64,000 nucleotides of DNA from Roseovarius sp. MMSF_3281 (GTDB lineage: Bacteria; Pseudomonadota; Alphaproteobacteria; Rhodobacterales; Rhodobacteraceae), in the NCBI RefSeq assembly GCF_030733685.1, contig NZ_JASHIM010000017.1, positions 1 to 64,000 of the forward strand, read 5' to 3'. The notes beneath the pieces are model-generated. The model searched no databases, was not told where the DNA came from, and saw nothing but the letters and a program-made list of their open reading frames with translations. This document shows, piece by piece, positions 1-64,000 of this stretch (positions are counted from its first letter, which is position 1; the number at the start of each line of letters is the position of its first letter). The position numbers and the translations under genes were made by a program.

Positions 1-236
1 ATCGTCTTGAACTCGCGGATCTTGATATCGTTGTAGGTCGTCCGCGTGCGGGCGGTGACGAGGAGCTTTTCCACGCCGTCGTCAGAGACCACACGCATGA
101 TCCAGACCCCGTAATAGCTGGGACCTTTCTTATGTGCCGACTCCTGGCACAGGATTTCTGCGCTATAGCCGCTTTCCACGAGCTCGCGGAACCTGGCTTC
201 CGTAACCACATTTGGTGCTTCGATGTCCCAGTTCAT
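1..236 (-). CDS. Hypothetical protein, C-terminus cut by window edge
   Basis: An open frame reads from ATG at 236 to the left edge without a stop, about 78 codons. The protein starts MNWDIEAPNVVTEARF and contains a mixed basic/aromatic stretch (SAHKKGPSYYGVWIMRV). No signal peptide or membrane segment is visible and I do not recognise a family. A GGAGAAAG stretch lies upstream, rather far from the ATG. It is separated from the following genes by an AT-richer gap and looks like accessory-replicon gene content. Confidence 0.5.
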   Translation of the reverse strand, partial: MNWDIEAPNVVTEARFRELVESGYSAEILCQESAHKKGPSYYGVWIMRVVSDDGVEKLLVTARTRTTYNDIKIREFKT

Positions 237-404
237 GGCCCGGCTCACGCTTTCTCCAATGGCGCAACCCCAGGCATTCCCACTTGAAGCCCAGAGTTAC
301 GATAGTATATTATCAACCGCAAGATGTAATATCGTGCTTTGGCTGTAGTTTGGTTGCGCAAACACTAGTCTCGGCCAGTGTCCGCGATCAAGGAGATAAC
401 AGGT

Positions 405-698
405 TTGAGAAACCCAAGGTTGACATGCCTGCTCTCATTGCAAGCTATGGCCCTTCTGATCTGCGTTCCCGGGCCGGTTTTGGCGGAATCCTGCTTCGCC
501 CCGCCCCGCCCCTTCCTGCCAAGTGATTCGCAGGCCGCGCGGGACTATGCGGCTATCATCCGCAGCGATTTTGAAAATTACGTCCAGGATATCCAGAGCT
601 ATTTCCGTTGCCTCGACAGCGAACGCGCCCGCGCTTTCGAAGAAGCGCGGGAAGTCAGCGAGGACTATGGCCGATTTCTGCAATTGGTAGGGGATTGA
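405..698 (+). CDS. Small exported hypothetical protein
   Basis: Small exported protein of unknown function, about 97 residues. An upstream GTG at 378 is in frame, but TTG at 405 is preferred because AAGGAG sits at 390-395, nine bases ahead, and the protein then begins with a basic, hydrophobic signal peptide (RNPRLTCLLSLQAMALLICVP) with a likely cleavage after PVLA-ES. The mature part has two Cys (SCFAPP and YFRCLD), possibly a disulfide, and a charged helical tail. It probably acts in the periplasm. No family recognised. Confidence 0.5.
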   Translation: MRNPRLTCLLSLQAMALLICVPGPVLAESCFAPPRPFLPSDSQAARDYAAIIRSDFENYVQDIQSYFRCLDSERARAFEEAREVSEDYGRFLQLVGD

Positions 699-822
699 TG
701 GGCAACCTCGGGAGCATCAGACTAGCAGCCCGTGGAAACCAGACGCCGATAACACTCTCAAATATCTACTTTTTAGATAACAGATTTCATCCGCTAGCGA
801 CGTCACAAAAGGTATGTGACGC

Positions 823-1080
823 GTGGCAAATACAATCAGAAGCAAAGGGCAAGAGGCTTTGTGCCAGGCGTTGGTCGACGCGCGTAAAAACGCGGGCTTG
901 GGCCAGGACGACTTGGCGGACAGGCTCAAGTGCCATCAATCTCTGGTGGCGCGTATTGAGAGCGGTGAACGCCGGATCGACGTGGTCGAGCTGGTCGTTT
1001 TGGCGCGTGCCATCGGCTTTGACCCATTCGAGGTTCTGGCGATCGTCGAAGCCGCCACGGAGCCCGACCACAGGATTTGA
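823..1080 (+). CDS. XRE-family helix-turn-helix regulator
   Basis: Small single-domain DNA-binding protein of 85 residues. A Cro/C1-type HTH spans roughly residues 12-68: ARKNAGLGQDDLADRL, then CHQSLVARIESGERRID and a closing hydrophobic helix VVELVVLARAIGFDP. The start is GTG with AAAAGG at 807-812. Such stand-alone XRE proteins commonly serve plasmid, phage or toxin-antitoxin functions, but no toxin-like partner is next to it. Its target is unknown; the following small gene at 1249 is a possible neighbour in function. Confidence 0.72.
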   Translation: MANTIRSKGQEALCQALVDARKNAGLGQDDLADRLKCHQSLVARIESGERRIDVVELVVLARAIGFDPFEVLAIVEAATEPDHRI

Positions 1081-1248
1081 ACCATTTGATTGATCGAAAA
1101 CACCGGTGCTGGATTCTCCCGGTGTGAAGATCGCTATCACGAGGACAAACAGTAACCGATAATAACCAGGCTCGGCATGCGGTTGCAGCAAGCGATTTAA
1201 GATCCAGGCTGCTGTCCACAACGCCGAATTGCAGGAAGTTAGTAAACA

Positions 1249-1473
1249 GTGAACGAAGATGAGGTCGAAGGCGTCGCGATCGCGAATTTGATCGGGATGG
1301 ATGAGCGTAGTGTTGTCGGGTGGGTGTATCGCTGGAATACGGGCGCGCTGGCGGTGATGTGGGATGTCAATGGCCCGCAGCGGGTTTCAAGGTGTCTGCC
1401 TGACCTCAGTTACGCTGAAAAGCGTGAAATCGACTTCGGTGGATTGACCCAAATTCCAAGGCGTGACAGCTGA
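1249..1473 (+). CDS. Small hypothetical protein
   Basis: A 74-residue frame with GTG start preceded by AGGAAG. It is acidic at the N-terminus (NEDEVEGVAIANLIGMDERS), has a WVYRWNTGALAVMWD core that looks like a small beta-sheet, and a polar C-terminus. No signal peptide or membrane helix. I do not recognise a family. It follows the XRE regulator by about 170 bp of non-coding DNA. It could be spurious, but the composition is protein-like. Confidence 0.4.
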   Translation: MNEDEVEGVAIANLIGMDERSVVGWVYRWNTGALAVMWDVNGPQRVSRCLPDLSYAEKREIDFGGLTQIPRRDS

Positions 1474-1594
1474 CAAGATCAGTCATGACAGCTCGAAGCC
1501 AATCGGGGGTATCTGTGCATAAAGCGGTACCTTGGGTAGAGTTGGCTCGGAGAGTGTCTGCGGCGAATGACGTTTGACAGGCCCCTGGAACGGG

Positions 1595-2350
1595 TCAGTA
1601 ATCAACCTGTTCAAACCCATAGTTACCCGCGTAGTCGCGCCAATCCACGAATACTGATCGATTAAAAACGCGTGGGCAGTTCGACCCCCAGCCTTCGAGC
1701 CCGACATGAGCATCGGGTAGGGCCGTCGGCGCAGATACGGCCCATGAAAATTTGCCCTGCGTGCCGTAGGTGCCAAGATAGACCAGCGCATAGCGTCGGC
1801 ATTGATTATTTTCTCCAGCTTCTTGCTGAGAGGCGAAGCGAACATCAAAAACTCGAATGGATCGGACAAAATTGAACTCTGGTCCGCTGATGTCGATGTC
1901 CGCACGATCTTGATCGAGTCGCAGGGCGAGTTCGACGGGAACGAACTCGTTTGAGGTTTCGTCAACGCTCCAAACGGCCGTTTTTGCCATTACTGCAGGT
2001 GCTTGATGGGTCATGGGAAATGACTGGCGTGGCCGCACATTATCAATCCGGAAGAACGCGTCGAAGGTCCGATTTGTTCCGCTCGGTTGAGGTTCGATCT
2101 CATAGGAGGCGCCCATGGGACAGCGCCAGATTTGTAGTGGCGGTTCCACCGGCCAAGGCGTAATTCGTCGGATGAATTCGGCACGGGCCCGGGCGCAAGG
2201 GACGGACGCGGGCCAGCCGCCAGACAGGCAGAGTAGGATCGCGCAGTCGATCGGGTATGTCTGCGCGCGGGCGGGCATCGGCAAGGAAACGCCCGCAAGG
2301 GCCAGAGCAACAGCGATCGAGGGGAGGAGCTTTTTGAATGAATAACGCAT
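1595..2350 (-). CDS. Exported hypothetical protein
   Basis: Exported protein of about 251 residues. ATG at 2350 is preferred over an in-frame ATG at 2386 because it opens a clean signal peptide (MRYSFKKLLPSIAVALALAG, cleavage likely after ARA-Q). The mature protein has about six Cys, including CAILLC near the N-terminus and a late GWGSNCPRVF, suggesting periplasmic disulfides. No catalytic motif is recognised. The DNA upstream (2387-2434) is short and AT-rich and could hold its promoter. Confidence 0.6.
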   Translation of the reverse strand: MRYSFKKLLPSIAVALALAGVSLPMPARAQTYPIDCAILLCLSGGWPASVPCARARAEFIRRITPWPVEPPLQIWRCPMGASYEIEPQPSGTNRTFDAFFRIDNVRPRQSFPMTHQAPAVMAKTAVWSVDETSNEFVPVELALRLDQDRADIDISGPEFNFVRSIRVFDVRFASQQEAGENNQCRRYALVYLGTYGTQGKFSWAVSAPTALPDAHVGLEGWGSNCPRVFNRSVFVDWRDYAGNYGFEQVDY

Positions 2351-2434
2351 GCTGAGGAGCCTTCGTGACAGGAGTTCAGCATACATACAATAATATACTA
2401 TCGCAACATTAAGTATAACCTCGCATAATGAAGT

Positions 2435-3268
2435 TTATGTTAATTTCCAGGCCTCGCCATCTTGTACCACCCGCGACTCAGACAACAGCTTCTCCAGATG
2501 CGCCGCAACGTTTCGTTCTGCGGCCATTGCGATATGTGGGTCGGTTTTCTGGTAGACGGAAGCGGCGATATTCTGGACCGAATCCGGGGTGTTTGAGAGG
2601 TGGGCGAGGATCTCCGCCTCGCGACGCATGCGGTTGGAAAGCAACCGTTTGACGTAAGGTTGCGGATCCCGGAGTATAGGTCCGTGCCCCGGAAAGTAGA
2701 TCCTATCGTCGCGCTCAATCAGCCGCTGTAGCTGCGCGCAGTAGTCGTGCATGTTTCCGTCAGGGGGGCTGACGATCGAACTGTTCCAACTCATAACGTG
2801 GTCGCCCGTGAAGAGCACTCCGTCAGGTCTCGCGAAACAAAGGTGGTCGCTCGCGTGACCAGGTGTGTGCAGGACGGTAAGACCGGCAATGACCTGTCCG
2901 TCCTCCAGAAACCGGTCAGGTCGAAATGCATCGTCAGGGAATGCCCGTGAGGCATAAACAGGTGCGTCTGTCCGTGCTCGCAGGGCTGGGACGACTCCAA
3001 AATGATCAGAATGGTGGTGTGTGAGCAGAATCCCGGATGGTTTGGCCCCCAAATTTTTGATGATTGCCTCGAAATGTGTACTGTCTTCTGCTGGGCCGGG
3101 GTCGATTATGAACCGACCATCAGGCGTATCAATGATGTAGCTATTTGTCCCGTGGTAGGTCATCTTTCCGGGATTGTTCGCGACGATCCTCAGAATTCCA
3201 GGGGCCAATTCGACTCCCTTCGCGCGGCAAGGCTCCGGCTCTGAGAAAAACATGCTGCTTCTTTTCAT
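2435..3268 (-). CDS. MBL-fold metallo-hydrolase (LACTB2-like)
   Basis: Metallo-beta-lactamase-fold hydrolase, about 277 residues from ATG 3268 (an in-frame upstream ATG lies at 3322). The metal site is visible: LLTHHHSDHFG (HxHxDH), HTPGHASDHL, FTGDHV (bridging Asp) and YFPGHGP. The C-terminal helical part (RMRREAEILAHLSNTPDSV...) is the winged-helix tail of the LACTB2/glyoxalase-II-like branch. Some members hydrolyse thioesters or lactones, so an accessory thioesterase role is possible, but the substrate cannot be read. It follows bioY by about 190 bp and may be separately transcribed. Confidence 0.78.
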   Translation of the reverse strand: MKRSSMFFSEPEPCRAKGVELAPGILRIVANNPGKMTYHGTNSYIIDTPDGRFIIDPGPAEDSTHFEAIIKNLGAKPSGILLTHHHSDHFGVVPALRARTDAPVYASRAFPDDAFRPDRFLEDGQVIAGLTVLHTPGHASDHLCFARPDGVLFTGDHVMSWNSSIVSPPDGNMHDYCAQLQRLIERDDRIYFPGHGPILRDPQPYVKRLLSNRMRREAEILAHLSNTPDSVQNIAASVYQKTDPHIAMAAERNVAAHLEKLLSESRVVQDGEAWKLT

Positions 3269-3418
3269 TGTGTGCGACCAGGTATTGATTGCGAACAATT
3301 TGGTTCGCACAGTTTTGCGCATTGCTCTCGCATGGCGCCGGAAACCTCAGGCTGGCGTCCGGTGCCTGTCAAATCCGGCATCGGACCATTTCAACTTACA
3401 TTGGACCAGGCCCGTATG

Positions 3419-3443
3419 AGACTGAAACAGTCTGATACAGTCT
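3419..3443. repeat. Short inverted/direct repeat downstream of bioY
   Basis: AGACTGAAACAGTCT (3419-3433) is a perfect 6-bp inverted repeat with a 3-nt centre, and CAGTCT recurs at 3438-3443 as a direct repeat. It lies between the bioY stop and the MBL gene. It could be an operator for the MBL gene or a weak hairpin; neither is shown. Confidence 0.35.
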
Positions 3444-3454
3444 TGGGCTGGCAG

Positions 3455-4021
3455 TCACACAGCGCGGCGATTATGGTAAGCAGTATACAGAACTACAGCA
3501 ATTGTCGCCTTCGTCAGATCCCCGAGAAGGAACGGGTAAAGACCGGCGTTCAGCAACTTTTCGCCATAGCCGACAAAGCCACCCAACCAGAGCAGCCCTG
3601 CGCAATACATGACTATCGAACCCAAAAAGACCGCGACAGATGCTCTGAACGCAGGCCGAAGTCCTTGCAGTGCTTGAACAATCCACCCGGCGGCGGCCGC
3701 CGCAAGTGCGAAGCCTACCAAGTATCCGCCTGTGGGACCCGCAATATACGCCGGTCCGGCCAGAGCCGGAGGCGTGCCTGCGAAGACCGGCAGGCCAAGC
3801 AGACCTTCAAAAAGGTATGTCACAACAACAAGACTACTGCGCACCGGCCCCAGGAAAAGGCCCAGACCCAAGACAACCAGGGTTTGTGTAGACATGGGAA
3901 CCGGGTAGAACGGCACCACGATTTTGGCGGATAGTGTCAGAAGAATTGTGCCGACGAGTATTATCGAGATCTCTTGGGTAAGTTTTGCGAGTGTTTGGCT
4001 TTGAGTGGTTTCCAGATTCAT
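3455..4021 (-). CDS. bioY: Biotin transporter BioY
   Basis: S-component of an energy-coupling-factor (or solitary) biotin importer in the inner membrane, 188 residues. About five to six hydrophobic helices are visible. The BioY features are present: SAKIVVPFYPVPMSTQTL near residues 31-48, then the Gly-rich FEGLLGLPVFAG and GPTGGYLVGF. The start has AAGGACG upstream. It sits 48 bp after the ACAD gene as the last member of an operon carrying a biotin-dependent carboxylase, so it probably supplies the cofactor for that enzyme. No BioM/BioN genes are visible. No clear BioR-type site was seen. Confidence 0.93.
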   Translation of the reverse strand: MNLETTQSQTLAKLTQEISIILVGTILLTLSAKIVVPFYPVPMSTQTLVVLGLGLFLGPVRSSLVVVTYLFEGLLGLPVFAGTPPALAGPAYIAGPTGGYLVGFALAAAAAGWIVQALQGLRPAFRASVAVFLGSIVMYCAGLLWLGGFVGYGEKLLNAGLYPFLLGDLTKATIAVVLYTAYHNRRAV

Positions 4022-4069
4022 CTTTTTCGTCCTTGTTTCTGTAGATTGTTACTTTTTTGGATAGTAAGC

Positions 4070-5236
4070 TCACATGCGCTTGGCGACTTCTTCCAACATG
4101 ACTTCGCTCGCCCCGCCGCCGATGGCCTGCACACGGGCATCGCGTGACATGCGTTCCACCGGTGTTTCGCGCATATAACCCATGCCGCCGTGAAACTGGA
4201 CGCAGTCATAAAGCACGCTGTTCACCAGTTCGCCGCAATAGGCTTTGACCATCGAGACCTCTTTCACGCAGTCACCGCCCGCGGCATCCAGACCGGCGGC
4301 GTGATAGACCAGCTGACGTCCTGCAGCGATCCGCGTCTGACAGTCGGCCAGCCGTTGGCGCACGGCCTGCTTGTCCCACAGAACGCCGCCAAAGGCCCTG
4401 CGCTGCTTGACATAATCCACGGTCATGTCCAGCGCGGTTTGCGCTTCGGCACAGGCCATCGCACCCAGCACAATGCGTTCGTTCTGGAAGTTCTTCATTA
4501 CCGAATAGAAACCGCGGTTGACCTCGCCCAAGACGTTTTCGGCCGGGATGCGGACATCTTCGAAGATCAGTTCGGCAGTGTCCGAGCACAGCCAGCCGGT
4601 CTTGTTCAACGCCCGTCCGACCGAAAAGCCCGGCGTGCCTTTTTCGACCGCAAACATGGTGATCCCGCGCGACCCTTTGGCATCGGGATCGGTCTTGGCG
4701 CCGACAAAGTAGAGATCGCCATGCACGCCGTTGGTGATGAACACCTTGGTGCCGTTCAGCACCCAATCCGACCCGTCCCGCACCGCGCGGGTGCGCATGC
4801 CGGCCACGTCCGAGCCCGCGCCCGGCTCGGTCACGGCGACGGCGGTGATCATTTCGCCAGAGGTGATCGACGGCATCCACCGCGCCTTCTGTTCGGGCGT
4901 GCCGACGTTTTCCAGATGCGGCGAGGCCATGTCGGTGTGGACCAGAACCGTGGCCGAGAATCCGCCGAAGGTGGATCGCCCGACCTCTTCGGCCAAAACC
5001 ACGCTGGACATCACGTCCAGCCCCGCGCCGCCATACTGTTCGTCATAGCGCATCCCCAGAACGCCGAGATCACCCATCCGGCGCAGCACGTCGCGGGGCA
5101 CCATGCCCTCCTCCTCCCAGGGCTCGGCCTTGGCGGTCACCTCGGTTTCGATGAACCGGCGCAGCTGGTCGCGGATCAAGTTGAGGTCTTCGTTGAACGG
5201 GCCGGAGGCCGCGGTGATGTTGTCTTGTCTGGTCAT
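4070..5236 (-). CDS. Acyl-CoA dehydrogenase (Liu/Atu operon)
   Basis: FAD-dependent alpha,beta-dehydrogenase of 388 residues. Start ATG 5236 overlaps the upstream carboxylase stop by ATGA, so translation is probably coupled; the longer in-frame extension is rejected. FAD-binding motifs are VTEPGAGSDVAG and WVLNGTKVFITNG; the C-terminal Q/HGGMGYMRETPVER region is intact. The canonical C-terminal Glu position reads AIGGGASEV, and a Glu is instead available in FQNERIVLG, as in isovaleryl- and long-chain-type enzymes. In this operon it would supply the enoyl-CoA substrate of the carboxylase (isovaleryl- or citronellyl-CoA-like acid). Confidence 0.9.
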   Translation of the reverse strand: MTRQDNITAASGPFNEDLNLIRDQLRRFIETEVTAKAEPWEEEGMVPRDVLRRMGDLGVLGMRYDEQYGGAGLDVMSSVVLAEEVGRSTFGGFSATVLVHTDMASPHLENVGTPEQKARWMPSITSGEMITAVAVTEPGAGSDVAGMRTRAVRDGSDWVLNGTKVFITNGVHGDLYFVGAKTDPDAKGSRGITMFAVEKGTPGFSVGRALNKTGWLCSDTAELIFEDVRIPAENVLGEVNRGFYSVMKNFQNERIVLGAMACAEAQTALDMTVDYVKQRRAFGGVLWDKQAVRQRLADCQTRIAAGRQLVYHAAGLDAAGGDCVKEVSMVKAYCGELVNSVLYDCVQFHGGMGYMRETPVERMSRDARVQAIGGGASEVMLEEVAKRM

Positions 5237-7236
5237 GTGTTTTCCTCTGGATCGAGTTTGATAAGTGGGGCGTGCCCGGCAACCGTGTCGCCCGGTGCAC
5301 AATAGATTTCCGTCACTACGCCCGCGACCGGCGCGGGCAGGCTTTGCAACAGCTTCATGGCCTCAAGCACCACAAGCGTGTCACCGGCTTTAACGCGGTC
5401 GCCGCGTGCGACACGCACCTCGGCAACGGCGCCGGGCATGGGTGCGGACAACAGGTCAGCGACGCCAGACCCGCCGGTGGCACGTTGCAGATGCTGGTCT
5501 TCCAGCGTGCGCAGGTCTGTCGCGGTCATTCCGGCAGGGGTTTGCAGGTGCACCCGCCAGTGACCCGGCGCGCGCGCGACATAGGCGGTGCGCGAAAACG
5601 GAACCCCGTCGATGCGTCCGCTCAGACGGCATCCTGTTAAGGCGGCACTCTCGACCGTGATGGTCTGGCCGTCCGGCTGTACGGCTGTCAACACCGACCC
5701 GGAGCCGTTTACGCGGATCGGGTCGTCTTTTGTCGTCTCCCAATAGGATGCTGCACCGGGCCACCCCGCAGGGGCCGTGAGCCGCCATGACCCCAGGCTT
5801 TCCCAGGGCGACGCGCCCGCCGGGGCGAGATGCAGATGCAGCGCCATCGCGGCAAGGGCCATGTCCCGGGGATCAGCGGACGGTTCAGTCCAGCCGCCTG
5901 GAAACATCTCGGGCAGGCCTGAGGTATGGTGCCGGAACGCCTCAAAATCCGGGTGTGTCAGCAACGCGCGCTGATAGGCCAGGTTCAGACCGACGCCACC
6001 GACTGCAAAGGCATCCATTGCGACAACCGCCCGGCGGATCGCACCGGCCCGATCCGGCGCGTGGACGATCAGCTTGGCAATCATCGAATCGTAATGGTGG
6101 CTGACGACCGAGCCTGCCTCGACCCCGGTATCGAGCCGCACGCCGGCGGGCGGAGCCCAAAGGCTGATCTCGCCCGTTTCGGGGCGGAAATTCTCGGCCG
6201 GGTTTTCGGCGGCGATGCGGATTTCAATGGCGTGCCCGTCAAACTGCACATCGCCTTGCGTCAGCGCCAGCGGCTCGCCCCGCGCGATGCGCAACTGCCA
6301 TTCGACCAGATCGATGCCGGTGATCGCCTCGGTCACGGGGTGTTCCACCTGCAACCGGGTATTCATTTCCAGAAAGTAGTATTCACCGCGCCCGGGGTCA
6401 TAGAGGTATTCCACCGTCCCGGCGGAGCGATAGCCGATCGCCTGCGCCAACCGCACCGCTGCCGCACGCATGCGGTCGCGCACAGCCTCGGGAAGATCGG
6501 CGGCGGGGGCTTCTTCGATCAGCTTTTGGTGGTTGCGTTGCAGCGAACAATCGCGGTCGCCCAGATGCAGCACGGTGCCGTGAGTGTCGCCCAGAACCTG
6601 CACTTCGACGTGGCGGGCACGGGGTGCATAGCGTTCGAGGAACACCGCCGGATCGTCGAAGGCGCTCTGCGCTTCGGCCCGGGCAGATGCAATCGCTTCG
6701 GGTGCGTCGCCCGGATCGGAGACCAGCCGCATCCCGCGTCCGCCGCCGCCGGCGCTGGCCTTGACCAGAAAGGGGGTGCCTAGCGCCTCGGCCTCTTGCA
6801 GCAGGCGCGCGTCGGACTGATCCTCGCCTCGATAGCCGGGCAGGACGGGCACGCCTGCGGCTTCGGCGGCAGCCTTGGCCTCGATCTTGGAGCCCATCCG
6901 CGCGATAGCGTCGGGTTCCGGCCCGATGAACACAAGGCCCGCCGCCTCGACCGCCGCCGCGAAACCGGCATTCTCAGACAGAAAACCATAGCCCGGGTGC
7001 ACCGCACACGCGCCCGTCGCCCGCGCGGCCTCAAGGATGGCCTCGACGTTCAAATAACTGACCGACGGGGCGGCCCCACCGATGCAGACGGCATGATCGG
7101 CCTCGGCCACGAAGGGCGCGTCGCGGTCCGCGTCCGAAAACACCGCTACGTTTTCCAGCCCCAGTTTGCGGCACCCGCGCTGGATGCGCCGGGCAATCTC
7201 GCCCCGGTTGGCGATCAGAACGCGGGTGAAGCTCAT
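5233..7236 (-). CDS. Acyl-CoA carboxylase alpha subunit (biotin carboxylase-BCCP fusion)
   Basis: ATP-dependent biotin carboxylase fused to a biotin carrier domain, 667 residues, MCC/GCC/PCC alpha type. The N-terminus RVLIANRGEIARRI, the ATP-grasp Gly-rich loop (KASAGGGGRGMRLV), EMNTRLQVEHPVTE and the C-terminal biotinyl motif VLEAMKLLQ (Lys near residue 628) are all present. ATG 7236 overlaps the crotonase stop by ATGA, which fixes the start. The partner carboxyltransferase is two genes upstream. Together with the hydratase and ACAD this is the layout of methylcrotonyl-CoA carboxylase modules of leucine/isoprenoid breakdown; geranyl-CoA or another 3-methyl-enoyl-CoA is an alternative substrate. 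Confidence 0.92.
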   Translation of the reverse strand: MSFTRVLIANRGEIARRIQRGCRKLGLENVAVFSDADRDAPFVAEADHAVCIGGAAPSVSYLNVEAILEAARATGACAVHPGYGFLSENAGFAAAVEAAGLVFIGPEPDAIARMGSKIEAKAAAEAAGVPVLPGYRGEDQSDARLLQEAEALGTPFLVKASAGGGGRGMRLVSDPGDAPEAIASARAEAQSAFDDPAVFLERYAPRARHVEVQVLGDTHGTVLHLGDRDCSLQRNHQKLIEEAPAADLPEAVRDRMRAAAVRLAQAIGYRSAGTVEYLYDPGRGEYYFLEMNTRLQVEHPVTEAITGIDLVEWQLRIARGEPLALTQGDVQFDGHAIEIRIAAENPAENFRPETGEISLWAPPAGVRLDTGVEAGSVVSHHYDSMIAKLIVHAPDRAGAIRRAVVAMDAFAVGGVGLNLAYQRALLTHPDFEAFRHHTSGLPEMFPGGWTEPSADPRDMALAAMALHLHLAPAGASPWESLGSWRLTAPAGWPGAASYWETTKDDPIRVNGSGSVLTAVQPDGQTITVESAALTGCRLSGRIDGVPFSRTAYVARAPGHWRVHLQTPAGMTATDLRTLEDQHLQRATGGSGVADLLSAPMPGAVAEVRVARGDRVKAGDTLVVLEAMKLLQSLPAPVAGVVTEIYCAPGDTVAGHAPLIKLDPEENT

Positions 7237-8027
7237 TTCACCCGCCATGACGGAACGCCCTTGTTGATGAAACTGTTGATGCCTTCGATACCTTCCTCAG
7301 TCTCCCACGCATCGGCCAGCCGGTCGGCGGTGTAGATCATGTTGGTCTCCAGATCGTGGGACGCGACATAGGCGATCAGCGCCTTGGTATCGGCCACGGC
7401 ACCCGGCGCGGCCTGAAGGTGATCATGCACCACCCGGTTCACCGTGGCGTCCAGGTCGCCCGGCGCGACAACCTCGGTCAACAGACCGATCCGCTCGGCG
7501 CGGGCCGTGTCGAACAACGCCCCAGACAGCATGGTTTCACGCGAATGCACCTTGCCGATGCGGGCCACCACATAAGGCGATATATTCGCGGGCAGAAGGC
7601 CCAGTTTTACCTCGGTCAGACCGAAGCGCGCGCCTTCGGCGCCGATGGTGTAGTCGCAGACGGAGATCATGCCGACACCGCCACCGTAAGCCGGGCCGTT
7701 GATCCTCCCGATCAAGGGTTTGGGCAGCGTGTCAAGACGGCGCAACAGCCGCGCCAGCGTGGCGCTTTGTGCGACCCTTTCACTACGGGTTTTCTCGACA
7801 TTAGAGGCGAACCAGTTGAAATCGCCGCCCGCGCAGAAGCTCTTGCCCGCGCCGGTCAGGACCACAATACGCACATCGTCATCTGCAGCCAGCTTTTCGG
7901 CGGCATCGTATAGCTCTGCGATCAATTCGCCATTCAGCGCATTGTGTTTGTCGGGGCGGTTGAGCGTCAGCGTGGCGACGCCACGCGCATCGGTTTCGAT
8001 AAGGATCGTGTTGTAGGTATTGGTCAA
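7233..8027 (-). CDS. Enoyl-CoA hydratase, methylglutaconyl-CoA hydratase-like
   Basis: Crotonase-fold hydratase of 264 residues. The oxyanion-hole segments are visible: GKSFCAGGDFNWF (residues about 63-75) and NGPAYGGGVGMISVCDY (about 112-128). FGLTEVKLGLLP resembles LiuC/AUH-type methylglutaconyl-CoA hydratases. Its position between the carboxyltransferase (9 bp upstream) and the biotin carboxylase (ATGA overlap) is the classic liu order, so it probably hydrates the product of the carboxylase to a 3-hydroxy-3-methylglutaryl-type thioester. Confidence 0.88.
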   Translation of the reverse strand: MTNTYNTILIETDARGVATLTLNRPDKHNALNGELIAELYDAAEKLAADDDVRIVVLTGAGKSFCAGGDFNWFASNVEKTRSERVAQSATLARLLRRLDTLPKPLIGRINGPAYGGGVGMISVCDYTIGAEGARFGLTEVKLGLLPANISPYVVARIGKVHSRETMLSGALFDTARAERIGLLTEVVAPGDLDATVNRVVHDHLQAAPGAVADTKALIAYVASHDLETNMIYTADRLADAWETEEGIEGINSFINKGVPSWRVK

Positions 8028-8036
8028 CTTGAAGCC

Positions 8037-9635
8037 TCACATTCTGAATACAGGCGTATGGCGACCGGCTTCGGGCACCGATGTCACGATGGCCAGACAC
8101 AGGCCAAGGATATCGCGGGTTTGCGCGGGTTCGATCAGCCCGTCATCCCAAAGCCGCGAGGTGGCATAATAGGGATCGGACTGTTCACCGTACTGGGCCC
8201 GAACCTGCTCCTCGATCAGCTTCATGTCGGCCTCCATCTTGCCCGGGTCGCCCCCTTTCTGGCGGCGCAGTTCCAGCATCACGTTTGTGGCGATGTCGGC
8301 AGACATGGTGGCCAGTTCCGCCGTGGGCCAGGCAAAGAGAAAATTCGGGGCGAAACCACGTCCGCACATGCCGTAGTTGCCTGCCCCGTATGAGCCGCCC
8401 AAGAGGACCGACAGGCGCGACACCTTGGCAACCGACATGGCATAGACCAGCTTGGCGCTGTCTTTGGCAATGCCGCCGCGCTCGGCTTCGGTGCCGACCA
8501 TGAAGCCCGAGATGTTGTGGAGGAACAAAAGCGGGATGTTGCGTTGATCGCACATCGACACGAATTGCGCGCCCTTGAGCGAACTGTCGGACACAAGCGC
8601 CCCATTATTTGCGAGAATGCCCACTCGATAGCCGTGAATCCGCGCGGTGCCGCAGACCAGCGTCTCACCCCATCCGGGCTTGAATTCGCGGAATTCGCCG
8701 GCGTCGATCATGCGCAGCAGAACCTCGCGCATGTCATAGGGCTGTTTGCGATCGGCGCTGATGACGCCAAGCAGTTCCTCTGGGTTGCGCGCCGGCGGCG
8801 CGCAGGTTGCATCGGGACCCATCGGGCGCGACAGGCCCAGTTCGGATACGATGTCGCGCATCAGAGCAAGCGCATGATACTCGTCCTCGGCCAGATGGTC
8901 AGACACACCGGAGACGCGCGAATGCATCTCGGCCCCCCCCAATGTTTCTCCATCAACCTCTTCGTTGATCGCCACCTTGACGATCGAGGGGCCGCCCAGA
9001 TGGATGCGTGCGTTGCCGCGTACCATGATGACTTCGTCCGACAGGGCCGGGATATAGGCCCCACCGGCCGTGCAGCCTCCAAAGACCGCCGAGATCTGCG
9101 GCAGGCCGCTCGCGGACATGTTGGTTTGACGATAAAAGGAATTGCCGAAATGGCGGGCATCGGGGAAAACCCGGTCCTGCTCTGGCAGATAGGCACCGCC
9201 GCAATCCACCAGATAGAGGCAGGGCAGCCGGTTCTCGGCTGCGATTTCCTGGGCGCGGATGTGTTTCTGCACGGTTTCGTGATAGAAAGACCCACCCTTC
9301 ACTGTCGCATCGTTGGCGATCACAACGCAGGGCAGCCCGTGGACGATCCCGATACCGGTCACGATCCCCGCACCGGGCACCTCGCCCCCGTATTGACCGT
9401 AGGCGGCAAGCGACGACAGCTCAAGAAACGCAGTGCCCGGATCCACCAGCAGGTCGATCCGTTCGCGGACCAACAGCTTGCCGCGCTTGCGATGCCGCGC
9501 GACCATATCGGGGCGGCCGCCAGCCGTTGCTTCGGCGATCCGCGCACGCAGCGTTTCGACGCGCTCGCTTTGTGCGGCGTGGTTGCGGGTGTAGGTCTCT
9601 GATGCGGTCAGCACCGCTGTTTCAAGACGTGCCAT
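8037..9635 (-). CDS. Acyl-CoA carboxylase beta subunit (carboxyltransferase)
   Basis: Carboxyltransferase of 532 residues, transferring CO2 from carboxybiotin to an acyl-CoA. ATG 9635 is chosen because it lies 4 bp after the TetR stop; a longer in-frame extension would run into TetR. N- and C-terminal crotonase-like halves are visible: IANDATVKGGSFYHETVQKH, FGGCTAGGAYIPALSDE, and later HNISGFMVGTEAERGGIAKD and GSYGAGNYGMCGRG. It resembles MCC/GCC beta chains rather than propionyl-CoA carboxylase. It works with the fused alpha subunit at 5233-7236. Confidence 0.92.
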   Translation of the reverse strand: MARLETAVLTASETYTRNHAAQSERVETLRARIAEATAGGRPDMVARHRKRGKLLVRERIDLLVDPGTAFLELSSLAAYGQYGGEVPGAGIVTGIGIVHGLPCVVIANDATVKGGSFYHETVQKHIRAQEIAAENRLPCLYLVDCGGAYLPEQDRVFPDARHFGNSFYRQTNMSASGLPQISAVFGGCTAGGAYIPALSDEVIMVRGNARIHLGGPSIVKVAINEEVDGETLGGAEMHSRVSGVSDHLAEDEYHALALMRDIVSELGLSRPMGPDATCAPPARNPEELLGVISADRKQPYDMREVLLRMIDAGEFREFKPGWGETLVCGTARIHGYRVGILANNGALVSDSSLKGAQFVSMCDQRNIPLLFLHNISGFMVGTEAERGGIAKDSAKLVYAMSVAKVSRLSVLLGGSYGAGNYGMCGRGFAPNFLFAWPTAELATMSADIATNVMLELRRQKGGDPGKMEADMKLIEEQVRAQYGEQSDPYYATSRLWDDGLIEPAQTRDILGLCLAIVTSVPEAGRHTPVFRM

Positions 9636-9639
9636 GAAG

Positions 9640-10269
9640 TCAGGTATCCTGTCTTTGGAGTATCCCGTTGAGGAACACATCGGCATAGGTGCGTGACAAC
9701 GCATCGGCGCTACCGCGGTCCGGGTCGAACCAATCGAGCGTGGCGTTCAATGTACCGATCAGCATCAGGCGCAGGCGACGGATATCGACGTCTTGCTTCA
9801 GCGTGCCATCTTTCTTAAGCTGGGACAGAAGACTGTCCCACTCTGCCTCATAGGCCCTGCGCGTGGGCAAGTTGGCATCCCGGACGGATTGCGGCACCTG
9901 CCCGAAAATACGCACATTCGCCGATGTATAATCGCTCACATCAATAAGCGCGCGCAGATGCGCCCGGATCGCGGCGCGCAGTACCGTTTCGCCGTCGGCA
10001 TCGGCCCGCAGGTCGGTGACGGCGTCTCTCATGCTCTCGTGAACGACTCGAATCCCTGCATCAAGAACGGCCGCGACGATCTCGTCCTTGGAACCGAAAT
10101 GATAATATATGCTACCCGCCTTGATCCCGGCGGCCTCGGCAATTTTTCGGAGCGAAACGGACCCGTAGCCTTGTTCGCGGAAAAGCCGCGCGGCAATGTC
10201 CAGCACCCCATCCCGTCCAACCGCGCTGCGCGATGTCTCGTTGACTTTGATTGCCGTGTTTTGTGCCAT
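9640..10269 (-). CDS. TetR-family regulator leading the Liu-like operon
   Basis: TetR-type repressor, 209 residues. The HTH lies at about residues 20-66 (DGVLDIAARLFREQGYGS, then LRKIAEAAGIKAGSIYYHF); the C-terminal ligand domain carries SDYTSANVR and TLNATLDWFD. Both domains match each half of the tandem TetR at 24771-26171, so the proteins are paralogues. It is the first gene of the carboxylase operon (4 bp before the carboxyltransferase) and a CTAAC-N4-GTTAG site lies 27 bp upstream, so autoregulation is likely. An acyl-CoA intermediate is the probable inducer by analogy with AtuR and PsrA. Confidence 0.9.
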   Translation of the reverse strand: MAQNTAIKVNETSRSAVGRDGVLDIAARLFREQGYGSVSLRKIAEAAGIKAGSIYYHFGSKDEIVAAVLDAGIRVVHESMRDAVTDLRADADGETVLRAAIRAHLRALIDVSDYTSANVRIFGQVPQSVRDANLPTRRAYEAEWDSLLSQLKKDGTLKQDVDIRRLRLMLIGTLNATLDWFDPDRGSADALSRTYADVFLNGILQRQDT

Positions 10270-10295
10270 ATACTTTCGTATCGCCCCAACGCCTA

Positions 10296-10311
10296 ACTAA
10301 CGCCTGTTAGG
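10296..10311. promoter_or_regulatory. Predicted TetR operator upstream of the Liu-like operon
   Basis: ACTAACGCCTGTTAGG, with both half-sites CTAAC and GTTAG intact and the 4-nt spacing shared by the nine sites in this window. It lies 27 bp upstream of the TetR start. On the minus strand a TTGCGT hexamer is followed after 17 bp by TTAGTT, so the site covers a plausible -10. An extra CTAAC half-site abuts it at 10293-10297. Confidence 0.72.
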
Positions 10312-10413
10312 TTAATAACGCAAATGAGTAAATCGTCGTGATCGTGCCAGACTAGAGTTTGCGGAAAATTCCGCATTGGCGACCGCCAAGAGGCCGCCCA
10401 GACATTAATGTGC

Positions 10414-10444
10414 TTGCCCGGACCCCGTCATCGGGTCCGGGCAA
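10414..10444. terminator. Strong hairpin downstream of the SDR gene
   Basis: Perfect 12-bp stem TTGCCCGGACCC / GGGTCCGGGCAA with a 7-nt loop, immediately after the SDR stop at 10450 on the minus strand. There is no long U-run, so it may act as a weak terminator, an RNA 3' end stabiliser or a Rho-assisted end. It separates the SDR unit from the TetR promoter. Confidence 0.55.
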
Positions 10445-10449
10445 ATGCC

Positions 10450-11280
10450 TTAGATCACGAAACCGCCACCGCAGATGACGTGCTGGCCTGAAATGAAGTT
10501 CGATTCCGGCGCACAGAACAGATAGACGGCACCGGCAGCTTCTTCCGGAGTGCCGACCCGGCCCAGCGGGATCATGCGCTCCATCTGGGACAGGAGATCG
10601 GGATTCACGCCGACCTTGATCTCTTTTTCTTCGACCTTGATCGTGCTGTCGCCATCCGCGCTGCCTTCGGTCAAGCGGGTGCGAATCGGGCCGAAGGCGA
10701 CGGCGTTGACGTTGACCTTATAGCGGCCCCATTCCTTGGCCATCGTCCGGGTGACCCCTAGGATACCGGCCTTTGCGGCGGAATAGTTGATCTGGCCAGC
10801 ATTGCCGCCGGTCCCTGCGATGGACGAGATGTTGACCACCTTGCGGAACACCTCTTGCCCGGCGGCGGCCTCTTCCTTGGCCTTGGCGCTGATCACCGGC
10901 TGGGCAGCGCGCAGGATCTTGAAAGGTGCCGTCAGGTGGACGTCGATGATCGCCTGCCACTGTTCGTCGGACATCTTCTGAACGACGCTATCCCAAGTGT
11001 AGCCTGCGTTGTTCACGATGATGTCTAACCCGCCAAAGCTGTCCACGCCGGTCTTGATGAACCGTTCGGCAAAACCGTCTTCGGTGACGCTGCCGGCACA
11101 GACCACGGCCTCAGCTCCCATTGCGCGCACCGACTCGGCGGTTTCATTGGCCGGATCCGCATCCAGATCGTTGATCACCAGCCGGGCCCCTTCCGAGGCC
11201 AGTTTGAGAGCGATTTCGCGGCCAATGCCCCGGCCCGAGCCCGAGACCAGCGCCACGCGCCCGTCGAGATGTCCAGTCAT
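10450..11280 (-). CDS. Short-chain dehydrogenase/reductase (3-hydroxyacyl-CoA dehydrogenase type)
   Basis: SDR of 276 residues using NAD(P). The cofactor loop SGSGRGIG is at residues 13-20, NNAG near 90, and the catalytic Ser/YSAAK near 150-170 is intact. An insertion (AKEEAAAGQEVFRK) before the catalytic Ser and a C-terminal VICGGGFVI are noticeable. It follows a thiolase by 24 bp, so it likely oxidises a 3-hydroxyacyl-CoA to the 3-oxo form that the thiolase cleaves. FabG-like reductase activity is an alternative. Confidence 0.85.
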   Translation of the reverse strand: MTGHLDGRVALVSGSGRGIGREIALKLASEGARLVINDLDADPANETAESVRAMGAEAVVCAGSVTEDGFAERFIKTGVDSFGGLDIIVNNAGYTWDSVVQKMSDEQWQAIIDVHLTAPFKILRAAQPVISAKAKEEAAAGQEVFRKVVNISSIAGTGGNAGQINYSAAKAGILGVTRTMAKEWGRYKVNVNAVAFGPIRTRLTEGSADGDSTIKVEEKEIKVGVNPDLLSQMERMIPLGRVGTPEEAAGAVYLFCAPESNFISGQHVICGGGFVI

Positions 11281-11304
11281 ATTGATTCCTCCCGAAAGGC
11301 GCTA

Positions 11305-12489
11305 TCAGGCTTTTTCATAAAGCGTGGTGACGCAGGCCCCGCCGAGGCCCAGATTGTGCTGAAGCGCCAGACGTGCGCCATCAACCTGGCGCGCATCTGC
11401 CTGGCCGCGAAGCTGCTGAACGAGCTCGGTACATTGCGCTAGGCCGGTCGCCCCAAGCGGATGGCCTTTGGACAAAAGACCGCCCGACGGGTTGGTCACG
11501 TATTTTCCGCCGTAGGTGTTGTCGCCATCATCAACGAATTTCGCCGCTTCGCCGCGACCGCAAAGGCCAAGCGCCTCATAGGTGATAAGCTCGTTGTGGG
11601 CGAAACAGTCGTGCAGTTCGACCACATCCACGTCCTCGGGCCCGATGCCCGCGTCCTCGTAAACCTGATCGGCGGCGCGCTTGGCCATCGAAAAGCCGAC
11701 CACTTCGCGCATGTCATGGGCTTCGAAAGTTTCCGGTCCGTCTGTTGTCATGGCCTGCGCCGCGATCCGAACGGAACTGTCCAATCCGTGCTTGTCGGCG
11801 AATTCCTTGGAACAAATGATCGCCGCCGCCGCGCCACAGGTTGGCGGACAGGCCATGAGCTTGGTCATGACGCCGGGCCAGACGACCTGGGCGGCCATGA
11901 CATCTTCCGCCGTCACCTCCTGCCTGAACAGGGCAACCGGATTCTTCGCAGCATGTCGGCTGGCCTTGGCGCGGATCTTGGCGAAGGTCTCGACGGGTGT
12001 GCCGAACTCGTCCATATGCGCCTTGCCCGCACCGCCAAAGTACCGCAGTGCCAGCGGGATTTCGGAACGGCCAACCAGATCGTCGGTTTCACTGTCGAAT
12101 GCCGCAAACGGGCTGACCCGGTCATGGAACATCGCACCGATTGCGCCGGGCTGCATCTGTTCGAACCCAAGTGCCAGAGCACATTCGACCGCGCCGCTTT
12201 CAACTGCCTGCCTGGCCAGGAACAGGGCGGACGATCCGGTCGAGCAGTTGTTGTTCACATTCAGAACCGGGATGCCTGTCATTCCGACATGGTACAGGGC
12301 GCGCTGACCGCAGGTGCTGTCGCCATAGACATAGCCAACATAGGCCTGTTGGACTTTATCATAATCCAACCCCACGTCTGCCAGAGCGGACCGGGTCGCA
12401 GCGGTCGCCATCACATCGTAGCTTTCGGATTTTCCCGGCTTCTGGAACGGGACCATCCCAACGCCTGCAACATAGGCTTTGTCTGTCAT
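11305..12489 (-). CDS. SCP2/lipid-transfer-type thiolase
   Basis: Thiolase-superfamily protein of 394 residues. The acyl-accepting Cys is present (NNNCSTGSSAL, near residue 86), as is GGLLSKGHPLGATG with the conserved His and the late HNLGLGGACV. That makes it a SCP-x-type 3-ketoacyl-CoA thiolase, a class used for branched or bulky acyl chains, unlike the Cys-less homologue at 60762. ATG 12489 follows GGGAGAGAG; an earlier in-frame ATG at 12504 is less likely. It is first in a two-gene unit with the SDR. Confidence 0.88.
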   Translation of the reverse strand: MTDKAYVAGVGMVPFQKPGKSESYDVMATAATRSALADVGLDYDKVQQAYVGYVYGDSTCGQRALYHVGMTGIPVLNVNNNCSTGSSALFLARQAVESGAVECALALGFEQMQPGAIGAMFHDRVSPFAAFDSETDDLVGRSEIPLALRYFGGAGKAHMDEFGTPVETFAKIRAKASRHAAKNPVALFRQEVTAEDVMAAQVVWPGVMTKLMACPPTCGAAAAIICSKEFADKHGLDSSVRIAAQAMTTDGPETFEAHDMREVVGFSMAKRAADQVYEDAGIGPEDVDVVELHDCFAHNELITYEALGLCGRGEAAKFVDDGDNTYGGKYVTNPSGGLLSKGHPLGATGLAQCTELVQQLRGQADARQVDGARLALQHNLGLGGACVTTLYEKA

Positions 12490-12543
12490 TTCTCTCTCTC
12501 CCAAGTTCGGTCAGGCCACCCTAATCGGTCCGCCAGCCTATTT

Positions 12544-12559
12544 TCTACCATTTGTTAGA
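12544..12559. promoter_or_regulatory. Predicted TetR operator upstream of the SCP2-type thiolase
   Basis: TCTACCATTTGTTAGA, one mismatch (CTACC for CTAAC) from the window consensus, 54 bp upstream of the thiolase start. On the minus strand TTGGGA precedes it with 18 bp to GTAGAA, a possible -35/-10. Confidence 0.65.
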
Positions 12560-12625
12560 TTTTAAATCCCAACCTTGGGAAGTGTCAATATCGCCAAGCT
12601 GTGACGTAGGGAGCTTGCGCTATTT

Positions 12626-12641
12626 TCTAACTTGTGTTTGT
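12626..12641. promoter_or_regulatory. Predicted TetR operator upstream of the PaaY-like gene
   Basis: TCTAACTTGTGTTTGT has an intact left half CTAAC and a right half GTTTG (one mismatch) at the same 4-nt spacing. TTGCGC lies 16 bp before TTTGTT on the plus strand. It sits 101 bp upstream of the PaaY-like start and 66 bp from the neighbouring site at 12544. Confidence 0.55.
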
Positions 12642-12742
12642 TTTCGGGCCACACGCCCTGATCGGCGGCACAATTGAGGGATTCTGGTCCCGGCGCAACC
12701 GCTGACAAGCGTTTAGCACTCAGCTTACGAAAGGTGGTCGGA

Positions 12743-13354
12743 ATGGCATACTGTTATGAGTTCAAGGGTTTTATACCCGTCGTGCCCGAGGATACATATG
12801 TCCACCCCCAGGCCGTTCTGATCGGAAATGTCATCTTGGGTCATGGATGCTACATCGGCCCCGGAGCAAGCTTGCGGGGCGATTTCGGCAGGATCGTGAT
12901 CGGGGATGGAGCCAATGTTCAGGACAATTGCATCATCCATTCCTTTCCCGGCCGCGACGCCGTGGTGGAAAGCGACGGCCACATCGGCCATGGCGCGATC
13001 CTGCACGGTTGCACAGTGGGCCGGAACGCTCTGGTCGGAATGAATTCCGTCATTATGGATGGTGTAGAGCTTGGGGCGGAATCGATTGTCGGCGCGCAGG
13101 CGTTTGTGCGTGGCGAAACCGTGATTCCGCCGTGTTCGATGGTGGTGGGATCGCCGGCAAAGGTGATCCGCGAGGTCAGCGAGAAAGAAATCGCGTGGAA
13201 AACGCGCGGCACCGCGGAATACCAGCAACTTGCGCGCGACTGTCTGGCCGGATTGACGCCGGTCGAGCCGCTGAAGGCGGTCGAGGCAAACCGGCCCGGC
13301 ATGGCGGCCTCTGACGTCGTCTCCATTCAGGAGGCGCGGCGGACATCGTCCTGA
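12743..13354 (+). CDS. PaaY-like hexapeptide-repeat protein (gamma-carbonic-anhydrase fold)
   Basis: Left-handed beta-helix protein of 203 residues. ATG 12743 is preferred (AAAGGTGG upstream); longer reading is unsupported. The family run is clear: [63 protein letters not shown], then [17 protein letters not shown]. The metal-ligand His of the gamma-CA fold are present. PaaY is a thioesterase that rescues dead-end CoA esters in phenylacetate breakdown; CaiE is a related alternative. Here it may hydrolyse CoA esters of the local pathway. It is alone on its strand. Confidence 0.82.
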
Positions 13355-13381
13355 CCTGTCCGGGAACCGGACCGGTCAGGA
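13349..13381. terminator. Bidirectional hairpin between convergent genes
   Basis: A 15-bp stem with one mismatch and a GAA loop (13349-13363 / 13367-13381), starting TCCTGACC and ending GGTCAGGA. It overlaps the stop codon of the PaaY-like gene and lies between it and the convergent carboxyltransferase gene, so it can serve both strands. No long U-run. Confidence 0.6.
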
Positions 13382-13465
13382 CTACTTCAGATTCCGAAAG
13401 CGCCAGATGGAAGCGCCTTGACGCGGAACGGCACTCCCCGACCCGGTGTGCCGTCCCTCAAGCCT

Positions 13466-15073
13466 TTACAGACGGAAGATCCCGTAGTGCGGATCGTCGA
13501 TCGGTGCATTGAGCGAGGCAGAAATCGACATGCCAAGCGCGTTGCGTGTGTCCGCCGGATCGAGGATGCCGTCGTCCCACAATTCCGAGGTCGAGGTATA
13601 AGCCTCGACATCGCGCTTGTATTTTTCCAGCACCGGTTCGCGGATCGCGGCGATTTCTTCTTCGGTCAGCTCTTTGCCTTCGCGCTGAAGCTGCCGAATC
13701 TTGACGTCCGCCATGGTATTTGCGGCCTGATCCGCCCCCATCACGCCGATCTCGGCCTGGGGCCACATGAACAGCGTGCGCGCGTCCCAGGCCCGTCCGC
13801 ACATCCCGTAGTTGCCGGCCCCGTAAGACGCATTGGCGATCACGGTAAACTTCGGCACGACCGAGCCGCCCTGCGCCATCAGCATCTTGGCGCCATCCTT
13901 GGCGATGCCTCGTTCTTCGTATTCGCGGCCCACCATATAGCCGGTGATGTTCTGGAAAAAGACCAGAGGCGTGCGGTTCTGGTTGCACAACTGCATGAAA
14001 TGCGCTGCCTTGAGCGAACTGTCGTTGAACAGCACCCCGTTGTTGGCAAGGATGCCGACCTTGTAACCCCAGATATGGGCAAAGCCGCAAACCATCGTGG
14101 TGCCATAGTCGGGCTGGTATTCGTGAAAGCGCGAGCCATCGACGATCCGCGCCAGAACCTCGCGCATATCAAACTGGGTTTTCCGGTCCTTGGGGATGAT
14201 CCCATAAAGCTCCTTGGGGTCGTAGTATGGCTCTTCAAAAGCGGCGGTTTCGATGATCGTTTTCGGGGTGCGCATCCATTGGCTGACAATCTCGCGCGCC
14301 AGTGAAAAGGCGTGTTGTTCGGTCGCGGCGCGATAGTCGCCGGTGCCCGATACCGAGGTGTGCATGACCGCGCCGCCAAGCTCCTGAACACCGACCTCTT
14401 CGCCGGTAGCCGCCTTGACCAGCGGGGGACCGCCAAGGAAAATCGCGCCTGTGCCTTCGATGATGATGTTGTAGTCGCTCAGCGTCGGCACATAGGCACC
14501 GCCAGCCGTGCAGTGTCCGCCGACCACGGCAATCTGCGGGATATTGGCCTGGCTCAGCTTGACCTGGTTGCGGAACACCCGCCCGCCCAGATACCGGTCG
14601 GGAAACACCCCGTGCTGCAGCGGCAGGAAACCGCCCGCGCTGTCGCAGATATGGATGACCGGCAGACGGTTTTCCAGCGCGACATCCAGAAGACGCACGA
14701 CCTTTTTCACGGTATGCGGATACCAGGCACCGCCCTTGACGCTGGCATCATTGGCATGAATGGCGACCTCGCGGCCTTGCACGATGCCGATCCCCGTAAC
14801 CACGCCTGCGCCGGGCACCACCCCGTCATATTCACGACAGGCCGCCAGGGTTGAAAATTCCAAAAACGGAGTGCCGGGGTCCAGCAGCAGTTTCAACCGC
14901 TCGCGCACGCCCAGTTTGTTCTGGCGGGCGAGGCGGTCGATATCGCGTTGCGGACGTTCGAAACGCGCCGCGTGCTGGCGAGCGTGGAATTCCTTCAGCC
15001 GTTCAGACATGGCGGCGAAATTTGCCTTGTAGTCGGCGGCATTGGTGTCGATCTGACTTTCAATTCTGCGCAT
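13466..15073 (-). CDS. Acyl-CoA carboxylase beta subunit, geranyl-CoA carboxylase (AtuC)-like
   Basis: Carboxyltransferase of 535 residues. ATG 15073 is favoured because GAGGAG lies 7 nt ahead; a GTG at 15079 overlapping the BCCP stop is the alternative. Family segments: GAGVVTGIGIVQGREVAIHANDA.. (start), GGHCTAGGAYVPTLSDYN, QNITGYMVGREYEERGIAKD and ASYGAGNYGMCGRAWD. It is last in an operon containing AtuA and an AtuE-like hydratase, and so is most likely the AtuC-type chain acting on geranyl-CoA or another long 3-methyl-2-enoyl-CoA with the separate BC and BCCP. Confidence 0.88.
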   Translation of the reverse strand: MRRIESQIDTNAADYKANFAAMSERLKEFHARQHAARFERPQRDIDRLARQNKLGVRERLKLLLDPGTPFLEFSTLAACREYDGVVPGAGVVTGIGIVQGREVAIHANDASVKGGAWYPHTVKKVVRLLDVALENRLPVIHICDSAGGFLPLQHGVFPDRYLGGRVFRNQVKLSQANIPQIAVVGGHCTAGGAYVPTLSDYNIIIEGTGAIFLGGPPLVKAATGEEVGVQELGGAVMHTSVSGTGDYRAATEQHAFSLAREIVSQWMRTPKTIIETAAFEEPYYDPKELYGIIPKDRKTQFDMREVLARIVDGSRFHEYQPDYGTTMVCGFAHIWGYKVGILANNGVLFNDSSLKAAHFMQLCNQNRTPLVFFQNITGYMVGREYEERGIAKDGAKMLMAQGGSVVPKFTVIANASYGAGNYGMCGRAWDARTLFMWPQAEIGVMGADQAANTMADVKIRQLQREGKELTEEEIAAIREPVLEKYKRDVEAYTSTSELWDDGILDPADTRNALGMSISASLNAPIDDPHYGIFRL

Positions 15074-15075
15074 GG

Positions 15076-15579
15076 TCACTCCTCCTCCGGAGCCAATTGG
15101 GCCAGGATGCCTTTCAGACCAAAACTGTCGCCTTCGGCGAATGGCATTTCGGCAACGACCCCGTCGCGCGGCGCCGTCAGTGTGGTTTCCAACTTCATGC
15201 TTTCGATCACCAGAAGTGGCTGGCCTTCTTCAACCGCATCGCCGGGTTTAACCGCAACTGACACCACGACACCCGGCATGGGCGCCACCAATCGGTCGTC
15301 GCTCGCGCCACCGTCGCTTCCGGCCAGGCGTTCGGCGGGATCAACCCGCCCGACTTCGTAGGTTCGCCCGTCCATGTGTACAAAAGTTGCTTCCGGCCCC
15401 ACGGCCAGTCGCAATTCGCGCACAACACCCTTGGCCCGCAGCTTGTAACCGCCCGGCAGACCCGTCGGGTCCAATTGGCAGGCAACAGCGCCAGTGGGGG
15501 TGTTGAGCACGAACCGGCTGCCATCATGACCCAGCCAGCAATCAGTCTCTTCTCCGTCGATCTGAAAAATCCGTTGCAT
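15076..15579 (-). CDS. Stand-alone biotin carboxyl carrier protein
   Basis: BCCP of 167 residues. The C-terminal biotinyl domain has VIESMKLETTL (biotin-accepting Lys) preceded by LVAPMPGVVVSVAVKPGD. The N-terminal ~90 residues resemble the linker/BT domain normally found between biotin carboxylase and BCCP in fused alpha subunits. Start ATG 15579 overlaps the biotin carboxylase stop as TGATG, so the two are translationally coupled. The arrangement looks like a fused AtuF/MCCA-type alpha subunit split into two genes at the domain border. Confidence 0.86.
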   Translation of the reverse strand: MQRIFQIDGEETDCWLGHDGSRFVLNTPTGAVACQLDPTGLPGGYKLRAKGVVRELRLAVGPEATFVHMDGRTYEVGRVDPAERLAGSDGGASDDRLVAPMPGVVVSVAVKPGDAVEEGQPLLVIESMKLETTLTAPRDGVVAEMPFAEGDSFGLKGILAQLAPEEE

Positions 15580-17048
15580 CAGTTTCTCCACCCACCCATC
15601 TTGCGGTACATTTCCGGTATCTGCATTACGTCACTCACCAGGCGCTCGTCCGATAGGGCCGCCGCCGCTATCAGCAAGTCAGAGACATCTTCGCCCGGCG
15701 CGGTTAGCGTTTCGGATTGTTCAGCCAGGAAGCCAGTTGAAACGTCACCAGAGGCGAAATCCGGATGTGCAAGGATTGCATCCAGGTAACCGGTGTTGGT
15801 CGTTACCCCGAGAATCACATAGCTTTGCACCGCGCTCCGGGCACGGGCGATGGCCTGCGCGCGATCCGGGCCATGCACGATCAGCTTGGACAACATCGGG
15901 TCGAAGTCGGTCGTTACCTTGCCGCCATCCAGAATGCCGCTGTCTACGCGGATCCCCTCGCCCTGGGGTTCGTCCAGCAGCAGGATATTGCCGATCGCGG
16001 GGCGAAAATCGGCGGTCGCATCCTCGGCACAGATGCGCAGTTCGATCGAGTGTCCGGTTTGGGGAATATCCGCCTGCACGGCGCTCAGCCCGTCGCCCGC
16101 CGCGACACGCAGCTGCTCGGCAACCAGATCAAAGCCGGTTACCATCTCGGTCACCGGATGTTCGACCTGAAGGCGGGTGTTCATTTCCAGGAAATAAAAG
16201 GCCCCATCCTGTGCATAGATGAATTCGACAGTCCCTGCCCCGCGGTATTTGACGGCGCGGGCAATTCCGGCAGCGGTCTCGCAGATCTCATCCCGTTGCT
16301 CGGGGGTCAGCGCCGGTGACGGCGTTTCCTCGATAATCTTCTGGAACCGGCGCTGGATCGAACATTCACGTTCCCAGAAATGGACCACGTTGCCCTGTCC
16401 GTCGCCCACCACCTGCACCTCGATATGGCGCGGGCGTTCGATATAGCGTTCGACGAAAAGCCGCCCGTCGCCGAAATATCGTTCGCCTTCGCGGCGCGCG
16501 GTTTCGATTTCGGTCTCCAGCGTGCTGTCCTCGCGTACGACGCGCATGCCCTTGCCGCCACCGCCGGCCGAGGGCTTGATGAGCAGCGGATAGCCAACGG
16601 CGCGGGCGCGTTCGACAAAGCTCGCCGGATCATCATCCTCGATGGCCGAGGGGGCGACGGGAAACCCGCGTTCCTCGACGAAGGCGCGGGCGCGGACCTT
16701 GTCCCCCATCAGGTCGATGACCTCGGACGTCGGGCCGACAAAGGTCACTCCGGCTTTTTCCAGCGCCGCGACAAAACCGGCATTCTCTGACAGAAAGCCA
16801 TAGCCGGGATGAACCGCGTCCGCGCCGATCCCTTTGGCGGCTTCGACGATCTGAGGAATATCGAGATAGGCGGCCACGGGCGTCGGGCCGTCGATCATCA
16901 CGACCTCATCTGCGATCAGATGCGCCGGCCCCTCTTGCTCGGCGACATGACGCAACACGGCAGTCGCAAGCCCGCGGGCCTTAGCGGTGCGCAACACGCG
17001 CGCCGCGATCTCGCTCCGATTGGCGACCAGGAGTTTCGAAATGGTCAT
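15579..17048 (-). CDS. Biotin carboxylase subunit (split alpha chain)
   Basis: ATP-grasp biotin carboxylase, 489 residues, without carrier domain. Present are KLLVANRSEIAARVLR, HPGYGFLSENAGF, the ATP loop KPSAGGGGKGMRVV, FLEMNTRLQVEHPVTEM and the C-terminal FDPMLSKLIVHGPDR. One oddity is the N-terminal ANRSEIA where most enzymes have ANRGEIA. The gene stops at the usual BC/BT boundary and the next gene encodes the carrier. With the AtuC-like chain at 13466 it would form a three-polypeptide carboxylase. Confidence 0.9.
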   Translation of the reverse strand: MTISKLLVANRSEIAARVLRTAKARGLATAVLRHVAEQEGPAHLIADEVVMIDGPTPVAAYLDIPQIVEAAKGIGADAVHPGYGFLSENAGFVAALEKAGVTFVGPTSEVIDLMGDKVRARAFVEERGFPVAPSAIEDDDPASFVERARAVGYPLLIKPSAGGGGKGMRVVREDSTLETEIETARREGERYFGDGRLFVERYIERPRHIEVQVVGDGQGNVVHFWERECSIQRRFQKIIEETPSPALTPEQRDEICETAAGIARAVKYRGAGTVEFIYAQDGAFYFLEMNTRLQVEHPVTEMVTGFDLVAEQLRVAAGDGLSAVQADIPQTGHSIELRICAEDATADFRPAIGNILLLDEPQGEGIRVDSGILDGGKVTTDFDPMLSKLIVHGPDRAQAIARARSAVQSYVILGVTTNTGYLDAILAHPDFASGDVSTGFLAEQSETLTAPGEDVSDLLIAAAALSDERLVSDVMQIPEMYRKMGGWRN

Positions 17049-17060
17049 GGTGTCGTCCTC

Positions 17061-18860
17061 TTAGTTCCGGGCCGCGGCATTCAGTCCGTCACGTGCGGCC
17101 AGATCGGCTGGCACGGGAATTTCGATATCAAGCAGCATCTGCGCGAACCCTTTGCCCTGCGGGTCTATGCGGACCGAGGCGATGCCGCCACCGCCAAGCG
17201 ATTCATGCAACAGGAAATTCAGCGAATGGCTTCCAGGCAAGTCGAACCGTTCTACCCTGCCGTCGCAGACATGGGCGAAATAGTCCTTCACCACCTCTTC
17301 GCTGAGAGCCGAGCGGATATATGGTAGGTAGTCCGGCTTGCGCGCGAGGATGCCGATATTGGCGATGTCCCCCTTGTCGCCCGAGCGGCCCCAGGCCAAA
17401 TCGACGAGGCGGACCTTGACAACGTCCGGACCGGGCTCGCGGCTATCTGCGGGCGGTGCGGCAGGCGGATCAAGGTGGACTGGCGTAGTGGCCACGCTCA
17501 CGGGCACATCCTTGCCGTCGACCTCGACCGCGACGGGGGTTTCGGCCTTGCTCTGAAGGAAGGAAAATAGACGGACCACCGGCTGCACCTTTGGCCGTCC
17601 GGCGAAGAACCCGGTCAGACCCTGCGCGGTCGAAATCGCCATCGGTGCGATTTCGCCGGCAAAGATGTTCAGCGCGGCGCGATCGTCATGGACCGCGCCG
17701 ATCTTGAGCACCACCTCGCGGGTCCGGGCGCGCGCATTTGCGCCATAGGCCGCCTCGGCCCCCAGCACCTCGACGCTGACCTGCCGGAAATCTCCCATGT
17801 TGCGGTCGCGGAAAATCCGGCGACAGCGGGTCAGGATCGCCTCGGCCACACGTTCGGCCTTGGCGGGTGCGTCAATCGCGGCCAGTGTCAGGGTAGAGAC
17901 CGCGCGCCAGCCATCGGCATGGGTCGCCGACACCTTGTAGCTGTCGGTGCGCCCAAGCCCCCTGCCGCCCTTGACCAGCACCCGGTCGGGTCCGACCTGT
18001 TCCAGGGTGACCCCGGACCAGTCGCAGATCACGTCGGGCAACAGGTAGGCGCGCGGGTCCCCGATTTCATAGAGCATCTGCTCTCCGACTGACCCGGGCA
18101 CGACCAGCCCGCCGGTGTCAGGCGTCTTGGTCATGATGAAACTGCCGTCTTCGGACACCTCGACGATGGGCATGCCCATATTGTCCCATCCCGGCACGTC
18201 CTGCCAGTCGGTGAAGTTGCCGCCGGTTCCCTGGGGGCCGCATTCGATCAGGTGGCCGGCCAGCGATCCCTGGCTGAGCTTGTCCCAGTCATCGTCGCCC
18301 CAACCGTATTCATGCATCAGGGGACCAAGCGCGACCGCGCTGTCGGCGCAGCGTCCGGTGATCACGATGTCGGCCCCGGCATCCAGCGCGGCAGCGATGG
18401 GGCGGGCACCCAGATAGGCATTCATGCTCCAGATATCATCTGGAAATGCGACACCCGAGAACATTTCCGTCTGACCGTTTTTGCGAATTTCATCGGCCCT
18501 GGGCAACAGGTCATCGCCTAGCACGACGCCGATGGACAGATCGATCCCGGCCTGGGCGGCGGCTTTGGCAAGCGCATCGCTGCAGCCACGCGGGTTCACG
18601 CCCCCTGCATTGGCAACGACCTTGATCCCTTTTGCCTTGATATCCGACAACCAGGGTGCCAGCGCCTTGACGAAGTCCGGCGCATAGCCCGACTCGGGCG
18701 CTTTGGCGCGGGCCCGCGCCATCAGCGACATTGTCACCTCTGCCAGATAGTCAAACACCAGATAGTCGATCTCGCCCTTTGAGACCAGTTGACCGATCGC
18801 TTCCGGCGTATCGCCCCAGAAGCCCGACGCGCATCCGATGCGCAGCTTTCGTTCCGACAT
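17061..18860 (-). CDS. AtuA-like acyclic terpene utilisation protein (DUF1446)
   Basis: Protein of 599 residues from the AtuA family, required for acyclic terpene utilisation in Pseudomonas but without an established reaction. The N-terminal DUF1446 domain opens with RIGCASGFWGDTPEAI and includes VANAGGVNPRGCSDAL, VITGRCADSAVALGPL and GTGGNFTDW. The C-terminal AtuA-like ferredoxin-fold domain (about residues 490-590) carries LAWGRSGDKGDIANIGI and LNFLLHESLGGGG. It is 12 bp from the biotin carboxylase and 21 bp after an AtuE-like hydratase, supporting an Atu-type pathway. Confidence 0.9.
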   Translation of the reverse strand: MSERKLRIGCASGFWGDTPEAIGQLVSKGEIDYLVFDYLAEVTMSLMARARAKAPESGYAPDFVKALAPWLSDIKAKGIKVVANAGGVNPRGCSDALAKAAAQAGIDLSIGVVLGDDLLPRADEIRKNGQTEMFSGVAFPDDIWSMNAYLGARPIAAALDAGADIVITGRCADSAVALGPLMHEYGWGDDDWDKLSQGSLAGHLIECGPQGTGGNFTDWQDVPGWDNMGMPIVEVSEDGSFIMTKTPDTGGLVVPGSVGEQMLYEIGDPRAYLLPDVICDWSGVTLEQVGPDRVLVKGGRGLGRTDSYKVSATHADGWRAVSTLTLAAIDAPAKAERVAEAILTRCRRIFRDRNMGDFRQVSVEVLGAEAAYGANARARTREVVLKIGAVHDDRAALNIFAGEIAPMAISTAQGLTGFFAGRPKVQPVVRLFSFLQSKAETPVAVEVDGKDVPVSVATTPVHLDPPAAPPADSREPGPDVVKVRLVDLAWGRSGDKGDIANIGILARKPDYLPYIRSALSEEVVKDYFAHVCDGRVERFDLPGSHSLNFLLHESLGGGGIASVRIDPQGKGFAQMLLDIEIPVPADLAARDGLNAAARN

Positions 18861-18881
18861 ATTCCTCTCCTCCCCGTTTGA

Positions 18882-19667
18882 TCAGCGGCCCGTCCATTCG
18901 GGTTTGCGCTTCTCAATAAAGGCATCAAAGCCTTCGCGCGCGTCTTCGGTCTGCGCCACACGCGGTAACAGTGTTTCTGCAAACCGCATCTGCTGCGGAT
19001 AGGTCATGTCCTCCATCGCGTGACAGGCGTATTTTCCCAGCCGGATCGCGCTCGGCGACTGCGCGGCGATCTGGGCAACCAGTTCTGCAACCTTGTCGTC
19101 CAGCCCCGCGGCATCGGTCACATAGTTGACCAGATTGAACTGCAGGGCTTCCTCGGCCGTCAGAGGAACGCCAGTGATGAACATCTCCATCAGCCTCCGC
19201 CGGGGCAGCACGCGCATCATGGGTGGCACGATCGTCATGGGAAACAGACCCACCTTCACTTCCGGCGTTCCGATGCGGGCATGATCCGCCATCACAGCCA
19301 GATCGCAGGCACAGATGATGCCCGCTCCTGCCCCCATCGCGACGCCATTGATGCGCGCGATCGTTGGCTTTCGGCACGCCTGTATCGTCTCGAACAACCT
19401 TCCGGCAAAATGATCCGGGTCCGCCGGATCCTGAACAAACGGGCCGCCATCCGCCCCCGCCTTGATGTCGCCCCCGGCACAGAAGGCGCGCTCGCCCTCG
19501 CCGGTCAGAACGATCACGCGGCAATCGCTGTCCCTCTCGGCAGCACATATGGCGGCCATGATCCCGTCTGCGACCTCACGGTTGAGGGCATTTCGATTGT
19601 CAGGACGTCGAATCGTGATACGCACTTCTTTGCCGAGCGCCTGCGATTGAACAACGCTCTCAGTCAT
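18882..19667 (-). CDS. Enoyl-CoA hydratase, AtuE-like
   Basis: Crotonase of 261 residues. Oxyanion-hole segments are ERAFCAGGDIKAG and NGVAMGAGAGIICACDLAV; the following IGTPEVKVGLFPMTIVPPMM resembles hydratases acting on 3-methylglutaconyl- or isohexenylglutaconyl-CoA. First gene of the AtuA operon; GGGGGAG precedes the ATG. It would hydrate the geranyl-CoA-carboxylase product. A plain beta-oxidation hydratase is the alternative, but the operon context favours AtuE. Confidence 0.85.
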   Translation of the reverse strand: MTESVVQSQALGKEVRITIRRPDNRNALNREVADGIMAAICAAERDSDCRVIVLTGEGERAFCAGGDIKAGADGGPFVQDPADPDHFAGRLFETIQACRKPTIARINGVAMGAGAGIICACDLAVMADHARIGTPEVKVGLFPMTIVPPMMRVLPRRRLMEMFITGVPLTAEEALQFNLVNYVTDAAGLDDKVAELVAQIAAQSPSAIRLGKYACHAMEDMTYPQQMRFAETLLPRVAQTEDAREGFDAFIEKRKPEWTGR

Positions 19668-19748
19668 TTCCGAAGCTCCCCCCCCTCTGTATTGCAGGAC
19701 ACCGCGCTTTCTTACGTCAGGTCGTCAAAAGCTTGGCTTGATCTATTT

Positions 19749-19764
19749 TCTAACATATGTTTGA
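19749..19764. promoter_or_regulatory. Predicted TetR operator in the Atu divergent promoter
   Basis: TCTAACATATGTTTGA, with left half CTAAC intact and right half GTTTG (one mismatch). It sits between the divergent Atu operon (start 19667) and the ACAD operon (start 19806). TTGATC lies 16 bp before TTTGAT on the plus strand. One site could control both directions. Confidence 0.68.
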
Positions 19765-19805
19765 TTTTGGTCAACACGGCGGACGACATTTTTCGGGAGG
19801 ATGAT

Positions 19806-21020
19806 ATGACCACTCAAAGTGAGGCCATCTCGGCTGATCTGGAAGCCATCAGGGCGAACTATTCTTTGACTGATGAGCAACGGCAGATCGTCGATCACGT
19901 GGATCGGGTGTCGCGCGAGGTGCTACACCCACTGCAAGCGCGTATGGATGACGAGGAATGGTGGCCCGATGATCTGTTCAAGCAGATGGGCGAGCTGGGC
20001 CTGCTGGGGATTACCGCACCCGAAGAGCTTGGCGGATCGGGACAGAACGAGTTCACCCAGGCGCTGGTGTCCGAGGTGATTTCGAAGTGGAATCCGGCTG
20101 TGGGCCTCTCACACGGGGCGCATGACAACCTGTGCCTGAATAACCTGCTGCGCAATGGATCCGAAGAGCATGTGAAGAAATACGTGCCGGGCCTTTGCTC
20201 GGGCGAGCTGGTTGGTGCTTTGGGCCTGACCGAACCGGGTGCGGGATCCGATGCGCTCGGATCCATGGCCACAACTGCCCGCCGCGACGGTGATGATTAT
20301 GTCATCAACGGCTCGAAGATTTACATCACCAACGGCCCCATTGCCGATGTGATCCTGCTTTATGCCAAAACCGACAAGTCGAAGGGCGCCAAGGGCATTT
20401 CTGCTTTCATCATCGAGACGGACAATCCCGGTTTCAAGGTGGCGCAAAAGCTTGACAAGATGGGCTTTCGCGGCTCGCCAACCGGAGAACTGGTGTTTGA
20501 GGATTGCCGCGTACCCGCATCCGCCATGGTTGGACCGGAAAACACCGGCGTTTCGGTGGTAATGAGCGGGTTGGATCTGGAGCGTGCTATGGTTGCCTCA
20601 GTCTGCGTTGGCATGGCCGAACGCGCCCTGGAACTAGGGCTGGAATACGCCAAGATTCGCGAACAATTCGGCAAACCGATTGCAAGTTTCCAGATGATGC
20701 AGTCGAAACTGGCCGAGATCTACACCGAGGTCGAAACCGCGCGCGCATTCGGTTATCGGGCACTGGCCGCCTGTACGGGCCTACCAAAAGGGGCCGGGGG
20801 CCGTGGCGAAATCCACAAACTGACCGCGGCGGCCTGTCTTTACGCAGGCGAGGCATTCAACAAGGCGGTGACCGAAGCCTGTCATATTCATGGTGGCTCT
20901 GGCTACATGCAGGACACCGAGATCAACCGGCTGTTCCGCGCCAACAAATTGTTGGAGATCGGCGCGGGAACAAGCGAAGTCCGCAAGATCATCATTGCCG
21001 AAGAACTTTTGCGCGCCTGA
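19806..21020 (+). CDS. Acyl-CoA dehydrogenase, isovaleryl/citronellyl-CoA type (copy 1)
   Basis: ACAD of 404 residues. ATG 19806 follows CGGGAGGATGAT; the frame is open far upstream but that part is antisense to the hydratase and is rejected. The isovaleryl-CoA-dehydrogenase signature is present: MSGLDLERAM with the catalytic Glu in helix G, and EIGAGTSEVRK replacing the usual C-terminal Glu. FAD motifs LTEPGAGSDALG and ITNGPIADV. Such enzymes oxidise 3-methyl-branched acyl-CoAs, so AtuD (citronellyl-CoA) or isovaleryl-CoA dehydrogenase is likely. Its near-twin follows 13 bp later. Confidence 0.9.
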   Translation: MTTQSEAISADLEAIRANYSLTDEQRQIVDHVDRVSREVLHPLQARMDDEEWWPDDLFKQMGELGLLGITAPEELGGSGQNEFTQALVSEVISKWNPAVGLSHGAHDNLCLNNLLRNGSEEHVKKYVPGLCSGELVGALGLTEPGAGSDALGSMATTARRDGDDYVINGSKIYITNGPIADVILLYAKTDKSKGAKGISAFIIETDNPGFKVAQKLDKMGFRGSPTGELVFEDCRVPASAMVGPENTGVSVVMSGLDLERAMVASVCVGMAERALELGLEYAKIREQFGKPIASFQMMQSKLAEIYTEVETARAFGYRALAACTGLPKGAGGRGEIHKLTAAACLYAGEAFNKAVTEACHIHGGSGYMQDTEINRLFRANKLLEIGAGTSEVRKIIIAEELLRA

Positions 21021-21033
21021 GGGGGACGAGACA

Positions 21034-22233
21034 ATGAACAAGCAACTGCGCAACGACACCGCTCTGCCAACACATTTCATGACGGACGAACAGCAGGCCC
21101 TGGCCGATCAGGCCGGCAAGTTCTTCATGTCCGAATTCCACCATCTGAATGCGGAAATGGACGATACTGATGACCTGCCGTCTTCGGTTTTCCCCAAGCT
21201 GGGCGAAATGGGCTACCTGGGACTGAACGTGCCGACGGAATTCGGCGGTGCCGGGCTCGATTTTACCTCGGCCTGTATCATCACCGAGGAAATGTCGCGC
21301 GCCTCGGCGGCCATCGGACTGACCCATGTGGCGCACGACAACCTCTGCGTCAATAATATCTATCGCAACGCCAATGACGAGTTGCGCCGAAAATACCTGC
21401 CAGGTCTGTGCGACGGCACGCTGGTGGGTGCCCTGGGTCTGACCGAACCCGGCGCGGGGTCTGATGCGCTTGGCTCGATGCGGACCACGGCCAAAAAGGA
21501 TGGCGACGACTACATCCTGAACGGCGCCAAGATCTACATCACCAATGGGCCGATTGCCGATCTGGTGCTGGTCTATGCCAAGACATCGCCCGAAAAAGGG
21601 GCCAAGGGCATTTCCGCCTTTATCGTGGAAACCGACACGCCCGGTTTCAAGGTGGCGCAGAAGCTGAACAAGATGGGATTCCGGGGCTCGCCGACGGGCG
21701 AACTGGTATTCGAAGATTGCCGTGTTCCGGCCAGAAACATGGTCGGCAAGCTGGATGGCGGGGTTGCCGTTACCATGTCCGGACTTGATCTGGAACGTGC
21801 CATCGTCTGTTTCAACGCTCTGGGCATTGCGCAGCGGGCGCTGGATATTTCCATCGATTACGCCAAGACACGCCAGCAATTCGGCAAACCGATCGCCAGT
21901 TTTCAGATGGTTCAGGCGATGCTGGCCGACATGTATACGCAGATCGAGGCCGCGCGGAGCCTGTCCTTGCGCACCGCTGCCATGTGTGAAGGCCTCGAAG
22001 AGGGCGAAGGCGGGCGCGGCGAAATACACAAGCTCACCGCTGCGGCGATCTACAAGGCCGCTGAGGCGACATCCTTCGTGCTGGACAAAGCTGTCCAGAT
22101 TCACGGCGGCTCGGGTTACATGCGTGATACAGAAGTGAACCGGCTATACCGGACCGGTCGCGTGCTTGAAGTCGGCGCAGGCACCCAGGAGGTTCGCAAA
22201 CTCATCATCTCTGGCGAATTGCTGAAGAACTAG
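21034..22233 (+). CDS. Acyl-CoA dehydrogenase, isovaleryl/citronellyl-CoA type (copy 2)
   Basis: ACAD of 399 residues, a clear paralogue of the preceding gene. ATG 21034 has GGGGGACGAG upstream. It keeps MSGLDLERAI (catalytic Glu), LTEPGAGSDALGSM, and EVGAGTQEVRK. The two copies share long identical segments such as KMGFRGSPTGELVFEDC, implying a tandem duplication followed by divergence, for example for two chain lengths in successive rounds (citronellyl-CoA and isovaleryl-CoA, as AtuD and LiuA), or heteromer formation. Confidence 0.9.
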   Translation: MNKQLRNDTALPTHFMTDEQQALADQAGKFFMSEFHHLNAEMDDTDDLPSSVFPKLGEMGYLGLNVPTEFGGAGLDFTSACIITEEMSRASAAIGLTHVAHDNLCVNNIYRNANDELRRKYLPGLCDGTLVGALGLTEPGAGSDALGSMRTTAKKDGDDYILNGAKIYITNGPIADLVLVYAKTSPEKGAKGISAFIVETDTPGFKVAQKLNKMGFRGSPTGELVFEDCRVPARNMVGKLDGGVAVTMSGLDLERAIVCFNALGIAQRALDISIDYAKTRQQFGKPIASFQMVQAMLADMYTQIEAARSLSLRTAAMCEGLEEGEGGRGEIHKLTAAAIYKAAEATSFVLDKAVQIHGGSGYMRDTEVNRLYRTGRVLEVGAGTQEVRKLIISGELLKN

Positions 22234-22242
22234 GGGCGGAAC

Positions 22243-23097
22243 ATGAGCGAAGCGAAATCAAGGCGTTACGCGTCGGATCTCATGGCGGGTCAAGTTGCCC
22301 TGGTCACGGGGTCCGGATCTGGAATGGGCCGGGCGACGGCGATCGAAATGGCCGCTTGCGGGGCAAGGCTTGCGCTGTTCGCGCGCCGCGAAGAGCCGCT
22401 GGAAGAGACCGCCGAAATGATCCGGGCGGCGGGGGGCGAGGCCTTTGTCGTGCCCGGAGACACCCGCGACGAAGACAGTATCGAAGCTGCGATGGGGCGG
22501 ATCAAGGACCACTATGGGCAGTTGGATGTTTTGGTGAACAATGCCGGCGGCCAGTATATCGCGGCCGCCCGCGATATCACCAACAAGGGCTTCGAAGCCG
22601 TGATCCGCAACAACCTGATCGGATCTTGGCAGATGACCCGGGCAGCGGCGGATCACTTCATGTACGACAATGGTGGATCGGTTGTGTTTGTCACCGCCAT
22701 CTCTGCGCGCACCGCGCTTACCGGCTTTACACACACCGTCGCCGCCCGCGCCGGTGTGACGGGCATGATGAAAACGCTGGCCGCCGAATGGGGCGAGTAC
22801 GGCATCCGGCTGAACTGTGTCGCGCCGGGCACGATCAAGACCGATGCGCTTGGCCGCTATCCGATTCCGCCGGAACAGTGGAAAAAGCTGAACCGCTCGG
22901 TGCTAAACCGGATGGGGGCGGCCGAGGACATCGCAGGCACGATCATTTTCCTGGCCTCGAAACTTGGCGGTTTCATCACCGGAGAAGACATTTATGTAGA
23001 CGGCGGTGAGACCTTGCATATGGGTCATGACGCGCGGGACATGATCAACCCCGCGATGTTCGAGAAACGCGAACGGGGAGATGGCAAGAATGAATAA
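22243..23097 (+). CDS. SDR lacking the canonical YxxxK, AtuG/DECR-like
   Basis: SDR-fold protein of 284 residues. The cofactor motif TGSGSGMG (about 22-29) and NNAG (about 103) are normal. At the catalytic site the canonical YSAAK is replaced by TVAARAG, so both Tyr and Lys are missing. 2,4-Dienoyl-CoA reductases of the SDR superfamily also depart from YxxxK, so a dienoyl/enoyl-CoA reductase is a reasonable guess. SDRs AtuB and AtuG occur in Pseudomonas atu clusters. It lies 9 bp after the ACAD pair. Confidence 0.8.
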   Translation: MSEAKSRRYASDLMAGQVALVTGSGSGMGRATAIEMAACGARLALFARREEPLEETAEMIRAAGGEAFVVPGDTRDEDSIEAAMGRIKDHYGQLDVLVNNAGGQYIAAARDITNKGFEAVIRNNLIGSWQMTRAAADHFMYDNGGSVVFVTAISARTALTGFTHTVAARAGVTGMMKTLAAEWGEYGIRLNCVAPGTIKTDALGRYPIPPEQWKKLNRSVLNRMGAAEDIAGTIIFLASKLGGFITGEDIYVDGGETLHMGHDARDMINPAMFEKRERGDGKNE

Positions 23098-23893
23098 ACA
23101 GCCCGTCCTTCTGGAGATTTCCGACAGGATCGCTACGGTTACGCTGAACGACCCCGAGCGGCGCAACCCGGTCACCGGCAACGACATGATCGCTGCCCTT
23201 CTGGAGACCTTCGCCAAGGTGCAGGCCGATCCTCAGGTCAGCGTGATGATCCTGACCGGGGCCGACCCGGCCTTTTGTGCAGGCGGGGACATCAAGGAGA
23301 TGAACGATCCCGACAGCGTGTTCCGCAAGGAGCCGCTGGCGGCGGCGCAGAGCTATGTTGATGGGGTGCAGCGGCTGCCGCTTGCGCTCTACAACATGGA
23401 TATTCCGACGATCGCCGCAGTCAACGGCCCGGCGGTGGGCGCGGGGTGCGACCTGACCATGATGTGCGACATGCGCATCGCGTCAGAAAAAGCAAGGTTC
23501 GGCGAGGTGTTTCTGAATCTCGGAATCATTCCGGGCGATGCGGGCAGCTGGTTCCTGTTGCGTCGTCTGGGCCACCAGAAGGCCGCCGATCTGACCTTCT
23601 CGGGGCGCATGGTCGAGGCCAAGGAAGCGCTGGAGCTTGGTATGGTGCTTGAACTTGTGCCTCATGAAAAATTGATGGAACGGGCCCGTGAACGGGCCGC
23701 TGTCATCGCCGCGAAACCGCCGCGCGCGGTGCGGGTCGCCAAGCGTCTGATGCGCAATGCCGAACGGATGGACCTGCCGGATTTCCTGAATTCCGCAGCG
23801 GCCTATCAGGCGCTCATGCATCAGACCGAAGACCACCACGAGGCGGTTGCTGCGTTCGTCGAAAAACGAAAACCCAATTTCACGGGGCGTTAA
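23090..23893 (+). CDS. Enoyl-CoA hydratase/isomerase
   Basis: Crotonase of 267 residues. ATG 23090 lies inside the end of the SDR gene (8-bp overlap) with GGGGAG about nine bases ahead; ATG 23081 is too close to that RBS. Oxyanion-hole segments DPAFCAGGDIKEM and NGPAVGAGCDLTMMCDMRI are intact, with the Glu of ARFGEVFLNLGIIPGDAG near the active site and the C-terminal FVEKRKPNFTGR. It likely performs the beta-oxidation hydration that follows the ACADs. Confidence 0.86.
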   Translation: MNKQPVLLEISDRIATVTLNDPERRNPVTGNDMIAALLETFAKVQADPQVSVMILTGADPAFCAGGDIKEMNDPDSVFRKEPLAAAQSYVDGVQRLPLALYNMDIPTIAAVNGPAVGAGCDLTMMCDMRIASEKARFGEVFLNLGIIPGDAGSWFLLRRLGHQKAADLTFSGRMVEAKEALELGMVLELVPHEKLMERARERAAVIAAKPPRAVRVAKRLMRNAERMDLPDFLNSAAAYQALMHQTEDHHEAVAAFVEKRKPNFTGR

Positions 23894-23905
23894 AGGAAAG
23901 ATCGC

Positions 23906-24388
23906 ATGTCAGACATCACCCAAATGAAGATGGAGCAAATCGCGCAGATGTGGAATGCGCGCGGCAAGGGTCTGATAACGCATATGGCGCTTGAGATCGA
24001 AGAGGTCTCGACGGAAGGTGTTCGGGTTCGGATGCCGTTCAAACCGGACTTTTGCGTCGATGCGGAACAATCGCTGCTCCACGGTGGTATCCTGACGGCA
24101 CTTCTGGACGGTGTCTTTGGACTGGCGAACTTTGTTGCCATCGAAGGCGTCAGTACCATGGCCACTCTTGACCTCAGAGTTGATTACCTGCGCCCGGCCC
24201 GTTCGCGCGCGGATGTCATCGTTCAAGCGCATTGTTTTCGCAAGACCCGCCACATCGCCTTCAATTCCGGTAGCGTCTGGTTCGCGGGCCATGAGGATGC
24301 TGAAATAGCTAGGGGAACCGCCTCGTTTGCATTGACGCGCGGCGAAACCAGCCTGTTTGACGCAATGACAAAAGGAAAAACCTCGTGA
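23906..24388 (+). CDS. PaaI-type hotdog thioesterase (first of pair)
   Basis: Hotdog-fold acyl-CoA thioesterase, 160 residues. RBS AAGGAAAG is clear. The PaaI/4HBT signature is LLHGGILTALLDGVFGLAN (about 52-70) followed by the strand TLDLRVDYLRPARSRADV. It would release free acid from stalled or excess CoA esters. Its stop overlaps the start of the next thioesterase (TGATG), so the two are coupled and might form a hetero-oligomer. Confidence 0.84.
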   Translation: MSDITQMKMEQIAQMWNARGKGLITHMALEIEEVSTEGVRVRMPFKPDFCVDAEQSLLHGGILTALLDGVFGLANFVAIEGVSTMATLDLRVDYLRPARSRADVIVQAHCFRKTRHIAFNSGSVWFAGHEDAEIARGTASFALTRGETSLFDAMTKGKTS

Positions 24389-24789
24389 TGGACGTGCAAA
24401 CTGTCAATGCCAATGTATCCCGGGTGCCGTTCTTCCGATTTCTCAACTTTGAGGTCAGAAGTCTAGACAGTCTCCATGCTGAGGCGGAAATGACCTTTGA
24501 TGACCGCCATATCGGTAACCCGATCATGGAGTACTACCATGGCGGCATAATCGCGAGTTTTATGGAGGCCACCGCCGCCATCGCGGTACAGCCCGATTTC
24601 GCCGACGTTCCGGCCAAGCCGATCAACCTGACCGTCGATTACCTCAGACCCGGTGTGAAGGGACCGCTTTTTGCGCGCGCTAACGTCACGCGCAAAGGCA
24701 AGCGGATGGCAAGCGTCAGCGTGCTCAGCTGGCAGACGGATCGGGAAAAGGCGGTTGCCGAAGGGCTGTATCACTTCCTTCTGGTCTGA
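24388..24789 (+). CDS. PaaI-type hotdog thioesterase (second of pair)
   Basis: Second hotdog protein, 133 residues, from ATG 24388 in TGATG overlap. The family core is YYHGGIIASFMEATAAIAV followed by NLTVDYLRPGVKGPLFARA. It lacks most of the N-terminal helix of the first copy. It converges with the tandem TetR gene, whose stop at 24771 overlaps this gene's end by 19 bp. Last gene of the operon starting at 19806. Confidence 0.84.
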   Translation: MDVQTVNANVSRVPFFRFLNFEVRSLDSLHAEAEMTFDDRHIGNPIMEYYHGGIIASFMEATAAIAVQPDFADVPAKPINLTVDYLRPGVKGPLFARANVTRKGKRMASVSVLSWQTDREKAVAEGLYHFLLV

Positions 24790-26171
24790 CCGGGGCAACC
24801 GCTTTCAGGGCTACCTTGTCCTGTGGACGGGGTCGCTTCCCGGTTACAAATGCCTTCCAATAGCAGATTGATGAGCATGCTGGAGAATTCAGGCAGTGAT
24901 AGATATCCTTCCACTCCTGCCTTGTTCGGGTCGAACCATTCCACCGTCCAGTTTAAGGCACCCAACATCACTTGGCGCAAGGGGACGATCTTGATATCCG
25001 ACCGTATGGCACCGTCGTCCTGAGCTTCACGGAGTATCCGATCCCAGAGTTTTCCATACTCATGGCGAATACCCCTGTGCCTCTCCCTGAAATGATTGGG
25101 GAGCATTCCATAGCTTCTGATATTCGCCGAGGTGAATTCACTTGCCTTGAAGAGGAAATCCAGGTGCGCCCAGATTGCAGTCGCTATCTTGGCGTGATGA
25201 TCGTACGGGGCATCGAATTTCCGAACGGCGGCTTCGACACCTGATAGCAAGTCCCTCAGTCCGGCGTTTAGAACTTCGTCGACGATCGCTTCTTTGGAGT
25301 TGAAATGGTAATAGACGCTTCCCGCTTTCATGTCCGCTTCTTCCGCGATCTTTCTCAGCGTGGTCGCCTTGTAGCCATTGTCCCTCAGAACGCGCGCTGC
25401 GGCCTTTAGAATTTCTGCACGGGTGTTAGCCGCCTTGCCGTCGGGATCCGGGGTTTTGGCGGGAGTGGCGGGGCACAGCTTCAAGCCTCCGGTACCCGCC
25501 TTGCGATGTGGACACATTCCGTCAAGTATCAGCTTACTCATTCGTTCCGCGAGGATGCGCACCGGATACTTGTCGACATCGTACCATTCTACGGTCCAGT
25601 TCATGGCACTTAGGATGAACTGGCGGATCACAGCAGTGGATATGTCGCTTCGAAGGTGGCCGGCGCGTTTGGCGTCATTCAGGAATTTGCCCCAGGCCCC
25701 TGCATATGATGCACGCAATTCGCGATGCGGGGCGCGTGTTTCGTCCGACAACATCGGATAGTTCCGAATATTGGCTGACGTGAAGTCGCTGTCGGTCAAT
25801 AGGTAGGTAAGGTGTGTTTCAATCAGCAGTCTGAAAGTCTTGCGAAAATCCTCCGAACTTGTCGGTGCCGACCGAACGATTTCACTGACCGCCTGATATA
25901 GTTGACGGACGCCAAGATCGAGAACATCGCTCAGAATCTGGTCCTTGGATTGAAAATGATAATAAATGCTGCCGGCCTCAATGCCAGCTTCCTGCGCGAT
26001 GTCGCGCATAGTCGTTGCGTGATAGCCTTCATACCGAAAAAGTCGCGCAGCCGCCGAAAGGATACCCTCACGTGTCCTCTCAGACTTGCTCAAGTCTTCG
26101 CTCAGTGTCCTGGGGGGGTCAGTCTTGTGTACCATTTCATTTCGATACTTGCGGGACACGAGACTGTCCAT
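24771..26171 (-). CDS. Tandem two-repeat TetR-family regulator
   Basis: Two complete TetR units in one chain, about 466 residues from ATG 26171 (ATG 26135 or 26222 are alternatives). Unit 1: HTH with MRDIAQEAGIEAGSIYYHF, ligand domain with SDFTSANIR and MNWTVEWYD. A linker rich in Pro/Lys/Gly follows (around CPHRKAGTGG). Unit 2: LRKIAEEADMKAGSVYYHF, SEFTSANIR, LNWTVEWFD. Canonical TetR proteins are single-unit homodimers, so this may bind as a pre-formed single-chain dimer. Recognition helices match the TetR at 9640, implying the same operators; a perfect-half-site operator lies just upstream. Confidence 0.9.
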   Translation of the reverse strand: MDSLVSRKYRNEMVHKTDPPRTLSEDLSKSERTREGILSAAARLFRYEGYHATTMRDIAQEAGIEAGSIYYHFQSKDQILSDVLDLGVRQLYQAVSEIVRSAPTSSEDFRKTFRLLIETHLTYLLTDSDFTSANIRNYPMLSDETRAPHRELRASYAGAWGKFLNDAKRAGHLRSDISTAVIRQFILSAMNWTVEWYDVDKYPVRILAERMSKLILDGMCPHRKAGTGGLKLCPATPAKTPDPDGKAANTRAEILKAAARVLRDNGYKATTLRKIAEEADMKAGSVYYHFNSKEAIVDEVLNAGLRDLLSGVEAAVRKFDAPYDHHAKIATAIWAHLDFLFKASEFTSANIRSYGMLPNHFRERHRGIRHEYGKLWDRILREAQDDGAIRSDIKIVPLRQVMLGALNWTVEWFDPNKAGVEGYLSLPEFSSMLINLLLEGICNREATPSTGQGSPESGCPGQTRRK

Positions 26172-26180
26172 TGCATTAAA

Positions 26181-26196
26181 TCTAACAAATGTTAGA
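26181..26196. promoter_or_regulatory. Predicted TetR operator at the tandem TetR promoter
   Basis: TCTAACAAATGTTAGA, with both half-sites and the flanking T/A intact. It lies between the tandem TetR gene (minus) and the BadH-like SDR (plus), 63 bp upstream of the latter. It would allow autoregulation of the regulator. If ATG 26171 is the true start, the site is only about 10 bp away. Confidence 0.78.
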
Positions 26197-26259
26197 ATAA
26201 TCCAAGGAACGTTCCGAATCAAGTTCTTGACAAAGGTTTATCGGAAGAGGAGGACCTCC

Positions 26260-27021
26260 ATGCGAGGGTTGAGTGGAAAACGGGTCATTGTGACCGGCGG
26301 TGGAAGCGGCATTGGCCGCGCAGTTTGCGAACGGTTCGGCGAAGAGGGCGCCGAAGTTGCCGTTTTCGATCTGAACAAGGATGGGGCGGAGGAAACTGTC
26401 CGACTGATCACCGAGGCTGGCGGGAAGGCGCAGGCCTTCAAGGCGGACATCACCGACCGTGCCCAGGTCGACAAGGCTGTAGCCGAGTTCGAAGCCGGGG
26501 GTCCGGTCGATGTGCTGGTGAACAATGCCGGCTGGGACGTGATCAAACCGTTCCTCGACACCGATCCCGACCTATGGAAAAAGGTCATCGACATAAATCT
26601 TTACGGTCCGCTGAATATGCATCACGCGGTGCTTCCGGGCATGGTCAAGAACGGCGGCGGCCGTGTGGTCAACATCGCGTCCGACGCCGGACGCGTCGGA
26701 TCATCCGGCGAAGCCGTGTATTCGGCCTGCAAGGGTGGCATCATCTCGTTCACCAAAACCGTAGCGCGCGAACTGGCGCGTAAAGGTATTCAATTGAATG
26801 CGGTCGCCCCCGGCCCGACCGATACGCCGCTGTTCGCTCAGGTTGCCGAGGGCGAGGCCGGTCAAAAGATCGCCGAAGGTCTCAAGCGGGCGATTCCGAT
26901 GAAGCGTCTTGCGCAGCCGACGGATTACCCTGGCATCATCTGCTTCCTGTCGTCGGACGACGCAGGGTTCATTACCGGCCAGGTGATTTCGGTTTCGGGC
27001 GGCCTGTCCATGCACGGTTAA
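26260..27021 (+). CDS. SDR, BadH-like (2-hydroxycyclohexanecarboxyl-CoA dehydrogenase type)
   Basis: SDR of 253 residues from ATG 26260 (GGAAGAGGAGGACCTCC upstream). Cofactor motif TGGGSGIG, VNNAGWDVIKPF, MHHAVLPGM, catalytic Ser in NIASDAGRVGSSGEAVYSACKGG with intact YxxxK, and the tail DDAGFITGQVISVSGGL. These blocks closely resemble BadH of the anaerobic/alicyclic benzoate pathway of Rhodopseudomonas. In this context a general NAD-dependent 3-hydroxyacyl-CoA dehydrogenase for a cyclic or branched acid is likely. It is followed by two hairpins. Confidence 0.85.
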   Translation: MRGLSGKRVIVTGGGSGIGRAVCERFGEEGAEVAVFDLNKDGAEETVRLITEAGGKAQAFKADITDRAQVDKAVAEFEAGGPVDVLVNNAGWDVIKPFLDTDPDLWKKVIDINLYGPLNMHHAVLPGMVKNGGGRVVNIASDAGRVGSSGEAVYSACKGGIISFTKTVARELARKGIQLNAVAPGPTDTPLFAQVAEGEAGQKIAEGLKRAIPMKRLAQPTDYPGIICFLSSDDAGFITGQVISVSGGLSMHG

Positions 27022-27026
27022 AACGC

Positions 27027-27060
27027 TGGCAGCAGCGCCGGACTCAAGGCGCTGCTGCCA
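27027..27060 (+). terminator. 13-bp perfect hairpin after the BadH-like gene
   Basis: TGGCAGCAGCGCC and GGCGCTGCTGCCA form a perfect 13-bp stem with an 8-nt loop, 5 bp after the stop codon. No U-run follows, so it may stabilise the mRNA end or act with the second hairpin. Confidence 0.6.
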
Positions 27061-27088
27061 TACCGTGCCAAGAGTTACCTCCCCGACT

Positions 27089-27115
27089 GGCCGCGCCTTA
27101 TGTGCGGCCCTTTTT
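27089..27115 (+). terminator. Intrinsic terminator
   Basis: GGCCGC ... GCGGCC stem followed directly by CTTTTT, the classical Rho-independent layout. It ends only 20 bp before the start of the acyl-CoA synthetase gene, so that gene needs read-through or a promoter within or close to the hairpin. Confidence 0.62.
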
Positions 27116-27134
27116 CATTCTAGAAAGGTTGCGA

Positions 27135-29072
27135 ATGTTTCAGCCAGGCTCTGACATCCAGCGGACAAGCACGCTGACCGCATTTCTGAGGGGCTGCGGC
27201 ATTGACAGTTACGAGGAACTCGTCCGCCGTTCGAATGAAGACCCAGACTGGTTCTGGGGCCAGATCATTGACCATGCCGGGATACGGTTCGCGCGGCCCT
27301 ACAGCCGGTTGCGAGATATCTCCGAAGGGCCCGAATCGATCCGGTGGGCCGTCGGGAGTACTTTGAATCTGACGGAAACCTGTCTTGACGCCCGAATTGC
27401 CGATGGCTTGGGCGACAAGGTCGCAATCGACTGGGTCGGCGAAGACGGAAGCCGCCGCCGCTGGACCTATTCCGACCTTACCGCCGAAGCCTCCCGCGTC
27501 GCCTCGGCCCTTGCCACGCGCGGTGTAAGGCCCGGTCAGGCGGTGGGCATCTATATGCCGATGATCCCCGAAATCGAGGCCGCGCTTCTGGGTATTGCCC
27601 GGCTGGGCGCGGTTGCGGTTCCGCTGTTTTCCGGTTTTGCGCCCCATGCCATCGTATCGCGCCTGAACGACGCGGATGCCGTGGCGGTGTTGACGGCGGA
27701 TGCCACACCCCGGCGAGGCAAGCCGGTCTGGATGGAAGCGACCCTTGCCCAGGCTTTGACCGACGTACCATCGGTTCATACCGTGATCAGCCTGCGACGG
27801 TTCGGCGATGCGGTGGCCGATCCGGCCCGCGATCTGGACTGGACCGAAACAGTGGGCCGCGCCAGTCCGGAGTTTGCCGCCGTTCCCGTCAGTGCCGATG
27901 ACACCTTTCTCATCGCCTATACATCGGGCACCACCGGGCGGCCCAAGGGTGTCGTGCATACCCATTTGGGCGTGCAGGCCAAGGCCACGGCCGATTTCCT
28001 GCTTTGCCTCGACATGAAACGGGATGACCGGCACCTCTGGATGACCGACATGGGGTGGGTCATGGGACCGCTCACCCTTTTATCGGTGCTCTTGTCCGAT
28101 TCGACTCTGGTGCTGGCCGAGGGCGCACCATCAATGCCCGGCGATCCCTTCAGGCTGCTGCGTCTTGCGTCCGAGATGGAGGTCACGCATCTCGGTGTGG
28201 CCCCGACCCTGGTACGGCAGTTCATGACGCAGGATACTGAACCCTTGTCGGGCTACGACTTGTCGCCCCTGCGCATCGTCGCCTCGACCGGCGAGCCCTG
28301 GACCGACGACGCCTGGCTCTGGCAACTGGATCACATCTGCCGCCGCCGCGCCGTGCCGCTGAACATCTCGGGCGGGACCGAGCTTTTTGGCGCGATCCTG
28401 ACCTCGACCGTGCTGCACGAGCTCAAGCCCGGCGGATTTTCGGCCCAGGCCCTGGGTGTCGGGGCCAAGGTTCTGCGCCAGGACGGCCGCGAAGTCGCAC
28501 CGGGGGAGGTCGGGGAACTGGTCGTGACCCAGCCGCCTCTGGGTCTGACCCCGGCCATCAGGGGGGACCGCGATCGCTACCTTGACACCTACTGGTCCAC
28601 CTTCCCCGGCCTCTGGCGGCACGGCGACTGGGTGCGCTGCGATCCGGACGGGACATGGTATATCCTGGGCCGGTCGGACGACACGCTGAACATCGCCGGC
28701 AAACGCATCGGCCCGCCCGAGATCGAGGCGGCCCTGACCGAAACCGGAGAGGTGGTGGACGCCGCGGCCATCGCGGCACCTGATGACATCAAGGGCGTGG
28801 CTGTCGTCTGCGTCTGCGTGGCGGCACCAAATGTGTCGCCGGACGCGGAGCTCGTGAACCGGCTCAAGGATCGTGTCGGGGAGATCGTCTCGAAACCCTT
28901 CCGCCCGCGCGAGATCCACTTTGTCGAAGCGCTGCCCAAGACCCGCAGCATGAAAACCATGCGCCGTGTCGTGCGCGCCGCCTTTCTCGGTGAAGATCCA
29001 GGCGATCTGTCGTCGATCAGCAACCCGGAAACCATTCAGCCCATCGCAGACCTGCAAAAGGAAAAGTCATGA
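27135..29072 (+). CDS. Acyl-CoA synthetase (AMP-forming, acetyl-CoA-synthetase-like)
   Basis: ANL-superfamily ligase of 645 residues that activates a carboxylic acid via an acyl-adenylate. ATG 27135 follows GAAAGG. The P-loop is AYTSGTTGRPKGVVHTH, then WMTDMGWVMGP, SGGTELFGA, WRHGDWVRCDPDG and the C-terminal catalytic Lys in TRSMKTMRRVVR. The long N-terminal region and overall length fit the acetyl/propionyl/acetoacetyl-CoA-synthetase branch, here perhaps AtuH-like. It is one of two apparently complete ligases in the window, so it may be the entry enzyme for the free acid. Confidence 0.87.
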   Translation: MFQPGSDIQRTSTLTAFLRGCGIDSYEELVRRSNEDPDWFWGQIIDHAGIRFARPYSRLRDISEGPESIRWAVGSTLNLTETCLDARIADGLGDKVAIDWVGEDGSRRRWTYSDLTAEASRVASALATRGVRPGQAVGIYMPMIPEIEAALLGIARLGAVAVPLFSGFAPHAIVSRLNDADAVAVLTADATPRRGKPVWMEATLAQALTDVPSVHTVISLRRFGDAVADPARDLDWTETVGRASPEFAAVPVSADDTFLIAYTSGTTGRPKGVVHTHLGVQAKATADFLLCLDMKRDDRHLWMTDMGWVMGPLTLLSVLLSDSTLVLAEGAPSMPGDPFRLLRLASEMEVTHLGVAPTLVRQFMTQDTEPLSGYDLSPLRIVASTGEPWTDDAWLWQLDHICRRRAVPLNISGGTELFGAILTSTVLHELKPGGFSAQALGVGAKVLRQDGREVAPGEVGELVVTQPPLGLTPAIRGDRDRYLDTYWSTFPGLWRHGDWVRCDPDGTWYILGRSDDTLNIAGKRIGPPEIEAALTETGEVVDAAAIAAPDDIKGVAVVCVCVAAPNVSPDAELVNRLKDRVGEIVSKPFRPREIHFVEALPKTRSMKTMRRVVRAAFLGEDPGDLSSISNPETIQPIADLQKEKS

Positions 29073-29923
29073 TCACTGTTTTCGGAGCCACGGGCACGAC
29101 TGGTGCGCCCCTCGTCGACACGCTTCTGGCAAAAGGCGCGACCGTGCGCGCTGTCACCAGCGACCTCTCAAAGTTAGACGCGCTAAAGGCCAAAGGATGC
29201 GAGGCGGTCGTCGCGGATTTCACCGACCCTGCCGCGCTGGCGCGGGCCTGTGACGGGGCAGAAAAGATATACCTGGTCACGCCTGCCCATCTGAACATGC
29301 GCCAGTGGAAGGCGAACGTGATCGAGGCGGCCAAGTCCGCGGGCGTGCGCCATATCGTTTTGGCCACGGGGCTTGGCGCGTCGCCCAAGGCGGGGCTGAC
29401 CTTTGGCAAATGGCATTCGGAAACCCAGGAACTGCTGAAGCAAAGCGGCCTTGACTGGACCTTTGTCCAGCCGACCTATTTCATGCAGAACCTGCTGTGG
29501 CAGGCCGGCAACATTGCAAAGGACGCCGTGTACTATGACGATCTGGGCGGCCCCGTGGCCTGGATCGACGCCCGCGACATCGCGGATGTCGCCGCCGAGG
29601 CGCTGACCGCTCCGGGGTACGAAGGCAAGGTTCTTGGCCTGACCGGGCCCGAAGCTCTTGCAGGGGATGACATCGCGGCCCTTCTGTCCGGGGTGACGGG
29701 ACGAACAGTGTCGTGCGTGTCCCTGTCGGCCGAGGATGCCAGGGCGGGCATGGTGGCCGGCGGAATGCAGGACGAGGTCGCCGGGGCCATGGTCGAACTG
29801 GCCTCTATCGCGCCCAGGGGCTACCTAGCCGGCATCGAGACCACGGTCAGCGAGGTGGTGGAGCGCCCGGCCCGCCGGTTTGCCGATTTCATCGCCGAAA
29901 ACCGGAATGCTTTCGTCAAGTAA
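29069..29923 (+). CDS. NmrA-like NAD(P)-binding protein
   Basis: Atypical SDR of 284 residues. VFGATGTTGAPLVDTLLAKG (residues 4-23) is the NmrA/HSCARG-type dinucleotide fold; PTYFMQNLLW and the following GPVAWIDARDIADVAAEAL match the quinone-oxidoreductase-like branch. ATGA overlap with the ligase indicates coupling. Members act as NADPH-dependent quinone reductases or redox sensors; the role here is not clear. The C-terminal region is intact. Confidence 0.8.
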   Translation: MITVFGATGTTGAPLVDTLLAKGATVRAVTSDLSKLDALKAKGCEAVVADFTDPAALARACDGAEKIYLVTPAHLNMRQWKANVIEAAKSAGVRHIVLATGLGASPKAGLTFGKWHSETQELLKQSGLDWTFVQPTYFMQNLLWQAGNIAKDAVYYDDLGGPVAWIDARDIADVAAEALTAPGYEGKVLGLTGPEALAGDDIAALLSGVTGRTVSCVSLSAEDARAGMVAGGMQDEVAGAMVELASIAPRGYLAGIETTVSEVVERPARRFADFIAENRNAFVK

Positions 29924-29927
29924 CCTG

Positions 29928-30672
29928 ATGGCGCCGCCGCTTTATCTGGAACTGGCGCCGCCTGACGAAGCGGCCAAACAGATCGACCATTTGTTCGTGT
30001 TCCGCGATACCGGTGTGCTGAGCGGTGGTGGACGCGGGCGGTTCGCAACCGACCTCTTTACCCTTTCGGTAACGCGCGACGACAGCGGCGGCGGGCGCGT
30101 ATCGCTGGCAGAACCGCGCCCCTATTGTTCGCCCCGCCCAAGGCCATTCCTGGGTGTCGTGGCCGGGCTGCGACTGTCGTCACGACCGCAGCGATTTCCC
30201 GACTCCAAAGTGCTGGACATGCTGGCCTCTGAACTGGCCAGGGTTCAGACCGGGGACGATGACCTGCCTGCGCTCATCGCGGTGCTTGACGGCCTTGCGA
30301 GAGACCTGCGCTTTGCCGCACCACCCGGAGCTTACAGCCACCGGACCAAACGTCGAAAGGTGCGGGCGGAAACCGGCGTGTCGCGGCTAGCGACCTTGCG
30401 ACGCTTTCGCCGGGCTCTCGGGCAGCTTGCGTCAAGACCCTGCCGCTGAGCGATCTGGCGCTGGACGCCGGATATTACGATCAATCTCACTTGTCCGCCG
30501 CTTGCCGGATCTTCGCCGGCAAACCGCCCGGCGCGTTGCGCGCTCTGTCTATTCCGCGTCGTTTTGACCTTTTGCTACAAGATACGCGCCCCAAAGACCG
30601 CCTAGGGTCAGGACTCATAGCCAATAGATGACGGTTGCGGCGAGAGCGATTGCGGAGAGGAAAACCTTTGGG
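29928..30672 (+). pseudogene. AraC-family regulator, decayed and IS-interrupted
   Basis: Remains of an AraC regulator starting 4 bp after the NmrA-like gene (MAPPLYLELAPPDEAA). The first frame ends at 30449 after the first HTH helix pair (ETGVSRLATLRRFRRALG). The second HTH continues in another frame from about 30432: LSDLALDAGYYDQSHL then CRIFAGKPPGALRA. About 20-25 residues expected between these segments are missing, so an internal deletion caused the frameshift. The 3' end runs into the IS at 30605, where the reading continues to a stop inside the element near 30630. Confidence 0.75.
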
Positions 30673-31235
30673 CACCTGTCGTATCGGGTCGCCACACGCC
30701 GCCAATCCTTTAGCCTGCCGAACATGATCTCGATACGATTGCGGCGTTTGTAGCGCCGCTTGTCGTATTTGACGGTCTTCTTGCGCTGTTTTCGACCGGG
30801 GATGCACGCGCGTATCCCCTTGTCTTTCAACGCTTCCCGGAACCAGTCGGCGTCATAGCCGCGATCCCCGAGCAGCCAGTCGACCTTGGGCAAGCTGCTC
30901 AGCAGAGCGCGGGCGCCGATGTAATCGCTGACCTGTCCGGCAGTCACGAACAGGTTCAGAGGCCGCCCCTGGCTGTCGCAGATGGCGTGCAGCTTGGTGT
31001 TCATGCCGCCTTTGGTGCGGCCAATCAGGCGTCCACGCCCCCCTTTTTCGCGGCCAGGCTGGTCGCTGTCCGGTGTGCTTTCAGATAGGTTGCATCGATC
31101 ATGACAGTCTTCTCTTCGACATGTTCCGCAGCGAGGCCGGCCATGATCCGGGCGAAGACGCCCTTGTCGCTCCATCGCTTCCAGCGGTTGTAGAGCGTCT
31201 TGTGCGGGCCATATTCTCTGGGCGCATCGCGCCAT
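30615..31235 (-). CDS. IS5-type transposase, frame B (copy A)
   Basis: C-terminal catalytic half of the DDE transposase. The functional part starts near the slippery run (EKGGRGRLIGRTKGGMNTKLH) and includes LLGDRGYDADWFREAL (second Asp) and RNRIEIMFGRLKDWRRVATRYDR (catalytic Glu with the conserved Arg/Lys). The upstream part of this frame, before about 31048, is probably not translated independently; expression is expected as an A-B fusion through -1 frameshifting. Confidence 0.88.
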   Translation of the reverse strand: MARCAQRIWPAQDALQPLEAMERQGRLRPDHGRPRCGTCRREDCHDRCNLSESTPDSDQPGREKGGRGRLIGRTKGGMNTKLHAICDSQGRPLNLFVTAGQVSDYIGARALLSSLPKVDWLLGDRGYDADWFREALKDKGIRACIPGRKQRKKTVKYDKRRYKRRNRIEIMFGRLKDWRRVATRYDRCPKVFLSAIALAATVIYWL

Positions 31236-31423
31236 CGTAACCCATTGCGATTGATGAAAATAATCCCACTCAGAACCCTGCGGTCATCGACCCGAGGTTT
31301 GCCGTGGGACTTCGGAAAATAGGGTTCCAGACGCGCCATCTGCGCATCGCTCAACCAGAAAAGATCAGACATGTCACCGCTCCGTTTTCGGAGCCGTGAA
31401 TCACGCGCCCGGCCAGAAATCAA
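31025..31423 (-). CDS. IS5-type transposase, frame A (copy A)
   Basis: N-terminal half of a DDE transposase, 132 residues. It contains the DUF4096-like DNA-binding part (LFWLSDAQMARLEPYFP, INRNGLRWRDAPREYGPHKTLYNR) and the first catalytic Asp in KTVMIDATYLKAH. It ends at KKGGVDA. A slippery A5G6 run (31038-31048 on the plus strand, read as AAAAAGGGGGG) precedes its stop, so a -1 shift would fuse it to frame B. This is the IS427-like arrangement. Confidence 0.9.
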   Translation of the reverse strand: MISGRARDSRLRKRSGDMSDLFWLSDAQMARLEPYFPKSHGKPRVDDRRVLSGIIFINRNGLRWRDAPREYGPHKTLYNRWKRWSDKGVFARIMAGLAAEHVEEKTVMIDATYLKAHRTATSLAAKKGGVDA

Positions 31424-31442
31424 TGGGTCCTCACCCTAGACT

Positions 31443-31880
31443 TCAGAGCTTTGAGAGTAGCGAGGCCAATTGAGCGGCGTCTTTGGGTTTCAGCTTTGCG
31501 CCGATCCTTTCCGACAGAACCCGTTCATAGATCGGCCACATCGCCCTCCTGACAGATTTACCCTTTTCAGAGATAGAAATGTTTTGACCTCGCCCATCTT
31601 CCAAGCAGTCCTGTCGGTTCACCAGCCCTGCTTTCACCATACGGTTCAGCAACCGCGATGTACCGTATTGGGGTAACAAAATCCGGTCTTTGAGTTCGAA
31701 TGGCCGGAGTCCGTCCGGGCCTGCCTTCTCGAGTTCGAGAAGCGCGTCATACCATGCAATTGGCGGGTATCCTGCCGATTTCAGAGACGTTTCGACAGCC
31801 TCAAGCAAAACGCGGCTTTTAGTCATGAGGGCTGTCCAGGCGGCCTCAGTAGCATGGTCAATCTCGTTCATATCCAGCAC
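31443..31880 (-). CDS. MarR-family regulator
   Basis: Winged-helix MarR repressor of 145 residues (an internal ATG at 31871 is an alternative). Features: YDALLELEKAGPDGLRPFEL (wing-helix start), YGTSRLLNRMVKAGLVNR (recognition helix) and DGRGQNISISEKGKSVRR (wing). Stop lies 7 bp inside the IS copy A right flank, so the gene is intact. Divergent from doxX-like and GST genes; two ATGCA-NN-TGCAT sites lie between them, a typical MarR control layout. Confidence 0.9.
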   Translation of the reverse strand: MLDMNEIDHATEAAWTALMTKSRVLLEAVETSLKSAGYPPIAWYDALLELEKAGPDGLRPFELKDRILLPQYGTSRLLNRMVKAGLVNRQDCLEDGRGQNISISEKGKSVRRAMWPIYERVLSERIGAKLKPKDAAQLASLLSKL

Positions 31881-31891
31881 CTATCATGTAC

Positions 31892-31903
31892 ATGCAAGTG
31901 CAT
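31892..31903. promoter_or_regulatory. Predicted MarR operator 1
   Basis: ATGCAAGTGCAT, an inverted repeat ATGCA-NN-TGCAT, 12 bp upstream of the MarR start. It matches the second site at 31938-31951. Confidence 0.6.
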
Positions 31904-31937
31904 CAACCTTGACATCGCATGTGACGCGCTATATATA

Positions 31938-31951
31938 GATGCAACTGCATC
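31938..31951. promoter_or_regulatory. Predicted MarR operator 2
   Basis: GATGCAACTGCATC, an inverted repeat with the same half-sites, 18 bp upstream of the DoxX-family start and 46 bp from site 1. Overlaps a TATATA stretch that could be the -10 of the doxX/GST promoter. Confidence 0.6.
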
Positions 31952-31969
31952 GACATATAGGATCATATC

Positions 31970-32404
31970 ATGTCACAATCGCACCTCACAGAATTTGGGA
32001 TATTCCTGCTCCGTATAGCACTCGGGATCATGTTCCTGGCGCACAGCCTGTTTCTCAAGCTCTTCATTTTCACACTTCCCGGAACGGCGCAGTTCTTCAT
32101 TTCGATCGGGCTGCCCGGCTGGTTTGCTTATATGGTCTTTGCAGTCGAGGCGATTGCCGGTGCCCTTTTGGTCCTCGGCGTACAGGCTCGGTGGGTCGCG
32201 TCGGCGACCGTGCTCATCCTGGCCGGTGCGACCTGGGCTCACTCCGGAAACGGCTGGATGTTCGGATACGAGAACGGCGGGTGGGAATACCCGGCCTATC
32301 TGACGCTGCTTGCCATCGTGCAAGGGCTTCTGGGCGACGGCCGTTTCGCCCTCAGCCCTTCCTTCGCGCCCGGTAACGTGCAGATGGCGGGAGAGACAAC
32401 ATGA
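31970..32404 (+). CDS. DoxX-family membrane protein
   Basis: Inner-membrane protein of 144 residues with about four hydrophobic helices: GIFLLRIALGIMFLAHSLFL, GWFAYMVFAVEAIAGALLVL, WVASATVLILAGATWAHSG and YLTLLAIVQGLLG. DoxX-like proteins are linked to quinone or thiol redox balance, but the reaction is not established. ATGA overlap with the GST gene suggests a joint electrophile/oxidant response under the divergent MarR regulator. Confidence 0.87.
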   Translation: MSQSHLTEFGIFLLRIALGIMFLAHSLFLKLFIFTLPGTAQFFISIGLPGWFAYMVFAVEAIAGALLVLGVQARWVASATVLILAGATWAHSGNGWMFGYENGGWEYPAYLTLLAIVQGLLGDGRFALSPSFAPGNVQMAGETT

Positions 32405-33105
32405 GCCTCCACCTCATTAGCCATGCGCTCTGCCCATATGTGCAGCGCGCGGCGATCTCGCTCACTGAGAAAGGTGTCACGTTCGAGAGAACTGACATCG
32501 ATCTTTCGAACAAGCCCGACTGGTTTCTTGCCATATCTCCGCTGGGCAAGACGCCTGTCCTGGTTGTGGACGGGACGCCGATTTTCGAATCTGCGGTTAT
32601 CCTCGAATATCTTGAGGATACACAACCCCACGCGCTTCATCCGCACGACGCTCTCGATCGCGCCCGCCACCGTGCCTGGATTGAATTTGGATCTGCTGTC
32701 TTGAACGACATTGCGGGGTTCTACTCGGCGCCGAACGAGAAAGCGTTGGAAGAAAAAGTGGCGGCGCTCCGCGCAAAGTTCCTTCGGCTGGACGCGGAGC
32801 TTGGGGAGGGACCATGGTTCGATGGCCACCGGTTCAGCCTCGTCGATGTCGTATTCGGCCCGGTCTTCCGCTATTTCGACGTTTTTGACACCATCGGAGA
32901 GTTTGGCGTCTTCACAGGGCTTGCCCGTGTAAGGGCCTGGCGACATGAACTGGAGCGTCGGGTTTCTGTGAAGAATGCCGTCAGTGAAGATTACCCGACC
33001 CTTCTGCGTGACTTCATCAGACGGCGCAATTCTTACCTGTCCCAGATCATGCAGACAGGAGGGCCGAAGAAGACAGTTACACAGGTGCGATCGGCTGACC
33101 GCTGA
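32401..33105 (+). CDS. Glutathione S-transferase
   Basis: GST of 234 residues. The thioredoxin-like N-domain starts LHLISHALCPYVQRAAISL with a CPYV active-site segment as in omega/beta-type GSTs, followed by SPLGKTPVLVVDG and FESAVILEYLED (glutathione binding). The C-terminal helical domain follows (WIEFGSAVLNDIAGFY, FSLVDVVFGPVFRYF). A polar tail after residue 210 is longer than usual. Likely conjugates or reduces electrophiles, co-transcribed with doxX-like. Confidence 0.9.
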   Translation: MSLHLISHALCPYVQRAAISLTEKGVTFERTDIDLSNKPDWFLAISPLGKTPVLVVDGTPIFESAVILEYLEDTQPHALHPHDALDRARHRAWIEFGSAVLNDIAGFYSAPNEKALEEKVAALRAKFLRLDAELGEGPWFDGHRFSLVDVVFGPVFRYFDVFDTIGEFGVFTGLARVRAWRHELERRVSVKNAVSEDYPTLLRDFIRRRNSYLSQIMQTGGPKKTVTQVRSADR

Positions 33106-33190
33106 TCACTTGATATCGTTTTGTCGGGCCGCAGTACAGAACCGGACGTTTGAGGTCGCTTGGCGAATGTCCTGTGTGGATGGCTCCTGC

Positions 33191-33414
33191 ATAGCAAGAC
33201 ATTTTTGATTTGATTTGTGCATTTGTCAGAAGCAGTCATGTGTCCGGCCTGTTTGCGCGGTTTTGACCGCTGGCCCTGATGGGTTCCGCAAACCAAGTTC
33301 CTTACAGCTTAGCGGGCTATGACGCCCGGGACATTCGGCGGAGTGTCTTGGTTTTGGCGGCAGACTTATGCACCATCATCTCGCAGGTTTTGCTAACTCG
33401 TTGTTCCTTTCTTC
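33191..33414 (-). ncRNA. Candidate bridge-RNA region of the IS1111-type element
   Basis: Non-coding 224 bp downstream of the recombinase stop and inside the element. In IS1111-group elements the guide RNA is encoded on this side of the recombinase gene. I see short self-complementary stretches (for example GCGG...CCGC near 33258) but did not derive a full fold, so this is a positional prediction only. Confidence 0.3.
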
Positions 33415-34437
33415 TCAGACTGCCGCACGGGGGCTGTAGGGTTCGTCGCGGGTTAGGACAGCCCAGACGATCCGGGCGGTCTTATTGGCCATGGCGACAG
33501 TTGCGACACGGGCGGGTTTGCGTTCGAGCAGTGACGTCAGCCACTTGCTGGCACGTTCGGGGTGGGACCGTGTTTGTCGGACCAGGGATGTCATGCCGAC
33601 GACAAGCAAAGAGCGTAAATACTGGTCGCCCATCTTGGTGATCCGCCCCAGCTTTTCCTTGCCTCCGCTGGATTTATTTGCAGGCGTCAAGCCCAGCCAG
33701 GCGGCGAACTCCCGGCCATTGCGGAACTGGTGCCCGTCGCCGATGCTGGCGATGATCGCAGAAGCCGTCACCGCGCCGACGCCGGGAATCGTGCGCAACA
33801 AACGGACACGCGCATCTTCTTTGGCCACTTGCTTGAGGCGCTCTTCATACCATCGGATCCGTTTATGCAATGCCATCAACTGTTCTGACAGGTTGCGGAT
33901 CACCTCATTGGCGATGTCTGGCAAATCGAGCACTTCACCCAGTGTGATATCCTCAGCAAACCCAATCACGCGGGCCAGTCCTCTGGGGATGTAGATGCCG
34001 AACTCGGCAACCAGTCCTCGCAAGCCGTTGATCAACTGCGTTCTTTGACGAACCAAAAGGTCGCGCGCCCGATGCAGCGACAGCAGGGCTTGTTGCTCAA
34101 CCGTTTTAATCGCCACAAAGCGCATGGTTGGGCGTGTCACCGCTTCGCAGATTGCCTCCGCATCAATGGCATCAGATTTCCCACGTTTGACATAGGGCTT
34201 CACATACATCGGTGGGATCAAACGCACCTCGTGGCCTAAGGCCGTCAATTCGCGGGCCCAATGATGGGCGCTGCTGCAAGACTCCATGCCGATCAGGCAG
34301 GGGTCCAACTTAGCAAAGAACGGCAGAAACTGTGCCCGTCTCAGGGGCTTGTTGAACAACACAACGTCGTTCTCTGCGATACCATGGACTTGGAAAACGT
34401 TCTTGGCCAGGTCAACGCCGATTGTGGTAACTTGCAT
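33415..34437 (-). CDS. IS110-family transposase (DEDD recombinase with transposase_20 domain)
   Basis: Recombinase of 340 residues. The N-terminal RuvC-like DEDD domain starts TTIGVDLAKNVFQVHG, includes IGMESCSSAHHWARELT and KSDAIDAEAI. The C-terminal Tnp domain contains LLRTIPGVGAVTASAI, the FAAWLGLTPANKSSGGKEKLG core with the reactive Ser region, and GDQYLRSLLVVGM. All landmarks are intact, so the element may be active. It sits between the GST gene and the frameshifted acyl-CoA ligase. Confidence 0.92.
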   Translation of the reverse strand: MQVTTIGVDLAKNVFQVHGIAENDVVLFNKPLRRAQFLPFFAKLDPCLIGMESCSSAHHWARELTALGHEVRLIPPMYVKPYVKRGKSDAIDAEAICEAVTRPTMRFVAIKTVEQQALLSLHRARDLLVRQRTQLINGLRGLVAEFGIYIPRGLARVIGFAEDITLGEVLDLPDIANEVIRNLSEQLMALHKRIRWYEERLKQVAKEDARVRLLRTIPGVGAVTASAIIASIGDGHQFRNGREFAAWLGLTPANKSSGGKEKLGRITKMGDQYLRSLLVVGMTSLVRQTRSHPERASKWLTSLLERKPARVATVAMANKTARIVWAVLTRDEPYSPRAAV

Positions 34438-34516
34438 GGGGTGGCTCCTCTCAAAGCAGATTTAGACACCTGCATTATGGCGCATTGCGACGCCGGTTGA
34501 AGCAGGAGCCATCCAC

Positions 34517-34917
34517 CCCATCAGCTTTGTCCCGCACATCGGATAGTCGCCGACTTTCCCTTGAAGGCCCGCAGCAGCCCCAACCGGCAATTGCCGGCAG
34601 TCCATGCCCGTCCGTGCGATGCGCCGGGTTACTGCTGCCCCCACAGCGCAACCGGGAACAAACCACCGATCGCACTGATGAATGGCTCAGGGATCTACGA
34701 ATCCTCCTGAGCTCAAACCCCCGGAAAACCCTAGCCGTGTAGTCCGACAGAGGGCTGCGCTTCAATCGCGGGTCAATCTATCCCAGATGGTGGATCACTT
34801 TCAGGGGGTTACTCCAAAGGGCGGGGATAAGAAGCTCGTGGCAACGAGGACAAGAACGCTTTTATCGCTATTGGGGCGAACCGGCGTGGCTGGCTGACGA
34901 TCGGGTCGGAGCGAAAA
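34517..34917. other. Non-coding stretch between the IS1111-type element and the ligase pseudogene
   Basis: About 400 bp with no convincing gene on either strand. It holds a perfect 14-bp palindrome CCGGCAATTGCCGG (34584-34597). One short frame near 34830-34910 reads RFYRYWGEPAWLADD, which looks protein-like but matches nothing I recognise and may be a gene remnant. Nothing else seen. Confidence 0.4.
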
Positions 34918-36439
34918 TTAATCTGCGAGCCGGGCTTCGAGGATATGCCGCTGGATCTTGCCACTGGTCGATCTGGGAAAATCCTCGAACGCGATGAAGC
35001 GAATTTCGCGTGGTCGCTTATAGCCAGCCAGGTTCTCGCGGCACAAATTCATCAGCGCCTCGGCATTCGGCCCGTCCTTGCTGCAGGCGACAAAGGCCAC
35101 CGGGCTTTCCCCCCATTTCACGTCGAATGCCCGCACTATTGCGGCATAGACCACGCCGGGATGAGATAGAAGCACACGCTCGATTTCCGCAGGATAGACG
35201 TTCTCGCCGCCCGTCTTAATCAAGTATTTCGCCCGATCCACAAAGTCGACGGTGCCGTCCGCATTGCGCCGGAACAAGTCTCCCATGTGGAAAAAGCCGT
35301 TGCGAAAGTCGCGGGCGTTGGCGTCGTCGGCGTTCCAGTAGCCTGAAAACAACGTCGGGCCCCGCACAGCCATTTCGCCAGGCGTTCCTTCCGGGACTTC
35401 GCGGTCGTCGGGATCGACCAGCCGTACCTCGCAAAAGGCGCTGATGCGTTTGGAAAGCCGGTCCGGGGTCACACCCGGCGCGATCAGATCGGCGGTTCCC
35501 GGCGGCAGGCCGGTTTCGGTCGCCCCGAAGGAATTCAGGTAAGGCGTGTCCAGAAGACCGGTCAGTTCCGCGATCTGATGCGGCGGCACCAGATCGGCCA
35601 TAGCCCCACAAACCTTGATGCCCTTTACCGGCAAAGGGTTGGCGCGTCGTTCGGCAATAAAAGCTTCCAGCGCCCCGGGCATCATCACGAACCAGCCGAT
35701 CCTGTGGCGTGACAGCGCCTCGTTGATGACGGCAGGCCTCAACCCGTCCACCATCACCACGGTCCCGCCCCGCAGGATCGTCGCCAGCGCATGATCGGTG
35801 GAGGCCATGTGGAACATCGGCGCCCAGGCGATGAACCCGTCGCCGGGATCCAGCGCCAGCTGGGCCGCAAAAACCATGGATCGGGTGATATGCGCGCGGT
35901 GGCTGATAAGCGCCCCCTTGGGCAGGCCCGTGGTCCCCGAGGTATAAAGGGATCGTCAGACCAGCTTCTGGTTCGTCGACCATGGTTCCGGTGCGCGGGT
36001 CCGGCTCGACCCCGGCAATGGCCGTTTCCAGGTCTGGCCCGACGGTTAGACAGGGTGTCGACGCGACGGCGCGATACGCTTCTGAAAGTTCCGGTTCGAC
36101 AACCGCGAGCACCGGCTCGACCAGATCGATGCAGTGCCACAGTTCATCGGGGGCAAGCCGCCAGTTCAGGCAAGCGACAATCGCGCCGATTCCCGCCGCT
36201 GCAAGTTCGACCTCCAGGTATTCTGAGCGGTTATGCGACAGGATCGCGATCCTGTCTCCGGGCGCCACGCCTCGTGCCAGAAAGACAGCCGCCAGACGAT
36301 CGACCCGCTCCAGCAGTTCTGCATAGGTCAGTTTCCTGCTGCCGTCCTCGATGGCGAGGGCGCGGGCGCAGTCATGTGCGCGGGTTCGAAAGATCGAATA
36401 CAGATCAGCGCGCCCCGCGCGGATGACGTCGGTCAGCAT
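34918..36439 (-). pseudogene. Acyl-CoA synthetase (AMP-forming), frameshifted
   Basis: Medium-chain/fatty-acid-type ANL ligase broken by a one-base insertion. The N-terminal part runs from ATG 36439 (MLTDVIRAGRADLYSIF) to the P-loop; there GLTI should continue as YTSGTTGLPKGA, but an extra C in a CCC run (GGG at 35949-35951 on the plus strand) shifts the frame. From there the second frame continues intact (ISHRAHITRSMVFAAQL, GFFHMGDLFRRNADG, and the C-terminal RSTSGKIQRH with catalytic Lys). About 507 residues if repaired. A sequencing error is possible. Lies 28 bp after the FadH-like gene. Confidence 0.85.
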
Positions 36440-36467
36440 GGTTTCCACCCCTTGCCCGGGCTTCGGT

Positions 36468-38501
36468 TCAGAGAACCTGCGCCAGGCGCACGCCTTCATC
36501 AATGGCGCGCAGCGCATCCAGTTCGGCGGCCTCCTTCGCCCCGCCGATCATCGTAACCGGGACGCCGCGCGCTACAACCTCTTTGGCCAGGGCCCGTTCC
36601 GGTTCCTGACCGGTGCATAGCACAATTGTATCGGCTGCGATGACCTTTGGCATTCCGTCCGCGACGATATGCAGCCCCGCATCGTCGATATGTTCATAGG
36701 TCACGCCGCCCATTGCCTCGACCCCATGTTTGCGCAGCGCGTTGCGCAGGATCCACCCTGTCGATACACCAAGCCCCGCGCCCGGTTTAGCGGTCTTGCG
36801 CTGCAGCATGACGACCTTGCGGCGCGACGGCTTCGGTGCCAGAGGGTCGCCCGCCAGGGCACCCGAGGAGACAAATTCGGGGTCCACACCCCAGGTTTCG
36901 CAAAAGACGTCGGAATTGGCGGTCTCGGCGGGTTTGGTCACTAGGAACTCGGCCACATCATGACCGATGCCCCCCGCCCCCATCACCACGACACGGTCGC
37001 CCGCCTCGCGGTCACCGGACAGAATTTCGGCGTAGGTCGCGACGCTGGGATGGTCGATACCCGGCAGGTCGGGAATGCGCGGCGTGACCCCGGTGGCGAT
37101 GACCACATGGTCAAATCCCTCAAGATCGCTCGCCTCTGCCCGCTGTCCCAGACGCTGCGTGACCCCGTGTTTCTGCATCTGACCGGCATAATACCGCAGG
37201 GTTTCGTCGAATTCGTCCTTGCCTGGTGCGGCGCGGGCCAGATTCAGCTGACCGCCCAATTTGTCCTGCGTTTCGAACAGGGTGACATCGTGGCCCAGCC
37301 GCGCCGCCTCGGCGGCTGTGGCCATACCAGCGGCACCACCGCCGACGACGGCCACTTTCTTTGGCGCGTCGGTTGGCGTATCCTGGAATTCGGTTTCGCG
37401 CCCGGCCCTTGGATTGACCAGACATCCGACCGGCCGGTCCGAAAAAATGAAATCCAGGCAGGCCTGGTTGCAGGCAATGCAGGTGTTGATCTCGTCTGCG
37501 CGGCCCTCGCGCGCCTTTTTCACGAAATGCGGATCAGCAAGAAACGGTCGCGCCATCGAGATCATGTCCGCCTCGCCAGAGGCAAGTATGTCTTCGGCAA
37601 GCTGGGGTGTGTTGATCCGGTTCGAGGCAACTACCGGGATCGATACCGCCGCTTTGACGTTGGCTGCCGCCTTGCGCCAGGCACCGCGCGGCACCGGATA
37701 GGCGATCGTCGGCACGCGGGCCTCGTGCCAGCCGATGCCGGTGTTCAGGATATCCGCACCTGCAGCCTCGATCTTGCGGGCCAGTGCGGCAATTTCATCG
37801 GCGGGCGCGCCGCCCTCGACCAGATCGGCCGCCGAAATCCGGTAGATGACCAGAAACTCGGGGCCGCAACGTTCGCGCACCGCGCGCACGATATCGACCG
37901 GGAATCGGTGGCGGTTCGCGGCGCTGCCGCCCCAGCCGTCTTGGCGCTTGTTGGTGTGGGTGACGGTGAATTCGTTGATCAGGTATCCCTCGGACCCCAT
38001 GATCTCGACGCCATCAAAGCCTGCGGCCAGCGCATTGGCGGCCGCCACGGCAAAATCCTCGATGGTACGGAGAATGTCGGCTTCGGTCATTTCACGCGGG
38101 ATGAAACGGTTGATCGGGGCGCGGATCGGCGACGGGGCCACACACCCTTCGATCTTGGCATAGCGCCCGGCGTGGAGGAGTTGCGCGCAGATCAGGCTGC
38201 CTTCGGCCTGCACCGCCTCGCAGATCGGGCGCAGGTCAAGCGCTTCTTCCGGGTCATCGATTCTCGGACCTTCTGGATCGAATATGCCCTCGGCATTGGG
38301 CGAAAACCCGCCGGTGACCAGAATCGCCGCCTCCCCCCGCGCCCGCTCAGAGTAAAAAGCGACCTGTTTGGCTATGCCGTCAGGCTCGGTTTCCAACCGC
38401 GTGTGCATCGACCCCATGATGACACGATTTCGCAATGTATGCTGGCCTGCGCGGATGGGCGAGAGCATGGTTTCAAAGCTTCCATCTGGTCTATTTTTCA
38501 C
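36468..38501 (-). CDS. NADH:flavin oxidoreductase, 2,4-dienoyl-CoA reductase (FadH)-like
   Basis: Multidomain flavoenzyme of 677 residues, close to the 672 of E. coli FadH. GTG 38501 is chosen since GAGGAGGAG sits 7-15 bp ahead. An N-terminal old-yellow-enzyme TIM barrel (FMN; HAGRYAKIEG, RISAADLVEGG, ISMARPFLADP) is followed by the 4Fe-4S cluster CIACNQAC-x11-C (about residue 330-350), then FAD (VAVVGGGAAGMATAAEAA) and NAD(P) (VVMGAGGIGHDVAEFL) domains. It likely reduces dienoyl-CoA intermediates from unsaturated terpenoid or alicyclic chains. Divergent from the AliB-like operon across one operator. Confidence 0.9.
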   Translation of the reverse strand: MKNRPDGSFETMLSPIRAGQHTLRNRVIMGSMHTRLETEPDGIAKQVAFYSERARGEAAILVTGGFSPNAEGIFDPEGPRIDDPEEALDLRPICEAVQAEGSLICAQLLHAGRYAKIEGCVAPSPIRAPINRFIPREMTEADILRTIEDFAVAAANALAAGFDGVEIMGSEGYLINEFTVTHTNKRQDGWGGSAANRHRFPVDIVRAVRERCGPEFLVIYRISAADLVEGGAPADEIAALARKIEAAGADILNTGIGWHEARVPTIAYPVPRGAWRKAAANVKAAVSIPVVASNRINTPQLAEDILASGEADMISMARPFLADPHFVKKAREGRADEINTCIACNQACLDFIFSDRPVGCLVNPRAGRETEFQDTPTDAPKKVAVVGGGAAGMATAAEAARLGHDVTLFETQDKLGGQLNLARAAPGKDEFDETLRYYAGQMQKHGVTQRLGQRAEASDLEGFDHVVIATGVTPRIPDLPGIDHPSVATYAEILSGDREAGDRVVVMGAGGIGHDVAEFLVTKPAETANSDVFCETWGVDPEFVSSGALAGDPLAPKPSRRKVVMLQRKTAKPGAGLGVSTGWILRNALRKHGVEAMGGVTYEHIDDAGLHIVADGMPKVIAADTIVLCTGQEPERALAKEVVARGVPVTMIGGAKEAAELDALRAIDEGVRLAQVL

Positions 38502-38538
38502 TTTGGTTCTCCTCCTCAAAACTGCACTTGATATACAT

Positions 38539-38554
38539 TCTAACATTTGTTAGA
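38539..38554. promoter_or_regulatory. Predicted TetR operator between fadH-like and the large operon
   Basis: TCTAACATTTGTTAGA with both halves intact, in the 93-bp divergent gap. On the plus strand TTGATA lies 16 bp before TTAGAT, so the site overlaps a plausible -10 of the eleven-gene operon. Confidence 0.8.
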
Positions 38555-38594
38555 TTTTTGGAAAGAAGATTTTCGCTCACGGGGAGGAGCACCG

Positions 38595-39776
38595 ATGCAA
38601 TTCCAGCCTACAGACGATCAGAAGGCGTTTCGCGAGACCGCAAAGCGCTTCGCAACTGAAAGGCTTGCGCCCACATATCAAGAACGCGCCAGCGGCCATA
38701 CATTCGACCGTGCGCTGATCAAGGAGATGGGCGCACTGGGGCTGATCGGGGCCGATCTGCCCGAGGAATTCGGGGGTCTCGGCGAAAGCTCTGTCACGTC
38801 AGGGCTGATCGTCGAAGAGATCGCCTATGCCGATTTCAACGCAAGTTACGTGCAGCTTCTGGGCTCTCTCATGGGCGGAATGGTTGCCAAACATGCCTCC
38901 AAGGACATCGCGTCGGAATGGGTGCCCAAGGTTGTTTCGGGTGATGCGGTCATTGGCCTGGGCCTGACAGAGCCGCGCGGCGGTTCGGATGCGGCGAACC
39001 TGATTCTGAGGGCCGAGAAATCCGGCAACGGCTGGCGGCTGAACGGTGAAAAGACATCCATGAGTTTTGCCAGTCAGGCGGATGCGGCGGTCGTCTTTGC
39101 CCGTACCGGCGATCCTGACGGCGGCTCACGCGGGGTCAGCGCCTTTTTCGTCGATCTGAACCAGGAAGGCATCAAGCGCACCCATTTTGACGACATCGGC
39201 ACCAAGCCTGTCGGGCGCGGCTCGGTTTTCTTTGACGATGTTTTCGTGCCGGCTGAAAACATGATGGCGGAACAGGACCGTGCCTTTGGCACGATCATGG
39301 CGGGCTTCGACTATTCCCGCGCACTGATCGGGCTGGAGTGCCTGGGGGCCGCGCAAGCGTCGGTGGATGAAACCTGGGCCTACGTTCAGGAGCGCGAGGC
39401 ATTCGGAGCCCCGATCGTGCAGTATCAGGGTGTCAGCTTTCCCTTGGCCGAGGCCGAGACCCAACTGACCATGATGCGCCAGCTTTGCTATTACACGCTG
39501 GACCTGCGCGACCGTGGCCTGCCCCACACCTCTCAGGCCGCCATGTGCAAATGGTACCTGCCCAAAACCGCCTGCGAGATCCTGCACCAGTGCCTGATCC
39601 TGCACGGACATTACGGCTACACCACCGACCTGCCCCACCACCAGCGCTACAACGATGTGCTCGGCTTGCAGATCGGTGACGGCACCGCGCAGATCCAGAA
39701 GCTGGTGATCGCCCGCGAGAAGGTCGGTCGCATGGCGCTGCAGTATGACAAGAAGGCGAAGGGAGCCTCGAAATGA
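38595..39776 (+). CDS. Acyl-CoA dehydrogenase, AliB-like (cyclohexanecarboxyl-CoA dehydrogenase type)
   Basis: ACAD of 393 residues from ATG 38595 (CGGGGAGGAGCACCG upstream). FAD motif GLTEPRGGSDAANL and the AliB-like run VGRGSVFFDDVFVP, MAGFDYSRALIGLECL, YTTDLPHHQRYNDVLGLQIGDGTAQIQK. Where typical ACADs have the C-terminal catalytic Glu (IYEGT), this has IGDGT, placing Asp nearby, and helix G lacks the isovaleryl-type Glu. Cyclic acyl-CoA dehydrogenases are a good match, which pairs with the BadH-like SDR. First gene of the large plus-strand operon. Confidence 0.85.
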   Translation: MQFQPTDDQKAFRETAKRFATERLAPTYQERASGHTFDRALIKEMGALGLIGADLPEEFGGLGESSVTSGLIVEEIAYADFNASYVQLLGSLMGGMVAKHASKDIASEWVPKVVSGDAVIGLGLTEPRGGSDAANLILRAEKSGNGWRLNGEKTSMSFASQADAAVVFARTGDPDGGSRGVSAFFVDLNQEGIKRTHFDDIGTKPVGRGSVFFDDVFVPAENMMAEQDRAFGTIMAGFDYSRALIGLECLGAAQASVDETWAYVQEREAFGAPIVQYQGVSFPLAEAETQLTMMRQLCYYTLDLRDRGLPHTSQAAMCKWYLPKTACEILHQCLILHGHYGYTTDLPHHQRYNDVLGLQIGDGTAQIQKLVIAREKVGRMALQYDKKAKGASK

Positions 39777-40552
39777 GCGACCCCATCCTCGTCACTTCCG
39801 AGGGCAACACCGGCATCATCGAACTGGCCCGCCCCGAGAAATTCAATTGCCTATCACTTGAGGTGCATGAGCGCATTTCTGCTGCGCGGTCGGAATTCGA
39901 GGCGAACCCCGCTATTCGGGCGATCCTGATCCGGGCACAAGGCAAGAACTTTTGCACCGGCGCCGATCTGGTGGAAGTGAAAGGTAAATTGAACGATCCC
40001 GCCGCGCTGGACCATTTCATCGCCTTTGGCATGAACAACCTGCGTGCGCTCGAAACCTCCTCCCTCCCTGTCGTGGTGGCAGTGCAGGGGTTGTGTCTGG
40101 CCGGCGGGATCGAACTGATGCTGGCATGCGATGTGTGCTTTGCGGCCGAAAGCGCCCAGTTTGGCGATCAGCACGCGCAATTCGGGCTGATTCCCGGTTG
40201 GGGTGGCTCGCAGCGGTTGACACGGTTGATGGGGCAGCGCAGGGCGCTCGACCTGATGTTCTCGGCCCGCTGGCTCAAGTCGGACGAGGCCAAAGAGGCC
40301 GGATTGGTCAACTACATCGTGCCGGATGCGGATCTGCACAAGATCTCGCTGGAATACTGCGAGAAAATCGCCACCCGTTCACGTCCCGGCATCGCCGAGA
40401 TGAAGCGGTTGGCGCGCGAAGGCGCGGACCTTGGTATCGACCAGCAGATGCGGCTTGAGCGCGATGCCGCCGTGCGCGCACTGCCCAGCGATGACGTGGC
40501 CGAGGGCCTCGACGCATTCGAGAACCGGCGCGCCCCCGAATTCAAGGCTTGA
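39773..40552 (+). CDS. Enoyl-CoA hydratase/isomerase
   Basis: Crotonase of 259 residues, ATGA overlap with the ACAD. GKNFCTGADLVEVKG and QGLCLAGGIELMLACDV give the oxyanion hole; FGLIPGWGGSQRLTRLMG carries the usual loop, although the catalytic Glu of the second position (typically E in PE-x-x-LG) reads QHAQFGLIPG. It would act on the product of the AliB-like ACAD, in the place of BadK. Confidence 0.85.
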   Translation: MSDPILVTSEGNTGIIELARPEKFNCLSLEVHERISAARSEFEANPAIRAILIRAQGKNFCTGADLVEVKGKLNDPAALDHFIAFGMNNLRALETSSLPVVVAVQGLCLAGGIELMLACDVCFAAESAQFGDQHAQFGLIPGWGGSQRLTRLMGQRRALDLMFSARWLKSDEAKEAGLVNYIVPDADLHKISLEYCEKIATRSRPGIAEMKRLAREGADLGIDQQMRLERDAAVRALPSDDVAEGLDAFENRRAPEFKA

Positions 40553-40561
40553 GGACGAACC

Positions 40562-41722
40562 ATGGATTTCATTTTGAACGACGAACAACGCCAGATTTAC
40601 GACTATGGCGGCCAGCTGGCGCAGAAGTTCGATAACGATTACTGGCTGAGACACGCACGCAAGCACGAGTTTCCGCACGAAATGTTCCGCCAGATCGCCG
40701 ATGACGGCTTCCTCGGCATCATGGTGCCCGAGGAATATGGCGGCGCGGGCCTTGGCATGACCGAAATGGCCCTGTTCATGGAGGGCACCGCCAATCACGG
40801 CATTCCGCTTTTGATGATGGTGGTCGGGCCGACCATGTCGCTGGCCCATATCGCCAGCCACGGGAGCGAGTTCCACAAGAAAGAACTGCTGCCGGCTGCC
40901 TGCCGCGGTGATATCCAGTTCTGTTTCGCGATCACCGAACCGGGGGCCGGGTCGAACACGATGAAGGCGACTACGCTGGCCAAGCGTCGAGGCAACCGGT
41001 TCAGCCTGTCGGGCGAAAAGACCTTCATCACCGGGGCCGAAGTGGCCGACTACTGCCTCGTGGTGGCGCGGACCAAACCGCATACCGAGGTCAGCCGCAA
41101 GACCGACGGCTTTACCCTGTTCGCCGTGGACCTGAAGAAAAAAGGCGTCGACAAGCAGCGGGTGAAGATCTCGATCCCCCTGCCCGAGGAGCAGTGGACA
41201 CTGTTCTTCGACGATGTGGATCTCGGCCCCGAGGATGTGGTCGGCGAGGTGGACGAAGGGTTCTCGATCCTGTTCGACAGCCTCAACCCCGAGCGTATCA
41301 TCCTGGCCGCCTTGTGCTGCGGCATCGGCCGGTTCGCCCTGAACAAGGGCGTGGCCTATGCCTCCGAGCGCAATGTGTTCGGCCAACCCATCGGTGCGCA
41401 CCAGGGCGTGCAGCACCCGATGGCCAAGGCGCACACAGCGGTCGAGATGGCCAGCCTGATGACCCGTCGCGCGGCATGGGAGTTCGACAACAAGCTGCCT
41501 GCCGGTGCGTCGTCGAACATGGCGAAATATGCCGCCGCCGAAGCCGGGATCGAAGCGGTCGACGCGGCGCTTCAGGCGCATGGTGGATCGGGCTTTACCG
41601 AAGATACGGGGCTTTATGAAATGTACCCGCTGGTCCGCCTGCTGCGCACAGCGCCGGTGAACCGCGAACTGTGCCTGAGCTTTATCGGCGAAAAGGTCAT
41701 GGGCCTGCCACGATCCTATTGA
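40562..41722 (+). CDS. Acyl-CoA dehydrogenase
   Basis: ACAD of 386 residues. FAITEPGAGSNTMKA and LSGEKTFITGAEVADY are the FAD loops; a Glu in SLNPERIILAAL is a candidate base, as in isovaleryl-type enzymes. The C-terminus (VRLLRTAPVNRELCLSFIGEKVMGLPRSY) matches that of the ACAD at 49451, so the two are paralogues within one operon. Substrate unknown; 9 bp after the crotonase. Confidence 0.87.
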   Translation: MDFILNDEQRQIYDYGGQLAQKFDNDYWLRHARKHEFPHEMFRQIADDGFLGIMVPEEYGGAGLGMTEMALFMEGTANHGIPLLMMVVGPTMSLAHIASHGSEFHKKELLPAACRGDIQFCFAITEPGAGSNTMKATTLAKRRGNRFSLSGEKTFITGAEVADYCLVVARTKPHTEVSRKTDGFTLFAVDLKKKGVDKQRVKISIPLPEEQWTLFFDDVDLGPEDVVGEVDEGFSILFDSLNPERIILAALCCGIGRFALNKGVAYASERNVFGQPIGAHQGVQHPMAKAHTAVEMASLMTRRAAWEFDNKLPAGASSNMAKYAAAEAGIEAVDAALQAHGGSGFTEDTGLYEMYPLVRLLRTAPVNRELCLSFIGEKVMGLPRSY

Positions 41723-41749
41723 TCGCCACGGCTTGGAACGGAGAACGAC

Positions 41750-43141
41750 ATGCAATTTGGAATGCGCTTCCGGCGGGAAGATGCCGCCGACAAGGTAAAT
41801 GATCGCTTCTGGCACGCGATCGAGGGCACGCCGCTCGACGAGACGCGCCGTATCCAGGAAGAGCGGCTGCGCGATCAGATGGCCTATCTCAAGGCAAACT
41901 CGACTTTCTATCAGGAGAAGTTCGCGAAAGCCGGTGTGGAATTCGACGATATCCGAACCATCGAAGACCTCCAGAAACTGCCCTATACCTACAAGACCGA
42001 GATCCGCGAAAGCCTGGCCGCCGAACCGCCGTTCGGCAAACACCGCGCCGCGCCCATGTACGAGATCATCCAGATGCAGGCCTCGTCGGGCACGACCGGC
42101 AGCCCCTCATATGTGGCCCTGACCGAATCCGACGCCGAAATGTGGCACGAGATGACGGCGCGCTGTTTCTTTGCCAATGGCGTGCGGCCGGGCGACATGG
42201 TGCTGCACGCGTTTTCGCTCGCCAAGGGCTTTGTCGGCGGCATCCCCGTGATGCAGGGATTGCAGTACATGGGCACGATCGATGTGCCGGTGGGCGCCGA
42301 TGGCGGTGCGGAACGGCTGCTGCGCGCCTGCGCCGACACCCGTCCGCGTTGCGTGGTCGGCGCCCCGAACTTTGTGCTGCACCTGGCCGAAAAGGCTCCC
42401 GAGGTGCTGGGATGCAAGGCCAGCGAACTGGGTATCGAGCGCGTGATCGTCGGCGGCGAACCCGGCGGCGGCATTCCCGCAATTCGGGCAAAGATCGAAA
42501 AGGCCTGGGGTGCGAAATGCACCGAGATGCTGGGCGGCACCGATCTGGGCGTGACATACTGGGCCGAGTGCGACGCCCAGTCGGGTATGCACATGGTCAA
42601 CATGGATTATGTCCTGACCGAGCTGCTCGACCCGGAGAGCGGCAGGATCATTCCCTGGAAAAAAGGCGCAGAAGGCGAGATGGTCTATACCGCGCTCGGC
42701 CGCCAGGCGAGCCCACTCGTGCGGTTCCGGTCAGGCGATTATATCGAAGTGATCGATACCGAATGCTCCTGCGGCCGCACCGGACCCAAGATCCGTTGCA
42801 CCGGCCGCACCGACGACATGCTGATTGTGCGCGGGGCCAATGTCTTCCCGTCGGCCATCAACAGCATCATTACCGAAATGGTGCCGGACACCAACGGCGT
42901 CATGCGCATCGTGGCCGATTTCGAGGGCCACACCACGCAGGGCGCGCTGACGGTGATTGTCGAACGCGGCCCCAATCGCGATCCGGCCGACGACGTCACC
43001 CTCAAAAAGAAAATTGAGCAGCGGCTGCGCGACTCCTTGGTCTTCAAGGCCGACGTTCACCTGGTTGCGGCCGACACTTTCGAAAAACCTGGCGCCGCTA
43101 AGGTCGCCTTCGTTCTCAGGAAATATCCAGACCTGCCATGA
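41750..43141 (+). CDS. PaaK-like acyl-CoA ligase
   Basis: Adenylate-forming enzyme of 463 residues from the phenylacetate-CoA ligase family. The P-loop QMQASSGTTGSPSYVALTE, VIVGGEPGGGIPAIR, GGTDLGVTYWAEC, SPLVRFRSGDY and the CSCGRTGPKIRCTGRTDDM motif are all present; the C-terminal Lys (KPGAAKVAFV) follows. AACGGAG precedes the ATG. It likely activates an aromatic, alicyclic or dicarboxylic acid intermediate generated in this pathway, upstream of the third carboxylase. Confidence 0.88.
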   Translation: MQFGMRFRREDAADKVNDRFWHAIEGTPLDETRRIQEERLRDQMAYLKANSTFYQEKFAKAGVEFDDIRTIEDLQKLPYTYKTEIRESLAAEPPFGKHRAAPMYEIIQMQASSGTTGSPSYVALTESDAEMWHEMTARCFFANGVRPGDMVLHAFSLAKGFVGGIPVMQGLQYMGTIDVPVGADGGAERLLRACADTRPRCVVGAPNFVLHLAEKAPEVLGCKASELGIERVIVGGEPGGGIPAIRAKIEKAWGAKCTEMLGGTDLGVTYWAECDAQSGMHMVNMDYVLTELLDPESGRIIPWKKGAEGEMVYTALGRQASPLVRFRSGDYIEVIDTECSCGRTGPKIRCTGRTDDMLIVRGANVFPSAINSIITEMVPDTNGVMRIVADFEGHTTQGALTVIVERGPNRDPADDVTLKKKIEQRLRDSLVFKADVHLVAADTFEKPGAAKVAFVLRKYPDLP

Positions 43142-44745
43142 CTAGAATGAAATCCCTTCTCGACAGCGGATCGGACGACTTCCGCGCCAACGACGTGTCT
43201 TACCGCGAAAAGGTCGATGAACTACATGCCCTCCGGCTCTCACAGCGCGTCGGCGGCCCCGAAATGGCGCGCAAACGTCATGTGGACAAAGGCAAAATCC
43301 TGCCGCGCGAACGGATCGAACGGCTGATCGACCCGGGCACACCATTTCTGGAACTCGGCGAGTTGGCCGGACTGAATATGCACAAGGGAGTTCCACCCGG
43401 CGCCGGCATCATCACCGGTATTGGCGTGATCGAAGGCCGTCAGTGCATGATCATCGCCAATGATGCCACCGTAAAGGGCGGCACCTATTTCGGGATCACC
43501 TGCCGCAAACACGTCCGGGCACAGAAAATTGCCTGGAAAAACCGCCTGCCCGTCATCACCCTCGTGGACTCCGGCGGTGCCTTCCTGCCCGACCAGGCCA
43601 ACCTTTTCCCCGACGAAGGCCAGTTCGGCTCCATCTTTCACCAACAGATCGGCATGTCTGGCGATGGTGTGCCGCAAATCGCCGTGGTCATGGGGCCCTG
43701 CACCGCGGGTGGTGCCTATATCCCCGCGCTCTGTGACGAAGTGGTGATCGTGCGCGGTCAGGGCTTTATGTATCTGGGCGGACCGGAATTGACCTTTGCC
43801 GCAACCGGCGAAAAGGTCGAAGCCGAAGAACTGGGTGGCGGCAAGATGCATTCGTCGGTCTCCGGTGTGACAGACCATTTGGCCGAAGATGACGCCCACG
43901 CTCTGGCCATCACGCGCGAAATTGTCAGCCATCTTGGCGAAAAACCCCAACCCCGCAAGACGCCCGAAGCGCCCCGTGCGCCCGCCTACCCGGTCGAAGA
44001 GATTTATGGACTCATCAGCCGCGACCCCAAGGTGCCGACCGACAACCGCGAAATCGTGGCTCGGTTGGTCGATGAGAGCGATTTTCACGAATTCAAGCCG
44101 CTTTATGGCGACACGATCATGACCGGCTGGGGGCGCATCCACGGCCACGAGGTCGGGATCATCGCCAATACAGGCGTGCTTTTCGTCGAAGCCGCGCTGA
44201 AGGCGACGCATTTCATCAATCTCTGCGTCCAGCGTGATATTCCGCTGCTGTTCCTGGCCGATGTGAACGGCTTCATGGTGGGCCGCGAGGTCGAGCAGAT
44301 GGGCATTGCCAAGGCTGGCGCCAAGATGATCACGGCCATGTCTTCGGCCCGGGTGCCGAAATTCACAATCATCACCGGTGGCTCTTACGGGGCCGGATAC
44401 CTGGCGATGCTGGGCCGCCCGTTCCAGCCGGACGCAATGTTCGCCTGGCCGACGGGACGGTCGGCAATCATGGGGCCGGAACAGGCCGCCAGCGTGCTGG
44501 CTCAGGTCCGCGCGCAGATCAACGAACGCGAAGGCAAAAGCTGGACCCCCGAGGAGGAGGAAGCCTTCAAGGCACCGATCCGCAAGGAATACGAAGATTT
44601 TCAGGGAGCCTATAATTTTGCTTCCAACCTTTGGATCGACAGCGTGATCGAGCCCTGTGAGACCCGTGACGTCATGGCGCTGATGCTGGATGTGACATCG
44701 CGCAGACCCAAGGTCGATACCAACTTCGGCGTGTTCAGGATGTGA
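43138..44745 (+). CDS. Acyl-CoA carboxylase beta subunit (third carboxyltransferase)
   Basis: Carboxyltransferase of 535 residues. ATGA overlap with the ligase (an ATG at 43147 is an alternative). Landmarks: GAGIITGIGVIEGRQCMI, MGPCTAGGAYIPALCDE, ADVNGFMVGREVEQMG and GGSYGAGYLAMLGRPF. Compared with the other two copies it has CxP-less loops and replaces the GNYGMCGRG segment with GYLAMLGRP, suggesting a different acyl pocket. It pairs with the fused alpha subunit 10 bp downstream. Confidence 0.9.
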   Translation: MTRMKSLLDSGSDDFRANDVSYREKVDELHALRLSQRVGGPEMARKRHVDKGKILPRERIERLIDPGTPFLELGELAGLNMHKGVPPGAGIITGIGVIEGRQCMIIANDATVKGGTYFGITCRKHVRAQKIAWKNRLPVITLVDSGGAFLPDQANLFPDEGQFGSIFHQQIGMSGDGVPQIAVVMGPCTAGGAYIPALCDEVVIVRGQGFMYLGGPELTFAATGEKVEAEELGGGKMHSSVSGVTDHLAEDDAHALAITREIVSHLGEKPQPRKTPEAPRAPAYPVEEIYGLISRDPKVPTDNREIVARLVDESDFHEFKPLYGDTIMTGWGRIHGHEVGIIANTGVLFVEAALKATHFINLCVQRDIPLLFLADVNGFMVGREVEQMGIAKAGAKMITAMSSARVPKFTIITGGSYGAGYLAMLGRPFQPDAMFAWPTGRSAIMGPEQAASVLAQVRAQINEREGKSWTPEEEEAFKAPIRKEYEDFQGAYNFASNLWIDSVIEPCETRDVMALMLDVTSRRPKVDTNFGVFRM

Positions 44746-44755
44746 GGAGCGAACC

Positions 44756-46762
44756 GTGAAAATCAAAACGCTTCTGATCGCCAACCGCGGCGAAATTGCC
44801 TGCCGGATCGCGCGCACCGCGCGGGCCAGCGGTATCACCCCTGTCGGCGTGCATTCGCAGGCCGATGCCAATGCCCTGCATGTCCGCGAGATCGGCAAAT
44901 CTGTCTGTATCGGTGCCGGGCCTGCATCCGAGAGCTATCTGAAAATCGACGCGGTGATTGCCGCTGCGCAATCGGTGGGCGCGGATGCGATCCATCCCGG
45001 TTACGGCTTTCTGGCCGAAAACCCCGATTTTGCCCGCGCGGTCGAAGCCGCCGGCATGATCTTCATGGGGCCGACGCCGGAAACGCTTGAACGTTTCGGC
45101 GACAAGGCCAGCGCCAAAGAGGCCGCCGTGGCGGCCAGCGTCCCGGTGATTTCGGGCACCGAAGGTGCGCGGTCCGATCCCGAGCAGATTGCCGAGGAGG
45201 TGCGCCAAATGGGCCTGCCGGTGCTGCTCAAGGCTGTCGGCGGCGGTGGTGGGCGAGGGCAACGGCTCGTCACCGACGAAACCACGCTGGTCGAGGACAT
45301 CGAAGGCGCGCTGCGCGAAGCAAAATCCACCTTCGGCTCCGAAGGGCTGCTGTTGGAGCGTTTCCTGCCCGAGGCGCGCCATGTTGAAGTGCAGATCGCA
45401 GGTGACGGCAAGGGCCATGTGGTGCATCTGTTCGAACGCGATTGCACGCTTCAGCGCCGCCACCAGAAGGTCATCGAGGAAGCCCCGGCCTGGGGTCTGC
45501 CCCGGACGCTTATGGACGACATCGCGCGCGACGCGGTGCGCCTTGGTGAAACGCTGGACTATCGCGGTCTGGGCACGGTCGAATTTCTGGTCGCGGGGGA
45601 CGAGTATTTCTTCCTTGAGGTGAACCCGCGCATTCAGGTGGAACATCCCGTCACCGAAGCGATCACCGGGCTGGACCTTGTCGCGCTTCACCTGCGGATT
45701 GCCGAAGGCGCGGGCCTTGGACTGGTGCAGGACGATCTGACGATCAACGGCCACGCGGTCGAGGCGCGGCTTTACGCCGAAGATCCGGCGATGCAATTCG
45801 CTCCGTCGACGGGCACGCTCTCCACGCTCAGCCTGCCATCGGGCCTGCGCATCGACAGCGGCGTCGAGGAAGGCGATGCCGTCACGCCCTATTACGATCC
45901 GATGATCGCCAAGCTGATCGTGCACGCGCCCGACCGGGAAACCGCATTGGCACGTCTGGCCACGGCGCTTGATCATGTCGCGGTCGAAGGTGTCGAGACC
46001 AATCGCGCCTTTCTAACGGCGCTGGCGCGAAACCATGAATTCGAACGGATGCAGGTGCATACCCGCTGGATCGACGGCAGGCTGGATGAGCTGACACAAG
46101 CACCCGGACTGACCCGCCCCGATCTGTGGAAAGCGACCGCTGCCATTCTCTTCGTGACCCAGTCGCGCAGCGACACAAACGCCAATCCCTGGACCAACCG
46201 TGATGCCTTTACCGGCTGGCGGCTTGGCCTGGGCGGTGATGCGATTGAAGCGGGGCAGCGCGTGACGCTTACCGATTCTGACGAGGTATCCGAAGAACTG
46301 CGCATCGGCCCTGTCAAACCGGGCGCCAAGTACACCGTCCATTCGGAAAACGGCGAGGCGCTGACACTGTCGGCATGTGAACTGACCCCGGGCCGTTGGC
46401 GTGTCGGCGAAGGCGACACCGTCCATCTGATCGACGCGCGCCTGCACGCGGGCGTGATCGAACTGGACACGCCCGAAGGTCGCCTGGTCTTCCGCCCCGC
46501 CGCGCCCCTTGCTTTTGCCGGCGGCGATGCCGCGGCGGATCGCGCCGTGACCTCTCCGCTGACCGGAATGATTGTCGAAATCAAGGTCTCCGATGGTCAG
46601 AGCGTGGCCGAAGGCGAAGTGGTCGCGGTCATGGAATCCATGAAACTCGAAATCTCGATCCGGGCGGCCGCGGCCGGGATCGCCAGCAATATATCCGTCT
46701 CGAATGGAGACATGGTCGATCGTGGCCAAGTCATCGCCGAGATTCTGCCATCCGAGGAGTGA
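44756..46762 (+). CDS. Acyl-CoA carboxylase alpha subunit (biotin carboxylase-BCCP fusion)
   Basis: Fused biotin carboxylase/BCCP, 668 residues, GTG start after GAGGAG. LLIANRGEIACRIAR, HPGYGFLAENPDF, KAVGGGGGRGQRLV (ATP loop), EVNPRIQVEHPVTE, and the C-terminal VMESMKLEISI with the biotin-accepting Lys. Partner of the carboxyltransferase upstream. Followed 4 bp later by a HMG-CoA-lyase-like gene, so the carboxylated product may be hydrated elsewhere and then cleaved by that lyase. Confidence 0.92.
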   Translation: MKIKTLLIANRGEIACRIARTARASGITPVGVHSQADANALHVREIGKSVCIGAGPASESYLKIDAVIAAAQSVGADAIHPGYGFLAENPDFARAVEAAGMIFMGPTPETLERFGDKASAKEAAVAASVPVISGTEGARSDPEQIAEEVRQMGLPVLLKAVGGGGGRGQRLVTDETTLVEDIEGALREAKSTFGSEGLLLERFLPEARHVEVQIAGDGKGHVVHLFERDCTLQRRHQKVIEEAPAWGLPRTLMDDIARDAVRLGETLDYRGLGTVEFLVAGDEYFFLEVNPRIQVEHPVTEAITGLDLVALHLRIAEGAGLGLVQDDLTINGHAVEARLYAEDPAMQFAPSTGTLSTLSLPSGLRIDSGVEEGDAVTPYYDPMIAKLIVHAPDRETALARLATALDHVAVEGVETNRAFLTALARNHEFERMQVHTRWIDGRLDELTQAPGLTRPDLWKATAAILFVTQSRSDTNANPWTNRDAFTGWRLGLGGDAIEAGQRVTLTDSDEVSEELRIGPVKPGAKYTVHSENGEALTLSACELTPGRWRVGEGDTVHLIDARLHAGVIELDTPEGRLVFRPAAPLAFAGGDAAADRAVTSPLTGMIVEIKVSDGQSVAEGEVVAVMESMKLEISIRAAAAGIASNISVSNGDMVDRGQVIAEILPSEE

Positions 46763-46766
46763 TGAA

Positions 46767-47726
46767 ATGAGCGACTTTCCCAAATTCGTCGAGTTTCGCG
46801 AAGAAGGCCCGCGTGAGGGTTTTCAGATCGAAAAGAAGATTTATCCGATCGAAGAGCGGATCGAACTGATCGACATGCTCAGCGAAACCGGTCTGAAGCG
46901 CATTCAGGTTGGCAGTTTCGTCAGCCCGAAATACGTGCCGCAAATGGCCGACACCGGCGAGTTGTTCCAGCGTATCAAGCGCGAACCGGGCGTGAATTAC
47001 ACATCGCTGTGGCTGAACGACAAAGGGTTTCGCAAGGCCCTGACCGCGCATGAGGTCGATATCGACCCGCGTCTGCTGTTCTATCCCTCCGAGGCATTCG
47101 CCCAATCGAACAACAATTGTTCCTCGGCGGAGATGCGGGAAAAACAACGTGACTGGGTCCGTCTTTACAAGGAAGAAGGATATACGGTCGACGCGGCCTA
47201 TGTGATGACTGCCTTCGGCTGCAACCTCGAAGGCCCCATCCCCCAAGAACGCATCTTGGACGATTTCCGCTTCATTCTTCAGCTGTGCGAGGAAGAGGAC
47301 ATCCCCGTGCCGATCCTTGTGATCGCCGACACAATGGGCTGGGGAAACCCCGAGGCGGTCAAACGCATGATCGGCGCCCTGCGCGAATTGGCGCCCGAGG
47401 CGCGCATCGGTATGCACATCCATGACACACGTGGGCTGGGGATCGCCAACGTTTGTGCCGCCCTGTCGATGGGCGTGGACATGTTCGAAAGCTCGGTCGC
47501 CGGTCTTGGCGGCTGTCCTTTCGCGGGCCACGGCCACGCGCGCGCCGCCGGCAACGTCTGCACCGAGGATGCAGTGTTCCTGTGTCACGAACTGGGCATC
47601 GAAACCGGCATTGATCTGGACAAGCTGATCGCGGCGGCGCTCAAGGCCGAAGAAATCATCGGCGTGCCGCTGATGGGCCGGGTCATGCATACCGGCGGGT
47701 TGGACAAATACCGCAAGTCACGCTGA
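46767..47726 (+). CDS. HMG-CoA-lyase-like retro-aldol/Claisen enzyme
   Basis: TIM-barrel lyase of 319 residues from ATG 46767. The catalytic block FREEGPREGFQ corresponds to the canonical VGPRDGLQ, with Arg kept but the metal-ligand Asp changed to Glu. MHIHDTRGLGIAN gives the His-x-His ligands and SVAGLGGCPFAGHGHARAAGN the loop with catalytic Cys, here extended. In Atu/Liu pathways this enzyme cleaves 3-hydroxy-3-methylglutaryl- or 3-hydroxy-3-isohexenylglutaryl-CoA. The changes suggest a non-standard substrate. It is the only lyase of this family in the window and may serve all three carboxylases. Confidence 0.86.
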   Translation: MSDFPKFVEFREEGPREGFQIEKKIYPIEERIELIDMLSETGLKRIQVGSFVSPKYVPQMADTGELFQRIKREPGVNYTSLWLNDKGFRKALTAHEVDIDPRLLFYPSEAFAQSNNNCSSAEMREKQRDWVRLYKEEGYTVDAAYVMTAFGCNLEGPIPQERILDDFRFILQLCEEEDIPVPILVIADTMGWGNPEAVKRMIGALRELAPEARIGMHIHDTRGLGIANVCAALSMGVDMFESSVAGLGGCPFAGHGHARAAGNVCTEDAVFLCHELGIETGIDLDKLIAAALKAEEIIGVPLMGRVMHTGGLDKYRKSR

Positions 47727-47738
47727 GGGAGCAAGAAG

Positions 47739-48653
47739 ATGACAAAAGCACTTGACGGAAAGGTGGTTCTGGTCACCGGGGCCGGCGGTGGGATCGGGCG
47801 CGACATCGCCTTGATGGCAGCCGCGGAAGGCGCTGCTGTTGTGGTTAACGATCTGGGGGCGTCGCTGAAAGGCACAGGCCAGACCGAAAGCGCGGCGCAG
47901 AAGGTTGTTGCCGAGATCAGGGCGGCGGGCGGCGATGCGATCGCCGATGGCGGCAACGTCACCGATCCGGACGCCGCGCGCGCGATGATCGAGGCGGGTG
48001 TCAAGGAATTCGGCCGCATCGACGCGGTGGTGAACAACGCCGGCATCCTGCGCGACGGTTACTTCCACAAGATGACCTACGAGGATTTCGACGCGGTTGT
48101 GAAGGTCCATCTCTATGGCGCCTTCAACACCAGCCGTGCAGCGGCCGATTATTTCCGCGGACAAGAGGGCGGTGCTCTGGTGCACATGACCTCGACCTCG
48201 GGGCTGATCGGCAATCTGGCGCAGGCGAATTACGCGGCGGCAAAGCTGGGCATTGCGGCCTTCTCGAAATCGGTCGCGCTCGACCTGAAACGCTGGAACG
48301 TGCGGTCAAACTGCATCGCGCCCTTCGCCTGGAGCCGGATGATCTCGTCGATCAAGACAGACACCCCGGAACAGGTGGCACGGGTCGAAAAGATCAAGGA
48401 GATGACACCGGCCAAGGTTGCACCGATGGCCTGTTTCCTGATGAGCGACCGCGCGGCTGACGTGTCAGGACAAATCTTTGCGGTTCGCAAGAACGAGATC
48501 TTCCTGTTCAACCAGCCCCGCCCGGTGCGGTCAGTTCATTCCGGTGATGGCTGGACCGCCGATGAAATCGCCGATCGCGCCATTCCCGCGCTCAAATCGC
48601 AGTTCACGCCGCTCGAAGTTTCGGCGGATGTCTTTTCGTGGGATCCGGTCTAA
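47739..48653 (+). CDS. SDR, MFE-2-like (3R)-hydroxyacyl-CoA dehydrogenase
   Basis: SDR of 304 residues. TGAGGGIGRDIA (cofactor), NDLGASLKGTG (the NDLG motif of multifunctional enzyme type 2), NNAGILRDGYFHKM, and catalytic STSGLIGNLAQANYAAAKLG with intact YxxxK. MFE-2 dehydrogenases act on (3R)-hydroxyacyl-CoAs made by MaoC-type hydratases, two or three of which are present here. AGGGAGC precedes the ATG. The C-terminal ~45 residues resemble the MFE-2 extension. Confidence 0.88.
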   Translation: MTKALDGKVVLVTGAGGGIGRDIALMAAAEGAAVVVNDLGASLKGTGQTESAAQKVVAEIRAAGGDAIADGGNVTDPDAARAMIEAGVKEFGRIDAVVNNAGILRDGYFHKMTYEDFDAVVKVHLYGAFNTSRAAADYFRGQEGGALVHMTSTSGLIGNLAQANYAAAKLGIAAFSKSVALDLKRWNVRSNCIAPFAWSRMISSIKTDTPEQVARVEKIKEMTPAKVAPMACFLMSDRAADVSGQIFAVRKNEIFLFNQPRPVRSVHSGDGWTADEIADRAIPALKSQFTPLEVSADVFSWDPV

Positions 48654-49447
48654 TGGGAAAACGCAAAGAAAAAATCAGCTCCGACATTGCCTGGAGCACC
48701 TCTGACAAGATCAGCGTGCGCGGGCTCGATCTGCCCAACGAGATCCTTGGCCACATGAACCTCGGCGATCTGGCGTTTCTGCAGTTGACGGGTCGCAAGG
48801 CCACACCCGAGGAAAGCCGGGTGTTCAACGCCATCGTCGTTACCCTGGTCGAACATGGCATCACGCCGTCGGCCCTGGCGGCGCGGATGACCTATATGGG
48901 GGCGCCGGAATCGCTTCAGGCGGCTGTGGCGGCTGGCTTGTGTGGGCTGGGCACCGTCTTTGTCGGTTCTATGGAAGGTGCCTCGAAAATGCTTTACGAA
49001 GCACTGCCACAGGACAAGTTGGGCACCGGTGTCGATCTGGATGCGCTGGCCGTCGAGACGGTGGAAAAATTCCGCGCCCGCAAGATGATCGTGCCGGGGC
49101 TCGGGCATCCGGTGCACAAACCGGTCGATCCGCGCACACCTCGCCTGTTCCAGATCGCTGCCGAGAACGGCAAGTCCGGTGAATACATCGAGTTGATCCA
49201 GAAAGTTCAGGCCGTTGCCGAAGAAAAATCGGGTAAGATGCTGCCGATTAACGCCACCGGGGCGATCGGAGCAATCTGCTGTGAATTTGGCTTCCCCTGG
49301 AAGATCGTGCGGGGCTTTGGCGTCATGGCACGCGCCATCGGTCTGGTCGGTCATATCCTCGAAGAGAGCGAAAACCCGATTTCCTATGAGCTTTGGCAGC
49401 GTGCCGAGCAGGAAATTCTTGAAACGTCGGGTCCGGGAGCGAAGTAA
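48653..49447 (+). CDS. Citrate-synthase-family protein (citryl-CoA-lyase-like)
   Basis: Small citrate-synthase-fold protein of 264 residues, TAATG overlap with the SDR. LGHPVHKPVDPRTPRLF is the conserved second-His block. The first-His block, normally PLHGGA, reads SMEGAS, so that His is absent; the known small citryl-CoA-lyase-like proteins show the same. ATGAIGAICCEFGFPW follows. It may cleave or form a C-C bond in a 3-hydroxy-3-carboxy-type CoA ester. Its place after the HMG-CoA-lyase-like gene suggests it handles a related intermediate. Confidence 0.75.
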   Translation: MGKRKEKISSDIAWSTSDKISVRGLDLPNEILGHMNLGDLAFLQLTGRKATPEESRVFNAIVVTLVEHGITPSALAARMTYMGAPESLQAAVAAGLCGLGTVFVGSMEGASKMLYEALPQDKLGTGVDLDALAVETVEKFRARKMIVPGLGHPVHKPVDPRTPRLFQIAAENGKSGEYIELIQKVQAVAEEKSGKMLPINATGAIGAICCEFGFPWKIVRGFGVMARAIGLVGHILEESENPISYELWQRAEQEILETSGPGAK

Positions 49448-49450
49448 CCG

Positions 49451-50614
49451 ATGCAGACGTCAGCCCCAGACACTCACACCGATCTGCGCGACGCCTTGCG
49501 CGCACTTTGCGCGCAGTTTCCGCCAGAATATCATCGCAAGTTCGGCGAAAACGAAACCTACCCCGAGGAATTCGTCGATGCGCTGACCCGCGAGGGCTGG
49601 CTTGCCGCAATGATCCCCGAGGAATACGGCGGCTCGGGTCTGGGCCTGACGGAAGCCTCGATCATCATGGAGGAGGTGAACCGCTGCGGCGGAAACGCGG
49701 GCCATTGCCACGGGCAGATGTATAACATGGGCACGCTTCTGCGACATGGTTCGGATGAGCAAAAGCAGACATACCTGTCCGGTATTGCCAGCGGCGCGTT
49801 GCGCCTGCAATCCATGGCCGTGACCGAACCGACAACCGGGACCGACACCACCAAACTGAAGACCACCGCGGTCAAGAAGGGTGACCGGTATGAGATCAAT
49901 GGCCAGAAGGTCTGGATCAGCCGTATCCAGCATTCTGACCTGATGATCCTGCTGGCACGCACCACGCCGTTGAACGAGGTCACGAAAAAGTCGCAGGGCC
50001 TGTCGATCTTTATGGTCGATCTGAAAGAGGCCATCGGCAACGGGATGGAGGTCCGCCCCATCGCCAATATGCCCGGCCACGAAACCAATGAAGTGTTTTT
50101 CGACAACCTGGAAATCCCCGCCGAGAACCTGATTGGGACCGAGGGGCGCGGATTTTACCATATTCTTGACGGGCTGAATGCCGAACGGACCCTGATTGCG
50201 GCGGAATGTATCGGTGATGGATACTGGTTCGTTGACAAGGCCCGCACCTATGCCGGCGACCGCATGGTCTTTGACCGCCCCATCGGCCAGAACCAGGGCG
50301 TGCAATTCCCTATCGCCAGGTCCTATGTGAACATCGAGGCCGCCAATCTGATGCGCTTTGAAGCCTGCAGGCGGTTCGATGCTGGGCTGGATTGCGGAGC
50401 ACAGGCGAATATGGCAAAGCTGCTGGCTTCGGAGGCCAGCTGGGAAGCGGCCAATGCCTGCATCCAGACCCATGGTGGCTTCGGTTTCGCACGGGAGTAC
50501 GATGTCGAGCGCAAGTTCCGCGAGGCCCGGCTGTATCAGGTGGCCCCGATCTCGACCAACCTGATCCTGTCCTATGTCGGCGAACATATCCTCGGCATGC
50601 CGCGATCCTTCTGA
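49451..50614 (+). CDS. Acyl-CoA dehydrogenase
   Basis: ACAD of 387 residues. The FAD loop is MAVTEPTTGTDTTKLK, unusual in having TTGT where most have GAGS. A Glu is present in GLNAERTLIAAE. YDVERKFREARLYQVAPIS and the tail YVGEHILGMPRSF pair it with the ACAD at 40562. Three bases after the citrate-synthase-like stop. Substrate unknown. Confidence 0.87.
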   Translation: MQTSAPDTHTDLRDALRALCAQFPPEYHRKFGENETYPEEFVDALTREGWLAAMIPEEYGGSGLGLTEASIIMEEVNRCGGNAGHCHGQMYNMGTLLRHGSDEQKQTYLSGIASGALRLQSMAVTEPTTGTDTTKLKTTAVKKGDRYEINGQKVWISRIQHSDLMILLARTTPLNEVTKKSQGLSIFMVDLKEAIGNGMEVRPIANMPGHETNEVFFDNLEIPAENLIGTEGRGFYHILDGLNAERTLIAAECIGDGYWFVDKARTYAGDRMVFDRPIGQNQGVQFPIARSYVNIEAANLMRFEACRRFDAGLDCGAQANMAKLLASEASWEAANACIQTHGGFGFAREYDVERKFREARLYQVAPISTNLILSYVGEHILGMPRSF

Positions 50615-50625
50615 AGACCAGAAAC

Positions 50626-51465
50626 ATGGGTGAGATTGAACTTGACGCGCTGGCGCCCTGGATGGGACGCACCGAGACTAAGGAAGATGTTCTGACGCAG
50701 GGGCTGATCGACAAATTCCGCGCCACGCTCGGTCCGCATCTTTGGGACGGAGCGGGCGATGTCCCGCTGGGAATTCATTGGTGCATTGCCCTTGATACCG
50801 TGCCAGCTGCCGCCCTTTCAGCAGACGGCCATGCCGCGAGGGGTGGATTTCTGCCCCCTGTTCCGCTGCCCGCCCGCATGTGGGCGGGCGGCGATGTTAC
50901 GCATATCGCGCCGCTGACAATCGGCGAAACCATCACCCGACACTCTTCGATCAGGGATGTTGTGGCCAAGCAGGGCCGTAGTGGACCATTGGTCTTTGTG
51001 ACCGTCGAACATGAGTATCTGAGTGGCAACCGGCTTTGTATCCGGGAGCAGCAATCGATCGTTTATCGTGAGATTTCCACCCCCCGCACGGGCGAGAGCG
51101 CAGCTGACGCGGGTGACCCCACCACGCTTAGATCGACGCTGACACCGGATCCTGTTCTTCTGTTTCGCTATTCGGCGCTGACGTTCAATGCCCATCGCAT
51201 TCACTATGATTACCTCTACGCCACCGAAACCGAAGCCTATTCCGGACTTGTTGTGCATGGCCCATTGCAGGCCACGCTGCTTCTGAATCTGGCGGCGGAT
51301 GCGTTGAAAACATCGCCCCACCGGTTTTCGTTCCGCGGCCTCGCGCCACTCACCCTGCCCTGCGAATTGCAACTGCACAATGAAGAGACCGGCACCTCCG
51401 GGACAGTCTGGTGTCAGGATCAAAACGGTCTTCGAAGCTTTTCCGCAGAGTACGCGGCTGTCTGA
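50626..51465 (+). CDS. MaoC-like / mesaconyl-C4-CoA-hydratase-type dehydratase
   Basis: Double-hotdog protein of 279 residues from ATG 50626; the frame extends upstream but that part is antisense-like shadow of the ACAD. N-terminal FAS1-like dehydratase half (WMGRTETKEDVLTQGLI) and C-terminal hotdog with TFNAHRIHYDYLYATETEAYSGLVVHGPLQATL, the hydratase motif. Related enzymes hydrate mesaconyl-C4-CoA or 3-methylglutaconyl-like esters, giving a route from carboxylase product to lyase substrate. Last gene of the operon. Confidence 0.85.
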   Translation: MGEIELDALAPWMGRTETKEDVLTQGLIDKFRATLGPHLWDGAGDVPLGIHWCIALDTVPAAALSADGHAARGGFLPPVPLPARMWAGGDVTHIAPLTIGETITRHSSIRDVVAKQGRSGPLVFVTVEHEYLSGNRLCIREQQSIVYREISTPRTGESAADAGDPTTLRSTLTPDPVLLFRYSALTFNAHRIHYDYLYATETEAYSGLVVHGPLQATLLLNLAADALKTSPHRFSFRGLAPLTLPCELQLHNEETGTSGTVWCQDQNGLRSFSAEYAAV

Positions 51466-51506
51466 TCGGTTTCCTTTGGTAGCGGATTCAGTTGTTGACC
51501 AATTTT

Positions 51507-51522
51507 TCTAACATCTGTTAGG
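51507..51522. promoter_or_regulatory. Orphaned TetR operator upstream of IS copy B
   Basis: TCTAACATCTGTTAGG with both half-sites intact. TTGACC lies 17 bp before TTAGGC on the plus strand. The gene it would control (broken nitronate monooxygenase, 52560) is now 1 kb away behind an IS, so the site appears stranded. Confidence 0.72.
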
Positions 51523-51578
51523 CTGCGCGGAGAGACTTGGTAAATAGACCAGGCAAACCTCTGAATTAGGGTCAGGAC

Positions 51579-52199
51579 TCATAGCCAATAGATGACGGTT
51601 GCGGCGAGAGCGATTGCGGAGAGGAAAACCTTTGGGCACCTGTCGTATCGGGTCGCCACACGCCGCCAATCCTTTAGCCTGCCGAACATGATCTCGATAC
51701 GATTGCGGCGTTTGTAGCGCCGCTTGTCGTATTTGACGGTCTTCTTGCGCTGTTTTCGACCGGGGATGCACGCGCGTATCCCCTTGTCTTTCAACGCTTC
51801 CCGGAACCAGTCGGCGTCATAGCCGCGATCCCCGAGCAGCCAGTCGACCTTGGGCAAGCTGCTCAGCAGAGCGCGGGCGCCGATGTAATCGCTGACCTGT
51901 CCGGCAGTCACGAACAGGTTCAGAGGCCGCCCCTGGCTGTCGCAGATGGCGTGCAGCTTGGTGTTCATGCCGCCTTTGGTGCGGCCAATCAGGCGTCCAC
52001 GCCCCCCTTTTTCGCGGCCAGGCTGGTCGCTGTCCGGTGTGCTTTCAGATAGGTTGCATCGATCATGACAGTCTTCTCTTCGACATGTTCCGCAGCGAGG
52101 CCGGCCATGATCCGGGCGAAGACGCCCTTGTCGCTCCATCGCTTCCAGCGGTTGTAGAGCGTCTTGTGCGGGCCATATTCTCTGGGCGCATCGCGCCAT
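51579..52199 (-). CDS. IS5-type transposase, frame B (copy B)
   Basis: Identical to frame B of copy A, with the second catalytic Asp (LLGDRGYDADWF) and the Glu/Lys block (RNRIEIMFGRLKDWRR). Expected to be made by -1 frameshifting from frame A. Confidence 0.88.
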   Translation of the reverse strand: MARCAQRIWPAQDALQPLEAMERQGRLRPDHGRPRCGTCRREDCHDRCNLSESTPDSDQPGREKGGRGRLIGRTKGGMNTKLHAICDSQGRPLNLFVTAGQVSDYIGARALLSSLPKVDWLLGDRGYDADWFREALKDKGIRACIPGRKQRKKTVKYDKRRYKRRNRIEIMFGRLKDWRRVATRYDRCPKVFLSAIALAATVIYWL

Positions 52200-52387
52200 C
52201 GTAACCCATTGCGATTGATGAAAATAATCCCACTCAGAACCCTGCGGTCATCGACCCGAGGTTTGCCGTGGGACTTCGGAAAATAGGGTTCCAGACGCGC
52301 CATCTGCGCATCGCTCAACCAGAAAAGATCAGACATGTCACCGCTCCGTTTTCGGAGCCGTGAATCACGCGCCCGGCCAGAAATCAA
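51989..52387 (-). CDS. IS5-type transposase, frame A (copy B)
   Basis: Identical 132-residue N-terminal transposase half to that of copy A, including the slippery A5G6 run at 52002-52012 before its stop. Confidence 0.9.
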   Translation of the reverse strand: MISGRARDSRLRKRSGDMSDLFWLSDAQMARLEPYFPKSHGKPRVDDRRVLSGIIFINRNGLRWRDAPREYGPHKTLYNRWKRWSDKGVFARIMAGLAAEHVEEKTVMIDATYLKAHRTATSLAAKKGGVDA

Positions 52388-52559
52388 TGGGTCCTCACCC
52401 TAGTCCGGTGCGGAAAATCAGACATGTGTAAAATTCACCCGTTCTGTGTATTTCCTTGCGGTCTGCTGGCACGTTTGCTTCGGCTTCCCTTCCCATGCAC
52501 GCCCGTCAAGGCTACGGGCCTCGGCAACCCCTGTTGAAACAGCAAAGAAGAAATAGACA

Positions 52560-53113
52560 ATGTACTCTGACACCCCTCTCGGCCGCTTGCGCCTGCCTGT
52601 GATCTGCTCGCCCATGTTTCTGGTGTCCGGGCCGGGGCCTTGTCACCCTTTGCGCTGGTTCAGGAAATCCGGGAATGGTTCGATGGTCCGCTTGCCCTCT
52701 CCGGGTCCATCGCGACCGGGCGCTCAATTCTGGCGGCGCAGGCCATGGGTGCGGATTTTGGGTATATCGGATCCCCCTTCATTGCCATGACCGAGGCGGT
52801 CGCGTCGGAGGAGTACAAGCAAATGATCGTCGAAGGCGGGGCCGATGATATTGTCTATACCGACTATTTCAGCGGCGTGCATGCCAACTATCTGAAACCG
52901 TCGGTGCGGGCGGTCGGTCTCGATCCGGACAACCTGGCCGGGATCGGCAACAAACTCGATCTGGCCACCGGCGACATTCGCCCCAAGGCCTGGCGTGACA
53001 TCTGGGGCAGCGGTCAGGGGATCGGAGCGGTGAAAGAGGTGATGACCACGGCGGACTACGTCGACCGTCTCGACCGGGAATACCAGGCCGCCAAAGATGC
53101 GCTCTGTTCATGA
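52560..53113 (+). pseudogene. Nitronate monooxygenase / NPD-type flavoprotein, internally deleted
   Basis: N-terminal 20-odd residues (MYSDTPLGRLRLPVICSPMF) of a 2-nitropropane dioxygenase-type protein, which is normally about 320 residues, run directly into a C-terminal part in another frame from about 52640 (ALVQEIREWFDGPLALSGSI, AAQAMGADFGYIGSPFIA, and the rest to 53113). Roughly 140 residues, including most of the FMN barrel, are missing, so an internal deletion with frameshift destroyed it. The IS copy B lies upstream. The intact gene would have been an FMN-dependent oxidoreductase of the pathway. Confidence 0.78.
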
Positions 53114-53120
53114 CGAAAGA

Positions 53121-53144
53121 GGGCGGCCAGTTGCCCGGCCGCCC
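53121..53144. terminator. Hairpin between convergent genes
   Basis: GGGCGGCC and GGCCGCCC form a perfect 8-bp GC stem with an 8-nt loop, just after the broken gene and 40 bp before the stop of the convergent PaaK-like gene. Followed by a weak T-rich stretch (ATCTGTTTCTG). Confidence 0.5.
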
Positions 53145-53184
53145 ATCTGTTTCTGCGGTTGTCGCGAATGATCGAGACCCGATC

Positions 53185-54381
53185 TTAGCGGTCCTTTTGG
53201 TTGACGATCAGTTCTGCATTTTCGGGTAGTTCCGAAACAATGTTCACCTCGTCGGCACGAATTCGTGCATGCAGTTTGAAGGTCTCAGCGGCGGCGGCTT
53301 CCGCAGCAGAAGTATCGGCACCGTCTTCCAGCACAAGCGAGAGGCGGATCATATCGCGATCGTTCTCGCGCGTTACCACAGCCTGCGCGGCCTTCGCGCC
53401 CTGCGTGCCGATGACAACTTCTTCAACCACACGCGGATAAACGAAAATCTCGCGCACTTTGACCGCTGCGCCGACCCTGCCCTGCAGCGCTGAAATCCGG
53501 CTGACCGTGCCATCCACGTTGCTCTCCAGCGCCAAGGCACTGTCGCCGGTGCCGAACCGGATCATCGGCCAAGTGGCATCGCGCGCGGTCACAACAACCT
53601 CGCCCGGTTCCCCATGAGCGACCTGTTCTCCACTGACCGGATCGCATATCTGCACCACGCGGTCGGGATGAACCACATAGCCTTCGCCGCCATCCTCATA
53701 TGCGACAAGGCCCAGATCCGCGGTGGCATAGGCAGCCCAAGTCGACACGCCATAGTCTTCCTCGATCCGGCGGCGTTTGGCCATCCAGTCGCCCATCTCT
53801 CCGCCGAGGAAGGCTGTTTTCACCTTCCAGGCGTCGCGCCCATAGGTTTCGATCACCTTGTCCGCCAGCGTCAGGAAAAACGCAGTCGAAGCACAGATCG
53901 AAGTCACGCCGGTTTCGACGATGATCTGCGCCTGAAGCTCGGTATTGCCCACGCCGCCGGGAATCACCGTGGCACCTGCGGCCTGTGCCGCTTCGTCGAA
54001 CAGCAGGCCAGCCGGCACAAGATGATACATCCAGGTGTTCAGGATGATATCTCCGGGGCCCACGCCTGCCGCCTTGAACAGCAGGTCCAGGCCATGACCT
54101 CCCCCGCCCGAAAGGGCCGGCTCGAAAATTGGGCCAGGGGACACGTAGATCCGTCCAATATCCTTCAGATCCGAGGCAAGGAATCCGCCGAAAGGCGGGT
54201 TCTCGCGCTGGATCTTCAGAAGCTCTTCCTTCTTCATCACGGGAAGACGCGAGAGGTCCGCCACCGATGTGACGGCTGCCGGATCAAATCCGGCAGCCGC
54301 AAATCGCGATTTCAGGCCAGGAGCCTTATTGGCCGCAGCGGCATAGGCTTGCGCTATATCTTGGTAGATATCTTCAGACAT
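53185..54381 (-). CDS. PaaK-like protein with altered P-loop
   Basis: Phenylacetate-CoA-ligase-family protein, 398 residues. ATG 54381 is chosen because GAGGAGG is 7 nt ahead, too close to ATG 54387. LSRLPVMKKEELLKIQREN and the central TAFLGGEMGDW, ATADLGLVAYED, MIRFGTGDSALALE are family-like. However the SSGTTG P-loop seen in the ligase at 41750 is absent; the equivalent region reads YVSPGPIFEPALSGGG. It may be non-adenylating or belong to a divergent branch. Last gene of the minus-strand operon. Confidence 0.75.
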   Translation of the reverse strand: MSEDIYQDIAQAYAAAANKAPGLKSRFAAAGFDPAAVTSVADLSRLPVMKKEELLKIQRENPPFGGFLASDLKDIGRIYVSPGPIFEPALSGGGGHGLDLLFKAAGVGPGDIILNTWMYHLVPAGLLFDEAAQAAGATVIPGGVGNTELQAQIIVETGVTSICASTAFFLTLADKVIETYGRDAWKVKTAFLGGEMGDWMAKRRRIEEDYGVSTWAAYATADLGLVAYEDGGEGYVVHPDRVVQICDPVSGEQVAHGEPGEVVVTARDATWPMIRFGTGDSALALESNVDGTVSRISALQGRVGAAVKVREIFVYPRVVEEVVIGTQGAKAAQAVVTRENDRDMIRLSLVLEDGADTSAAEAAAAETFKLHARIRADEVNIVSELPENAELIVNQKDR

Positions 54382-54408
54382 TTCCATGCCTCCTCGTACA
54401 GTCAGGCG

Positions 54409-55218
54409 TTAGAGCGGGCAGTCCTTGCGGAAGTTTGGCGCGCGCTTCTCCCGGTGCGACAACACACCTTCCTTGACGTCCTCGCTCATGAAGCCAAGCA
54501 TCTCCAGCGCAGTCGACGCATCAAAGATCGGCCCGGCCTGGCGCAGCCAGTTATTCAGCGAATACTTGGTCCAGCGGATCGCGCTTTGCGAGCCGTTGGC
54601 CAGTTCGACGGCTGTATCCAGCGCGATCTGCTGCAGCTCGTCATCCTCGACGCACATTGATACCAGACCGATCCGCTCGGCCTCTTCGCCCGACACCGGC
54701 TTGCAGGTCATCAGATAGTATTTCGCCTTGGCCATCGAGGTCAGCAGCGGCCAGATAATCGCCGCGACGTCACCGGCGGCAACACCAAGGCGGGGATGAC
54801 CATCGACAATCTTGGCCCGTTTTCCGGCGATCGAGATGTCGGCCAGGATGGCAACCACAAGGCCCGCGCCCGCCGCGGGACCATTGATCGCGGAAATGAT
54901 CGGCTTGTTGCAGTTGATGATGTTGTAGACGAGATCCTTGGCTTCTTTCCACGTCTTCATGATCTCATGCGAATTGCCAATCATGTTTTCGATCAGGCTA
55001 AAATCACCACCGGCGGAAAACGCCTTGCCCGCACCGGTCACGATGACCGCGTTGATGTCGGGGTCGCGGTCGATGTCGATCCACATGTCCGTCATCTGGG
55101 TGTGGGTTTCGGCATCGACCGAGTTGAATGTCTCGGGCCGGTCGAACGTGATGCGCAGGACGCGATCCGCCGGGTAGTCAAATTTCAGTTTGTCGTACTT
55201 TGCGTAACGCTCCGACAT
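54409..55218 (-). CDS. Enoyl-CoA hydratase/isomerase
   Basis: Crotonase of 269 residues, ATG 55218 with AGGAGGAAAAGACCT upstream. GKAFSAGGDFSLIEN and NGPAAGAGLVVAILADI form the oxyanion hole, followed by HPRLGVAAGDVAAIIWP. The inhabitants of the crotonase active site (Glu pair) are not evident, with DGHPRLG at the first Glu position, so it may be an isomerase, hydrolase or C-C lyase rather than a hydratase. 20 bp after the PaaK-like stop. Confidence 0.8.
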   Translation of the reverse strand: MSERYAKYDKLKFDYPADRVLRITFDRPETFNSVDAETHTQMTDMWIDIDRDPDINAVIVTGAGKAFSAGGDFSLIENMIGNSHEIMKTWKEAKDLVYNIINCNKPIISAINGPAAGAGLVVAILADISIAGKRAKIVDGHPRLGVAAGDVAAIIWPLLTSMAKAKYYLMTCKPVSGEEAERIGLVSMCVEDDELQQIALDTAVELANGSQSAIRWTKYSLNNWLRQAGPIFDASTALEMLGFMSEDVKEGVLSHREKRAPNFRKDCPL

Positions 55219-55245
55219 AGGTCTTTTCCTCCTCACGGTATGGGT

Positions 55246-56397
55246 TCAGCCAGGCAGTCCCAGGACGGCCTTAGACAGGATGTTTCTTTGGATTTCGTTC
55301 GATCCACCGTAGATCGTGGTAGGTCTGGCCTTGTAGAAGCTCGACAAAACGTCGACGCTAACATTGCCAACCTGAAGCGGCCCGATGGAGCCGCCATCGG
55401 GACCGGCTGCTTCGATCATCAGCTCGGTGATGCGCTGGAAGCACTCAGTCACCCAGATCTTCAGCATGGACACATCCGCACCCAGCGTCTCGCCACGTTT
55501 GAGCTGATCTGCAAAACGGGCATAAAGCGCGGCATGATCTTCCACATCCAGTGCCGCCTGGGCAAAGCGGTCACGGAACACCGGATCGTCAAACGCGCCA
55601 CGGCCACGGGCAAAGCTTTCAAGCTGTCCCAGAGCGTTCTGGGCCAGACTTGGCGAACCGATGAAAATGCGTTCGAAGCTCAAGAGCGCCTTGGCCATCG
55701 TCCAACCCTTGTTCAGCTCGCCCACGAGGTTCTCGCGGGGCGTCCGTGCATTGTCAAAGAAGACCTCGCAAAACTCGGTCTCGCCCGACAGGGTCGTGAT
55801 AGTGCGCACATCGACTCCGGGCTGATCCATCGGAGCGAGCAGGAAACTGATACCCTGTTGTTTCTTGGGCGCATCCGGATCGGTGCGCACCAGCATGAAA
55901 ATATGCGTGGCGTCATGCGCCATCGTGGTCCAGATCTTCTGTCCGTTGATGACAAAGTCGTCCCCGTCAATCTCTGCGCGTGTGCGCAGGTTCGCCAGAT
56001 CGGACCCGGCGCCGGGTTCCGAGTATCCCTGGCACCAGATGTCTTCGCAACTCAGGATACGCGGCAGCCAGTAGTCTTTTTGTTCCTGGGTGCCGAATTT
56101 GATGATCAGGGGACCGACCATCTGCACGCCCATGTCGCGACCGCGATTGACGCCCCAGCGCTGCTGCTCTTCATAAAAGATCAGCAGCTTAGCAGCGTTT
56201 AGGCCCATACCGCCGAATTCAGCGGGCCAAGCTGGCGCAACCCAGCCCTTGGCGTGAAGCTTGCGGTGCCAATGTTCGATCTCGGCGAACTTCGGGCGGT
56301 GCGGCAGGTGACGCAGCTCCTCGGGATATTCCGCTTCGAAGAACTGGCGCACTTCTTTGCGGAATTCCGCATCGCTCATTGCATTCCAGTCGGTCAT
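55246..56397 (-). CDS. Acyl-CoA dehydrogenase, catalytic-type subunit of an ACAD pair
   Basis: ACAD of 383 residues; ATG 56397 overlaps the upstream ACAD stop by ATGA. YSEPGAGSDLANLRT (FAD), a Glu in LLSFERIFIG, and the C-terminal RPTTIYGGSNEIQRNIL. Adjacent complementary ACAD genes resemble the alpha2beta2 enzymes of steroid side-chain breakdown (FadE26-27, FadE28-29), where one chain carries the base. By that logic this is the catalytic chain. Confidence 0.86.
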   Translation of the reverse strand: MTDWNAMSDAEFRKEVRQFFEAEYPEELRHLPHRPKFAEIEHWHRKLHAKGWVAPAWPAEFGGMGLNAAKLLIFYEEQQRWGVNRGRDMGVQMVGPLIIKFGTQEQKDYWLPRILSCEDIWCQGYSEPGAGSDLANLRTRAEIDGDDFVINGQKIWTTMAHDATHIFMLVRTDPDAPKKQQGISFLLAPMDQPGVDVRTITTLSGETEFCEVFFDNARTPRENLVGELNKGWTMAKALLSFERIFIGSPSLAQNALGQLESFARGRGAFDDPVFRDRFAQAALDVEDHAALYARFADQLKRGETLGADVSMLKIWVTECFQRITELMIEAAGPDGGSIGPLQVGNVSVDVLSSFYKARPTTIYGGSNEIQRNILSKAVLGLPG

Positions 56398-57518
56398 TGT
56401 GCTGCCCCCTCTGCTTCGCGTGCCTCGAACCAAATCCGCCTGTGATAGGCATCGTCGCCCAACCAGGCCGACAGCACCAGCGCCCGGTTCAGGTAGAGCC
56501 CGATATCGAACTCATCCGTGTACCCGACCGCCCCGTGCAACTGGATCGCATCACGGGTAATTCTTTTGGCGGCCGTAACCGCCCGCGCCTTGGCACGGCT
56601 GGCAATCGGGGCCCGAACCTTCGGATCGGTTTCGCTGTCCATCTGCGCAAGCGCCTCCCGCACTCCGGCCTGCGCGACCTCGCACATCACGTTGAGGTCG
56701 ACGGCACGGTGCTGGATGACCTGAAAAGACCCGATCGGCTTGTCGAACTGCTCCCGCGTCTTGATGTAGTCTAGCGTGATCTCGAAGGCACGCTCGCTCA
56801 GGCCGACAAGCTCGGCCGCAGCAAGCGCCGTTGCATCGGCGACAGCCTCGGCCAGTGCAGTGGGAACCGCACCGCCGCTGGCCAATTCCGCGGCCGGGGT
56901 TCCCGAAAACGAAAGCTCGCCCAGAGAGCTGCCGTCGGCCTGCGCTCGTTTGTCAATGACAAGCCCGTCCGCGTCTGCCTCGGTCAGAACCAGAACCGGG
57001 CCGTCATCTCCTTCAGCCACGACCAGGAACCCTAGAGATCCGGTCGCGCCGACGACCCAAGCCTTGCTTCCGGTCAGCCGCCCGTCCGTGTATCGGCAGG
57101 CCGCATCGGCAGGCGCCCCGCCCAGGCCACGTTCCTGCCAGGCAACCGCCAGTGAAATTTCGCCGCCGATAAGTTGCGCCATCTTCGGATGATCCGGACA
57201 AAGGCGGCGCAGAAGACCGAGGCTTAGACCGATCGTCGACACGACCGGTTCCGGTGCAATCACACGGCCGACTTCCTCGGCGATGACACCCCCGGCAGCT
57301 AGGCCCATGCCAAGCCCGCCCTGATCTTCGGGCACCGCCACGCCGAAAACACCGGCCTCGGCGAGTTCCCGGACCATCTCCGCATCGAAACCGCCCCCGG
57401 CATCACGAAGTTTTCGGGCTCTGTCACTTCCGCCCGCCCGTTCAAACAACGTGCGCGCGCTCTCGCGCAACAGGCGAAGGTCTTCTTGTTCGCTGGAAAG
57501 GATATCAGTCTGTGTCAT
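56394..57518 (-). CDS. Acyl-CoA dehydrogenase, partner subunit of an ACAD pair
   Basis: ACAD-fold protein of 374 residues. VAVPEDQGGLGMGL, LTGSKAWVVGATGSLGF, TREQFDKPIGSFQVIQH and LHGAVGYTDEFDIGLYLNR are family blocks. The FAD loop (ITEPGxGS) and the C-terminal EGT region are not recognisable, and its sequence resembles the FadE27/29-type non-base chain. It overlaps the MaoC gene by 14 bp and its partner by 4 bp. Confidence 0.85.
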   Translation of the reverse strand: MTQTDILSSEQEDLRLLRESARTLFERAGGSDRARKLRDAGGGFDAEMVRELAEAGVFGVAVPEDQGGLGMGLAAGGVIAEEVGRVIAPEPVVSTIGLSLGLLRRLCPDHPKMAQLIGGEISLAVAWQERGLGGAPADAACRYTDGRLTGSKAWVVGATGSLGFLVVAEGDDGPVLVLTEADADGLVIDKRAQADGSSLGELSFSGTPAAELASGGAVPTALAEAVADATALAAAELVGLSERAFEITLDYIKTREQFDKPIGSFQVIQHRAVDLNVMCEVAQAGVREALAQMDSETDPKVRAPIASRAKARAVTAAKRITRDAIQLHGAVGYTDEFDIGLYLNRALVLSAWLGDDAYHRRIWFEAREAEGAAQ

Positions 57519-57954
57519 TTTGTTTTCGCTGGATCATCACGGGGGTGTCGGTCGAAAAAACGACCTCGCCCGCAGGGTTTTTGGCGCTGAGCGTATAGTG
57601 CAAAACACCTCTGTCGGGCTTGCTTTTTGACGGCGTGACCGCGTTGACCGTCAGTTCGACATCAAGGGGTTCGTTCGGGCGCACCGGCCGCAGCCAGCGC
57701 AGATTGTCAAAGCCCATGCCACCGATATTGGCGACATCGACCATCATTTCAGACATGACCGGCCTGAACACTTCCAGCATCGTCTGAAAGCCCGAGGCGA
57801 TCAGGCTGCCATGTATGGCGGTTGCATAGTCTTCGTCGGTGTGCAGCCGCTGCGGATCCCATTCCTTGGCAAACGACTTTATTGAATCCGCGCTCATCGG
57901 AGCGCTGCGAAAGCGATAGACTTGGCCCGGCGAGAAGTCTTCCAGATACCTCAA
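57505..57954 (-). CDS. MaoC-family hydratase
   Basis: Single-hotdog enoyl-CoA hydratase of 149 residues. The hydratase-2 motif is KEWDPQRLHTDEDYATAIHGSLIASG (residues about 30-55), with Asp and His in place. Overlaps the transglutaminase-like gene by ATGA and the ACAD by 14 bp, so the three are coupled. In steroid side-chain pathways a MaoC-type hydratase forms the tertiary alcohol that Ltp/DUF35 then cleaves. Confidence 0.86.
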   Translation of the reverse strand: MRYLEDFSPGQVYRFRSAPMSADSIKSFAKEWDPQRLHTDEDYATAIHGSLIASGFQTMLEVFRPVMSEMMVDVANIGGMGFDNLRWLRPVRPNEPLDVELTVNAVTPSKSKPDRGVLHYTLSAKNPAGEVVFSTDTPVMIQRKQNDTD

Positions 57955-58670
57955 GAGGCACCCTCCTTTGCGAAACCGTCATCATATCCGCTCGCATCCT
58001 TGGATATCCGGATGCGGTTGAATTCTTCCAGCTTCGGATAGGTTTCCTTGAACGCCAACAGGAACTCACCCATCGGCGCGTCGAAATAGATACCACGGTC
58101 GTTCACATATTCCATGTGCCGGTGATTCTGTTCGTCGAACTCATGAAAGAGCGCGTCGTTATAGCCGTCGAAGACCAGGGGTTTGACCCCAAATCTTTCA
58201 CACAGTTCCATGTTGAATGCAGGTGTCACCTTGTAGGCCTCATTCCCCAACCACAACTGAACATAGCCGTGGTAGATAAAGAGATCGGTCCCCATCAACT
58301 CCTGCAACTTGGGTGTATTCAGGTGGTTGCGCACATCCGCGAACCCCAGAGCGGCGGGGATACCCACAGCACGCAAACAAGCCGCCAGAAGAATTGCCTT
58401 GGGAACGCAAAACGCCGCTTCCGCCCCAGCGATACGGCTGGCACGGTAAGAGTCCTCATCCAGCGCAAAACAATAGGGATCATAGCGAATATCGTCGCGC
58501 ACCGCTTCGAACAGGCGGATCGCCTTGTCTCGATTGGTTGCGTCCACAGGAAGATCACGCAAAGCCGATGTCACGAAACCCTGCACTTCCAAGCTATCGC
58601 TTTCCACAAAGCGCGATGGCATGACATAACGCTCAGCTTCAGTCGGCAGGTCATCGTCAGACTTGTCCAT
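57951..58670 (-). CDS. Transglutaminase-like cysteine-protease-family protein
   Basis: Protein of 239 residues with a transglutaminase-like core. The Cys segment is EAAFCVPKAILLAACLRAVG (near residue 88) and the His segment is YHGYVQLWLGNEAYKVTPAFN; the usual third Asp after the His is replaced by the TPAFN type found in a subclass. No signal peptide. Role in an acyl-CoA operon is unclear; it is first in the second part of the minus operon, just after an operator. The CxW-type triad suggests a hydrolase or acyltransferase. Confidence 0.75.
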   Translation of the reverse strand: MDKSDDDLPTEAERYVMPSRFVESDSLEVQGFVTSALRDLPVDATNRDKAIRLFEAVRDDIRYDPYCFALDEDSYRASRIAGAEAAFCVPKAILLAACLRAVGIPAALGFADVRNHLNTPKLQELMGTDLFIYHGYVQLWLGNEAYKVTPAFNMELCERFGVKPLVFDGYNDALFHEFDEQNHRHMEYVNDRGIYFDAPMGEFLLAFKETYPKLEEFNRIRISKDASGYDDGFAKEGAS

Positions 58671-58685
58671 TGGCCCCTCCCTTTT

Positions 58686-58701
58686 TCTAACAAATGTTAG
58701 A
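58686..58701. promoter_or_regulatory. Predicted TetR operator, internal promoter of the minus operon
   Basis: TCTAACAAATGTTAGA with both halves intact, 15 bp upstream of the transglutaminase-like start and 32 bp after the racemase stop. TTGAAT lies 17 bp before TTAGAA on the minus strand. It would give the downstream block its own control. Confidence 0.76.
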
Positions 58702-58733
58702 TTACCGATTCAAAACCTGCCCGTCAACGGGAT

Positions 58734-59870
58734 TTACTCTGTCTTTGGTTGATCCACGCCATAACGCGTATTGTCTTCGCCCAGAGTGGCTGCGACTCCG
58801 ACCGAATTTCCCGAAGAACGGAACTCCGGCGCAATTGGCAGCGGCAAAGCAGGCGCGTCCCGGCCGGAGATTTTTACTGTCCGCCCGAACACGTCACGCG
58901 CTTTGAAATGCGGGTCGCGCGCCGCCTCGGCGGGCGTTTTCACGACCGAACAGCAGCAATCTGCCGCTGCCAGCAAAGGCTCCCAATGGGTCGAGGGGTG
59001 TTCCCTCAGACGACGTGCAACCTCTGCGGCGCAGGCATTGGGATCGGACCAGTCATCGCGAAGGGCCACCGGCAAACCAATAACATCGCAGAACGACTGC
59101 CAGAACTTTTCTTCCAACGCGCCGACGGCGATCTGACGCCCGTCCGCAGCCGAATAAAGCCGATATCGGGCCAGGCCACCCGTCAGACGGCTGCCACCGC
59201 TTTCGATGTTCTGCCCGGCAATCACACCTTCGGCATGGGCCCAATAGGCAAAGGCGAACGCCCCCTCGGCCATTGCGATATCCAGATGCGTTCCCTGCCC
59301 GCTTGCCTGCCGCGCAATCAGGGCCAGCAGGATATTCATCACCGCAGGATAGGTTCCGCCTCCGATATCGGCGACCAGCCCGAACGGGGCCGTTGGCTGG
59401 TCATCCGGTCCACGACTGAGCGACAGGATACCCGCATCACCGACGTAGTTGAGGTCGTGGCCGGCGGCGCTGGCCTTTGGTCCGGTCTGGCCATAGCCGG
59501 TGATCGAACAATAGATGAGACCGGGATTGATCTTGCGCACCGCTTCATAACCAAGCCCCAACCGGTCCATCACGCCGGGACGGAACTGCTCGACCAGAAC
59601 ATCGGCCCTCTCGATCAAAGGGCGCAGACGTTCCACTGCGCCCCTTGACTTGAGGTCGATGGCCACCGATCGCTTGCCGTGGTTCAACACGGCAAATCCG
59701 ATGCTCTCTCCGTCGATCTTGGGCTCGGTTTGGCGCGCGTCCTCGCCGACTCCGGGACGCTCGAACTTGATCACTTCGGCGCCGACCTCGGACAACATGA
59801 GCGTCGCCATCGGACCGGGAAGAAGTGTGCTGAAATCCAGCACCAGGATATCCTTGAGCGGTTGAGCCAT
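58734..59870 (-). CDS. Alpha-methylacyl-CoA racemase / type III CoA-transferase
   Basis: Protein of 378 residues from the CaiB/BaiF family. ATG 59870 with GAGGCAGTGAAG ahead. LPGPMATLMLSEVGAEVIKFER, CSITGYGQTGPKA and AGHDLNYVGDAGIL (the GHDxNY block conserved in AMACR) argue for a 2-methylacyl-CoA racemase, which epimerises branched chains so that a stereospecific ACAD can act. CoA-transferase activity is the alternative. It precedes an internal operator. Confidence 0.83.
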   Translation of the reverse strand: MAQPLKDILVLDFSTLLPGPMATLMLSEVGAEVIKFERPGVGEDARQTEPKIDGESIGFAVLNHGKRSVAIDLKSRGAVERLRPLIERADVLVEQFRPGVMDRLGLGYEAVRKINPGLIYCSITGYGQTGPKASAAGHDLNYVGDAGILSLSRGPDDQPTAPFGLVADIGGGTYPAVMNILLALIARQASGQGTHLDIAMAEGAFAFAYWAHAEGVIAGQNIESGGSRLTGGLARYRLYSAADGRQIAVGALEEKFWQSFCDVIGLPVALRDDWSDPNACAAEVARRLREHPSTHWEPLLAAADCCCSVVKTPAEAARDPHFKARDVFGRTVKISGRDAPALPLPIAPEFRSSGNSVGVAATLGEDNTRYGVDQPKTE

Positions 59871-59880
59871 CTTCACTGCC

Positions 59881-60738
59881 TCAGGCGAAGCGCGCCGCGC
59901 CGTTGTTCAGAACAACCACGTCGCGTGCCGGAATAGATGCTCGAAACCGGGCCTCGCCGTCCTCTTCCCAGATTTCGAACCGCACGGTTTCGCCGGGATA
60001 GACCGGCGCCGAGAACCGAACATCCAGACCGACAAGCCGGGCAGAATCATAGTCCAGCAACGTCTTGAGAATCGCCCGGGCCGCCAGCCCATAGGTCGCC
60101 AGACCATGCAGGATCGGGCGGTCGAACCCGACAGAACGGGCAACATCCGGGTCAGCATGAAGCGGATTGAAATCACCGCTGAGACGATAAATAAGGGCTT
60201 GGCGCGGCAGGGTATTGATATCACATACATGATCAGGCGCCCGATCAGGCAGCACTGCGGGTGCCGGACCCGCCTGGTTTTCACCGCCGAACCCCCCATC
60301 ACCGCGACAGAAAGCCGACATCGCCACGCGCGCCAGTTTTTCGCCGCTGTCCGCGTCGATAATATCGCGGCTTTGGTAAATGACGGCTCCCTTGCCCTCG
60401 CCCTTGTCGGCGATAAAGTCGATCTTGCTGCGGCCGACAATTCGGCCATGTGTCGGCAGCGGCTTGTAGATGTCGAGCCACTGTTCTCCGTGCAGCACTT
60501 TCTGCCAGTTCACGCCGGTTTTCGGATTGCGCAGCCAGAAGCCCGGATACCCCAGGGTAACGGCCATAGAGGGAACCGCCTTCAGACCGTCCTCATAGAC
60601 AAAGGCCAGTTCTTTCTTGTCTGTCGGATCTTCGCCGAACCCCAGCCCGAGTGCGTAAAGGATGGTATCCCGCTCGGTCAGAGTCTGCTTGATCTCTTCG
60701 AAATCCCAATTCGAAAGTGCTTCGAAATCCAGTGGCAT
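59881..60738 (-). CDS. MaoC-type 2-enoyl-CoA hydratase (double hotdog)
   Basis: Hydratase of 285 residues similar to the hydratase domain of MFE-2. The N-terminal hotdog begins RDTILYALGLGFGEDP; the C-terminal hotdog has YRLSGDFNPLHADPDVARS followed by GFDRPILHGLATYG, the intact hydratase-2 motif. GGGAGGAAAGATC precedes the ATG. It would make (3R)-hydroxyacyl-CoA, matching the MFE-2-like dehydrogenase at 47739. 10 bp before the racemase. Confidence 0.88.
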   Translation of the reverse strand: MPLDFEALSNWDFEEIKQTLTERDTILYALGLGFGEDPTDKKELAFVYEDGLKAVPSMAVTLGYPGFWLRNPKTGVNWQKVLHGEQWLDIYKPLPTHGRIVGRSKIDFIADKGEGKGAVIYQSRDIIDADSGEKLARVAMSAFCRGDGGFGGENQAGPAPAVLPDRAPDHVCDINTLPRQALIYRLSGDFNPLHADPDVARSVGFDRPILHGLATYGLAARAILKTLLDYDSARLVGLDVRFSAPVYPGETVRFEIWEEDGEARFRASIPARDVVVLNNGAARFA

Positions 60739-60761
60739 GATCTTTCCTCCCTTGATCGCCG

Positions 60762-61913
60762 TCAGAGCGTGTTTCGTGACCCCAGTATTGCCGTGACCTG
60801 GCTGGACAGCACACCGCCATTGCCATGCGCCAGCGCCAGATCAATATCCTTCAACTGAATGCCCGGCGCGTCGCCACGGATCTGACGGGCAGCCTCGATC
60901 ACTGTGAAGATGCCGTACATCCCGGGGTGCACGCAGGACAGGCCGCCGCCATTCGTGTTCACCGGCAACACGCCGCCAGGCGCGATGCGTCCGCCCTCGA
61001 CAAAGGCCCCTCCCTCGCCCTTCGCGCAGAACCCAAGATCTTCGAGAAACAAAATCGTGTTGATGGTGAAGGCATCATAGAGCTCGACCGCCTGGATATC
61101 CGCAGGGGTCACTCCGGCCGCCGCAAAGGCGCGCGCGCCCGAGTCGCGGGCCGCGGTCACGGTGAAATCCTTCATCTGGGAAATCTGCCGGTGCGAGCTT
61201 GCCGCAGCACTGCCCAGCACATAGACAGGTGCCTTCGGGAAATCCCGGGCGCGGTCCGCGCGGACCATTACGATCGCGCCGCCACCGTCGGTGACAAGAC
61301 AACAGTCGCGCACGGTCAATGGATCGCCCACCATGCGCGAACCCAACACGTCCTCGCGGGTCAGCGGGCCGCGCTCGAACGCTTCGGGGTTGCGCTGCGC
61401 CCAGGCCCGCGCGGCAACGGCCACGTCGGCCAGCTGTTCGCGGGTGGTACCATATTCATGCATGTGCCGCGCCGCCGCCATCGCATAGGCCGAGATCGGA
61501 TAGCGCGGATTATACGGCGCCTCGTAGGCCGGCGGACGTGAAGCGGTCACCAGTCTGCCCGACGCGGTGCGCTGGTTGGAGCCATAAACAATCAGCGCGA
61601 CATCACACAGACCGGCGTCCAGCGCCATGGTCGCGGACGTCAGGTAGTTTACGAAGGACGAACCGCCCGACATCGTGCCATCAATGAAACGGGGCTGGAT
61701 GCCCAGATACTCCGCCGCCATAAGCGCCGGCATGCTGTCTTCCATCATGGTGCAAAACAGCCCGTCGACGTCGGACAGTTTCAGCCCGGCATCGCCAAGC
61801 GCCGCAAGCGCAGATTGCGCCATGACATCATAGGCCGTCAGGCCATGGGCTTCTCCGAAACCGGCATGACCGGTTCCCACGATGGCGGATTTCCCCCGAA
61901 GTTCAGTGGTCAT
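60762..61913 (-). CDS. Thiolase-fold Ltp-like protein lacking the nucleophilic Cys
   Basis: SCP2-thiolase-family protein of 383 residues. At the position of the acyl-accepting Cys (NNNCSTGSS in the protein at 11305) it reads GTMSGGSSFVNYL, so Cys is absent. The later NTNGGGLSCVHPGMYG keeps the His. Ltp2-type retro-aldolases also lack it and need a DUF35 partner, whose gene (61917) lies 3 bp upstream. It therefore probably cleaves a tertiary 3-hydroxyacyl-CoA by retro-aldol reaction, not by thiolysis. Confidence 0.84.
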   Translation of the reverse strand: MTTELRGKSAIVGTGHAGFGEAHGLTAYDVMAQSALAALGDAGLKLSDVDGLFCTMMEDSMPALMAAEYLGIQPRFIDGTMSGGSSFVNYLTSATMALDAGLCDVALIVYGSNQRTASGRLVTASRPPAYEAPYNPRYPISAYAMAAARHMHEYGTTREQLADVAVAARAWAQRNPEAFERGPLTREDVLGSRMVGDPLTVRDCCLVTDGGGAIVMVRADRARDFPKAPVYVLGSAAASSHRQISQMKDFTVTAARDSGARAFAAAGVTPADIQAVELYDAFTINTILFLEDLGFCAKGEGGAFVEGGRIAPGGVLPVNTNGGGLSCVHPGMYGIFTVIEAARQIRGDAPGIQLKDIDLALAHGNGGVLSSQVTAILGSRNTL

Positions 61914-61916
61914 GGC

Positions 61917-62294
61917 CTATCCCTCCGACGGTTTGAAAAGCACGGCCGGAACACCCTCGGCCTCGCCCACGAATGCGGTTACAGGCATGTCGATGACGAC
62001 CTCACCCGGGGCAATGCCCTCGACCCGGCTCATCATCCGGACACCCTCGTCCAGCTCGACGACGCATACGTTGTAGTCGCCGCCCCGTTCGGGCTTTCGG
62101 CGCACGACTGTTGTGGTGTGGACCCGTCCCTTGCCGCCGGCCTGCTTCCACGAAATCGCGGTGCCATGACAATGTGGACACAGGACTCGCGGGAAAAAGT
62201 GATAGGCCCCGCAGTCGTCGCACTTGGGCAGCAGGATCTCTCCCTCTGCCAGCGCGCGTTGGAAAAGCTGGTCTGGTCCTTTGGCATCCTGCAT
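61917..62294 (-). CDS. DUF35 Zn-ribbon/OB-fold partner protein
   Basis: Stand-alone DUF35 protein of 125 residues. An N-terminal helix (GPDQLFQRALAEGE) leads to a rubredoxin-like Zn ribbon CDDCGAYHFFPRVLCPHCHG (four Cys) and an OB-fold (VHTTTVVRR ... NVCVVELDEGVRMMSRVEG). In steroid degradation the DUF35 domain of ChsH2 activates the Ltp2 aldolase. The adjacency here (first gene of the operon, 3 bp before the Ltp-like gene) supports such a pair. Confidence 0.86.
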   Translation of the reverse strand: MQDAKGPDQLFQRALAEGEILLPKCDDCGAYHFFPRVLCPHCHGTAISWKQAGGKGRVHTTTVVRRKPERGGDYNVCVVELDEGVRMMSRVEGIAPGEVVIDMPVTAFVGEAEGVPAVLFKPSEG

Positions 62295-62346
62295 AGGCGT
62301 TCTCCTTCAAGCGACCCAGTCTTTGTTTAAGCGTATTGATAACCTT

Positions 62347-62362
62347 TCTAACAATTGTTAGA
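62347..62362. promoter_or_regulatory. Predicted TetR operator, perfect palindrome
   Basis: TCTAACAATTGTTAGA is a perfect 16-bp palindrome with both halves intact. It sits in the divergent gap between the DUF35 gene and the CoA-transferase gene. TTGATA lies 16 bp before TTAGAT on the plus strand. Confidence 0.8.
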
Positions 62363-62398
62363 TTTAGTCAACCTTTCAGGATCAATTGAGAGAAACTC

Positions 62399-63544
62399 AT
62401 GTCAGGTTCAGACTTAGCCCCCCTTTCCGGCAAACTCGTCGTTGCGTTGGAACAGGCAGTCGCCGCGCCTTTTTGCTCCTCGCGGCTGGCCGACGCCGGC
62501 GCGCGCGTGATCAAGATCGAACGCAAGGGCGCAGGCGATTTCGCCCGCGCCTACGATACCGCCGCCAACGGTGAAAGCGCCTATTTCACATGGCTGAACC
62601 GAGGCAAAGAATCGGTCGCCTTGGACATTAAAGCCGACGAAGACCGTGAAATCCTGCTCAGGATGCTGGAAAACGCAGATGTGTTTATTCAAAACCTGCT
62701 GCCGGGCGCGCTGGCCAAGCTCGGGCTCGATTCCGCGACTCTGCGAGAGAGCTTCCCGCGTCTCGTGACCTGCGACATCACCGGATATGGCGAAGACGGC
62801 CCGATGCGTGACGCCAAGGCCTATGACCTTCTGGTGCAATGCGAGAGCGGTCTGGCATCAGTGACCGGTACACCCGACGGACCAGGACGGGTGGGCGTGT
62901 CGGTCTGCGATATCGCCACCGGTATGACAGCCCATGCTGGAATCTGCGAAGCACTTGTCGGGCGTGATCGCACCGGCAAGGGCAGCGGCGTTTCCGTGGC
63001 AATGTTTGATGTGATGGCCGACTGGATGTCGGTTCCGCTGCTGTATCACGATTACCTTGGCAAGCCGACACCTCGTGTCGGACTGAACCACACGGTCATC
63101 TGCCCGTACGGGGCCTATGAATGCAAGGACGGTCAGCTTGTCGTCATTACCGTTCAGCACAGCGGCGAATGGCAACGGTTCTGTGAACACATACTGGGCG
63201 ATGCGGCTTTGGCAACCGACCCCCGGTTCCATGACAACACGTCGCGAATTGAAAACAAACCCGCGCTCGAAGTTCTCATCAAGGCCGTGTTCGCCTCGCA
63301 TGACCGCGCCGAGATGCTGAAGCGGCTTGACGCTGCGGGCATTGCGTCTGGCGCGGTGAACGATGTGGCGACCCTGTCCGATCACCCCCAGCTCGACCGG
63401 TCCGTGATTGCCACGCCGTCCGGTGAAATCAACGTCCCGTCACCCCCGATCCGTCGCAGCCTCGGTGAAACGGCACTGGGTGCCTGCCCGGCCTTCGATG
63501 CGCAAGGCAAAGCCCTTCGCGCTGAGTTCGGCCGTCGTTCATAA
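62399..63544 (+). CDS. Type III CoA-transferase (CaiB/BaiF family)
   Basis: Family III CoA-transferase of 381 residues. GAGAGAAA precedes the ATG. SRLADAGARVIKIERKGAGDFARAY, CDITGYGEDGPM, and AYDLLVQCESGLASVTGTP with the conserved Asp (KAYDLLVQ) that forms the acyl-anhydride. Its neighbour 33 bp downstream is another family III chain, so the two may form a heteromer. It could activate the growth substrate by transferring CoA from a pathway thioester. Confidence 0.85.
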   Translation: MSGSDLAPLSGKLVVALEQAVAAPFCSSRLADAGARVIKIERKGAGDFARAYDTAANGESAYFTWLNRGKESVALDIKADEDREILLRMLENADVFIQNLLPGALAKLGLDSATLRESFPRLVTCDITGYGEDGPMRDAKAYDLLVQCESGLASVTGTPDGPGRVGVSVCDIATGMTAHAGICEALVGRDRTGKGSGVSVAMFDVMADWMSVPLLYHDYLGKPTPRVGLNHTVICPYGAYECKDGQLVVITVQHSGEWQRFCEHILGDAALATDPRFHDNTSRIENKPALEVLIKAVFASHDRAEMLKRLDAAGIASGAVNDVATLSDHPQLDRSVIATPSGEINVPSPPIRRSLGETALGACPAFDAQGKALRAEFGRRS

Positions 63545-63577
63545 AAACGGTGGGCAACTAAAAGGGTGGACAACCAA

Positions 63578-64000
63578 ATGGCCGCTGAGAACAAACCGGG
63601 GATCCTTCAAGGCGTGAAGATCGTCGATCTGACTTCTGTGGTTTTCGGACCTTTGGCGACGCAGATGCTGGGCGATCTGGGGGCCGATGTGATCAAGGTC
63701 GAAGGCCCCGAGGGCGATCTTCTTCGCCAGGTCCAGCCATCGCGCAACAAGCTGATGGGTGCCGCTTTTCTGGGGGCCAACCGTAACAAGCGCAGTGTCG
63801 TACTCGACCTCAAAACGCAAACCGGTCGCGATCAGTTGCGCAAGTTGCTCATCGATGCCGATGTGATGATTTCGAGCATCCGGCCTGCGGCGCTGGCCAG
63901 ATTGTCTTTGGATCCCGAAACCCTACGCCAGGAAAACCCGAACCTGATCACGGTATCCGCCACCGGTTTCGGGCAGGACGGGCCCTATGCCGCCAAGCCT
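63578..64000 (+). CDS. Type III CoA-transferase, 3' end outside window
   Basis: Partial gene from ATG 63578, 141 codons to the window edge without a stop. IVDLTSVVFGPLATQMLGDL, ADVIKVEGPEGDL and SATGFGQDGPYAAKP are family III landmarks. Separate from the preceding chain by 33 bp and likely co-transcribed. The catalytic Asp region lies beyond the edge. Confidence 0.82.
   Translation, partial: MAAENKPGILQGVKIVDLTSVVFGPLATQMLGDLGADVIKVEGPEGDLLRQVQPSRNKLMGAAFLGANRNKRSVVLDLKTQTGRDQLRKLLIDADVMISSIRPAALARLSLDPETLRQENPNLITVSATGFGQDGPYAAKP

Follow-up and report, generated by a model that had tools for sequence, protein, structure and literature searches.

A Cys-less thiolase-fold protein and its DUF35 partner as a predicted retro-aldolase outside steroid breakdown in Roseovarius sp. 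MMSF_3281

Introduction

Retro-aldol cleavage by thiolase-fold enzymes with a DUF35 partner is known mainly from steroid breakdown. Two steroid aldolases have been studied, TcLtp2-ChsH2 (PDB 6ok1), with the residue pair Tyr294 and Tyr344, and the bile-acid aldolase CtSal-CtShy (PDB 9myr), with an essential Cys304 in its YDC(Y/F) motif. The C304A variant of CtSal is reported to be dead. The DUF35 part of CtShy has a Cys3His1 zinc site and lies within the MaoC protein Shy (PMC12329534; PMC11321319).

A DUF35-partnered retro-aldolase outside steroid metabolism has already been published, IpfD/IpfE of ibuprofen degradation, so the protein described here is not the first such case. IpfD acts after a ring dioxygenase and releases propionyl-CoA from 2-arylpropionyl-CoA dihydrodiols. 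In PMC9195938, the ipfDE product is named both as the retro-aldolase step and as a thiolase. We assigned ipfD to gene 63639-64826 of plasmid pIBU218 from its neighbours.

Here, a locus of Roseovarius sp. MMSF_3281 is compared with these systems. The window, i.e. the whole stretch of DNA that was analysed, is 64,000 nucleotides long (Table 1). The aldolase pair and the linked pathway sit on a plasmid.

Table 1 Features of the aldolase locus and linked genes in the window
Position	Strand	Feature	Evidence
4070..9704	-	ACAD, biotin carboxylase, crotonase, methylcrotonyl-CoA-carboxylase-type carboxyltransferase (Liu/Atu-like set)	
13466..18860	-	AtuA and third methylcrotonyl-CoA-carboxylase-type set	AtuA 482 bits
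36468..41722	-, then +	FadH/OYE-like reductase (-); cyclohexanecarboxyl-CoA-dehydrogenase-like ACAD, crotonase, ACAD (+)	
43138..46762	+	Methylcrotonyl-CoA-carboxylase-type carboxyltransferase and biotin carboxylase	
46704..47726	+	HMG-CoA-lyase family protein	PRK05692 264 bits (cut-off 246, passed)
53185..54387	-	PaaK-like acyl-CoA ligase relative	NCBIfam PaaK models 107-123 bits, far below cut-off; no Pfam family
54409..55236	-	Crotonase, PRK07327 subfamily	422 bits (cut-off 292, passed)
55246..56433	-	Acyl-CoA dehydrogenase (ACAD) large subunit (PimC-like)	NCBIfam pimC_large 307 bits, below cut-off
56394..57518	-	ACAD small subunit (PimD/IpdE2-like)	NCBIfam pimD_small 144 bits, IpdE2 132 bits, both below cut-off
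57505..57954	-	Single-domain MaoC hydratase	Pfam MaoC_dehydratas
57951..58670	-	Transglutaminase-like protein	Pfam Transglut_core
58734..59876	-	AMACR-like family III CoA protein (2-methylacyl-CoA epimerase type)	PDB AMACR 8rmw/1x74, 196 bits
59881..60738	-	Two-domain MaoC (hydratase-2 type) enoyl-CoA hydratase	Pfam MFE-2_hydrat-2_N, MaoC_dehydratas
60762..61913	-	Cys-less thiolase-fold protein, predicted retro-aldolase (PRK06158 subfamily), 383 aa	Pfam Thiolase_C_1 227 bits; NCBIfam, PDB, residues, tree
61917..62294	-	DUF35 (ChsH2-type) Zn-ribbon/OB-fold protein, 125 aa	Pfam zf-ChsH2, OB_ChsH2_C; PDB 6ok1_B, 9myr_B
62399..63544	+	Family III CoA-transferase, divergent from aldolase operon	Pfam CoA_transf_3 351 bits
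63566..64000	+	Second divergent family III CoA-transferase	Gene end at contig position 64744

Results and discussion

Residues and predicted structure of the aldolase

The original prediction held that the thiolase Cys is missing at GTMSGGSS (residues 79-86), which the alignment bears out. Gly84 occupies the nucleophile-Cys column of six thiolase rows, and none of the six Cys residues of the protein (54, 103, 204, 205, 296 and 327) falls in that column. Across the 23 named rows it contains Gly in all 17 Cys-less proteins, the query included, and Cys in 6/6 thiolases. Likewise, Tyr279 replaces the thiolase His of HDxF in 17/17 named Cys-less rows, while the thiolases retain His (6/6). With Gly84 and Tyr279 in place of the nucleophile Cys and the His of HDxF, the protein does not belong to the SCP2-type thiolases. 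Going by these residues, thiolysis via the usual nucleophile is excluded because the column holds Gly84.

Residues and neighbours were counted in the best 80 of at least 582 confirmed relatives; all 80 share at least 60% identity, so that their agreement is partly kinship. Among the confirmed relatives, the protein of the marine strain Thalassococcus halodurans DSM 26915 is 99% identical. Gly83-Gly84, Tyr279 and the His of the thiolase HPG motif, retained as His329, are each found in 80/80 of them. His329 is also present in all seven named rows of the PRK06158/4U4E clade as well as in one row outside it (L138). As for the aldolase-site Tyr residues that the original prediction proposed to inspect, TcLtp2 Tyr294 has its counterpart in Tyr279, whereas the column of TcLtp2 Tyr344 is taken by His329, an equivalence read from an alignment with a nearby gap. 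At the column of CtSal Cys304 the query has Ala281 (Ala in 80/80 relatives). Since that Cys is essential in CtSal, a different residue has to serve as the acid here, and the alignment suggests Tyr279 and His329 as a candidate acid-base pair.

The AlphaFold2 (AF2) model of the aldolase has a pLDDT of 85, with values below 50 in the loop 325-328 beside His329. Its top fold matches are 9myr (Z 48.7), 4u4e (Z 47.3) and 6ok1 (Z 46.8). The chemistry is not settled by the fold, because 6esq, a thiolase that has the Cys (Z 46.4), and TbSLP (Z 46.3) tie with 6ok1.

A Cys-less thiolase-fold protein might instead perform another chemistry, such as decarboxylation, acyl transfer via another Cys, or a structural role. 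TbSLP, a relative without the SCP2-thiolase Cys residues, shows very weak malonyl-CoA decarboxylation (PMC12329534); a search of the open-licence literature found no member of the PRK06158 clade with a tested activity. Cys327, located two residues before His329, is conserved in 77/80 relatives, but in named rows of the clade that are more distantly related this position is Tyr, Ser or Asn, and it aligns with no thiolase Cys. As a substitute nucleophile it was judged unlikely from the alignment. The Gly84/Tyr279 signature, common to aldolases, and the hydratase and DUF35 context also speak against such other chemistry, which we regard as unlikely. Retro-aldol chemistry is the likely activity.

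Phylogenetic inference

In the tree, 37 Cys-less rows split from the six Cys thiolases at 100/100, and the published aldolase lineages CtSal, TcLtp2 and IpfD are all on the Cys-less side. The query belongs to the PRK06158/4U4E clade, which is well supported and distinct from Ltp2, Sal and IpfD. By sequence, its best solved relatives are the uncharacterised 4u4e and the two steroid aldolases. The protein scores 645 bits with the model of the PRK06158 subfamily (NF004811), above the cut-off of 421. The value for the model PRK07855 is 248 bits, which is below the cut-off of 469. We take PRK07855 to stand for Ltp2 because the Ltp2-like protein of pIBU218, which passes this model with 583 bits, groups with TcLtp2 in the tree.

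With TcLtp2 the query shares the thiolase fold, the nucleophile-column Gly, the Tyr of YDxF and a four-Cys DUF35 partner. It differs in having YDAF and His329 where TcLtp2 has YDHF and Tyr344. The designation 'Ltp2-type' in the original prediction therefore has to be given up in view of the model score, the separate branch and the fact that neither steroid aldolase's second catalytic residue is present; judged by sequence, the 383-aa protein is not an Ltp2. CtSal, the top fold match, is 36% identical and has the same Gly and Tyr, but features YDCY, Cys304 and Gln352 instead of YDAF and His329, and groups with another row (L142), whereas the query groups with 4u4e and its relatives. Their partners differ too: the DUF35 of CtShy is described as a Cys3His1 portion of a MaoC protein, whereas four Cys and separate genes are found here.

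IpfD resembles the query in being non-steroid, plasmid-borne, adjacent to a DUF35 gene and equipped with a YDAF motif. Its best NCBIfam model is also PRK06158 (287 bits, below cut-off), and an AMACR-like gene is present at the Roseovarius locus. However, IpfD is only 38% identical to the query, branches in a clade of its own and carries Tyr where the query has His329. A ring dioxygenase like the one preceding IpfD was not found on the contig, as none of the four Rieske matches of the genome is located there. An IpfD-like release of propionyl-CoA from 2-arylpropionyl-CoA dihydrodiols is accordingly considered extremely unlikely.

The query's clade includes the Sphaerobacter 'putative thiolase' 4u4e and the PRK06158 'acetyl-CoA acetyltransferase' subfamily, which have YDSF or YDAF together with HPG. 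Their annotation implies a thiolase, for which the residues give no support.

DUF35 partner and operon

The DUF35 Zn-ribbon neighbour named in the original prediction is present. Both genes lie on the minus strand, three bases apart, with the DUF35 gene directly upstream, so a partner of the kind known from the Ltp2 type is present. The translation contains CxxC...CxxC (C25, C28, C39, C42). From the gene adjacency we infer that the two proteins form a complex.

Using profiles seeded on the window genes, which measure resemblance rather than curated membership, a scripted count found a same-strand DUF35 gene within about 1.2 kb of the aldolase in 76/80 relatives, and a MaoC-like gene in 42 and an ACAD-L-like gene in 47 of the 53 loci with both flanks. 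Two of the four DUF35 misses (L036 and L039) do have a DUF35 gene just upstream. Other Alphaproteobacteria share the gene order of this locus, comprising the ten genes in a row from 53185 to 62294 and the divergent pair of CoA-transferases, so the arrangement is not due to chance. Frigidibacter has the core cassette without the linked genes within the 41 kb examined. In Rhodoferax, the best matches of many linked genes lie in one continuous cluster with the aldolase, seen in two stretches (G001 and G002). In both, a counterpart of the HMG-CoA-lyase family gene adjoins the aldolase cluster; no counterpart of AtuA or the third carboxylase set was seen in them.

The MaoC hydratase, the ACAD pair and the AMACR-like racemase named in the original prediction are all there. 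AMACR structures are the best PDB matches of the latter, and its His126 and Asp156 positions are identical in the alignment to those of AMACR, which we take to be the catalytic residues. The transglutaminase-like protein has Cys88 and His134 invariant in the eight aligned sequences and 47% identical counterparts in both Rhodoferax stretches. A PDB search with it yielded no convincing relative (eight kinase-domain rows, E 0.16-0.92), and its model is poor (pLDDT 57).

Search for steroid degradation genes

The operon has the same gene types as steroid side-chain operons, and the two steroid aldolases are the closest characterised relatives among solved structures. The strain could thus harbour a true steroid side-chain aldolase, trimming side chains and leaving the rings. 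A FAD_binding_2 profile search of the genome (41 matches) revealed no KstD among the frames scanned. Three matches cover at least 350 of the 414 profile positions: SDH and TcuA, each passing its model, and a FrdA/NadB-like protein that passes none. Two partial matches in another frame belong to a choline dehydrogenase. None of the four Rieske matches was recognised as KshA. The respiratory Rieske protein accounts for two of them (passed), a third resembles GbcA (513 bits, cut-off 670), and the fourth (398 aa), left unassigned, is weakly similar to several ring oxygenases (at most 112 bits). No HsaC-like steroid extradiol dioxygenase was recognised: of 13 glyoxalase matches the two longest frames were scanned, and neither fits an NCBIfam model at 1e-10. 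The FadD at 74908 reaches 99 bits with the steroid-24-oyl-CoA synthetase model, far below the cut-off of 750.

The original observation that no steroid-ring genes are visible thus extends to the genome for these gene types, and the steroid pathway that accompanies the Ltp2 type was not found by the searches for KstD, KshA and glyoxalase-type extradiol dioxygenases. Together with the separate clade of the aldolase, these results make a steroid side-chain function very unlikely.

Substrate setting

The original prediction suggested a branched or alicyclic acid as substrate. This was a fair guess, although the neighbourhood leans towards the branched, terpenoid type. The neighbours that point this way, towards acids with a 3-methyl branch, are AtuA, three methylcrotonyl-CoA-carboxylase-type sets, an HMG-CoA-lyase family protein and genes for Liv/FadD uptake. 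Against the methylcrotonyl-CoA carboxylase chains 3u9r and 8j4z, all three carboxyltransferases reach 571-600 bits, compared with 419-430 bits for geranyl-CoA carboxylase and no more than 288 for most propionyl-CoA carboxylases, although the differently named entries 4q0g (AccD1) and 9tps (propionyl-CoA) score equally high (537-628 bits). Leucine breakdown, too, uses carboxylases of this type and HMG-CoA lyase. No link of DUF35 to terpenes was found in the open-licence literature, and the substrate itself remains a guess.

The same retro-aldolase chemistry could act on an alicyclic (cyclohexane- or naphthenic-type) acid instead of an open-chain terpenoid acid. With 524 bits, the ACAD at 38547 comes near the cut-off (575) for cyclohexanecarboxyl-CoA dehydrogenase, the ACAD pair is PimC/PimD-like, and FadH-like and 2,4-dienoyl-CoA-reductase-like genes are present, both below cut-off. 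In a published limonene pathway (PMC12583861), LrcC is proposed to cleave a tertiary 3-hydroxyglutaryl-CoA once the ring has been opened. This would be a functional parallel, with the cut likewise at a tertiary carbon bearing the 3-hydroxyl; by its authors' description LrcC belongs to another family (HMG-CoA synthase). On the other hand, the BadI and BadH models are absent among the matches listed for the scanned crotonases and SDRs, and AtuA and methylcrotonyl-type carboxylases do not require a ring. An alicyclic substrate is considered rather unlikely.

Proposed function

Taken together, we propose that the aldolase/DUF35 pair is a retro-aldolase complex, and that its likely substrates are 3-methyl-branched, terpenoid-type acids of the plasmid-borne pathway (probability roughly 0.55). 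The AMACR-like protein would set the configuration of the branched acyl-CoA, the two-subunit ACAD would then dehydrogenate it, and the two-domain MaoC would hydrate the product to a 3-hydroxyacyl-CoA. The complex would cleave this tertiary or alpha-branched 3-hydroxyacyl-CoA, releasing a shorter acyl-CoA together with a ketone or aldehyde. During cleavage, Tyr279 would accept the proton of the 3-hydroxyl group and His329, a residue of the thiolase ancestor, would protonate the enolate in place of TcLtp2 Tyr344 or CtSal Cys304.

More tentatively, PRK06158/4U4E may be a third type of DUF35-partnered retro-aldolase, with Tyr/His as opposed to Tyr/Tyr and Tyr/Cys, whose marine version might bypass or complement the carboxylase and HMG-CoA-lyase route for 3-methyl-branched terpenoid acids and might have spread on plasmids among marine Alphaproteobacteria.

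The PRK06158 subfamily is large, and the residues checked in the best 80 relatives contradict its thiolase/acetyltransferase name. Should the clade prove to consist of Tyr/His retro-aldolases, the PRK06158 annotation ought to change. In that case it would also allow a direct test of how carbon skeletons with a beta branch, a barrier to normal beta-oxidation, are cleaved in pathways other than steroid metabolism, and it would account for part of a terpenoid-type pathway common to marine plasmids and Rhodoferax-type Betaproteobacteria.

Gene content

Positions 60762–62294 are filled by two genes, one coding for a thiolase-fold protein and the other, 3 bases upstream, for a DUF35 protein with a ChsH2-type zinc ribbon and an OB domain. 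The genes that follow downstream in the same direction code for a MaoC hydratase of two domains, an AMACR-like and a transglutaminase-like protein, a second, small MaoC, an acyl-CoA dehydrogenase (ACAD) pair (one small, one large), a crotonase and a relative of PaaK-like ligases. The AMACR assignment is based on the best PDB matches, which are AMACR entries (196 bits, while the best formyl-CoA transferase reaches 175), and on agreement with 1x74 at its catalytic residues His126 and Asp156. The transglutaminase-like protein belongs to the cassette (ten consecutive genes plus two divergent CoA-transferases) and is 47% identical to a counterpart in the Rhodoferax clusters. Its Cys88 and His134 are invariant in eight sequences, while the third triad position, usually Asp in transglutaminases, reads Thr149.

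Coordinates of the features discussed (window of Roseovarius sp. MMSF_3281 unless a locus is named)
Feature	Position	Strand	Remark
Thiolase-fold protein	60762–61913	-	383 aa
DUF35 protein	61917–62294	-	125 aa
Downstream genes of the operon	53185–60738	-	
Transglutaminase-like protein	57951–58670	-	
Its counterpart, locus L143	2074–2799	-	
Two family III CoA-transferases	62399–64744		divergent, upstream of the operon; the second runs beyond the window to contig position 64744
Methylcrotonyl-CoA-carboxylase-type set	13466–17048	-	adjoins AtuA
AtuA	17061–18860	-	482 bits
Citryl-CoA-lyase-like gene	48638–49447	+	citrate synthase family
Adjoining ACAD	49451–50614	+	
DDE transposase genes	30615–31235; 51579–52199	-	identical, 621/621 bases
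IS110-type gene	33415–34437		
AMP-binding ligase	34918–35877	-	probably truncated
Nitronate monooxygenase piece	52640–53113	+	157 aa, probably a broken gene
Second aldolase/DUF35 pair, locus L084	29645–31182	-	Sulfitobacter sp. SK025 plasmid
PRK07855 protein region, locus L132	10939–12503	-	pIBU218

Distribution and mobility

The cassette is near-identical in the marine genera Thalassococcus, Shimia, Primorskyibacter and Pseudooceanicola (mostly 91–99% per protein) and also occurs in Enterovirga (61–93%). Plasmid relatives of the aldolase with at least 94% identity include those of Roseovarius, Sulfitobacter, Marinovum, Phaeobacter, Roseibium and Paracoccus. Within the family of the strain, a copy of the aldolase at this level of identity is present in 4 of 149 genomes (its own included) and any match at 1e-100 in 16. 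Transposase genes flank the cassette in Frigidibacter on a plasmid typed as conjugative. The contig studied here (103,940 bases) is very likely a plasmid, since ParA-, ParB- and RepC-family genes are located at 90–94 kb. Two DDE transposase genes bracket the 36–51 kb part of the window. The piece near one transposase gene matches only positions 182–326 of the nitronate monooxygenase family, and the ligase near the IS110-type gene only the second half of its domain (from 200 of 384).

Catalytic residues

In an alignment of 103 sequences, six of which are Cys thiolases (two of them paralogs encoded in the same genome, the other four PDB chains), the column of the thiolase nucleophile is occupied by Gly84, which bears out the original prediction of GTMSGGSS in place of the Cys. 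Gly was found here in all 17 named Cys-less rows and in all of the best 80 of 582 relatives; the six thiolases have Cys. Where thiolases have the His of HDxF, each of the 97 Cys-less rows (the 17 named ones plus the 80 relatives) has Tyr, which is Tyr279 in this protein. Thiolysis through the usual nucleophile is thus ruled out at the sequence level.

PMC12329534 assigns catalysis to Tyr294 and Tyr344 in the steroid aldolase TcLtp2 and to Tyr302 and Cys304 in its counterpart CtSal, for which C304A, C304S and C304H are given there with activity neither detectable nor restored. The protein analysed here keeps Tyr279; its residue at the Cys304 column is Ala281, and the column of Tyr344 and Gln352 holds His329. 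All of the best 80 of 582 relatives share the stretch His329-Pro-Gly-Met-Tyr, and His329 is present in all seven named rows of its clade. The remaining ten named Cys-less rows show Tyr (7), Gln (2) and, in one row outside the clade (L138), His, which also occupies this column in the six Cys thiolases. The simplest reading would be that the clade kept the thiolase His and lost the Cys; its members would then work with a Tyr279/His329 pair. A caveat to this reading is that loop 325–328 of an AF2 model has a pLDDT below 50.

Phylogenetic placement

For the tree, 20 of the 80 relatives were added to the 23 named sequences, giving 43 rows, in which the 37 Cys-less rows and the six thiolases part at 100/100. 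The protein falls into a clade of 27 rows (100/98) that also contains 4u4e and, among others, relatives from Azospirillum, Delftia and Nonomuraea; no member with a tested function was found. TcLtp2, CtSal and the ibuprofen retro-aldolase IpfD cluster outside this clade, and the tree sets no firm branching order among these lineages. The curated models are in line with the tree: the protein passes PRK06158 (645 bits), but its 248 bits fall short of the cut-off of 469 for PRK07855, a model satisfied by the TcLtp2-like protein of pIBU218. The designation 'Ltp2-type' thus needs correction in detail: identity as Ltp2, Sal or IpfD is ruled out by the separate clade, and for Ltp2 also by the PRK07855 result.

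The best fold matches of the AF2 model (pLDDT 85) are 9myr (Z 48.7), 4u4e (47.3) and 6ok1 (46.8). The Cys thiolase 6esq (46.4) and the thiolase-fold relative TbSLP (46.3) tie with 6ok1, therefore fold alone cannot settle the chemistry. As far as sequence tells, the protein may work like the steroid aldolases, although its clade is separate, and it is likely a retro-aldolase.

Other pairs were also observed. Directly downstream of the cassette, the Sulfitobacter plasmid carries a second, different aldolase and DUF35 pair with Gly/Tyr/Ala/His residues as here, alongside TAXI-TRAP transporter and ACAD genes. The TcLtp2-like protein that the ibuprofen plasmid pIBU218 encodes besides IpfD passes PRK07855 at 583 bits; it lies between IS6100 copies and is accompanied by a DUF35, a crotonase and a CoA-transferase of its own.

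Steroid genes and possible substrates

No steroid-ring genes were recognised in the genome (4.3 Mb, 99.97% complete) among FAD_binding_2 proteins, Rieske proteins and, of 13 glyoxalase-fold frames, the two longest, which matched no NCBIfam model. KstD was not found: the three proteins whose matches span most of the FAD_binding_2 profile proved to be SDH, an FrdA/NadB-like protein and TcuA. Four Rieske matches comprise two respiratory proteins, one GbcA-like protein and one unassigned protein weakly resembling several ring oxygenases. The thiolase-like family has only three members at 1e-8. The three family searches argue against a 9,10-seco steroid pathway.

To the right of the window, the cluster extends to about 81 kb with two ACADs, an ETF pair, crotonases, an SDR, a CoA-transferase and a Liv-type ABC transporter accompanied by a FadD-like ligase (ETF and CoA-transferase called by eye and from annotated counterparts). 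In Rhodoferax-type loci (L033, L034, L038), genes that lie scattered in the window have their best matches gathered in a single cluster, comprising FadH-like, SDR, MaoC and Liv/FadD genes, several ACADs, crotonases and an aldolase with DUF35. In two stretches (G001, G002), the genes ahead of this cluster are one of the HMG-CoA-lyase family, two carboxylase sets together with ACAD and crotonases, a pair of thioesterase-like genes and one that is transglutaminase-like. The HMG-CoA-lyase family protein of the window passes the HMG-CoA-lyase model, and its three carboxyltransferases have top or near-top scores with methylcrotonyl-CoA carboxylases, with 4q0g and 9tps, entries of other names, scoring as high.

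AtuA ('acyclic terpene utilisation') is encoded on the same plasmid-like contig as the aldolase; neither AtuA nor its carboxylase set was seen in the Rhodoferax stretches. In 9 of 80 loci, a counterpart (71–78% identity) of the ACAD beside the citryl-CoA-lyase-like gene lies no more than 10 kb from the aldolase.

An alicyclic acid is a less likely alternative substrate, suggested by a cyclohexanecarboxyl-CoA-dehydrogenase-like ACAD in the linked genes. A 3-methyl branch blocks beta-oxidation: the alcohol formed on hydration is tertiary and not open to oxidation, and retro-aldol cleavage offers a chemically simple route past this block. For the limonene pathway, PMC12583861 proposes a retro-aldol-type cut by an HMG-CoA-synthase-family enzyme. 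Although the carboxylase and lyase types are the same as in leucine breakdown, our reasoned guess is that the aldolase acts on branched, terpenoid-type acids.
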